A stretch of 32,727 nucleotides of DNA, from IMG/VR virus record IMGVR_UViG_3300029260_000266, positions 1 to 32,727 of that record; one strand, written 5' to 3'. This document shows positions 1 to 32,727 of the stretch, piece by piece; the first letter of the stretch is position 1, and every line of letters starts with the position of its first letter. The notes under the pieces were generated by a model. It made no database searches. It was not told the DNA's origin and worked only from the letters and a program-made list of their open reading frames with translations. Origin of the DNA: a virus. The position numbers were made by a program, and so were the translations under genes.

Positions 1-1
1 G

Positions 2-229
2 GAAAAGGGTGATTGTGTAAAGAAAGAAAAGAAAACTAAACATAATTGCGCTAAGAAAGTTTGCTCAGAGCAATGGGGCGAAGGAACACCAATCTTCGGA
101 CAGCACGCTACCCCAGACGAAAATGGAAACGTTGCTTGGTATGATGTTCAGTTTGAACATGGAATCGAAGAGGGTGTCTCTGTTGATAACTTGACCATTC
201 TTTCCGAAGGTCACCACGACGATCACTAA
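2..229 (+). CDS. C-terminal part of conserved protein upstream of prohead protease
   Basis: An open frame enters from the left edge and stops at TAA 227-229, giving 75 visible residues. It starts with a Lys-rich stretch, then a small domain with Cys16 and Cys21, a WGEG motif, the segment HATPDENGNVAWYDVQFEHG, and a His/Asp-rich tail (GHHDDH). The alternation of short polar turns and hydrophobic strands suggests a small beta-barrel, SH3/KOW-like. In T4 this position, just before gene 21, holds the prohead core genes 67 and 68, and marine T4-like phages carry a protein with this kind of C-terminus here. A prohead-core role is inferred from position only. The N-terminus lies outside the window. 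Confidence 0.7.
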   Translation, partial: EKGDCVKKEKKTKHNCAKKVCSEQWGEGTPIFGQHATPDENGNVAWYDVQFEHGIEEGVSVDNLTILSEGHHDDH

Positions 230-249
230 CAAAAGAAAGGCATAAAGAC

Positions 250-894
250 ATGAAGCTAATAACAGAAATGGTAGAGGACGTTGAGTGCCTCGTAGAGAAA
301 AAAGGTGACACCAAGCACTACTACATTGAAGGTGTCTTTATGCAAGCCGAGCAGAAGAACCGAAACGGTAGAGTTTATCCTACACGACACATCAATCCAG
401 CAGTGGATACGTATCGCGAACAATATGTTAATCAGAACCGTGCAATGGGTGAACTCAATCACCCATCTGGCCCCACTGTAAACCTTGACAAGGTTTCCCA
501 TATTATCAAGGAACTCAATACTGATGGAAACAACTTCGTCGGTAAGGCAAAAGTTCTTGATACTCCTATGGGTAAAATCGTCAAGAGTCTCATCGACGAA
601 GGAGCCAAACTAGGCGTGTCCTCTCGTGGTATGGGTTCACTAAAAAGGAACTCAGGCGGAATCAATGAAGTCCAGAAGGACTTTGTTCTATCTGCTGTCG
701 ATATTGTAGCGGATCCATCTGCACCAGATGCCTTTGTAAATGGCATTTTAGAAGGTAAAGAATGGATATGGGACAATGGTTTACTCCGTGAACAACAGAT
801 TGCACATTATGAAAAACAGATCAAACAAGCGTCTAGTAAAAACTTACAGGAAACAGCCTTGAATGCTTTCAAGCATTTCCTATCTAAACTTTAA
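250..894 (+). CDS. 21: Prohead core protein and maturation protease (gp21)
   Basis: The 214-residue product matches T4 gp21 in length (212) and layout. It is the serine protease assembled inside the prohead that cleaves scaffold and capsid proteins before DNA packaging. Candidate catalytic residues of this herpes-assemblin-like family are visible: His71 in GELNHPSG, Ser124/125 in LGVSSRGMG, and Asp155 in DIVADPSAPDA. An AAAGG ribosome site lies 9 bases before the ATG. It sits directly upstream of the scaffold and capsid genes, the T4 order 21-22-23. The protease presumably ends by self-cleavage, as in T4. Confidence 0.95.
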   Translation: MKLITEMVEDVECLVEKKGDTKHYYIEGVFMQAEQKNRNGRVYPTRHINPAVDTYREQYVNQNRAMGELNHPSGPTVNLDKVSHIIKELNTDGNNFVGKAKVLDTPMGKIVKSLIDEGAKLGVSSRGMGSLKRNSGGINEVQKDFVLSAVDIVADPSAPDAFVNGILEGKEWIWDNGLLREQQIAHYEKQIKQASSKNLQETALNAFKHFLSKL

Positions 895-899
895 ACTTT

Positions 900-907
900 T
901 ATAAATA
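900..907 (+). promoter_or_regulatory. T4-type late promoter (TATAAATA) before gene 22
   Basis: An exact TATAAATA, the T4 late-promoter element read by gp55-RNA polymerase, lies between genes 21 and 22. Transcription would start near 913, leaving a leader of about 20 bases with an AGGAG ribosome site (923-927) before the ATG at 934. Gene 55 is in the same window. The placement in a 39-base gap supports function; no -35 element is expected for this promoter class. Confidence 0.7.
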
Positions 908-933
908 TCAAGAATAGGCTAAAGGAGCTTTCA

Positions 934-1902
934 ATGGAAGATACACGATACGAGGAAGAAGAAGAAATGACTGCAAGTGCAGACACATCTTCGAATAATA
1001 CTGGTTCGGCAGACTACGACACCTCGGGTCGAGGTTCATATGACGCATCCGGTAAGGGTCAGCAGTTTGCTGATAATTCAGTAATCCCTGATGGGATTGC
1101 ACAGGCAAACCAAGCAAGTATTGCTGCTAAGGGTCTTGCTTACAATCCCGCAACTGTTTATGTTCCCCAGATGGGTGCAGAAGAAGTTGCGGAACATCTT
1201 GGAGTCATGTTTGACGGTCAAGATCTTTCGGAAGATTTTATGTCCCGCGCAGGAACCGTATTCGAAGCCGCAGTAAACAGTAAGATCAACGATCTTGCGA
1301 CTCAACTAGATGAGTCTTATAGAACCGTTCTCAGTGAACAACTAGAAGAAGTTGTTGGTAATCTTGCAGAAAAACTTGATGACTATCTTACTTACGTAGT
1401 TGAAGAGTGGATTAATAAGAATGAACTCGCTCTTGAGCGTGGAATCAAGACTGATGTTGCCGAATCCTTCATCACTGGTCTTAAGGGTCTCTTTGAAGCT
1501 CACTACATCAACGTTCCCGACGAACGATATGATGTTCTTGATGAACTATTCGAGTCAAACGAACAGCTTCAGAAAGATCTCAACGAGGAGATTGCAACAA
1601 ATGTTAATCTTAATTCACAGCTAAATGACACTACAAAGGCTCAGCTTTTCGCACACTATACTCAGGGTCTTGCTGACACTGAGGTTGAGAAGTTTGGTGC
1701 TCTTGCAGAAGCAATTTCTTTCGAAGATCCCCAGAGTTTCAACAATAAGTTATCACAACTACATGAGGCATACTTCGAGCACACCACTCCAGTAGCTACA
1801 CCAGTTGATCTTATTGAAGAAACAACCAACCAGAAAATCTCAAATGGAAGTGCAATGGATCAATACGTTGATACCCTTGGTTTCCATATGAGAAAGCACT
1901 AA
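934..1902 (+). CDS. 22: Prohead core scaffolding protein (gp22)
   Basis: This 322-residue acidic protein lies between the protease and the major capsid gene, which is the scaffold position in T4. Residues 6-12 are mostly Glu; about 14-45 form a Gly/Ser/Asp/Asn-rich, probably disordered segment; the rest is mostly predicted helix with many Glu and Leu (for example LSEQLEEVVGNLAEKLDDYL), as expected of a core protein that is degraded after assembly. T4 gp22 is 269 residues, so this form has an extended N-terminus. The start is supported by AGGAG 7 bases upstream and by the late promoter at 900. Identity rests on position and composition as well as family resemblance. Confidence 0.9.
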   Translation: MEDTRYEEEEEMTASADTSSNNTGSADYDTSGRGSYDASGKGQQFADNSVIPDGIAQANQASIAAKGLAYNPATVYVPQMGAEEVAEHLGVMFDGQDLSEDFMSRAGTVFEAAVNSKINDLATQLDESYRTVLSEQLEEVVGNLAEKLDDYLTYVVEEWINKNELALERGIKTDVAESFITGLKGLFEAHYINVPDERYDVLDELFESNEQLQKDLNEEIATNVNLNSQLNDTTKAQLFAHYTQGLADTEVEKFGALAEAISFEDPQSFNNKLSQLHEAYFEHTTPVATPVDLIEETTNQKISNGSAMDQYVDTLGFHMRKH

Positions 1903-1951
1903 TTAAATATTTTTTACGTAAAACAATAACCCTAACAGGAGAAATCTAAAA

Positions 1952-3439
1952 ATGGATTTTAACAACCAAGCCCCAATGGATGCTCTCTGCGAAAAGTGGG
2001 AACCCCTACTTGAGCATGATGCACTCCCTCGAATCGAAGATTCATATAAGAAGAAGGTAACTTCGGTCCTTCTAGAAAACCAAGAAAAAGCTCTTCGTGA
2101 GCAGTACATTCAGGAAGCTGGACCAGCCAACGCAATGGGTGGTAACTTCTCTGATCCTCAGATCACAGCAGGTGGCGTCGGCGCTCTTGCTGGTTATGAT
2201 CCCGTCCTTATTAGCCTCGTCCGTCGTGCTATGCCAAACCTAATGGCTTACGACATTGCTGGTGTTCAGCCCATGAGTGCTCCTACCGGTCTCATCTTTG
2301 CGATGCGTGCCCGTTACGGTGCTCAGGCTGCTGCTGGTGCTGGTTCAGTTGCTTCGTCCCCCGAAGCTCTCTTCCAAGAAGCTAACGCTAAGTTCTCTGG
2401 TAACTCCGGTCCTGTTTCGCAGGTCAACGGTGTTGCAGCATTCAGTGCTACCGGTGGTGTAAACCCAACTGGTGTCACTGCTGGTTCGCCCGCTGGTGGT
2501 ACTTACGGTGGAACTGACCCCCGTCAAGCTGTTGCTGGTAGTGTATTCGCTACGGCATTCCGTGGAATGCTTACCGGTACTGCCGAAAAGCTCGGTTCTA
2601 ACGTTGACGGTGCATTCGCTCAGATGGCATTCAACATTGATCGTGTTGCTGTCTCTGCTCGTAGCCGTGCGCTCAAGGCTGAGTACACCACTGAGCTTGC
2701 TCAGGATCTCAAGGCTGTTCACGGACTTGATGCTGAGACCGAACTTGCTAACATTCTTAGCACTGAAATTCTCGCTGAAATCAACCGAGAACTTGTTCGT
2801 ACCATCTACTACAACGCGCAGCTAGGTGCTCAACAGACCGACCTTTCAGGTAGGGCTTCGGGTGCTGCAATCGGTGGTCTTTATGACCTCAACGCTGACT
2901 CTGATGGTCGTTGGAGCGCAGAACGCTTCCGTGGTCTCATGTTCCAGATCGAACGTGAAGCCAACACCATCGCTAAGGAAACTCGCCGTGGTAAGGGTAA
3001 CTTCCTCATCTGCTCGTCAGATGTCGCAAGTGCTCTCGCAATGGGTGGCTTCCTTAACATCTCACCTGCAATCAACAACCAATTGGAAGTTGATGACACT
3101 GGTAACACCTTCGCTGGTGTTCTCAATGGTAAGATGAGAGTCTACATTGATCCCTACTCAAGCACTACTGGCACTGATTTCGCTTGTATTGGTTACAAGG
3201 GAACTAGTCCCTATGACGCTGGTCTATTCTACTGCCCCTACGTTCCCCTCCAGATGGTGCGTGCGGTTGGTCAGGACAGCTTCCAGCCTCGTATCGGGTT
3301 CAAGACTCGTTACGGAATGGTCAACAACCCATTCGCTCGTAACGATGGATCTGGTGACGTATTCAACGCAACCGCCGGTGGTAACCAGTACTACCGTCTC
3401 TTCGCAATCAAGAACCTTCACGGTAACTCACCTGTTTGA
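1952..3439 (+). CDS. 23: Major capsid protein (gp23)
   Basis: The 495-residue product is the T4-type major capsid protein (HK97 fold), forming the hexamers of the head. The N-terminal region ends in the motif IQE-AG (E55/A56), which fits the gp21 protease consensus (hydrophobic-X-Glu before a small residue), so the mature chain probably starts at Ala56. The family signature around SLVRRAMPNLMAYDIAGVQP follows at about residues 85-105. Codons are strongly biased (GGT, GCT, CGT, AAC, CTC), more than in neighbouring genes, as expected for the most abundant phage protein. AGGAG precedes the ATG. A terminator follows directly, closing the head module. No separate vertex gene 24 follows. Confidence 0.97.
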   Translation: MDFNNQAPMDALCEKWEPLLEHDALPRIEDSYKKKVTSVLLENQEKALREQYIQEAGPANAMGGNFSDPQITAGGVGALAGYDPVLISLVRRAMPNLMAYDIAGVQPMSAPTGLIFAMRARYGAQAAAGAGSVASSPEALFQEANAKFSGNSGPVSQVNGVAAFSATGGVNPTGVTAGSPAGGTYGGTDPRQAVAGSVFATAFRGMLTGTAEKLGSNVDGAFAQMAFNIDRVAVSARSRALKAEYTTELAQDLKAVHGLDAETELANILSTEILAEINRELVRTIYYNAQLGAQQTDLSGRASGAAIGGLYDLNADSDGRWSAERFRGLMFQIEREANTIAKETRRGKGNFLICSSDVASALAMGGFLNISPAINNQLEVDDTGNTFAGVLNGKMRVYIDPYSSTTGTDFACIGYKGTSPYDAGLFYCPYVPLQMVRAVGQDSFQPRIGFKTRYGMVNNPFARNDGSGDVFNATAGGNQYYRLFAIKNLHGNSPV

Positions 3440-3466
3440 TCTTGATATTAGAATAATAATTATAGC

Positions 3467-3498
3467 AGCGAGGGTCTTCGGACCCTCGTTGTTTTTTT
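3467..3498 (+). terminator. Intrinsic terminator after gene 23 (UUCG tetraloop)
   Basis: A ten-pair stem (3467-3476 with 3481-3490, including one G-U pair) encloses the stable tetraloop TTCG and is followed, after one G, by seven T residues (3492-3498). It lies 28 bases after the gene 23 stop and is the only strong factor-independent terminator I see in the window. It would stop very high capsid transcription from running into the next genes. Confidence 0.92.
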
Positions 3499-3505
3499 AT
3501 AAATA
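3498..3505 (+). promoter_or_regulatory. T4-type late promoter abutting the terminator
   Basis: An exact TATAAATA begins on the last T of the terminator's T-run and ends 8 bases before the ATG at 3514. By T4 geometry transcription would start near 3511, giving a virtually leaderless message for the tail-tube-like gene. If the promoter is real, the site is a fused terminator-promoter switch. The match could also be chance in AT-rich DNA, but its intergenic position argues for function. Confidence 0.55.
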
Positions 3506-3513
3506 CTTTTAGT

Positions 3514-4002
3514 ATGTCACAACCACCAACAAATAACTACCTAGCAACAAATTTTTTCAAGTTGGAATTTCCGGAAATTCCTAATGTAGAGTACTTTGCA
3601 CAATCTGTAAATCTACCATCATTCACAATATCACCACTTGAATTGCCTGTTGCACAATTAGGTGTTCCTATTAGAATACCAGTTGGACGATATTTCTATG
3701 AGAATATGTCAATCTCATTCCTCGTAGATGAACAAATGAAAAACTGGCTAGAAGTTTACAACTGGATGAGAACCTGTAGTACGGCAGAAGATGTTCCGGG
3801 TGAGTGGAACGGTCACAGTAATATTTTCAAAGATGCGACTTTACAAATCATGGATGGATCGTATAATCAGATAAGGAAAATTGTGTTCAAGGACATGTTC
3901 CCTGTGGGGATCAGTGGAATTCAATTTTCCTCGGTGGTTGTTGATACAGAACCTGTGATTGCTACAGCCACATTTTCTTATACTTCATATTCAATAGAAT
4001 GA
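3514..4002 (+). CDS. Tail-tube-like structural protein, likely gp3 tail completion
   Basis: The 162-residue product has the look of a phage tail-tube-fold protein. It opens with LATNFFKLEFPEIPNVEYF, continues with a segment on lattice contacts (SVNLPSFTISPLELPV), a loop with VPIRIPVGR, a conserved-looking helix (MKNWLEVYNWMRTC), and ends in alternating strands. In marine T4-like phages the gene right after 23 is gene 3, for the tail completion and sheath stabilizer protein, so gp3 is the best guess. A gp19-like tail-tube paralogue is the alternative. No clear ribosome site precedes the ATG, in keeping with the possible leaderless start. Confidence 0.75.
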   Translation: MSQPPTNNYLATNFFKLEFPEIPNVEYFAQSVNLPSFTISPLELPVAQLGVPIRIPVGRYFYENMSISFLVDEQMKNWLEVYNWMRTCSTAEDVPGEWNGHSNIFKDATLQIMDGSYNQIRKIVFKDMFPVGISGIQFSSVVVDTEPVIATATFSYTSYSIE

Positions 4003-4009
4003 GGAATGA

Positions 4010-4444
4010 ATGATACTTAATGAACTTTATGAGATGGTGAATGTAGACTTAGAGATTGACAAAACAGAACTCGATACCGAGTCACTCAGAACCCCACAAA
4101 TTCATAATAAGTACCTAATCCTCTATAGCAAAGAAAAGCTAAAGTTGGAACATGTGTTGTCTGAGAAGAAAGTCAAGAGACGTAACAAATGGCTATACTA
4201 CACAGGTAAAATGTCCCAAGAAGATCTTGACAGATTCGGTTGGGAACCATTTGATCTAGTAATTCTCAAGACCGAAGTGGATCGCTTCGTTGAATCTGAT
4301 GAAGAAATGATCAAGCTAGGTGCAAAGATTACACTACAGCAAGAAGTTGTTAGCTATCTGGAGAGTGTTGTAAAAATGATATCCAACCGGCAGTGGAATA
4401 TTAGAGCCGCACTCGACTGGATCAAGTTCACACAGGGGGCATAA
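4010..4444 (+). CDS. uvsY: UvsY recombination mediator
   Basis: This small, charged, mostly helical protein (144 residues; T4 UvsY has 137) loads the UvsX recombinase on single-stranded DNA coated by gp32 during recombination-dependent replication. The visible family pattern is an N-terminal ILNELYEMVNVDLEID, a central KWLYYTGK, then a VDRFVESDEEMIKL segment, and a C-terminal helix LDWIKFTQGA. It lies immediately upstream of uvsW, as in marine T4-like phages. A GAGGAATGA ribosome site overlaps the start region. Sequence similarity to T4 UvsY is weak but the order of motifs and the context agree. Confidence 0.88.
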   Translation: MILNELYEMVNVDLEIDKTELDTESLRTPQIHNKYLILYSKEKLKLEHVLSEKKVKRRNKWLYYTGKMSQEDLDRFGWEPFDLVILKTEVDRFVESDEEMIKLGAKITLQQEVVSYLESVVKMISNRQWNIRAALDWIKFTQGA

Positions 4445-4451
4445 ATAATGT

Positions 4452-5918
4452 GTGACTCACATAGATGTACATAAGTTAGATTCCGTCAATATGAAAATTG
4501 ACTGTGACGACTCGATCGCAAAAGAACTCAACCAGTTCTTCACCTTCGAAGTACCGAACTATCAATTTACTCCAGCATATAAGAATAAAAAATGGGATGG
4601 TATGATCCGCCTGTTTAACCTGTATTCACGTAGACTCTATATCGGTCTGATGGACTATCTCATACAGTTCGCGAAAGACAGGAACTACACAATCGAACAA
4701 GATTTCGATAACACTGTAGAACTTGATTCAGATGAAGTCGAGCAGTTCATAGCATCGCTCAATCTAAAAATAACTCCATACGATTACCAGATTTCTGCAA
4801 TAAAACATGCAATCAAGACACAAAGATCTCTTCTGCTATCCCCAACAGGAAGTGGTAAATCTTTAATAATCTACTGCCTGGTTCGCTACTACCTCGATCA
4901 AATACAAGATGATGAAAAGATTTTAATCGTAGTACCAACCACTGGTCTGGTCTCACAAATGTATAACGATTTCCGTGACTATGCTGGTAAGGAATGGAAA
5001 GTCGAAAAGAACTGCCACACAATTTTCTCGGGTCAGGATAAGACCACACCTAAGCAGGTCGTGATATCCACTTGGCAGAGCATCTATAAAATGCCCACAG
5101 AATACTTTGAGCAGTATAAGATGGTGGTTGGTGATGAATGTCACTTATTCAAAGCAAAGTCTCTGACCTCACTTATGTCCAAAATGATAAACGCAGATTT
5201 CCGTATCGGAACCACCGGAACGCTCGATGGGACACAGGTACATAAGCTTGTAATCGAAGGACTTTTCGGTAGAGTACATAAAGTAACGACCACGAAGAAT
5301 CTCATGGAAAAGGAAGTATTATCAAATCTGTCAATTGATTGCCTTGTTCTAGAATATAAGCCAGAAGAAATTGAACAGATCAAACGAGCAAAATACATTG
5401 ATGAGTTGAAATGGATAGTCGCACACGAAAGAAGAAATAAGTTCATATCAAAGCTCGCAAAGTCCGTGAAGGGAAACACCCTCGTACTATTCAATTATGT
5501 TGACTTACACGGCAAACCATTATATAAACTTATTACTGAAATGTGCCCTGATAAGAAGGTGTTCATGATTTATGGTGGTACAGATGTCCAGCAGAGGGAG
5601 GAAATCAGACAGATTGTCGATAAAGAAAAAGACGCTATTCTGGTCGCCTCCTACGGTACATGCTCTACAGGAATCAATATCAAAAACATTCACAATATTA
5701 TTTTTACATCCCCGTCCAAATCTGTCATCCGTGTCTTGCAGTCCATAGGAAGAGGTCTGAGACGCTCTGAGAGCAAGGACAGCATGAAGCTATATGACCT
5801 AGCAGATAATTTATCTCATAAAAAATACAGAAATCACACTATGCGACATCTTGATGCTAGAATCAAAATATATACTAAGGAACATTTTGATTATAAGCTA
5901 ATTTCGATGAAAATCTAA
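4452..5918 (+). CDS. uvsW: UvsW RNA-DNA and DNA helicase
   Basis: The 488-residue superfamily 2 helicase unwinds branched DNA and R-loops and helps switch T4 from origin- to recombination-dependent replication. The N-terminal UvsW domain aligns from the start (DVHKLDSVNMKIDCDD, then KNKKWDGMIRLF). Helicase motifs are clear: Q-motif region ITPYDYQ, Walker A PTGSGKS (131-137), DECH box (228-231), TGTLDG, and motif VI QSIGRGLRR. The start is GTG at 4452. The ATG at 4494 would cut off conserved N-terminal residues, so GTG is preferred. A one-mismatch late element (CATAAATA, 4440-4447) lies too close to the start to be convincing. Confidence 0.95.
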   Translation: MTHIDVHKLDSVNMKIDCDDSIAKELNQFFTFEVPNYQFTPAYKNKKWDGMIRLFNLYSRRLYIGLMDYLIQFAKDRNYTIEQDFDNTVELDSDEVEQFIASLNLKITPYDYQISAIKHAIKTQRSLLLSPTGSGKSLIIYCLVRYYLDQIQDDEKILIVVPTTGLVSQMYNDFRDYAGKEWKVEKNCHTIFSGQDKTTPKQVVISTWQSIYKMPTEYFEQYKMVVGDECHLFKAKSLTSLMSKMINADFRIGTTGTLDGTQVHKLVIEGLFGRVHKVTTTKNLMEKEVLSNLSIDCLVLEYKPEEIEQIKRAKYIDELKWIVAHERRNKFISKLAKSVKGNTLVLFNYVDLHGKPLYKLITEMCPDKKVFMIYGGTDVQQREEIRQIVDKEKDAILVASYGTCSTGINIKNIHNIIFTSPSKSVIRVLQSIGRGLRRSESKDSMKLYDLADNLSHKKYRNHTMRHLDARIKIYTKEHFDYKLISMKI

Positions 5919-5927
5919 GGAGACAAT

Positions 5928-6671
5928 ATGAGTTCGTCCTACCGTGTTCTTAAATTACAAAGTGGTGAAGAGATCATCGCTAAAATTAAAGGGAAAAAAG
6001 GAGAAAAGATTATCCTAGAAAATCCCATGGTTTTTACCACACAATTTAGAAGTACTCCACTTGGCCAGACACAAGAAATAACTTTTCTTAAAGATTGGCT
6101 TATAAATATCGAAAAAGATACTGTAAAGATTCCTGAGAATTTTATAGTAACGTGGAATTCACCTTCTAGTGATGTGAGTAAACTTTACGATGCAGAGAGA
6201 AAACTAAAATCTGAAAAGCAGTTTCTTAAAGCCAAAAAACAAGATATAACTAAAACAAATCCTAACAATAAACTAGATGAAATTTCACTAGAAAAGATTT
6301 TAGATGATTTAAAGAAACTAGAAGAATCAATTGATGATAATCCAGAAGTACCAAAAGAAATAAAACCACCCACCGGGATTCCTCCTGGCTTTCCTAAGAA
6401 TTCAATTTTTATGAATATGATATTACCCCCTGATTTTCTTAAGGAGTTAATCGATGAAGGTTATTTTGATATGGATGATATGGAAGGTATTATGCCGGGA
6501 ATGATGCATCCTGACGACGAGGAAATGCTTTCGAATTTTCACAGCACACAAGAAGAAATCAGTGAAGAAAAATATACTGGAGATGAAACAGAAGATCCTG
6601 ATTATGGTAATCGCTGGACTGACTGGAACCCAGATCCACTGTCAGATGAATATGGAAATGAATCTCTTTAA
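5928..6671 (+). CDS. Sm-like (LSm) domain protein with acidic tail
   Basis: The first 80 residues fit a single Sm-like beta-barrel: YRVLKLQSGEEIIAKIKGK, then EKIILENPMVFTT, and a second strand block around ITFLKDWLI and IPENFIVTWN. This N-terminal pattern recurs in proteins of marine T4-like phages. It is followed by a Lys/Glu helix-rich linker (about 82-140), a Pro/Met-rich region (PPTGIPPGFPKNS) and a very acidic tail. Sm folds bind RNA in ring assemblies, so an RNA role is possible but not shown. It sits between uvsW and gene 55 with an AGGAGA ribosome site. T4 has no close equivalent at this position. Confidence 0.7.
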   Translation: MSSSYRVLKLQSGEEIIAKIKGKKGEKIILENPMVFTTQFRSTPLGQTQEITFLKDWLINIEKDTVKIPENFIVTWNSPSSDVSKLYDAERKLKSEKQFLKAKKQDITKTNPNNKLDEISLEKILDDLKKLEESIDDNPEVPKEIKPPTGIPPGFPKNSIFMNMILPPDFLKELIDEGYFDMDDMEGIMPGMMHPDDEEMLSNFHSTQEEISEEKYTGDETEDPDYGNRWTDWNPDPLSDEYGNESL

Positions 6672-6731
6672 GTAACTCTAGAGTATTCCTTTTCACCCCT
6701 TACACAGGGGATTGTAAACGGTGTAGAGAAT

Positions 6732-6774
6732 TTGTCAATAAAAAACTTGTAATTATTTTTTATGAGTGTATTAT
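6732..6774 (+). promoter_or_regulatory. Sigma-70-like promoter(s) before gene 55
   Basis: The 124-base gap 6672-6795 is the longest in the window. TTGTAA (6747-6752) and TATTAT (6769-6774) are spaced by 16 bases, predicting a start near 6781 and a 15-base leader with GAAAG before the ATG at 6796. A second pair, TTGTCA (6732-6737) and TATTTT (6754-6759), lies just upstream. The host-type elements would let the late sigma factor be made before late promoters can fire. The remainder of the gap holds a short palindrome (ACTCTAGAGT, 6675-6684) and a weak CCCC/GGGG hairpin without a T-run. Confidence 0.5.
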
Positions 6775-6795
6775 TATGTAAAGAAAGCAGATTAC

Positions 6796-7326
6796 ATGGC
6801 TAAAAAGAATCACTATATTGATAACAAAGAATTTTTCAAGCATATGTGTGAATGGAAAGAAGCTCTAATTGAAGCTGAAAATGCAGGAGAACCTAAGGCA
6901 CCAATATCAAATTATATTGGGAAATGCTTTATAGACATTGCAGAACATTTAGCACAGAAACCAAACTTTACAAATTATCCTTACAAGGATGAGATGATTA
7001 ACGACTCGATTGAGAATTGTGTGATGTATGCCCACAATTTTAATCCAGAAAAGTCTAAGAATCCTTTCTCATATTTTACACAGATAATTTATTACGCTTT
7101 TCTTCGTAGAATAGAAAAAGAGAAGAAGCAGAATTTCATCAAGTTTAAACTAGCTGAAATGAAAGATGATGGTACGATGAGTACATGGTACAAAGAGAAT
7201 TACTTTGATCGTGATTCAATGAAAGATGCCATGAAAGAACATTTTAATCTTTCTGATGATGATGTAAAAAGAATGCAGCCTAAAAAGAAAGCAAAGAAAG
7301 AATCAGACGGAAAACTATTTGAATGA
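6796..7326 (+). CDS. 55: Late-transcription sigma factor (gp55)
   Basis: The 176-residue product is the highly diverged sigma-70-family subunit that directs host RNA polymerase to late promoters. Its layout follows T4 gp55: HYIDNKEFFKHMCEWK at the start, a region-2 core with MINDSIENCVMYAHNF and KSKNPFSYFTQIIYYAF, then RRIEKEKKQ. T4 gp55 ends in a short sliding-clamp-binding peptide; here the chain ends in GKLFE, a plausible minimal version. ATG 6796 was chosen over GTG 6766 because a promoter -10 element overlaps the earlier codons and GAAAG sits 8 bases before the ATG. It overlaps gene 47 by ATGA. Confidence 0.93.
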   Translation: MAKKNHYIDNKEFFKHMCEWKEALIEAENAGEPKAPISNYIGKCFIDIAEHLAQKPNFTNYPYKDEMINDSIENCVMYAHNFNPEKSKNPFSYFTQIIYYAFLRRIEKEKKQNFIKFKLAEMKDDGTMSTWYKENYFDRDSMKDAMKEHFNLSDDDVKRMQPKKKAKKESDGKLFE

Positions 7327-8378
7327 AAGTAGCTGTCATCAATGATACGCACTTTGGTGCAAGAAACGACTCCTCTATTTTTCTGGACCATTTTTTAGAA
7401 TTTTTCGAGGATCAGTTTTTTCCATACTGCGAAGAAAATAATATTGATCAGGTTCTCCATCTAGGTGATCTGATGGATCGTCGTAAGTACGTCAACTTCA
7501 ATACACTACACGAAGTCAGGAAACGATTCTTTCAGAAATTTGACGAGAATAAAATTCACGTACATTGTATTGTAGGAAACCACGATACTTTCTACAAGAA
7601 CACCAATGAAGTAAATTCTATAAAGGAACTCTTTGTTGACAGAAACGATTACTTTCACTTGTATGAAGAACCAACGGCAGTTAACTTTGGTTCTCTCTGC
7701 GTTGGTCTAGTTCCATGGATTGCAGATGAAAACCGAGATGAGTGTGAAGAGTTTCTTCGTACTTGTCCGTGTCCAATTATTGGTGGTCACTTTGAACTAA
7801 ATGGTTATGAGATTATGCGCGGAGTGAAGTTCCAGCATGGAATGTCTGACAAACTACTTCAGAGGTTCGAGACTGTGATGTCTGGACACTTTCATAGCAA
7901 GAGCAGTAAAAACAATGTACGATACTTAGGCACTCAATACCAGATAACATTTAGTGATCTGAAAGACAAGAAAGGATTTCATGTTCTCGATACAGAAACA
8001 CGAGAGCTAGAATTCGTAGAAAACAAACGCCGTAAGTTCCATCACATTGATTATGATGACACGAATCCTGATGCGTTAGTTGAACTTGATTTCAGTTTTT
8101 ATAAAGACTGCTACGTCAAGATAATCATAAAGAACAAGACAAAGAGAAAATTGTTTGATGCTTTTCTCGATACCTTGTACAAACATAAAGTCATTGACAT
8201 AACTGTTGTCGAAGACATGAGTGATTTCGAAATTGAAGAGACATCGATAGACATGGCTAAAGATACTCTATCGATTATTAATGATGAAATTGATACAGAC
8301 TCAGAGATAAAGGACAAGGATCAAATTAAGAAAATAATTCGTGACCTGTATCTCGAAGGTCTTAGTAACTGGGAATAA
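7323..8378 (+). CDS. 47: Recombination nuclease subunit gp47 (Mre11-like)
   Basis: The 351-residue product is the nuclease partner of gp46 and resects double-strand ends for recombination-dependent replication and host DNA breakdown. Calcineurin-type phosphodiesterase motifs appear in order: NDTH (7-10), GDLMDRR (48-54), GNHD (85-88), GGHFE (154-158) and SGHFHS (187-192). T4 gp47 has 339 residues. The gene overlaps 55 by 4 bases and leads straight into 46, so the two subunits are translationally coupled. Confidence 0.96.
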   Translation: MKVAVINDTHFGARNDSSIFLDHFLEFFEDQFFPYCEENNIDQVLHLGDLMDRRKYVNFNTLHEVRKRFFQKFDENKIHVHCIVGNHDTFYKNTNEVNSIKELFVDRNDYFHLYEEPTAVNFGSLCVGLVPWIADENRDECEEFLRTCPCPIIGGHFELNGYEIMRGVKFQHGMSDKLLQRFETVMSGHFHSKSSKNNVRYLGTQYQITFSDLKDKKGFHVLDTETRELEFVENKRRKFHHIDYDDTNPDALVELDFSFYKDCYVKIIIKNKTKRKLFDAFLDTLYKHKVIDITVVEDMSDFEIEETSIDMAKDTLSIINDEIDTDSEIKDKDQIKKIIRDLYLEGLSNWE

Positions 8379-8379
8379 T

Positions 8380-10095
8380 ATGTTAACTTTTGATAAGGTT
8401 CGTTTTAAAAACTTTGGTTCGTTTGGTAATACCTTTACAGAGCTTGAATTGGGTAAGTATAATACTGTACTTGTTTCTGGTAGAAATGGTCATGGTAAAT
8501 CGTTTGCTCTGCTTGACGCTATCACATTTGCTTTGTTTGGTAAGCCTTTCCGGAAGGTTAATGTACCACAGCTTGTAAATAGTGTTAATCAAAAAGACTG
8601 TGTTACCGAGGTATATTTCAGCACACCTAAACATAATTACAAAGTTATCCGTGGTATTAGTCCGAAGGTCTTTGAGATCTATAAAGATGGTGATTTACTC
8701 CCACAACCCGCAAAAGCTAAAGATTACCAGAAACTACTCGAAGAACAAATTTTAAGAATGAACTATAAGTCATTCACTCAGATTGTTATCTTGGGTTCTT
8801 CTTCGTTTATTCCTTTTATGCAACTGAGCACAACTGATCGACGTGAAGTTATTGAAGATATTCTTGATATTAAAATCTTTAGTGTCATGAACTCATTACT
8901 CAAGACCAAGATATCTGAACTCAAAGAGTCATTGAATATTTGTCAAGGTAAAATTGATATTGCAAATGAAAAGATTCAATTGCAGGAAGGTCATGTCAAC
9001 ACTCTTAAAACACGAAGTCAGGAACGACTAGAGAAAAACAAAGATAAGTTGAATTCACTTATAGACGAAGGTAAAGATACACAGAGTAAAATTTCTGATG
9101 TTACTAGTGAGATTGAAGATATCAAAAACAAGCTACCTGATAAATCTCAGTTTGTAACTAGCCTTAAGGGAATTGAAAAGGCTGAAAATTCTCTAGAGTC
9201 TGATCTAAAAAGATTGGTGAAGGATATTACATTCTATACATCGAACGATACATGTCCTAGCTGCAAACAGAATATCAATGATGATTTTAGAAACTCCATT
9301 ACGACTGAGAAAGAATCAGAAAAACTAAACATCGAAGAGCGACTTGTTGGTACAGAGTCTTTAATTAAAGAGACCCTTGATAGAATCAATCAGATAGAGG
9401 ATAAAGAACGGGGTATTGTTCGGAGGGAACGGGGTATTGCTGAAAAGCAGAGTCTCGTCAAATCTCTATACGAACAGATACAGTACATTGAGCAAGAAAT
9501 TCGTGAGATTGAAACCAATCAAGAAAACATCGAAGAGCAGAATGATAAGCTAAACGATTTCCGAAATGATAAAGAGACTTCTCTGAATGAGAAAGAGTCT
9601 GTTCTCAATGAGAAGTACAATTATGATGTTGTGCACGATCTATTAAAGGATGGTGGAATTAAATCTAAGATCATCAAGTACTATTTACCGATCATCAATA
9701 AACTCATCAACAAGTACCTGTCTTCTATGAATTTCTTTGCCAACTTTACTCTTGATGAGGAGTTCAATGAAACAATCAAAAGCCGACACCGAGACACGTT
9801 TAGTTACATGAGCTTCAGTGAAGGTGAAAAACTTAGAATTGATCTTGCGTTAATTCTATCATGGAGAGAGATTGCCAAGCTAAAGAACAGTGCAAGCTGC
9901 AACCTACTAATTTTAGATGAAGTCTTTGATTCGTCACTTGATGCGATGGGTACAGATGATTTGATGAAATTACTTGACGATCTCTCAATTAATGCTAATA
10001 TATTTGTAATCAGTCATAAAGCAGATCTTCTTGCAGATAAGTTTAGTAATTATATGGTATTTGAAAAGAAAAATAATTTCAGTAGAATAAAATAA
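8380..10095 (+). CDS. 46: Recombination ATPase subunit gp46 (Rad50-like)
   Basis: The 571-residue SMC-type ATPase forms the gp46-gp47 end-processing complex. Walker A GRNGHGKS is at 34-41, a zinc-hook CPSC at 292-295 divides two coiled-coil arms rich in Glu, Lys and Leu, the ABC signature FSEGEK is near 479-484, and Walker B LLILDEVFD at about 509-517. T4 gp46 has 560 residues. The start is ATG 8380, one base after the gene 47 stop, since it yields the typical N-terminus MLTFDKVRFKNFGSFG and has GGGAA upstream. An earlier in-frame GTG at 8341 lies inside gene 47 and adds an untypical extension. Confidence 0.96.
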   Translation: MLTFDKVRFKNFGSFGNTFTELELGKYNTVLVSGRNGHGKSFALLDAITFALFGKPFRKVNVPQLVNSVNQKDCVTEVYFSTPKHNYKVIRGISPKVFEIYKDGDLLPQPAKAKDYQKLLEEQILRMNYKSFTQIVILGSSSFIPFMQLSTTDRREVIEDILDIKIFSVMNSLLKTKISELKESLNICQGKIDIANEKIQLQEGHVNTLKTRSQERLEKNKDKLNSLIDEGKDTQSKISDVTSEIEDIKNKLPDKSQFVTSLKGIEKAENSLESDLKRLVKDITFYTSNDTCPSCKQNINDDFRNSITTEKESEKLNIEERLVGTESLIKETLDRINQIEDKERGIVRRERGIAEKQSLVKSLYEQIQYIEQEIREIETNQENIEEQNDKLNDFRNDKETSLNEKESVLNEKYNYDVVHDLLKDGGIKSKIIKYYLPIINKLINKYLSSMNFFANFTLDEEFNETIKSRHRDTFSYMSFSEGEKLRIDLALILSWREIAKLKNSASCNLLILDEVFDSSLDAMGTDDLMKLLDDLSINANIFVISHKADLLADKFSNYMVFEKKNNFSRIK

Positions 10096-10866
10096 ATGAT
10101 ACAACTTTTTGATGATACAGCCGAAAAATATTTGTCACTGATTGATGGCTGGGAAGACAGTCTTCCCTCACCAGTAATCGAAGAACACGAAGGAATACAA
10201 GTTGTTCGTGATGATCTTCTTGGTGGTGGATCAAAGATACGATTTGCAGATTATTTAATACAAAGTCAACCGGAGATAGAAGAATGGGTATATGGGAGTT
10301 CTCCCGCAACTGGGTACGCACAGATTTCTCTTTCGTACTTATGCCGCAAATATGGTAAGAAAGCAGTCATCTTTATGGCTGCACGAGCATGGGACAAGTT
10401 GCACGATTATCAAATAGAAGCACTAAAGGTAGGTGCTGATATGAGATGGGTTCCGAATGGTATGCTGTCAGTGACAGAGAAAAGAGCAAGAGATTATGTT
10501 GGAAAAAATGCAAAGATTCGTAAACTACTTCCTATTGGTTTTCACCATGACACTGTTATCGCTTCTATTATTAGGGTTGCTTTATCAATCGATGTTCGAC
10601 CTAACGAAGTATGGAGTGTTGGGTCCAGTGGGACTCTCACCCGAGGTCTACAACTCGCATGGCCAGATGCGGACTTCCATTGCGTTACTGTTGGACACAA
10701 AGGAGACTACGGAAGAGCCAAAATCTACGAATGTAACATCCCCTTCAACAAACCCGCAAAGGTAATACCCCCGTTTCCCTCTGCAATCACGTATGATGCA
10801 AAGGCGTGGGAATATATAAAACAACATGCTTCACCCGGAGCACTTTTTTGGAATGTAGGAGCTTAA
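10096..10866 (+). CDS. Small fold-type II PLP-dependent enzyme (deaminase/desulfhydrase-like)
   Basis: The 256-residue product resembles the tryptophan-synthase-beta fold enzymes such as ACC deaminase and D-cysteine desulfhydrase. VVRDDLLGGGSKIRF (37-50) matches the block around the PLP-binding lysine, here Lys47. GSSPATGYAQ (67-76) corresponds to the substrate loop (SNHAR in ACC deaminase), and VGSSGTLTRGL (175-185) to the Gly-rich phosphate-binding loop. It is much shorter than cellular relatives (320-340 residues). It follows gene 46 directly and abuts glutamine synthetase with no gap, so the two are probably co-translated. An enzyme releasing ammonia from an amino acid would fit this pairing, but substrate and activity are inferred. 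Confidence 0.65.
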   Translation: MIQLFDDTAEKYLSLIDGWEDSLPSPVIEEHEGIQVVRDDLLGGGSKIRFADYLIQSQPEIEEWVYGSSPATGYAQISLSYLCRKYGKKAVIFMAARAWDKLHDYQIEALKVGADMRWVPNGMLSVTEKRARDYVGKNAKIRKLLPIGFHHDTVIASIIRVALSIDVRPNEVWSVGSSGTLTRGLQLAWPDADFHCVTVGHKGDYGRAKIYECNIPFNKPAKVIPPFPSAITYDAKAWEYIKQHASPGALFWNVGA

Positions 10867-11928
10867 ATGTATAAACTTGATTATGTGTGGCTAGACGGAT
10901 ACGAAACTAAAAATATGCGAATGAAGACTCGCTATTATAATGGATATGAACTTGATATCACTGATGTACCCGTGTGGGGATTTGATGGATCTAGTACAGA
11001 TCAAGCAGAAGGTAAGAACAGTGATTGTATTCTTGAGCCAGTAAAGCTCTATAGGGATGCATCAGATCCCATGGGTATGACCCACATCGTTCTATGTGAG
11101 GTTATGAACCCAGATGGAACTCCACACGAATCTAATACACGAGCAAAGATGCGTCAGATCATCGAAGACTGTGGTGGTCTTGATAAGGTCAGTAAAGATA
11201 TGATGTTCGGTATTGAACAGGAGTACGTTATCTTCGACAAGAAGACTGGTCGTCCTAGTGGGTGGCCAGACAACGGATTCCCTCCACCACAGGGTAGATA
11301 TTACTGTGGTGTCGGTGGTGATTGTGTCGAGCATCAAGATTTGATTGATGAACATGCTTCAATTTGTAATCGAGCTGGGATTCCTATTCAAGGAACTAAT
11401 GCCGAAGTAATGCTCTCACAATGGGAATATCAGGTTGGACCATCAAATGCTCTAGATGTGTGTGATCATCTTTGGGTTGCAAGATATATTATGGAAAAGA
11501 TTGCTACAAAACAAAACTTGTACATTCGTCTTGATCCTAAACCAATCCCCGGTGATTGGAATGGTTCTGGTGCTCATATCAACTTCTCCAGTAAGTTTAT
11601 GCGTGAAGATGCAACAATTGATCTACTACAGGAAATGTGTGCATCTCTTGGTAAATTTAAAGGTGAGATGCTTTCTAAATATGGCAATGACAATCAGCTT
11701 CGCCTTACTGGTAAACATGAGACTGCCCATATTGATGATTATAATTGGGGAGTTTCTGATAGAGGGGCTTCTATTCGTATTCCTTCTTCTACTGCAACTA
11801 AGGGTAAAGGTCATCTAGAGGATAGACGACCAGCGGCAAATATAGATCCATATGAGGCAGTAGCTGCTATAACCAAATATGTGGATATTGTCGAAAAACA
11901 AGTTGCACAACCATCGCTATTCGTGTAA
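10867..11928 (+). CDS. glnII: Glutamine synthetase, eukaryotic-type GSII
   Basis: The 353-residue enzyme would make glutamine from glutamate, ammonia and ATP. It is the GSII class: WGFDGSSTDQAEG (37-49), metal ligands in GIEQEY (115-120), EVMLSQWEYQVGP (180-192), GDWNGSGAH (229-237, with His237), RLTGKHETA (279-287), WGVSDRGASIRIP (294-306) and EDRRPAAN (318-325). The length fits GSII (330-375) rather than the 470-residue GSI. All major active-site blocks are intact, so it looks functional. It lies between the PLP enzyme and a DNA methyltransferase, amid phage replication genes. Such a gene in a phage is an auxiliary metabolic gene, presumably boosting nitrogen assimilation during infection. 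Confidence 0.95.
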   Translation: MYKLDYVWLDGYETKNMRMKTRYYNGYELDITDVPVWGFDGSSTDQAEGKNSDCILEPVKLYRDASDPMGMTHIVLCEVMNPDGTPHESNTRAKMRQIIEDCGGLDKVSKDMMFGIEQEYVIFDKKTGRPSGWPDNGFPPPQGRYYCGVGGDCVEHQDLIDEHASICNRAGIPIQGTNAEVMLSQWEYQVGPSNALDVCDHLWVARYIMEKIATKQNLYIRLDPKPIPGDWNGSGAHINFSSKFMREDATIDLLQEMCASLGKFKGEMLSKYGNDNQLRLTGKHETAHIDDYNWGVSDRGASIRIPSSTATKGKGHLEDRRPAANIDPYEAVAAITKYVDIVEKQVAQPSLFV

Positions 11929-11940
11929 AATATAAGTATC

Positions 11941-13521
11941 ATGAAAAGGTTCTACGAACGTAATAATTATATTATTGACAGTGATGTCAATGTGATGTTT
12001 GAAGATCTCTTAGAAATGACCCCCGATAGGTTCGAGGAATGGGTTATCCGTATGCGTGTTACTCTTACGGAGGCGTGGGACGCACACGGATGCCCTCCTC
12101 GAACGGGGAAGAATAAACAAGAAATTATAGATTCCTTTAATCGTCTGGGTGAATATCCTGTTCATCAGTTTACACACTCAGATGAATTGTCTGATGTCAA
12201 GGACGACATCATCATGAATAAATCTCGTGCTGGTGTTGAAGTCGATCAGTGGTTTTCCAACATGTTCAAAACGAGAATTAATTATAATGAAAACGATGAC
12301 GGATATTCTATATACGATTTGGTTGCTAATGATGATTATCTCGGGCGTGTTGTACGTGGTTCTGCTCGTCATCTCAGACGGGATTCTTTCTATAGTCACG
12401 CAACTTCGGCAATCAAGCATAGTAAAAAACATTCAATTGTGGATGTTGGGTCTGCTGAAGAATGGTTGAAAGTATACTTTGAAAACCCAGAACCCTTCAA
12501 GGGTTATGACTTTATGATCGAAGAGGTCAAGAAACGTGATGGGTTGAGTAGTAGCTATAATCAGTTGGAGCAATCTGACATCCTACAGTTAACAAAGGAT
12601 CAACTTGATGAGTGGAGAGCTAAGTTATCTTACCGACACCACTCTACGTTTGATATAAACAATACAACAGATGAGAAACTATATGCGATTAGGATCTACA
12701 AGAAAGGTAATCATGTATTCCCTGCTGGGTTTAAATCTTTTAGAATTGGTTACATACAGCCTGCTGTAAACTTTCCTCCGATGACGGCTAAATACCTATA
12801 CGAGAGGTTTACTAATGACATTAAATCACAAGAGACCATCAAGATCTTTGACCCTAGTTCAGGTTGGGGTGGTAGAATTCTTGGGGCTATGTCTTGTCGT
12901 GATGATAGGAATATTATTTATCTTGGTACTGATCCCAATCCTGATAATTTCTTCGATGATGGTAGTTCTAAATATTCTTCTGTCGCTGATTTTTACAACA
13001 CTGAAACATATCGGTCTAACCCTTTCTTCAGTTCTACAAATAACTACGAAATCTATCAGCTAGGTTCTGAAGAAATACAGCATGACAATAACTTCCAGAA
13101 GCACAAAGGATCTGTTGATCTTATATTCACTTCCCCACCATATTTCAACAGGGAAGCCTATAGCGAAGATGAAAATCAATCGTATAAAAAGTATGGTTCT
13201 TCTTATGATTCATGGAGAGATGGATTTCTTCGACCAACTTTGAAAACTTGTGTTGACTGGCTCAAGGATGACAGGTATCTTCTATGGAACATTGCTGATA
13301 TTAAAATGAAAGATGTATATCTTCCATTAGAAGAAGATTCAAAAAATATTCTCGAAGAATATGGAATGGTATATAAATATACATTGAAAATGGCAATGGA
13401 ATCTATGCCGGGTCAAAATCGAGTAGATGAGAACGGTATACCAAAGTGTAAGAATTTCTGTAAAGTAAAAGGACGATTTTTAAAGTACGAACCAGTGTTC
13501 GTCTTCTGGAAACCAAAATGA
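11941..13521 (+). CDS. DNA amino-methyltransferase with long N-terminal region
   Basis: The 526-residue product carries the SAM-binding motif I FDPSSGWGGRILGAM (from Phe303) and, about 95 residues later, the catalytic motif IV TSPPYFNREAYS (SPPY at 398-401) of N4-cytosine/N6-adenine methyltransferases. The N-terminal 300 residues show no motif I recognise and could hold a target-recognition or second domain; ARHLRRDSF and KLSYRHHSTFD are the notable stretches. No restriction partner is adjacent, so it is probably a solitary enzyme protecting or marking phage DNA. The start is ATG 12 bases after the glutamine synthetase stop. It overlaps the next gene by ATGA. Confidence 0.85.
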   Translation: MKRFYERNNYIIDSDVNVMFEDLLEMTPDRFEEWVIRMRVTLTEAWDAHGCPPRTGKNKQEIIDSFNRLGEYPVHQFTHSDELSDVKDDIIMNKSRAGVEVDQWFSNMFKTRINYNENDDGYSIYDLVANDDYLGRVVRGSARHLRRDSFYSHATSAIKHSKKHSIVDVGSAEEWLKVYFENPEPFKGYDFMIEEVKKRDGLSSSYNQLEQSDILQLTKDQLDEWRAKLSYRHHSTFDINNTTDEKLYAIRIYKKGNHVFPAGFKSFRIGYIQPAVNFPPMTAKYLYERFTNDIKSQETIKIFDPSSGWGGRILGAMSCRDDRNIIYLGTDPNPDNFFDDGSSKYSSVADFYNTETYRSNPFFSSTNNYEIYQLGSEEIQHDNNFQKHKGSVDLIFTSPPYFNREAYSEDENQSYKKYGSSYDSWRDGFLRPTLKTCVDWLKDDRYLLWNIADIKMKDVYLPLEEDSKNILEEYGMVYKYTLKMAMESMPGQNRVDENGIPKCKNFCKVKGRFLKYEPVFVFWKPK

Positions 13522-14201
13522 TTTCTGAAACCGCATGTATCCTAGAAGCGTGGATCGATGAATATATCGATGCACTCCAGAGTAATTCTAATATTGCTCG
13601 TAAAAATGTAAAAACTCTTATTACAGCAAATAGAGTTAAACCAAGAGAAGCAAAAAAAATAGCAGAGCATTTTCAAAGACTTTTAGATGAAGTCAACTCT
13701 GTACTTGATGAGACCGATGAAGATCTACTTGAAGGTTGGTCCTACTTGAACCAAACAAAGATCAAGAGACTTCATGGATATCTGGAAACTATTGTTGATG
13801 AGTTTAAAATTAAGGGAACTGTCACTCGTAGAAAGAAAAAGATTTCCCCCCAACAAATGGTGAAATCAGTGAAATATCTTACTGATCATAAAAATTTTGG
13901 TAATAGCATTTCTCCTGATAATATCATTGGTGCAAAGGGAGTTCTTCTATTCAACACTAAGCAGAAAAAGATTGCATATTATGAGTCTGAAAGGGGCTTT
14001 ACTGTTAAAGGTACTACCCTACAGGGTGTTGATGGTGGTGTTGTTAAGAGTTGTGGTAGAAAAGACTCAAAGTGGATTGGTTCTCTGATTGGTTGCCATA
14101 TTAATAGAATGATGAATGAAATAAATACTTTGTCTTCTAAGGAACAGGAACTAACCGGGCGTATCAATAAAGATACACTGATTCTAAGAATAGTAAAATG
14201 A
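13518..14201 (+). CDS. Conserved phage protein of unknown function
   Basis: The 227-residue product is mostly helical in its first half (EAWIDEYIDALQ, AKKIAEHFQRLLDEV). A basic hinge follows (TRRKKKISPQQMVKSVKYL), then a beta-rich second half with GAKGVLLFNTKQKKIAYY and FTVKGTTLQGVD. The second half resembles a domain shared by uncharacterised proteins of marine T4-like phages. No catalytic motif is visible. ATGA overlaps at both ends place it in one unit with the methyltransferase and the next small gene. Function unknown. Confidence 0.7.
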   Translation: MISETACILEAWIDEYIDALQSNSNIARKNVKTLITANRVKPREAKKIAEHFQRLLDEVNSVLDETDEDLLEGWSYLNQTKIKRLHGYLETIVDEFKIKGTVTRRKKKISPQQMVKSVKYLTDHKNFGNSISPDNIIGAKGVLLFNTKQKKIAYYESERGFTVKGTTLQGVDGGVVKSCGRKDSKWIGSLIGCHINRMMNEINTLSSKEQELTGRINKDTLILRIVK

Positions 14202-14521
14202 GCAACTTCAATTCCAATTATAATAATCTAGACAGTTTTCGTGGAGAATTTAACCCACTACACCCCACAGGTGAGGCTAGAACATATCGTTCAGGTGACA
14301 GTGTTATATTTGAGGGTAAGATTTTTGTTGCTAATAATATTATTCAGGGTGAAACTCCTGATAGCAATTCAAATTGGATTCCTTTAGGCTCTACTAGAGT
14401 CTCTTATAGAGACATACAACCACCAGATCCTAAAGTTGGTGATATGTGGGTAAACTCTTCAACTGGAAAATTTTATACGTTTATGGATGATGGAGAAACC
14501 AAACAATTTGTTGAACTTTAA
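14198..14521 (+). CDS. Small protein with carbohydrate-binding-like and virion-like segments
   Basis: The 107-residue product has two visible segments. YRSGDSVIFEGKIFVANN followed by SNWIPLG has the pattern of small chitin-binding type (CBM5/12-like) beta domains found in phage tail proteins. The second segment, IQPPDPKVGDMWVNSSTGKFY, is a motif common near the C-termini of phage fibre and structural proteins. A minor virion or host-binding role is a guess from these motifs. It overlaps the upstream gene by ATGA. Confidence 0.65.
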   Translation: MSNFNSNYNNLDSFRGEFNPLHPTGEARTYRSGDSVIFEGKIFVANNIIQGETPDSNSNWIPLGSTRVSYRDIQPPDPKVGDMWVNSSTGKFYTFMDDGETKQFVEL

Positions 14522-14538
14522 TATTTTTATGGTATACT
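14511..14538 (+). promoter_or_regulatory. Sigma-70-like promoter for the replisome cluster
   Basis: TTGAAC (14511-14516) and TATACT (14533-14538) are separated by 16 bases and overlap the end of the preceding gene. The predicted start falls at about 14545, on the ATG of the basic mini-gene, so that message would be leaderless while gene 45 downstream keeps its own ribosome site. Host-type control suits replication genes needed early. Confidence 0.5.
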
Positions 14539-14544
14539 TTTAAT

Positions 14545-14736
14545 ATGGAAAACAAAAGAAATAGGAAGAAGACCAAAAATCCCTATGAAAAGGAATATGA
14601 GCCGAAAATTAAATTGTCTCATAAGTCCAAAAAATCAAAAAGAGGCTCATCAAAAGAGCACCTTAAAAATGTATCGAAAGGAAATATTGATTATGATGAC
14701 TATATGGAAATGGAAGATTGGAGTGACTCTCGGTGA
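14545..14736 (+). CDS. Small basic protein upstream of the sliding clamp
   Basis: This 63-residue protein is very rich in Lys, Arg and Ser (RNRKKTKNPYEKEYEP, then LSHKSKKSKRGSSKEH) and ends in an acidic tail (DYDDYMEMEDWSDSR). It has no hydrophobic core and is probably disordered or nucleic-acid-binding. Its stop overlaps the GTG start of gene 45 (GTGA), so translation of the two is likely coupled. Function unknown; the charge pattern alone does not decide it. Confidence 0.6.
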   Translation: MENKRNRKKTKNPYEKEYEPKIKLSHKSKKSKRGSSKEHLKNVSKGNIDYDDYMEMEDWSDSR

Positions 14737-15404
14737 AATTCAGTAAGAATACATTTGAAATCCTTAAGAACTTTTCTAATATCAACTCAAACATTCTAAT
14801 TAAGCCCGGTAACAAACTTTGCACGATTACTCCTGCAAAGAACGTTATGGCTGAAGCAGAAGTTGAGGAAGATTTTGTAACGGAGTTCGGTATCTGGGAC
14901 TTGTCTAAGTTCCTTGGGACCATCTCGTTGTTTGATGATCCTGAATTTGAGTTCAGTGAAAAGTATGTGTTGATTCGCAGTGCTACTGGTTCTTGTGTCA
15001 AGTATTACTATTCGGAGCCTTCATTGTTGACTGTTCCTACTAGAAAACTTGATATGCCTAGTGTTGCGGTATCTTTTAATCTTCCACACTCAGTGTTCCA
15101 TGAGATTCTACGAGCAGCTTCTGTATTGCAGCTTCCAGATCTTGCGATTCGTTCTGATGGTTCAAATATTATTGCCGTAGTCTTCGACAAGACTGAACCA
15201 ACTTGCAATGATTATTCAATTGAGCTTGGCTTGAATGAATCAGGTGCAGAGTTTGATTTCCACTTTAAGATCGAGAACTTTAAGTTTATCCCCGGTGATT
15301 ATCAGGTCGATATCACCGAGAAGGTTGTGAGTCAGTTCACCAGTAAGTCTGGTGGAGTGAAGTATTGGGTTGCACTTGAGGCTTCTAGTAAGTACAGTGG
15401 GTAA
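14733..15404 (+). CDS. 45: DNA polymerase sliding clamp (gp45)
   Basis: The 223-residue product (T4 gp45: 228) is the trimeric ring that tethers the polymerase and, with gp55, activates late transcription. The start MKFSKNTFEILKNFSNIN parallels T4 gp45, and the end matches the family (GGVKYWVALEASSKY). The start codon is GTG, with GGAG at 14720-14723 and a 4-base overlap with the preceding mini-gene. It is followed by gene 44 after two bases, the conserved clamp/clamp-loader order. Confidence 0.95.
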   Translation: MKFSKNTFEILKNFSNINSNILIKPGNKLCTITPAKNVMAEAEVEEDFVTEFGIWDLSKFLGTISLFDDPEFEFSEKYVLIRSATGSCVKYYYSEPSLLTVPTRKLDMPSVAVSFNLPHSVFHEILRAASVLQLPDLAIRSDGSNIIAVVFDKTEPTCNDYSIELGLNESGAEFDFHFKIENFKFIPGDYQVDITEKVVSQFTSKSGGVKYWVALEASSKYSG

Positions 15405-15406
15405 TT

Positions 15407-16339
15407 ATGCAAGGTCTATTGGTAGAGAAGTATCGTCCTGCGACGATTGATGATTGTGTTTTGCCTATCTCCCTAAAGGAGACATTCAAGGATATTGTCA
15501 GCAGTGGAGAATGTCAGAACCTGCTCCTAACAGGGGGAGCGGGTTGTGGAAAGACGAGTGTTGCTCGTGCTCTATGTAATGAGCTTGACGCAGACAGTAT
15601 TCTAATTAACTGTTCTGAGGATGGTAACATCGATACACTCAGAACAAAGATTAGAACCTTTGCGAGTACTGTATCAATCAGTGGTAACAAGAAAGTTGTT
15701 ATCCTTGATGAGTTTGATTACAGTAATGCAAACAGTATTCAGCCTGCTCTTCGTGGTGCAATTGAAGAATTTGCAAACAACTGTAGATTTATTATTACGT
15801 GTAACTATAAGAATCGGATTATTTCACCGATTCATTCTCGTTGCACTAATATTGAATTTGCGATTCCATCAGAAGAGAAGCCGGCTCTTGCGGGTCAGTT
15901 CATGCAGAGAGTCAAGAAAATCCTTGATAAGGAAGCTATTCCATACGAGGATAAAATTCTAGCTCAACTCATTACAAAGTATTTCCCTGATTTCCGTCGA
16001 GTTCTTAATGAGCTTCAGCGGTACTCAGTAGCTGGAATTATTGACATCGGGATTCTTTCTCAGATTGGTGAAGTGCAGGTCAAGGAGCTTGCAGTTGCCA
16101 TGAAGAGTAAGAATTTCACAGAAGTCAGGAAGTGGGTTGTCTCAAATCTAGATAATTCACAGACAGAGTTGTTCCGAAAGATTTATGATGGTCTACATGA
16201 TTATGTTACACCGACATCTATCCCACAGGCAATTCTGATCCTAGCAGATTATCAACACAAAGCAGCATTTGTTGCAGATCAAGAAATTAATTTGACTGCA
16301 TGTATTGTTGAGCTTATGATGGAGTGTGAATTTAAATGA
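15407..16339 (+). CDS. 44: Clamp loader large subunit (gp44)
   Basis: The 310-residue AAA+ ATPase (T4 gp44: 319) forms the motor of the clamp loader with gp62. It starts with VEKYRPATIDDCVLP, has Walker A GGAGCGKT (43-50), Walker B VVILDEFD (97-104), a sensor region with FIITCNYKN, and an SRC motif (HSRCTNIEF). The C-terminal collar domain resembles T4 (PDFRRVLNELQRYS). It overlaps the next gene by ATGA. That next gene is a sulfotransferase rather than gene 62, an unusual break in the 45-44-62 block. Confidence 0.96.
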   Translation: MQGLLVEKYRPATIDDCVLPISLKETFKDIVSSGECQNLLLTGGAGCGKTSVARALCNELDADSILINCSEDGNIDTLRTKIRTFASTVSISGNKKVVILDEFDYSNANSIQPALRGAIEEFANNCRFIITCNYKNRIISPIHSRCTNIEFAIPSEEKPALAGQFMQRVKKILDKEAIPYEDKILAQLITKYFPDFRRVLNELQRYSVAGIIDIGILSQIGEVQVKELAVAMKSKNFTEVRKWVVSNLDNSQTELFRKIYDGLHDYVTPTSIPQAILILADYQHKAAFVADQEINLTACIVELMMECEFK

Positions 16340-16914
16340 AAGTATTCGGACTAGGAATGTTTAAGACAGGCACAACCACTTTGGAACAGTGCCTGCGTTT
16401 ACTTGATATGAAGCATGTCGATCTTGATACTGACTATGTTTATTTTAATGGTGATGCTCAGGGATATCTCCGAAGAAACGTGGAAGATATTGTTGTGGAT
16501 TATGATTATGATAATTTCACTACAGAAGAGCTTGCTATTATGCAGAGGGTAACAGAAAACTATGAGGGATTTAGTGATCATCCATGGATGTGGACATTTA
16601 AAGAATGTTATAAGATGTATCCTGATGCTAAGTTTGTATTGACTGTACGTAAAGATTCTGAAACTTTGGCAAACAGTGATAGAAATTTCTTTCTTATGCA
16701 TGGTGCGACCGAAGAAGATCTACCAGATGCGTCTGAGTTTATTCACAGATACGAAACACATAATGCCGCTGTCAGAGAGTTTTTCAAAGATAAAGATAAT
16801 TACATTGAGCTGTGCTGGGAAACTGGTGATGGATGGAAGGAACTCTGTGATTTTCTTGAAGTCGAAGTTCCAAACATTACATTCCCACATGCAAACAAAG
16901 GAGTATACAAATGA
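16336..16914 (+). CDS. Sulfotransferase-family protein
   Basis: The 192-residue product has the two cofactor-binding motifs of PAPS-dependent sulfotransferases. The 5-prime phosphosulfate loop is KTGTTTL (10-16) near the N-terminus, and the 3-prime phosphate site is FVLTVRKDSETLANSDRNF (Arg105, Ser114). The WTFKECYKMYPDAKF region between them is typical of the Sulfotransfer_4-like group. It would transfer sulfate from PAPS to a sugar or other acceptor. No PAPS-synthesis gene is visible here, so host PAPS would be needed. It sits between genes 44 and 62, overlapping its neighbours by four bases on both sides. The glycan island begins 1.1 kb downstream, making a glycan acceptor an attractive inference. 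Confidence 0.8.
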   Translation: MKVFGLGMFKTGTTTLEQCLRLLDMKHVDLDTDYVYFNGDAQGYLRRNVEDIVVDYDYDNFTTEELAIMQRVTENYEGFSDHPWMWTFKECYKMYPDAKFVLTVRKDSETLANSDRNFFLMHGATEEDLPDASEFIHRYETHNAAVREFFKDKDNYIELCWETGDGWKELCDFLEVEVPNITFPHANKGVYK

Positions 16915-17210
16915 GTAAATTTAAAGCGTATGGTGACTGGGTTGCCGTGAAGACAGTATTCAAGGAAGAGCACACTACTGAAGCTGGTATTGTGTACAAG
17001 GAAGATTTGCCTGACAACATGATGACTTGGAGTGAAGTCGTTTCTGTTGGAGAGCTTGTAGAAACCCACTACGATATCAATCCCGGTGATCATGTCCTTT
17101 GGAAGTATGGTTCAGACCCCGGCGCATATTATAAGAATGCTGATGATTCATTGGATCTTGTTCGGGTTCACAATCTCTTGGCGGTAAGGACTCCTGATGA
17201 AGTTGGGTGA
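16911..17210 (+). CDS. GroES/Cpn10-like co-chaperonin (gp31 analogue)
   Basis: The 99-residue product has the length and strand pattern of Cpn10: FKAYGDWVAVKTVFKEEH (roof-proximal first strand with the VAVK block), EAGIVYKEDLPDNM (mobile-loop region), WSEVVSVGE, then INPGDHVLWKYG, and a last LVRVHNLLAVR that matches the usual DILAV end. T4 encodes gp31, which replaces GroES on GroEL so that gp23 can fold. This protein looks closer to cellular Cpn10 than to gp31. It overlaps the sulfotransferase by ATGA and gene 62 by 14 bases. Confidence 0.8.
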   Translation: MSKFKAYGDWVAVKTVFKEEHTTEAGIVYKEDLPDNMMTWSEVVSVGELVETHYDINPGDHVLWKYGSDPGAYYKNADDSLDLVRVHNLLAVRTPDEVG

Positions 17211-17583
17211 ATACTTAACAGCAATCAATTATTCAAAGGAACCCCTTCTCGACACCGAAGATGAAAGTGTCGAGAAGGGGTATACCCCTTTTATAGTAAA
17301 CAGGTGTTTATCTTATTTTATGGACACGGTTCTCTATGCAAATGAGATGAACATGAGACCTGAAACCGGTAAGAAAATGCAGTTTGATTATTTACAGAAG
17401 TCTATCCGAAAAAATAAGAGATATAGTAAGTGGCTCAAGCAGGAATCGGTAGAAAATTTAGATACCATTAAGCAATTTTATGGTTATTCTGATACCAAAG
17501 CAAAGGAAGTAATGGACATTTTGAGTGATGATGATATCCAATTCATGCGTGATAAGCTCAACACAGGGGGTGTGGGCAAGTAA
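17197..17583 (+). CDS. 62: Clamp loader small subunit (gp62)
   Basis: The 128-residue product is shorter than T4 gp62 (187) but matches the short form of marine T4-like phages: GEYLTAINYSKEPLL, then PFIVNRCLSYFMDTVLYANEMN, a basic KSIRKNKRYSKWLK, and a C-terminal SDTKAKEVMDILSDDDI. Together with gp44 it loads gp45. Position before regA fits T4 order. Its early codons (residues 15-32) are folded into a perfect 15-pair hairpin and an overlapping palindrome, which may control translation or transcription. The start lies inside the Cpn10 gene. Confidence 0.88.
   Translation: MKLGEYLTAINYSKEPLLDTEDESVEKGYTPFIVNRCLSYFMDTVLYANEMNMRPETGKKMQFDYLQKSIRKNKRYSKWLKQESVENLDTIKQFYGYSDTKAKEVMDILSDDDIQFMRDKLNTGGVGK
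17241..17290 (+). promoter_or_regulatory. Two overlapping, mutually exclusive hairpins within gene 62
   Basis: ACCCCTTCTCGACAC (17241-17255) is the exact reverse complement of 17267-17281, forming a perfect 15-pair stem with an 11-base loop. The right arm also belongs to a second perfect palindrome, AAGGGGTATACCCCTT (17275-17290), a six-pair stem followed by TTTAT-like sequence. The two RNA folds cannot coexist, an antiterminator/terminator-like geometry. It begins 45 bases after the gene 62 start. Regulatory function is inferred. Confidence 0.6.
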
Positions 17584-17584
17584 T

Positions 17585-17613
17585 TTGAATAAATAATACT
17601 GCCATGTTATATA
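17585..17613 (+). promoter_or_regulatory. Possible promoter before regA
   Basis: In the 45-base gap between 62 and regA, TTGAAT (17585-17590) and TATATA (17608-17613) are 17 bases apart. A GGAG ribosome site (17618-17621) lies 7 bases before the ATG. The predicted start would fall close to that ribosome site, so the promoter is only tentative. Confidence 0.35.
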
Positions 17614-17628
17614 AAATGGAGTATTAGG

Positions 17629-18024
17629 ATGGAAGATATATTTAATAATTTGGGAGTAGAAATTACTTTCAAAGACAAAGATGATTTTTTAAAAATTAGA
17701 GAAACTCTTACCCGTATGGGAGTTTCGTCTAGAAAAGAAAATAAGTTGTTTCAATCATGTCATATTCTGCACAAGAGAGGTAGATATGTAATATTACACT
17801 TCAAAGAATTGTTTATATTGGATGGATTAGAATCTGATATTTCTGACAGTGATATTGCTAGAAGAAATACTATAGTTAATCTTCTTGACGAATGGGGTTT
17901 ACTTGATATATTAGATATAGACTCTTGTCAAGAACCAAAGGCAAGTCTTGGTCAAATAAAAATTATTCCGCATAGGGATAAAGAGGATTGGGAACTAATT
18001 CCAAAATACCATATAGGTAAGTAA
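17629..18024 (+). CDS. regA: RegA translational repressor
   Basis: The 131-residue product (T4 RegA: 122) binds start regions of many early mRNAs, including clamp and clamp-loader messages, and blocks their translation. The resemblance is strong throughout: KDDFLKIRETLTRMGVSS, FQSCHILHKRGRYVILHFKE, a central LLDEWGLLDIL and the end WELIPKYHIGK. It follows gene 62 as in T4. It marks the right border of the conserved replication cluster; the glycan island starts two bases later. Confidence 0.97.
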   Translation: MEDIFNNLGVEITFKDKDDFLKIRETLTRMGVSSRKENKLFQSCHILHKRGRYVILHFKELFILDGLESDISDSDIARRNTIVNLLDEWGLLDILDIDSCQEPKASLGQIKIIPHRDKEDWELIPKYHIGK

Positions 18025-18026
18025 TA

Positions 18027-18680
18027 ATGAATTTAAAAGTGATCAGTTATTATTGTGATGTAGACGAGTCAAAGTATTACGAAAAATCTTATCATCGATT
18101 AAAAGAACAGCTAGACACCTATGGCTATGATTATCACATTGAAAAATTGGATAGTCTTGGTTCTTATAAAGAGAATTGTAGGAGAAAAGTGGACTTCATT
18201 ATTGATAAGTTCAGGCAGTTTGATTCTAATATTCTGTGGCTCGATGTAGACACAATTCTTCTTAAAAGGATGAACCGTCTGGAGGAATTGAATAATGACG
18301 GAGCACAGCCAGTTGATATTCTTTTTGCTTCACCTATACATGACATATCTGGTATAAAAGCCTCCCCCATTTGGTTTAAAAATAATTCAAAAAGTAGGTA
18401 CTTTCTGAAGAGTTGGAAAGCTGAAGTTGATAAAAGTAGGAGAGAAGGTCAGGAAAACTTTGATCACGAGGTCATGTTTAACAGCGTAATTAATGGTCAT
18501 AAATATTGTACATTTGGTATGCTAGGATATGAGTATTGTACGTGGCCGGGTGACTCAAATAAAGATACTGTAATTGAGATGGGACTTTCAGATGTTGATT
18601 CGAAAAAAGACTCTCTCAGAAAAATGGGTTTTGATGAAGGTAAAATAGAATGGCAAAGTGTAGGTTTAAATAATGAGTGA
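18027..18680 (+). CDS. Nucleotide-diphospho-sugar transferase-like glycosyltransferase
   Basis: The 217-residue product looks like a small GT-A fold enzyme. The hydrophobic strand plus DxD motif ILWLDVDTILLK (near residues 69-80) is the metal and nucleotide-sugar site, and a later acidic block (GQENFDHEVMFNSVI) may supply acceptor or catalytic residues. The N-terminal LKVISYYCDVDESKYYE fits the first strand of the fold. It is the first gene of the glycan island, two bases after regA, with no promoter of its own visible. Donor and acceptor are unknown. Confidence 0.7.
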   Translation: MNLKVISYYCDVDESKYYEKSYHRLKEQLDTYGYDYHIEKLDSLGSYKENCRRKVDFIIDKFRQFDSNILWLDVDTILLKRMNRLEELNNDGAQPVDILFASPIHDISGIKASPIWFKNNSKSRYFLKSWKAEVDKSRREGQENFDHEVMFNSVINGHKYCTFGMLGYEYCTWPGDSNKDTVIEMGLSDVDSKKDSLRKMGFDEGKIEWQSVGLNNE

Positions 18681-19509
18681 AAAAATTATGTGTCTGGGTG
18701 AGCCTTTTTATTATGAGCATTCATCCTGCTCGGATTTGACACCCGAAAGTTTTAATTGGACAAGAGACTCTAACGAAACAGATACAGTTGTTTGTATTGA
18801 CAATGCAATCATAGGTATGTTTGATAGCGAAGAGCTTCCTGATAAAAAGTTTGCTTGGGTATCAGAATCTCCAGTAGTTGTGCCAAAAGTATATGAATTT
18901 GTACATGAAAACTATGAAGTTTTACTTGATTACTATGCAGCAATCTGTACCTGCGATTTAGATCTAGTATCTAAACATGAAAGAATTCATCTTGTTCCAT
19001 CATCAAGTAATCTTCCTTGGGTCAAAGAGTTTGAGATCTACGAGAAGACTAAGAATGTTTCTATGGTTGCATCCAATAAAACCTTTACAGAGGGTCAGCA
19101 ACTGCGTCACACGCTTGCCGAGAAGTATAAAGGACATCTAGATGTAATGGGATCAATAAATGGTGATCGTATTGGATCTTCTCTTTTCGATAAGCTTGAT
19201 GGATATAAAGACTACAGGTTTACACTTGTCACTGAAAACTGTAAACTTGATTCTACGATCTATTTCACAGAGAAGATAACTGATGCCTTTGCAACAGGAA
19301 CTATTCCCGTGTACTGGGGAACTGATGAAATTTATAATTACTTTAACGGAGATGGTATAATTAAATTGACCGATAATTTTGATATTAGTCAACTTACACC
19401 AGAACTCTATGAACAAAAACTTGACGCTATCAGGGATAACTTTGAGCGTGTGAAAAAACTAAGGATGGTTGATGATGAAGTCTACGATGTCTTGCAAGCC
19501 TACAAATAA
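18673..19509 (+). CDS. GT10-type (fucosyltransferase-like) glycosyltransferase
   Basis: The 278-residue product has the C-terminal signature of family GT10 alpha-1,3/1,4-fucosyltransferases at about 180-232: YRFTLVTEN, YFTEKITDAFATGTIPVYWG and YFNGDGIIKL. This is a GT-B fold donor domain that binds a GDP-sugar. The N-terminal half is short and variable, as is usual for acceptor domains. GDP-sugar use agrees with the two Gmd genes downstream. It overlaps neighbours on both sides (8 and about 38 bases). Confidence 0.85.
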   Translation: MSEKIMCLGEPFYYEHSSCSDLTPESFNWTRDSNETDTVVCIDNAIIGMFDSEELPDKKFAWVSESPVVVPKVYEFVHENYEVLLDYYAAICTCDLDLVSKHERIHLVPSSSNLPWVKEFEIYEKTKNVSMVASNKTFTEGQQLRHTLAEKYKGHLDVMGSINGDRIGSSLFDKLDGYKDYRFTLVTENCKLDSTIYFTEKITDAFATGTIPVYWGTDEIYNYFNGDGIIKLTDNFDISQLTPELYEQKLDAIRDNFERVKKLRMVDDEVYDVLQAYK

Positions 19510-20347
19510 AAATGGTGACTACTTATTTGATTCTACTGTAGAATTTGATTTTCCTGTAGAACTACATTTTGTTCGTATTGAAGAGTTTGATAATTCTGAT
19601 GCATATAAGGTTCTAATTCTTTCGAGTGAAAATGCTAAGTCTCCGAATCGAGAGACAATTCCATCTGTAATCGCCAATCATAAAAAATATGATTTGATTC
19701 TATGTGATGATGATAAGATTGTTGAAGCTTGTCCAAATGCTACACTTTTTCCGTATGGTTCTACTTGGCTGAACCGAGGAAAGATTAATCATCCAGATGG
19801 TCTGGGCTACTTTGATCCAGAGGTTGAGATCTTCAAGAAGAGAGACCGAACTCTTAATGATGTTAGTTTTTTGGCTTCTTGGTATAATATCGAACGAGCG
19901 GGATACTACACTCGACGAGAGGTCTGGAAAAGACAGGAAGAAATTGAAATCCCCAAGATGTTCTTCACAAGCAGGAAGTCATTTTTAGATGCACCCAATC
20001 CACTTCCTACCGGAGAGAAAGAAGATCTTTTCCACTCAATGTTCCACATCTGTGTTGAGAACCAACGGATTAGGAACCACTTTGGTGAAAAGTTAATTGA
20101 TCCAATTATCACATATACTGTGCCAATTTATTGTGGATGTCCAAACATTGGAGACTTCTTTGATGTTCGTGGTATGATTCTCTTCGATACTGTCGATGAC
20201 TTAATTCCTAAAATTAATGCCTTGACTATGGAGAGTTATGATGATATGATGGAGTATGTTGAAAAGAATCGTAAGATTGCAGAGTCTTATGTTAATTTCA
20301 GTGAACGGATTAAGGAAGTCATATGCCAAAAAGCCCCGAAAACATAA
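19472..20347 (+). CDS. Second GT10-like glycosyltransferase
   Basis: The 291-residue product carries a diverged version of the same GT10 block as its upstream neighbour: FHICVENQRIRNHFGEKLID, then TVPIYCGCPNIGDFFD and GMILFD. An earlier region has VSFLASWYNIERAGYYTRRE, typical of the hinge before the donor domain. AAGGA (19461-19465) precedes two ATG codons at 19472 and 19475. The first is used here, and either would overlap the upstream gene. Two consecutive GT10-like genes suggest paralogues acting in succession on one glycan. Confidence 0.75.
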   Translation: MMKSTMSCKPTNKNGDYLFDSTVEFDFPVELHFVRIEEFDNSDAYKVLILSSENAKSPNRETIPSVIANHKKYDLILCDDDKIVEACPNATLFPYGSTWLNRGKINHPDGLGYFDPEVEIFKKRDRTLNDVSFLASWYNIERAGYYTRREVWKRQEEIEIPKMFFTSRKSFLDAPNPLPTGEKEDLFHSMFHICVENQRIRNHFGEKLIDPIITYTVPIYCGCPNIGDFFDVRGMILFDTVDDLIPKINALTMESYDDMMEYVEKNRKIAESYVNFSERIKEVICQKAPKT

Positions 20348-20943
20348 AGCTATCTATTCTTATTTTATCGATCCCATCGAGAATCAAACAATTAGAGGCG
20401 TTACTGGAAAAACTAGAGAATCAGTTCGATGATGATCGAGTAGAGATTCTTGTTATGTTGGACAACAAGTCCTTTCATATCTACGAGAAGAGAAATGAAC
20501 TACTCAATATGGCGCGAGGAGAATATCTTTGCTTCCTTGACGATGATGACAACGTTGCTGATAACTACATCCCATCAATCTTAGATGTTCTTGATAATGA
20601 GACACCAGATGTTATCTGCTTCAAACAACATTGCAATTATAATGGTGCAGAATTTGACGTTGTGTTTGATATTGACCACAACTGGGATCCAATGGATCAG
20701 TTACAGTTTAACGGAGTAGGGTTCAATGATCTGAATAGACCACCCTTTCACATGTGTCCGTGGAAAAGTGAAATCGCAAAAGCTGAAAAGTTCACAGAAA
20801 ATTATGATGCGCAAGGGCAGTCATGTGAGGACTCTGATTGGTTACTGAGGCTTTATCCTCAAGTCAAAGAACAGATCTTCATTGATGATTGTCTTCATTA
20901 CTATCATTATTCATCGGAAGGTACGGAGTCAATATTAAAATGA
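20323..20943 (+). CDS. Family 2 (GT-A) glycosyltransferase
   Basis: The 206-residue product matches the GT2 fold: LSILILSIPSRIKQLEALLEKL, then RNELLNMARGEYLCFLDDDDNV with the Asp-rich DxD metal site near residues 73-76, and CEDSDWLLRLY where GT2 enzymes carry the ED catalytic-base motif. It is shorter than many GT2 enzymes (250+), lacking a membrane segment, so it is likely soluble. Overlaps its neighbours by 25 and 4 bases. Confidence 0.85.
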   Translation: MPKSPENIKLSILILSIPSRIKQLEALLEKLENQFDDDRVEILVMLDNKSFHIYEKRNELLNMARGEYLCFLDDDDNVADNYIPSILDVLDNETPDVICFKQHCNYNGAEFDVVFDIDHNWDPMDQLQFNGVGFNDLNRPPFHMCPWKSEIAKAEKFTENYDAQGQSCEDSDWLLRLYPQVKEQIFIDDCLHYYHYSSEGTESILK

Positions 20944-21620
20944 AATTGATAACGTTTTCTCTTTGGGGTAACGATCCACTGTATACTATAGGTGCTATTA
21001 GAAATGTGGAGATAGCAAAGGAGCTTTTTCCTGAATGGATTTGTAGATTCTATATTGCAAACTCTGTTCCAGATGATATATGTAAAAAGCTACGAGAACT
21101 TGGTGCTGAGTTGATTTCTAGAAGTGATCCGGGTAGCACTAATTCTATGTTCTGGAGATTTGAACCTGCCGCATTTTCAGATGTTGACGCGATGATTGTT
21201 CGAGATACAGATTCTCGGTTAGGTATCAGAGAAAAACTTGCTGTTGATGAGTGGTTAGATTCTGGTAAGAAACTACACATCATGAGAGATCACCCATACC
21301 ATCAAGTCCCCATGTTGGGTGGTATGTGGGGATGTCGTCCAGTGCTTATGGATAATTTGTTTGATAAGATTAATCAACACATTAAATCTAATCCCGATGA
21401 GAAGGGTTCAGATCAGCATTTCCTTTGGTCACAAGTTTTCCCTGAGCTTCATGAAGACTCATTCATACATGATCCATTCTTCGATAAGAAACCTTTTCCT
21501 ATTGAACGTGATGCCGATCCTGTTGTGAAATTTATCGGGCAGGTTTTTGATGAGAATGATAATTACGCTGGTAACTGGGAAAGTGATTTAGCTATATTGG
21601 GTGAATATTGTGCTAGATGA
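20940..21620 (+). CDS. Putative glycosyltransferase with DxD-like motif
   Basis: The start MKLITFSLWGNDPLYTIGAI at ATG 20940 overlaps the upstream stop (ATGA) and gives 226 residues. FWRFEPAAFSDVDAMIVRDTDSRLGI holds a strand-plus-Asp motif (RDTD) like the nucleotide-sugar site of GT-A enzymes. HIMRDHPYHQVPMLGGMWGCR is a distinctive His/Gly stretch recurring in uncharacterised proteins of glycan clusters. I do not recognise a named family with certainty; context favours sugar transfer. Confidence 0.65.
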   Translation: MKLITFSLWGNDPLYTIGAIRNVEIAKELFPEWICRFYIANSVPDDICKKLRELGAELISRSDPGSTNSMFWRFEPAAFSDVDAMIVRDTDSRLGIREKLAVDEWLDSGKKLHIMRDHPYHQVPMLGGMWGCRPVLMDNLFDKINQHIKSNPDEKGSDQHFLWSQVFPELHEDSFIHDPFFDKKPFPIERDADPVVKFIGQVFDENDNYAGNWESDLAILGEYCAR

Positions 21621-22452
21621 TAAACTAATTTTCTATAACTGGATGCCTTGTATTGCTGACTGGTCGATGGATTGCACTGATGAATTCTATCGATCAAATT
21701 CTGTTTCACGTATATGTAATCCTCCCGATCTTACCGAGAACACGATAAATGATGTCAAAGAGAATGATATTATTTTTGTGAAAACAGATTACCTTAAAAA
21801 TAATTACTTTCAGACAGAAGTATTACCTCGTATAAAAGTTCCGTTCAAGTTAGTCAGTGGAATATCTTCTTACACTGTAGATAATTACCAACCAATTATT
21901 GACAATAAATTGTGTACAAAATGGTTCTGCACAAATCCACCCATTGGACATAGAAAGATTGTGGGTATTCCTATTGGCTTTGAGGAAAAGGAACGAGCCG
22001 GTGGTGATCAGGAACTTCTCAAGAAATATTTAAACCAAGAAAATGTAGAGAAGAAGAATAAAATTATATTACCATATCACACACAGTCAACAAACCCTGT
22101 GAGATCTGCTGCGATAGAGTTTCTGTCTTCACTTCCCTATGTTGATGTTCAGCAGGATAAGTTAGACTTTGATGATTACATGCAGTTGTTGTCCGAGTAT
22201 AAATATTGTATCTGTCTAGAGGGGGCTGGGTATGATACACACAGAAATTACGAATGTTTGTTGACGGGAACAGTTCCTATTATGAAGAAGAGTAATCTGA
22301 GATCAATTTATATCGACTGGAAGCTACCCAGCATGTTTATAGAAGAATGGGAATCTGTAGCAGATATAGGTCTGGATGCATCATTCGATTTTTCTACCGT
22401 AGATAAATTTATGCAGGTTCAATCCCACATAGAAAGAATTAAGAATGTCTGA
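21601..22452 (+). CDS. Exostosin/GT47-like glycosyltransferase
   Basis: The 283-residue product has a C-terminal block of the exostosin type: LLSEYKYCICLEGAGYDTHRN, then YECLLTGTVPIMKKS, the donor-binding part of a GT-B enzyme (near residues 198-228). An earlier KWFCTNPPIGHRKIVGIPIG occurs in related phage and bacterial proteins. The start is uncertain: GTG 21601 gives the longest form, while GTG 21610 has GGGTGA six bases upstream and would begin MLDDKLIFYNW. Either overlaps the preceding gene. Confidence 0.7.
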   Translation: MNIVLDDKLIFYNWMPCIADWSMDCTDEFYRSNSVSRICNPPDLTENTINDVKENDIIFVKTDYLKNNYFQTEVLPRIKVPFKLVSGISSYTVDNYQPIIDNKLCTKWFCTNPPIGHRKIVGIPIGFEEKERAGGDQELLKKYLNQENVEKKNKIILPYHTQSTNPVRSAAIEFLSSLPYVDVQQDKLDFDDYMQLLSEYKYCICLEGAGYDTHRNYECLLTGTVPIMKKSNLRSIYIDWKLPSMFIEEWESVADIGLDASFDFSTVDKFMQVQSHIERIKNV

Positions 22453-23134
22453 TATAGTAATACACCACCATCTCGGATTGGGTGATCATATTGATTGTAA
22501 TGGTATGGTTAGGTATTTTGCAGACTTGTATGAGGGTGACACCATTCACACTTTTGCAAAGAAGCAATACTTTGATATGATTGAGTGGATGTATCGAGAT
22601 GACGATCATATCAAAGTGCATCGGATTGATGGTAATGAATATTCTGGTGTGTATGAATTCATGACTGAAAACAATTTTACATCAGAAGATCTTTATATTG
22701 TAGGGCATGGGAATTATCCACCAAATCCGTCACCCGATAAAAACTGTTGGGAATATTTCTATGAGCAGCTAGATTTTGATCTAGACATAAAGCAAGATTT
22801 GTTTTATGTTGAGCCAGATGAAGATGAAGAGAAGAGAGTATTTGATAAATTGAATCCCACTGGAGAGGACTACATATTTGTTCATGATGATCCATCTAGA
22901 GGGTTTGAGATTACTGTGGAAAATGATCTAAAGGTCATACGGAATGATGTGAGTGAAAACATTTTTAATTTTACACAAATTATTAATAATGCAAAAGAGA
23001 TACATCTAATGGAAAGTTCATTCAAATCCATGGTGGAACATTATCCAACTGACGGTAAATTGTTCTTCCATGATTTTAGAGAACACCCACTAGGAAAACA
23101 TGAAAAGGATTGGACAGTGATTAACTATGAGTGA
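22445..23134 (+). CDS. Glycan-cluster protein, possibly GT-B (heptosyltransferase-like)
   Basis: The 229-residue product opens with IVIHHHLGLGDHIDCNGMVRYFADLY. The Gly-Leu-Gly-Asp turn followed by a helix is reminiscent of the N-terminus of GT9-type heptosyltransferases, in which this loop faces the acceptor. A later YIFVHDDPSRGFEI and HLMESSFKSMVEHYP resemble the donor half of the same fold. No complete family signature is seen, so the assignment is weak. Overlaps both neighbours by 8 bases. Confidence 0.5.
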   Translation: MSDIVIHHHLGLGDHIDCNGMVRYFADLYEGDTIHTFAKKQYFDMIEWMYRDDDHIKVHRIDGNEYSGVYEFMTENNFTSEDLYIVGHGNYPPNPSPDKNCWEYFYEQLDFDLDIKQDLFYVEPDEDEEKRVFDKLNPTGEDYIFVHDDPSRGFEITVENDLKVIRNDVSENIFNFTQIINNAKEIHLMESSFKSMVEHYPTDGKLFFHDFREHPLGKHEKDWTVINYE

Positions 23135-23897
23135 TTTGACAGAACTTGGTCTTAAGTATGGTACTGATAAAAGTGAGAATGGGTACACTCGTATCTACGA
23201 AGAATTTTTATCTGATAAAAGAAATGAAAAGAATAATCTTTTAGAGATTGGTGTCTGGAGAGGATCCTCTCTTAGAATGTGGTCTGAATATTTTCCTAAC
23301 TCTTTTGTTCTGGGGATGGATATTCCACATGAGATGTACCCAGAAAGTATTTTCCCATATCATGACTATGAAGCAAGAAACAATTTAATTAATTCAATTG
23401 AAAATTCTGCTTTATTTTTGGGTGATCAAGCCAATCCAGAGCACTTGGATGCAATGTTTACAATGATAAATGAAGTCACCGGAAGAGAGTCTGTAGACAT
23501 TGTTGTTGATGATGGGTCACATTTTCAACATGATATTATGAAAAGCTTTGCGAACATATTCCCTAGACTTTCTTCTGGTGGAATCTATATCATTGAAGAT
23601 ATCTGTCGATTAGAAGATCTAAAAACTGGTTCAATGTGGTGGGGTCACAGTAAAGAACCACACCACCATAGACCAAATTTTAGACCTGATTCTGAGTGGC
23701 TTGGTAGTGATGAAATTGATTTTGATAATTCTGTTGATGCAACCATTCAGCGTGTTCTTGATGAGGATGAGTTTTCTAGTAAGTTCATGAATGAAGAGCA
23801 GAACGCTTATATTAATCAGTACGTTGACACTATAAATTATTATGGTGAAGATGATCTTTGGTGTGAGAGTAACATAGCGGTTATAAGGAAAAAATAA
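23127..23897 (+). CDS. SAM-dependent methyltransferase (sugar O-methyltransferase-like)
   Basis: The 256-residue product is a class I methyltransferase: LGLKYGTDKSENGYTRIYEEFL leads into motif I LLEIGVWRGSSLRMW (about 39-53), an acidic GMDI after the second strand, and VDIVVDDGSHFQHDI with GGIYIIEDI. This set is typical of macrolide-sugar and related O-methyltransferases (macrocin O-methyltransferase-like, Methyltransf_24). In a glycan island it probably caps or decorates a sugar hydroxyl. The His-rich stretch HSKEPHHHRP may bind metal. Confidence 0.85.
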   Translation: MSDLTELGLKYGTDKSENGYTRIYEEFLSDKRNEKNNLLEIGVWRGSSLRMWSEYFPNSFVLGMDIPHEMYPESIFPYHDYEARNNLINSIENSALFLGDQANPEHLDAMFTMINEVTGRESVDIVVDDGSHFQHDIMKSFANIFPRLSSGGIYIIEDICRLEDLKTGSMWWGHSKEPHHHRPNFRPDSEWLGSDEIDFDNSVDATIQRVLDEDEFSSKFMNEEQNAYINQYVDTINYYGEDDLWCESNIAVIRKK

Positions 23898-24284
23898 ATG
23901 AAAGTTGAAGTTGCAATTGGTGAAATTTTTGATAAAATAGCGATATTGGATATCAAGTTAGCTAGAATCCAAGACAGTGAAAGGCTCAAGTATGTGCGTG
24001 GTGAGCGTGATGTTCTTGGTGTGGCTCTACAAAATGAAGGTATCGATATCGACTTAGAACTCTACGAAGAACTCAAAGATATTAATACGAAAATTTGGGA
24101 TACTGAGGCAGGGTTTAGAGATAAAGAGGCGAAGAAAGAATTTGATGAAGAGTTTGTAGAATTTGCTAGACTAAACGCGAAATATAATGATGAGCGATTC
24201 TTGGTAAAGAAAAGAATCAATGAACACTATGAATGTGAAATACGAGAACAAAAATCATATGACAGACTTTATACCTCAGATTGA
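23898..24284 (+). CDS. DUF6165-family protein
   Basis: The 128-residue, largely helical protein starts KVEVAIGEIFDKIAILDIKLARI, the characteristic N-terminus of the DUF6165 family found in bacterial surface-polysaccharide clusters. The C-terminal half repeats charged helices (KKEFDEEFVEFARLNAKYND). The biochemical role of the family is not known to me; its company with glycosyltransferases suggests glycan assembly. It directly follows the methyltransferase and overlaps the next gene. Confidence 0.7.
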   Translation: MKVEVAIGEIFDKIAILDIKLARIQDSERLKYVRGERDVLGVALQNEGIDIDLELYEELKDINTKIWDTEAGFRDKEAKKEFDEEFVEFARLNAKYNDERFLVKKRINEHYECEIREQKSYDRLYTSD

Positions 24285-25368
24285 ACCGTGGATCGATGAC
24301 AGTGAACTCAAAGAGTTGATGAGAGTTATTGAGTCTACTTACGTTGTCGAGCATGATTTAACAAAAGAGTTTGAGGGTATGATTTGTAATCTCACCGGAT
24401 CCAAGTACGCAGTCGCTATGACTAATGGTACGGTGGCTATTTTTTGTTGTCTAAAAGCATTGGGTATTGGTGAGGGTGATGAAGTCATAGTTCCAAACAT
24501 GACGTTCATTGCTTCAGCTAATGCAGTTCTTCTATGTGGAGCAACGCCTGTTTTGTGTGAGGTTGACCCAGACACTTTCTGTATGCGAGTCGGGGACGTT
24601 GAAGCCTGTTTATCTGATTCAACAAAAGCAATTATGCCTGTACATCTTTACGGTCAGTGCGCAGATATGAAGTCTATCATGGACTTTGCAAATGAACGGA
24701 ACATAAAGGTAGTCGAGGACGCTGCACAGGGTGTGGGTGTTCTTCTTGATGGTCAACATGTTGGAACCTTTGGTCAGTTTGGTGTTCTATCGTTCTATGG
24801 AAACAAGACACTGACATGCGGTGAAGGTGGAGTCATTATAACTGATGATAAAGATCTTAGAGACTGCTGCTATCGTCTCAAGAATCATGGTCGAGATGGT
24901 AAGGGAACATTCAAACACGATCATATTGGATATAATTTTTGCTTTACTGAAATGCAAGCAGCAGTGGGTATTTCCCAGATGAAAAAACTTACTGCTATCA
25001 TTGAAAAGAAAAAGAAAATTCATGACCTATACGTGAAAGAGCTTTCTGATATCTCAACCTGCTTTACTCCAGTCCACGGGGTAGATGGTTGTACCCCAGT
25101 CTATTGGTTTACTTCTTTTATGTGTGACAAGAAGATAGAGTTGATTGAATACATGAGATCTAAGAATATTCAAACTAGAGAATTCTTTTATCCATTGAAC
25201 GATCAACCCTGTTACGCAGAAGAAGATTGTGTTCGAATGCCTGTAGATTATACTAATAGTATGGATCTTTTCAATAGAGGTATATCCCTACCTTCATCTT
25301 ATAACCTGACGGAAGAAAATCAGATAGCTGTTATAAATACACTGAAAGAGTGGTTGTTTAAAAACTAA
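24259..25368 (+). CDS. DegT/DnrJ-type sugar aminotransferase, perosamine-synthase-like
   Basis: The 369-residue fold-type I PLP enzyme closely follows GDP-perosamine synthases (RfbE/PerA). Key parts: TNGTVAIF near residue 55, GDEVIVPNMTFIASANA (73-89), the PLP-ring Asp in VVEDAAQG (Asp154), the catalytic Lys183 in SFYGNKTLTCGEGG, and RGISLPSSYNLTEE at the end. It would aminate C4 of GDP-4-keto-6-deoxymannose, the product of the Gmd genes downstream, using glutamate. The start ATG 24259 matches the usual N-terminus; ATG 24220 would add 13 residues deep in the upstream gene. Substrate is inferred from similarity and context. Confidence 0.88.
   Translation: MTDFIPQIEPWIDDSELKELMRVIESTYVVEHDLTKEFEGMICNLTGSKYAVAMTNGTVAIFCCLKALGIGEGDEVIVPNMTFIASANAVLLCGATPVLCEVDPDTFCMRVGDVEACLSDSTKAIMPVHLYGQCADMKSIMDFANERNIKVVEDAAQGVGVLLDGQHVGTFGQFGVLSFYGNKTLTCGEGGVIITDDKDLRDCCYRLKNHGRDGKGTFKHDHIGYNFCFTEMQAAVGISQMKKLTAIIEKKKKIHDLYVKELSDISTCFTPVHGVDGCTPVYWFTSFMCDKKIELIEYMRSKNIQTREFFYPLNDQPCYAEEDCVRMPVDYTNSMDLFNRGISLPSSYNLTEENQIAVINTLKEWLFKN
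25332..25339 (+). promoter_or_regulatory. T4-type late promoter before the 3-dehydratase-like gene
   Basis: An exact TATAAATA lies near the end of the perosamine-synthase-like gene, about 39 bases before the next start. Transcription would begin near 25345, leaving a leader of about 33 bases with AAGGA before the ATG. The spacing resembles the gene 22 promoter. It lies within a coding sequence, so chance cannot be excluded. Confidence 0.45.
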
Positions 25369-25377
25369 GGATTTATT

Positions 25378-26511
25378 ATGAAGTGGAAGTTGATGACCGA
25401 TGAGGCTATTAGTAGAGATCAACGAGAGGTGCTCAGTGATTTCGTACTAAATGAGGGTAAGTTGACTCAGGGCCCTGTTGTTAAAGAATTTGAAAAGGCG
25501 TGGTCTGAGTGGTTGGGTTGTAAATACTCAGTCTTTGTCAATTCAGGGTCTTCAGCAAATCTAGCAATCACCCGAGCACTATCTGGTTTAGAACAGAAAC
25601 CTCTTTGGGTTTCTCAAGCATGTACGTGGGCGACTGCGGTTACTCCTATCATGCAATTTGCAAGACTTCAATTATGTGATGTTGATCTGAAAAACTTCGG
25701 TCCAGATCTAGAAAATTTGGAACACATCTTTCAGACGCATAAACCAAAGTTCTTGTCTCTGACCCACCTTCTAGGTTTTCCTGCCATAACAGACGAGCTT
25801 ATTTCACTGTGTGAAAAGTATGGAGTTACTCTAGTTGAAGATTGTTGTGAGTCTCATGGAGCTTCGTTTAATGGTAAGAAAGTTGGGACGTTTGGTATTG
25901 CATCATCCTTCTCATTCTATTATGGTCACCACATGACCACGATGGAAGGTGGTATGATCTGTACCGACGATGAAAACCTATACCACGAATTTCTACTTCT
26001 TCGCTCACATGGATTGTTACGTGAGCTACCAGAAGAAGAGCAGAAAAAGAGAGTCTCTAATCGAGTTGATCCTTTGTTCACATTCTTGCGTGATGGATTT
26101 AATATCAGAAGCACCGATCTTCATGCCAAGCTAGGACTACTACAGCTACCAAATCTAGATTCTGCCATAGAAGAAAGAAACGAAAACTTTAGTCTGTTCT
26201 TGAGTAAACTAGATTCTGAGTCTTTCCGAGTGGACTTTGATGTTGAGGGTTGTAGCAATTTTGCATTCCCTATCTTCACAAAGAACAATAATATTGATGA
26301 TATCAAGGATCTCTTACGAGAGAATGGTGTAGAGTATAGACCATGTATTGCGGGTAATTTATATGAGCACCCTTTCATGAATTTTGTTGAGCAATCTAGA
26401 TTCGATAAGAATGCAAATGAAATTCATAATAATTGTATATACATTGGTAATCACAAAGATATTACACATGATATGATTGAGACTATTTGTAGTGAACTAA
26501 ATACACTATAG
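25378..26511 (+). CDS. DegT-family 3-dehydratase-like protein (ColD-like, Lys replaced by His)
   Basis: The 377-residue product is a DegT/DnrJ protein in which the PLP-anchoring lysine is replaced by histidine: FSFYYGHHMTTMEGG, with His184 at the Lys position. The same substitution defines ColD, the PLP-dependent GDP-4-keto-6-deoxymannose 3-dehydratase of colitose synthesis, and its relatives. Other elements are intact: NSGSSANLAI (55-64), SQACTWATAVTPIMQ (79-93) and the PLP Asp in TLVEDCCESHG (Asp155). It should remove the C3 hydroxyl rather than add an amine. The needed ketosugar would come from the Gmd genes nearby. No reductase for the next colitose step is visible in the window. Confidence 0.82.
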   Translation: MKWKLMTDEAISRDQREVLSDFVLNEGKLTQGPVVKEFEKAWSEWLGCKYSVFVNSGSSANLAITRALSGLEQKPLWVSQACTWATAVTPIMQFARLQLCDVDLKNFGPDLENLEHIFQTHKPKFLSLTHLLGFPAITDELISLCEKYGVTLVEDCCESHGASFNGKKVGTFGIASSFSFYYGHHMTTMEGGMICTDDENLYHEFLLLRSHGLLRELPEEEQKKRVSNRVDPLFTFLRDGFNIRSTDLHAKLGLLQLPNLDSAIEERNENFSLFLSKLDSESFRVDFDVEGCSNFAFPIFTKNNNIDDIKDLLRENGVEYRPCIAGNLYEHPFMNFVEQSRFDKNANEIHNNCIYIGNHKDITHDMIETICSELNTL

Positions 26512-26524
26512 TAAGGATTTTATA

Positions 26525-27013
26525 ATGAGAATTAAAAAAATGAAAAACAATCCTCCATTCGAATATAAACACGATGCGATGTCCCTGAAGCAACAATTCT
26601 TTGAATATTTCACCAGAGTAGTTGAACCCGGATCCATTGTACTTGAATTTGGTAGTGGTAAAGGAACAGAGAATCTAGTTAAATTGGGATACAATGTTTT
26701 TTCTGTTGAAGAGCATAAACACTTCTGTGGTTTGTATCATGACCAATATATTCATGCACCCATAGTTGATGGTTGGTATGATAAAAAGATTGTGTTAAAG
26801 GCTATAAAGAAAATGAAGTATGCTGCTATTATAGTAGATGGTCCAGCACAGGGTGATAGAAGAAAAATAATGGAAATTTTAAATAAACTAGACAATACGG
26901 TTCCCATTTTTATTGATGATATGAATAGAAAAGAAGACCGAGAATTATTTGCTTTGTTATCAGGAAAAACTAGAAATACATATGATTATGGTAATTTTGG
27001 GTATATGACATGA
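26525..27013 (+). CDS. Small SAM-binding protein, methyltransferase-like
   Basis: The 162-residue product shows a Rossmann-type motif I, SIVLEFGSGKGTENLVKLG, followed by an acidic residue after the second strand (VFSVEEHKHF). A later AAIIVDGPAQGDRRKIM resembles motif IV of small methyltransferases. It lacks the C-terminal strands of full-size enzymes. The start has AAGGA 8 bases upstream; an internal ATG at 26540 is possible. A role in glycan methylation is inferred from position only. Confidence 0.65.
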   Translation: MRIKKMKNNPPFEYKHDAMSLKQQFFEYFTRVVEPGSIVLEFGSGKGTENLVKLGYNVFSVEEHKHFCGLYHDQYIHAPIVDGWYDKKIVLKAIKKMKYAAIIVDGPAQGDRRKIMEILNKLDNTVPIFIDDMNRKEDRELFALLSGKTRNTYDYGNFGYMT

Positions 27014-27948
27014 TTAATATTACTAGAGAAACACATCCAGATTTATATTTTGACTATAGAAAGACCTTAGACTTTCTTGGTTCTATTAAAGAAGAAGATT
27101 ACGAATACCCAGAAGAGGTTACTAATTTTCATGTCTATACTGAGGCAAGATCACCAAAAGAACTGGAAGCGATCAAGTCTTATATTGCAACACAAAATCT
27201 AGACAAGACTAAATTGACTGTTTGGTCTGAATATGATATTAGTGAGCAAGAAAATATGCAACCATACAAGGACATCGTTGATCTCAAAGTATATTCTGCC
27301 GATGAAGTATCGGAAGGTACACCACTAGAGGGTAACAGTAAATACACAAACGTGTCTGATGATGATAGACACTGGATGTCAAGTGGTATCATGCGCTTCT
27401 TAGTTCTTTACAAGTTCGGTGGAATTTACATGGACATGGACATGATTCTTCTCCGAGACTTCAAACCAATTCTGGATCAGAACTTTGCGTACCAGTGGGG
27501 ATCATCCATGGACTTTGCAAAGGAAAGAAGATGGGAACCTGATTGTCATGGACCATGCGCCGCCATGTTGGGTGCAGTCAAGGGAAGTGAATACATTGAG
27601 AGTTGTATGGAGCAACTGTTAAGGACACCCATTAGAACAAGAACCACTTGTTTCGATGAGGACATGCTTGGACCTGTGTACGCTAAAAATCCAAATGCAT
27701 TTACAGTCTTCCCTTCACCCTTCTTTGATTGTGATTGGCTTGTCAGTAAGGTTGATGAACCACTAAGTAGAGAAGCTGAAGCTGCTTGGTTTGAAAAAGC
27801 AACTGACCCAAGTAATCTGTTCTTGGAATCATTTGCTTGGCACTGGCATAACTCATCTAATAAACACAAAACTATAGTTGGAGGATCTAAGTTCTCTCTA
27901 TTGAAGGATAGAAATGATAATGTTCTGAAAGAAATGGGGATAATTTAA
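27010..27948 (+). CDS. GT32-like glycosyltransferase (DXD sugar-binding domain)
   Basis: The 312-residue product has the unmistakable DXD block SGIMRFLVLYKFGGIYMDMD (near residues 124-143), the signature of the Gly_transf_sug/GT32 family (OCH1- and alpha-1,4-galactosyltransferase-like enzymes). FHVYTEARSPKELEA at the N-terminus and FAWHWHNSS near the C-terminus (the usual H-x-W-x-x-S end motif) support it. No signal or membrane segment is present, unlike Golgi relatives. It overlaps its upstream neighbour by ATGA and the Gmd gene by one base. Confidence 0.87.
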   Translation: MINITRETHPDLYFDYRKTLDFLGSIKEEDYEYPEEVTNFHVYTEARSPKELEAIKSYIATQNLDKTKLTVWSEYDISEQENMQPYKDIVDLKVYSADEVSEGTPLEGNSKYTNVSDDDRHWMSSGIMRFLVLYKFGGIYMDMDMILLRDFKPILDQNFAYQWGSSMDFAKERRWEPDCHGPCAAMLGAVKGSEYIESCMEQLLRTPIRTRTTCFDEDMLGPVYAKNPNAFTVFPSPFFDCDWLVSKVDEPLSREAEAAWFEKATDPSNLFLESFAWHWHNSSNKHKTIVGGSKFSLLKDRNDNVLKEMGII

Positions 27949-28943
27949 TGAAGAAAAAAGTCGCTCTTATTACTGGTATTTCTGGACAAGATGGTTCTTA
28001 TCTAGCAGAATTTCTACTGTCAATCGGTTATGAAGTTCATGGTATTCTGAGAAGGAACTCAGTGTCAGAAAACCAGACATCACGATTGGGTAGCTGCTAT
28101 GAGCAGTTGAATTTACATTATGGTGATATGACTGATCTCGCCTCACTCATCAGGGTACTCCAGAAATCTAAGCCCGATGAAGTGTATAACCTTGCTGCAC
28201 AGTCACATGTGAGAGTTAGCTTTGATGTTCCCATCGAGACATCAACAGTCACTGGACTTGGTGCTCTCAATCTTCTAGAGGCATGTAAATTGATCTGCCC
28301 AGAAACCAAGATTTATCAGGCAAGTTCTTCTGAAATGTTCGGTAACTGCATTGACGATGATGGGTTCCAAAGAGAGACCACACGAATGCTTCCTGTAAGT
28401 CCTTATGGGTGTGCAAAATTATTTGCTTTTAATGCTTGCAGAAACTACAGAAATTCGTATGATATGTTTATATGTAATGGAGTTCTATTCAATCATGAAT
28501 CCCCAAGAAGAGGTTCTAATTTTGTGACAAATAAAATTGTTAAGGGTGCCGTAGCAATTGCTATGGGTGAAGCAACTGATTTGAAGTTGGGTAACCTTGA
28601 TGCAAGAAGAGACTGGGGACATGCAAAGGATTATGTCAGAGCAATGTGGATGATGCTACAAGCAGACAAACCAAAGGATTATGTTTGCTCCACTGGAATT
28701 TCTCATAGTGTTCGTGATGTTTGTGATTATGTCTTCAGTAAGCTTGAGATGGATTATAAAGACTATGTTGTTATTGGAGAGAAGTATCTTAGACCAGAAG
28801 AACTTCATGATCTAAAAGGTGATTCGACTCTTCTCCGGAAAGAGTTGGGTTGGAAACCAGAATATACTTTCGAGAGTATGTTTGACGAGATGATTATCAG
28901 TACAGAAAATTATTATACTATATCAGAAAAGGCTGATTCATAA
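27948..28943 (+). CDS. gmd: GDP-mannose 4,6-dehydratase (first copy)
   Basis: The 331-residue extended short-chain dehydrogenase converts GDP-mannose to GDP-4-keto-6-deoxymannose. Visible: nucleotide-binding TGISGQDGSYLAE (9-21), NADP-selecting ILRRNS, the catalytic block QASSSEMFG (124-132), SPYGCAKL with Tyr153 and Lys157, and FNHESPRRGSNFVTNKI, a hallmark of Gmd. An insert NCIDDDGFQRETT separates the Ser/Glu and Tyr/Lys motifs. Slightly shorter than E. coli Gmd (373). It provides the common precursor for the DegT enzymes upstream. Confidence 0.95.
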   Translation: MKKKVALITGISGQDGSYLAEFLLSIGYEVHGILRRNSVSENQTSRLGSCYEQLNLHYGDMTDLASLIRVLQKSKPDEVYNLAAQSHVRVSFDVPIETSTVTGLGALNLLEACKLICPETKIYQASSSEMFGNCIDDDGFQRETTRMLPVSPYGCAKLFAFNACRNYRNSYDMFICNGVLFNHESPRRGSNFVTNKIVKGAVAIAMGEATDLKLGNLDARRDWGHAKDYVRAMWMMLQADKPKDYVCSTGISHSVRDVCDYVFSKLEMDYKDYVVIGEKYLRPEELHDLKGDSTLLRKELGWKPEYTFESMFDEMIISTENYYTISEKADS

Positions 28944-29347
28944 TGGATATGATTAAATCAAAGGTAGATAATTCTCTACTCCATATCATCAATCGTAAAG
29001 AAGAAATTACTGCCCGAACTAATGTGTGTCCGGATGGTGAGTTTCTACAGTTAGCGACTATGCGTATGCCTCTTGGTATGACATTTAAACCACATAAGCA
29101 TATTTACAAGGACGGTCCAAAAGAAGTAATAGCACAGGAATCTTGGATTGTAATTCAAGGTAAAGTTAAAGTGATTCTTTATGATATTGACGATACGATC
29201 ATACATGAAGATGTTATATTTCCCGGTGACTGCTCAATTACATTCAAGGGTGGGCATAACTATGAAATCATGGAAGATGATACTATCGTGTATGAATACA
29301 AGACAGGTCCGTATCAGGGCATAGAAATGGATAAAGACTTTATCTGA
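28943..29347 (+). CDS. Cupin-fold protein of glycan cluster
   Basis: The 134-residue product has a single cupin barrel: the His-containing motif 1 FKPHKHIYKDGP, followed by AQESWIVIQGKVKVILYDID and a second motif around PGDCSITFKGGHNYEI. It ends in YKTGPYQGIEMDKDFI, common in cupins of O-antigen clusters. It may be an isomerase/epimerase-like accessory or a binding protein; residues typical of the dTDP-sugar ketoisomerase FdtA are not clearly all present. It is squeezed between Gmd and the mini-DegT gene with one-base overlaps. Confidence 0.7.
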   Translation: MDMIKSKVDNSLLHIINRKEEITARTNVCPDGEFLQLATMRMPLGMTFKPHKHIYKDGPKEVIAQESWIVIQGKVKVILYDIDDTIIHEDVIFPGDCSITFKGGHNYEIMEDDTIVYEYKTGPYQGIEMDKDFI

Positions 29348-29931
29348 TGAAAGCTATTGAAGATTTTGAAAATGTTATAGCTGAATTTTTCGGTAGTCCA
29401 TACGCAGTTGCCGTTGATTGTTGCACACACGGTGTAGAACTGTGTCTTAGAAACTCTGGTTCTAATGATATTACTATTCCAACAAGAACCTACGTGTCTA
29501 TTCCAATGACAGCGGAGAAACTAAATCTTCGTTGGTCGTGGCGAGAGGAAGACTGGTCTGAGTATTATCAGATAGGGAATACTAACATCATGGATGCCGC
29601 CGTATTGTGGAGAGAGAATAGCTACGTCCCTGATACTTTTATGTGTCTTAGTTTTCAGTTTCAAAAGCACCTGAGTCTTGGTAGAGGTGGTATGATCTTA
29701 ACTGATGATGCTGATGCTGCAAAGAAATTGAAGAAGATGACATATGATGGTCGAGAACCAAACGTTCCTTGGAGGGAACAGAACATAGACACAATGGGTT
29801 ACCACTATTACATGACACCAGAGACTGCTGAAACTGGTATAAATAAATTACAGGAAGCAATTAAAACACAACCTCGTGAATGGTCAGTACACGACTGGCC
29901 AGACCTTAGAGACATGGAGATTTTTAAATGA
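29347..29931 (+). CDS. Half-length DegT/DnrJ-family PLP protein
   Basis: The 194-residue product is a compact DegT-type protein: FFGSPYAVAVDCCTHGVELCL (substrate/PLP phosphate loop), ITIPTRTYVSIPMTAEKL, the PLP-ring Asp in IMDAAV (Asp83), and SFQFQKHLSLGRGG with Lys107 in the catalytic position. The usual GEGG is GRGG here. The large middle segment and the whole C-terminal domain of typical members (about 370 residues) are missing, with no frameshift or stop debris visible, so it reads as a genuine short gene. It could act on the product of the second Gmd that overlaps it by ATGA. Activity is uncertain. Confidence 0.7.
   Translation: MKAIEDFENVIAEFFGSPYAVAVDCCTHGVELCLRNSGSNDITIPTRTYVSIPMTAEKLNLRWSWREEDWSEYYQIGNTNIMDAAVLWRENSYVPDTFMCLSFQFQKHLSLGRGGMILTDDADAAKKLKKMTYDGREPNVPWREQNIDTMGYHYYMTPETAETGINKLQEAIKTQPREWSVHDWPDLRDMEIFK
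29838..29845 (+). promoter_or_regulatory. Possible late promoter before second gmd
   Basis: TATAAATA within the mini-DegT gene, about 83 bases before the second gmd. It might drive gmd2 and the genes behind it late in infection. Because AT-rich coding DNA yields such matches by chance, confidence is low. Confidence 0.25.
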
Positions 29932-30923
29932 AGAACGTGGCACTGATTACTGGTATTGCTGGACAAGATGGTAGTTACTTATCTGAACATCTCATTGAAC
30001 GTGGGTATGAGGTTCATGGTGTAGTTCGCAGACAGTCTACTGCTGAAAATCAAGAATCTAGATTGGATCATCTTGGTGATAAACTTACTACACATTATGG
30101 GGACTTACTTGATGTTCCTTCGCTTACACGCATTTTCTTAGAGACAAAACCAACTCATATTTTTAACTTGGCTGCTATGAGTCATGTTCGAATTAGCTTT
30201 GATCTTCCTTCCTTCACAATCCAAAGTAACTCTCTTGGTGTTTTGCATATGTTGGAATTGTATCGAGAGTTCTGTCCTACCGCAAAATTCTATCAAGCAT
30301 CCTCTTCTGAGATGTTTGGTAACTGTGTTGATGATGATGGGTTCCAAAGAGAAACTACTGGATTCAATCCCGTTAGTCCTTATGGGTGCTCCAAGCTTCT
30401 TGGTTACAACTTGGTCCGTCATTATAGAAACGCCTACAAGCTACATGCGTGTAATGGAATTCTATTCAATCACGAGTCACCAAGAAGAGGTTCTAACTTT
30501 GTTACTAACAAGGTAGTTAAGACCGCAGTACAAATCAAACTTGGCTTGACAGATGTTCTTGAGCTTGGTAATATGGATTCTTATAGGGATTGGGGTCACT
30601 CCAAAGACTATACGAGAGGGATGTTAGATATTATAAATCACGAAACACCAGAGGACTTTGTTCTGTCTACTGGACAATCACATTCGGTTCGTGATTTGTG
30701 TGATACAGTATTCAAATATTTGGATATGGACTACAATGATTATATTGTTCAGAATCCAAAGTACATGAGACCAGAAGAATTAAATTATCTAAAGGGTGAT
30801 TGCACAAAAGCAAAGAAAATTTTAAATTGGAAAACCGAATATACCTTCGAAAGTATGATACACGAGATGGTCGATTATTGGATGACCACACTTTCAACCA
30901 ACCATATGGAGATTAGCTCATGA
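29928..30923 (+). CDS. gmd: GDP-mannose 4,6-dehydratase-like (second copy)
   Basis: The 331-residue product is a clear paralogue of the Gmd 1 kb upstream, of identical length and with the same blocks: TGIAGQDGSYLSE, VVRRQS, QASSSEMFG, SPYGCSKL and FNHESPRRGSNFVTNK. It shares the unusual insert (NCVDDDGFQRETT). DNA stretches such as the bases coding for DGFQRE are nearly identical, suggesting duplication followed by divergence rather than two independent gains. It may favour another GDP-hexose, act in a hetero-oligomer, or only raise dosage. Confidence 0.92.
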   Translation: MKNVALITGIAGQDGSYLSEHLIERGYEVHGVVRRQSTAENQESRLDHLGDKLTTHYGDLLDVPSLTRIFLETKPTHIFNLAAMSHVRISFDLPSFTIQSNSLGVLHMLELYREFCPTAKFYQASSSEMFGNCVDDDGFQRETTGFNPVSPYGCSKLLGYNLVRHYRNAYKLHACNGILFNHESPRRGSNFVTNKVVKTAVQIKLGLTDVLELGNMDSYRDWGHSKDYTRGMLDIINHETPEDFVLSTGQSHSVRDLCDTVFKYLDMDYNDYIVQNPKYMRPEELNYLKGDCTKAKKILNWKTEYTFESMIHEMVDYWMTTLSTNHMEISS

Positions 30924-32179
30924 GAGATAAAAAAGTTACGCTATGCATGATTGTTAAGGACGAGACTCATATTATTGAGGAATGTCTCCGTTCTATGGCA
31001 AAGTATGTTGACAGATATGATATTACAGATACTGGCTCCACTGATGGAACCCCAGAATTGATCAAGAAGACAATGGATGAATTGGGTGTTCCCGGTGAAG
31101 TATATCTCTCTGACTGGAAGGGCTTTGGTGACCATGCAAATAGGATTGGTTCTCGTACAGAAGCCTTCCATAATGCAGAAAAATCTGATGCTGATTATGC
31201 ATGGGTGATTGATGCAGATGACTACATCGAAGGTAATTTTGAATATCCTAAGAAGATGGATGCTGATGGTTACACACTCCTAATCAAGAGAGGTGATTTT
31301 TCTTGGTGGAGAAATCAGATCTTTAAGATAGATCTTGGTTGGAGATACATTGGTGTTCTACATGAGTATGCTGACGCAACCAAACAGAGTCCTGCTGTGT
31401 TTCAAAAAGTTTCTGGTAATTATCATATTAGCGCAAGAACCGAAGGTAATAGAAATGTCGGTATCACACCAGTTGAAAAATATACTCGTGATGCTGAAAC
31501 TTTGTTAGACGCAATTAAAGATGAGCCTGATAACCCTCGTTATCATTTCTACCTAGCACAGAGCTACTTCGATTCTCAGCAGTGGGAAAAGTCAAGAGAA
31601 GCATATAAGAAGCGAGTAGAACTAGGTGGATGGAATGAAGAAGTATTTTATTCACAGTTCCGTGTAGGACTTCTGTGTGCTATTATGCAGGAACCACCAG
31701 AGGTTACTATTCACGAGTTTACTTGTGCATATAATATTAGACCAATCCGCGCAGAACCTCTTGTTGAGATCTCTAAGATTTATAGGTCGATTGAAAAGCC
31801 TGCCGCTGCATACATCTTTGCAAAGCAAGCACTTGAGACACCATATCCAGCAGAAGACATTCTATTCATCAGTGAAGACGTATATCGTTATGGTGCTTTG
31901 GATGAAATTTCAGCTACTGCATTTTATGCGGGACGTGCTATTGAGGGATATAACGCAACCAAAAAGTTATTAGAAGAAAATCTAGTTCCAGAAGCACACG
32001 AAAAGCGGGTGCAGGATAACATGGAACAATATGAAAAAGTTATGGCTGGTGCTCAACAACAACAAATGCAAGCAAATATGGAAGACCAGATGAAAAAAAT
32101 TCAAGAGAAGAAAAAGCTGAAAGAACAATCAAATTCTGACAGTGCTAAATATAAGAAAAAGAAAGCAAGAAGTAGGTAA
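30920..32179 (+). CDS. GT2 glycosyltransferase with TPR repeats and coiled-coil tail
   Basis: The 419-residue product begins with a GT2 domain: VTLCMIVKDETHIIEECLRSM, the donor-binding block ITDTGSTDGTPELI, and the DxD motif WVIDADDYIE near residue 95. Residues about 185-345 form tetratricopeptide-like helical pairs (DNPRYHFYLAQSYFDSQQWE is the clearest). The last 60 residues are a Gln/Lys/Glu-rich coiled coil ending in a very basic tail. TPR repeats suggest a protein-bound acceptor or scaffold. It ends 5 bases before the collagen-like gene, so that protein is a candidate partner or substrate. Confidence 0.88.
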   Translation: MRDKKVTLCMIVKDETHIIEECLRSMAKYVDRYDITDTGSTDGTPELIKKTMDELGVPGEVYLSDWKGFGDHANRIGSRTEAFHNAEKSDADYAWVIDADDYIEGNFEYPKKMDADGYTLLIKRGDFSWWRNQIFKIDLGWRYIGVLHEYADATKQSPAVFQKVSGNYHISARTEGNRNVGITPVEKYTRDAETLLDAIKDEPDNPRYHFYLAQSYFDSQQWEKSREAYKKRVELGGWNEEVFYSQFRVGLLCAIMQEPPEVTIHEFTCAYNIRPIRAEPLVEISKIYRSIEKPAAAYIFAKQALETPYPAEDILFISEDVYRYGALDEISATAFYAGRAIEGYNATKKLLEENLVPEAHEKRVQDNMEQYEKVMAGAQQQQMQANMEDQMKKIQEKKKLKEQSNSDSAKYKKKKARSR

Positions 32180-32184
32180 TTAGA

Positions 32185-32727
32185 TTGTCATCAGGTAATT
32201 CATTTGTTGTACTGAAAACATTGAATGATACGATCCTAGAAGGATCTATTGTTGAGCCGGTTTCTGTTGGCTCAACTCCTGATATCAATATAGTTTTAGG
32301 TATTGGACTAAATGAGAAAAAGTTTGTCACTGACACAGGATTAGTTTTTTCTGTTACAGGAACCAGACACAAAATCGAATCCTGTTTTGAGCAGATTACA
32401 AAGAAGCTTATCCCACAGGTTGGACAAAGGACACTTGTCCGCGAACAGGGTAAACGAGGCCCTGTGGGGGAGCAGGGACAGCAGGGACAGCAGGGATCCG
32501 TTGGTCCTGTTGGACTACAAGGAGTTCCGGGTGAGCTAGGTCCACAGGGCCCAGTAGGGGAGCGTGGATTCAAAGGTAGTCGTGGTAATACAGGTGAAAA
32601 TGGTGTGGGTGTCAAGTCAGTAGAAAGTCTTGACCAAAAAACTATACTGATTCACTTGACAGATAGGTCAGTCTTTAGTGCAGACTTACCGAAAGGTCCA
32701 CCCGGATTCAATGGTATTCAGGGTGAA
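32185..32727 (+). CDS. Collagen-like repeat protein, probable tail fibre (cut by window end)
   Basis: The open frame runs from TTG 32185 to the window end (181 residues seen, no stop). There is no ATG or GTG upstream in frame after the TAG at 32173, so TTG is the likely start, with AGG about 9 bases before it. Residues 1-90 form a beta-rich N-terminal domain (FVVLKTLNDTILEG, VFSVTGTRHKIE). Then come Gly-X-Y repeats from about residue 90 (GKRGPVGEQGQQGQQG, GVPGELGPQGPVGERG), a break with VKSVESLDQKTILIHLTD, and repeats resuming (GPPGFNGIQGE). Collagen-like segments in phages usually form trimeric fibres on the virion. Confidence 0.85.
   Translation, partial: MSSGNSFVVLKTLNDTILEGSIVEPVSVGSTPDINIVLGIGLNEKKFVTDTGLVFSVTGTRHKIESCFEQITKKLIPQVGQRTLVREQGKRGPVGEQGQQGQQGSVGPVGLQGVPGELGPQGPVGERGFKGSRGNTGENGVGVKSVESLDQKTILIHLTDRSVFSADLPKGPPGFNGIQGE

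Follow-up and report, generated by a model that had tools for sequence, protein, structure and literature searches.

Genes for glutamine synthetase (GS) have repeatedly been reported from phages and viromes, and therefore the finding described here is not new in kind. Virus-borne GS has been read as part of nitrogen metabolism in passages of reports on ocean viromes (PMC9083009), Antarctic SAR86 viruses (PMC10721903), moraphages (PMC12619734), and jumbo phages (PMC13037316). The Global Ocean Sampling survey of 2007 found abundant divergent marine type II GS in unexpectedly high number, which was left unexplained, and listed GS among the families with abundant new viral additions (PMC1821046). 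A second system for comparison is the CmoA/CmoX/CmoY carboxymethylcytosine system of the marine phage S-B43, in which a methylase gene lies beside a gene for an ATP-dependent enzyme that forms amide bonds (PMC12783734). The locus studied here likewise combines the gene for a class II glutamine synthetase (GSII) with that of a putative DNA methyltransferase (MT). It is located on a linear 32.7-kb IMG/VR virus record, the whole of which (32,727 nt) was analyzed and is called the window (Table 1).

Table 1. Features of the window and, in the last line, of related contigs.
Feature	Position	Strand	Description
gp47 (SbcD-like)	7323..8378	+	phrog_100
gp46 (SbcC-like)	8341..10095	+	phrog_77
PALP	10096..10866	+	Small PLP-enzyme-fold protein, 256 aa, threonine/ACC-deaminase-like; phrog_7093, alignment, AlphaFold2, Foldseek
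AGGAG	10855..10859	+	Likely GS ribosome-binding site, inside the PALP end, five bases before the GS ATG
GS (GSII)	10867..11928	+	Class II glutamine synthetase, 353 aa, complete, ATG to TAA, no internal stop
MT	11941..13521	+	526 aa, C-terminal N6/N4-type DNA methyltransferase domain (DPSSGWGGR ... TSPPY); PF01555 E 1.2e-8
Protein without assigned function	13518..14201	+	Often beside MT; phrog_11903
gp45 sliding clamp	14733..15404	+	phrog_223
gp44 clamp loader	15407..16339	+	phrog_168
gp62	17197-17583
regA	17629-18024
GS with CGWC/CGTP extension	L014, L016-L019, L021-L030, L032, L033, L035, L040, L041, L047

Class assignment, active site, and position in the phage genome

The GS protein contains both Pfam domains of the family (Gln-synt_C, E 1.1e-21; Gln-synt_N, E 7e-10). 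The top PDB matches in a phmmer search were 16 GSII entries (E 1e-95 to 1e-88), and the other GS classes in the PDB reached E 6e-15 or worse. With about 350 residues, a beta-grasp N-terminal domain, and a catalytic C-terminal domain it is nearer to GSII than to GSI or GSIII. The best NCBIfam model was the GlnII equivalog, and the score of 380 bits was 120 bits short of its cut-off of 500. Therefore, GS clearly belongs to the GSII class, but lies outside of the curated GlnII group, and the score fits a presumably divergent subfamily.

Fourteen residues are invariant in an alignment of 26 phage GS, namely, D40, S43, E117, E119, Y146, E180, E187, H237, R279, E285, R299, R304, E318, and R320. We take them to be the equivalents of D63, S66, E134, E136, Y162, E196, E203, H253, R299, E305, R319, R324, E338, and R340 of human GS, respectively; the matching was done by motif and includes every catalytic residue that could be placed. 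The residues of the metal, ATP, glutamate, and ammonium sites, assigned by motif, are thus conserved in all 26 phage proteins. Judged from the dN/dS values of about 0.06-0.12 within the subclade of the window (0.07-0.12 between the window and relatives), purifying selection on GS is strong. The gene and its neighbors are similar in GC content (0.41 for GS), and the third-position GC of GS (0.29) was the lowest among the genes compared, to which no meaning is attached.

The window contains the T4-like core set, i.e., gp21 (protease), gp22 (scaffold), gp23 (capsid), gp44 and gp62 (loader), gp45, gp46, gp47, gp55 (sigma), and regA, and further T4-like genes for a tail tube, UvsY, and a helicase. 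The initial annotation of a complete GSII gene in a T4-like phage is in agreement with these results. It had also placed the gene between gp46 and the replisome genes. This holds for the interval from gp46 to gp45/gp44, which comprises PALP, GS, MT, and smaller genes, but the direct neighbors are PALP and MT, with the start codon of GS immediately after the stop codon of PALP. Neither tRNAs nor Rfam elements were found in the window. Downstream of regA (18027-32179) follows a long run of glycosyltransferase genes together with genes for two DegT-type aminotransferases and two GDP-mannose-dehydratase-like enzymes, and this sugar-making cluster could itself consume nitrogen from glutamine or glutamate.

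The GS protein scan matched 48 viral loci. The gene order of the window is repeated in the contigs L003, L009, and L042 and, more distantly, in L004-L008; because the arrangement recurs in at least three other contigs, a chimeric join at GS is unlikely. In eight relatives that are at least 76% identical GS directly follows PALP, and MT comes next wherever the contig goes on. Together with the strong purifying selection and the near confinement of the viral GS to one phage clade (see below), this supports the claim that GS is a stable phage gene.

A phage clade of GSII, its motif, and an N-terminal extension

The GS tree was calculated with 85 rows, i.e., 32 phage GS and bacterial, huge-phage, and eukaryotic sequences, the last being a small sample of two. 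A single clade (SH-aLRT 99) holds 31 of the 32 phage GS and is separated from bacteria, huge phages, and eukaryotes. The GS of L048 has a long branch and was placed elsewhere; its grouping with the other phage GS was not rejected (AU p 0.5). The best cellular matches are only about 50-52% identical, and neither a eukaryotic nor a recent bacterial donor is supported by the tree. The class given in the initial annotation, which had termed the enzyme "eukaryotic-type", is correct, but the two eukaryotic GSII are apart from the phage clade and no sign of a eukaryotic origin was found, so that the term is a family label only. The donor lineage that phylogeny was expected to reveal did not emerge, and none seems to be visible among the sampled sequences. 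A GSII clade confined to phages would be among the less expected parts of the finding.

All 48 phage GS that cover the site have the motif MLSQWEY, which is absent from 80 of 80 bacterial GS. The phage set was collected partly by this very motif, and therefore its restriction to phages is suggested but not proven. MLSQWEY adjoins the catalytic glutamates and could signal an altered specificity; together with the GlnII score below the cut-off, this was counted against a working GS. One form of altered specificity would be that of a gamma-glutamyl ligase, in which a modified GSII fold couples glutamate to an amine in place of ammonia. GS-fold ligases with other acceptors exist, and the model for gamma-glutamylputrescine synthetase matches GS at 5e-10. 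However, the match of GS to GSII is far better than that to such families, and the ammonium-site residues D40, S43, Y146, and E285 are all invariant, which makes a gamma-glutamyl ligase highly improbable.

In 21 phage GS, the window GS not being one of them, the N terminus is extended by about 110 aa that contain the motifs CGWC and CGTP (Table 1). Pfam yielded thioredoxin/glutaredoxin matches below threshold only, and based on the motifs and this weak profile support the extension is likely to be thioredoxin-like. One change on the GS tree accounts for it, in agreement with a single gain, and it was not found among the bacterial GS examined. The likely fusion with a redox domain is another less expected part of the finding, and it suggests a redox coupling of the viral GS.

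PALP, MT, and the variable neighborhood of GS

The candidate PLP lysine of PALP, K47, is invariant in the alignment, the AlphaFold2 model has a pLDDT of 88, and Foldseek matched the fold to a threonine deaminase and an ACC deaminase homolog. PALP might thus be an ammonia-releasing deaminase of the threonine/serine type that feeds GS, and the pair, encoded by abutting genes, would recycle amino-acid nitrogen into glutamine. Yet real deaminases are longer than PALP by about 60-80 residues, and PALP shares only 13-16% identity with them. Furthermore, among the best 80 MT loci it occurs mostly with MT and without GS, and most phage GS are found without PALP. The synonymous divergence between the window and L003 is also very different for the two genes (dS 0.15 for PALP and 0.88 for GS). 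The far lower value for the same genome pair indicates that PALP has probably been exchanged recently, and that the two genes do not travel together. We therefore regard a deaminase-GS couple as quite improbable. The dN/dS values of PALP between the window and relatives are 0.16-0.37.

MT is highly conserved, and hundreds of T4-like phage contigs, marine and others, have it between gp46 and gp45. An alignment of 21 sequences has a mean column identity of 72% and an invariant TSPPY, which differs from the SPPC of C5-methyltransferases. The MT model was of moderate confidence and matched SAM-methyltransferase folds, no known family matched the first 270 residues, and for MT PADLOC gave no more than weak methyltransferase matches. 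A PDB sequence search gave no significant match for either PALP or MT. With at least 540 confirmed loci MT is far commoner than GS. Among the best 80 of these loci 37 have neither PALP nor GS, 25 have PALP only, 14 have GS only, and four have both; these counts refer to the stretch shown at each locus and include near-copies and truncated contigs.

Could the three neighbors have a common task? PALP, GS, and MT abut in the window and in relatives, the MT-GS pair is present in many further phages, in two of which (L043, L049) it is preceded by a PALP homolog, and in many loci MT directly follows PALP. They might represent an undescribed phage DNA hypermodification module, in which MT would add a group to a base, PALP would supply or edit an amino-acid-like group, and GS would act as an ATP-dependent amide ligase or as a dedicated local maker of glutamine, the nitrogen donor, in analogy to CmoX and the ligase CmoY of phage S-B43. 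Carboxymethylation of phage DNA with subsequent amide ligation has been established for another system (PMC12783734). In Erythrobacter phage ZS04, a ParB-methylase protein has an inserted domain with 44% identity to PALP, and in a Microcystis phage PALP adjoins ParB and methylase genes. The ZS04 protein (L051:2326-4764) consists of a ParB domain and a DNA methylase that is split in two, with a PALP domain between the methylase motifs, and its architecture suggests PLP-dependent DNA modification chemistry. Open-licence papers yielded nothing specific about phage GSII or PLP-ParB-methylase proteins.

The fusion of PALP into a methylase prompted the idea that GS also takes part in DNA modification, but several observations speak against this. 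The PALP-bearing methylase of ZS04 has little similarity to MT (E 2e-4 over 65 aa), most occurrences of MT and PALP lack a neighboring GS, and CmoA carboxy-SAM synthase and asparagine-synthetase-like ligases were not found in 18 and 17 records, respectively, many of them fragments. The GSII active site of GS is complete, with its ammonium pocket retained. In addition, whole-contig searches revealed that GS is distant from MT in G005, G020, and G022, and MT was not detected in the GS-bearing 102-kb contig G006 and in some shorter GS-bearing contigs. In L010 and L044 GS is located between a primase-like gene (labeled by eye) and ThyX, followed by ribonucleotide reductase, and in L255 it is flanked by a B-family DNA polymerase and a RecA-type gene, with a dUTPase close by. 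The position of GS in related phages is thus not fixed, and at least four different places were found, which also weakens an obligate GS-MT module. Because GS keeps the ordinary residues and has other company, hypermodification is a better fit for PALP and MT than for GS, and for the three genes together it appears unlikely.

Two further genes of GS-carrying phages were observed. A hydrophobic protein that looks transporter-like by eye is encoded between a primase-like gene and ThyX (L255:462-1406, minus strand) and has no match in Pfam and NCBIfam. The phage of L010 encodes a Lyase_1 protein between gp47 and gp46 (L257:1847-3304, plus strand), which resembles adenylosuccinate lyase of purine synthesis. 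The cyanophage marker psbA was present in none of 17 contigs.

Probable glutamine supply and comparison with known systems

We conclude that GS is probably an auxiliary metabolic gene of the phage, which encodes an active GSII that would supply glutamine, mainly for nucleotide synthesis. Enzymatic activity is suggested by the full active site, the low dN/dS values, and the occurrence in one phage clade. The use for nucleotides, already proposed in the initial annotation, is plausible, as relatives have GS beside ThyX, ribonucleotide reductase, primase, and DNA polymerase, in one case near dUTPase. The GS-bearing contigs without detected MT, including that of 102 kb, and the Lyase_1 protein in the phage of L010 also argue for a supply of glutamine, whereas the adjacency of GS and MT in most T4-like relatives retrieved was counted against it.

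For the phage GS we infer enzymatic activity, a decamer, its timing, a benefit for the phage, and the destination of the glutamine. During infection, decamers of the protein would form glutamine from glutamate, ammonia, and ATP via gamma-glutamyl phosphate, and the raised supply would enter the synthesis of purines, CTP, and amino sugars while the phage DNA is copied. Class I glutamine amidotransferases were found in none of the 17 contigs searched, and asparagine synthetase was equally absent from 17 records other than the window, many of them fragments; the sink for the glutamine would therefore be host enzymes. GSII, unlike GSI, has no adenylylation control, and the phage enzyme might be insensitive to host controls that are aimed at GSI. 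In the ocean survey of 2007 Tyr397 of GSI was often found to be replaced (PMC1821046). If the phage GS is active, a group of marine T4-like phages would control the entry step of nitrogen assimilation.

The closest relatives with known structures are the GlnII enzymes of bacteria and eukaryotes (e.g., PDB 4bax of Streptomyces and 7cpr of Drosophila), with which the phage GS shares the length, the two domains, and all catalytic motifs (E of about 1e-95). However, cellular GlnII have a motif of the MPGQWEF type in place of MLSQWEY, and the phage proteins are at best about 50% identical to them, form a separate clade, and score below the equivalog cut-off. The S-B43 system differs from the window in that its ligase CmoY is asparagine-synthetase-like and its methylase CmoX is a C5 enzyme with SPPC (PMC12783734), in contrast to a GSII and an SPPY enzyme. 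In the passages concerned, the reports on virus-borne GS cited above (PMC9083009, PMC10721903, PMC12619734, PMC13037316) do not state the GS class, and none describes the T4-like GS clade, the MT/PALP neighborhood, or the thioredoxin-like fusion. The Global Ocean Sampling survey put type II GS mostly on bacterial scaffolds (PMC1821046), whereas in the window GSII is linked with core genes of a T4-like phage, and the phage-only clade could explain a part of the high number of type II GS in that survey.
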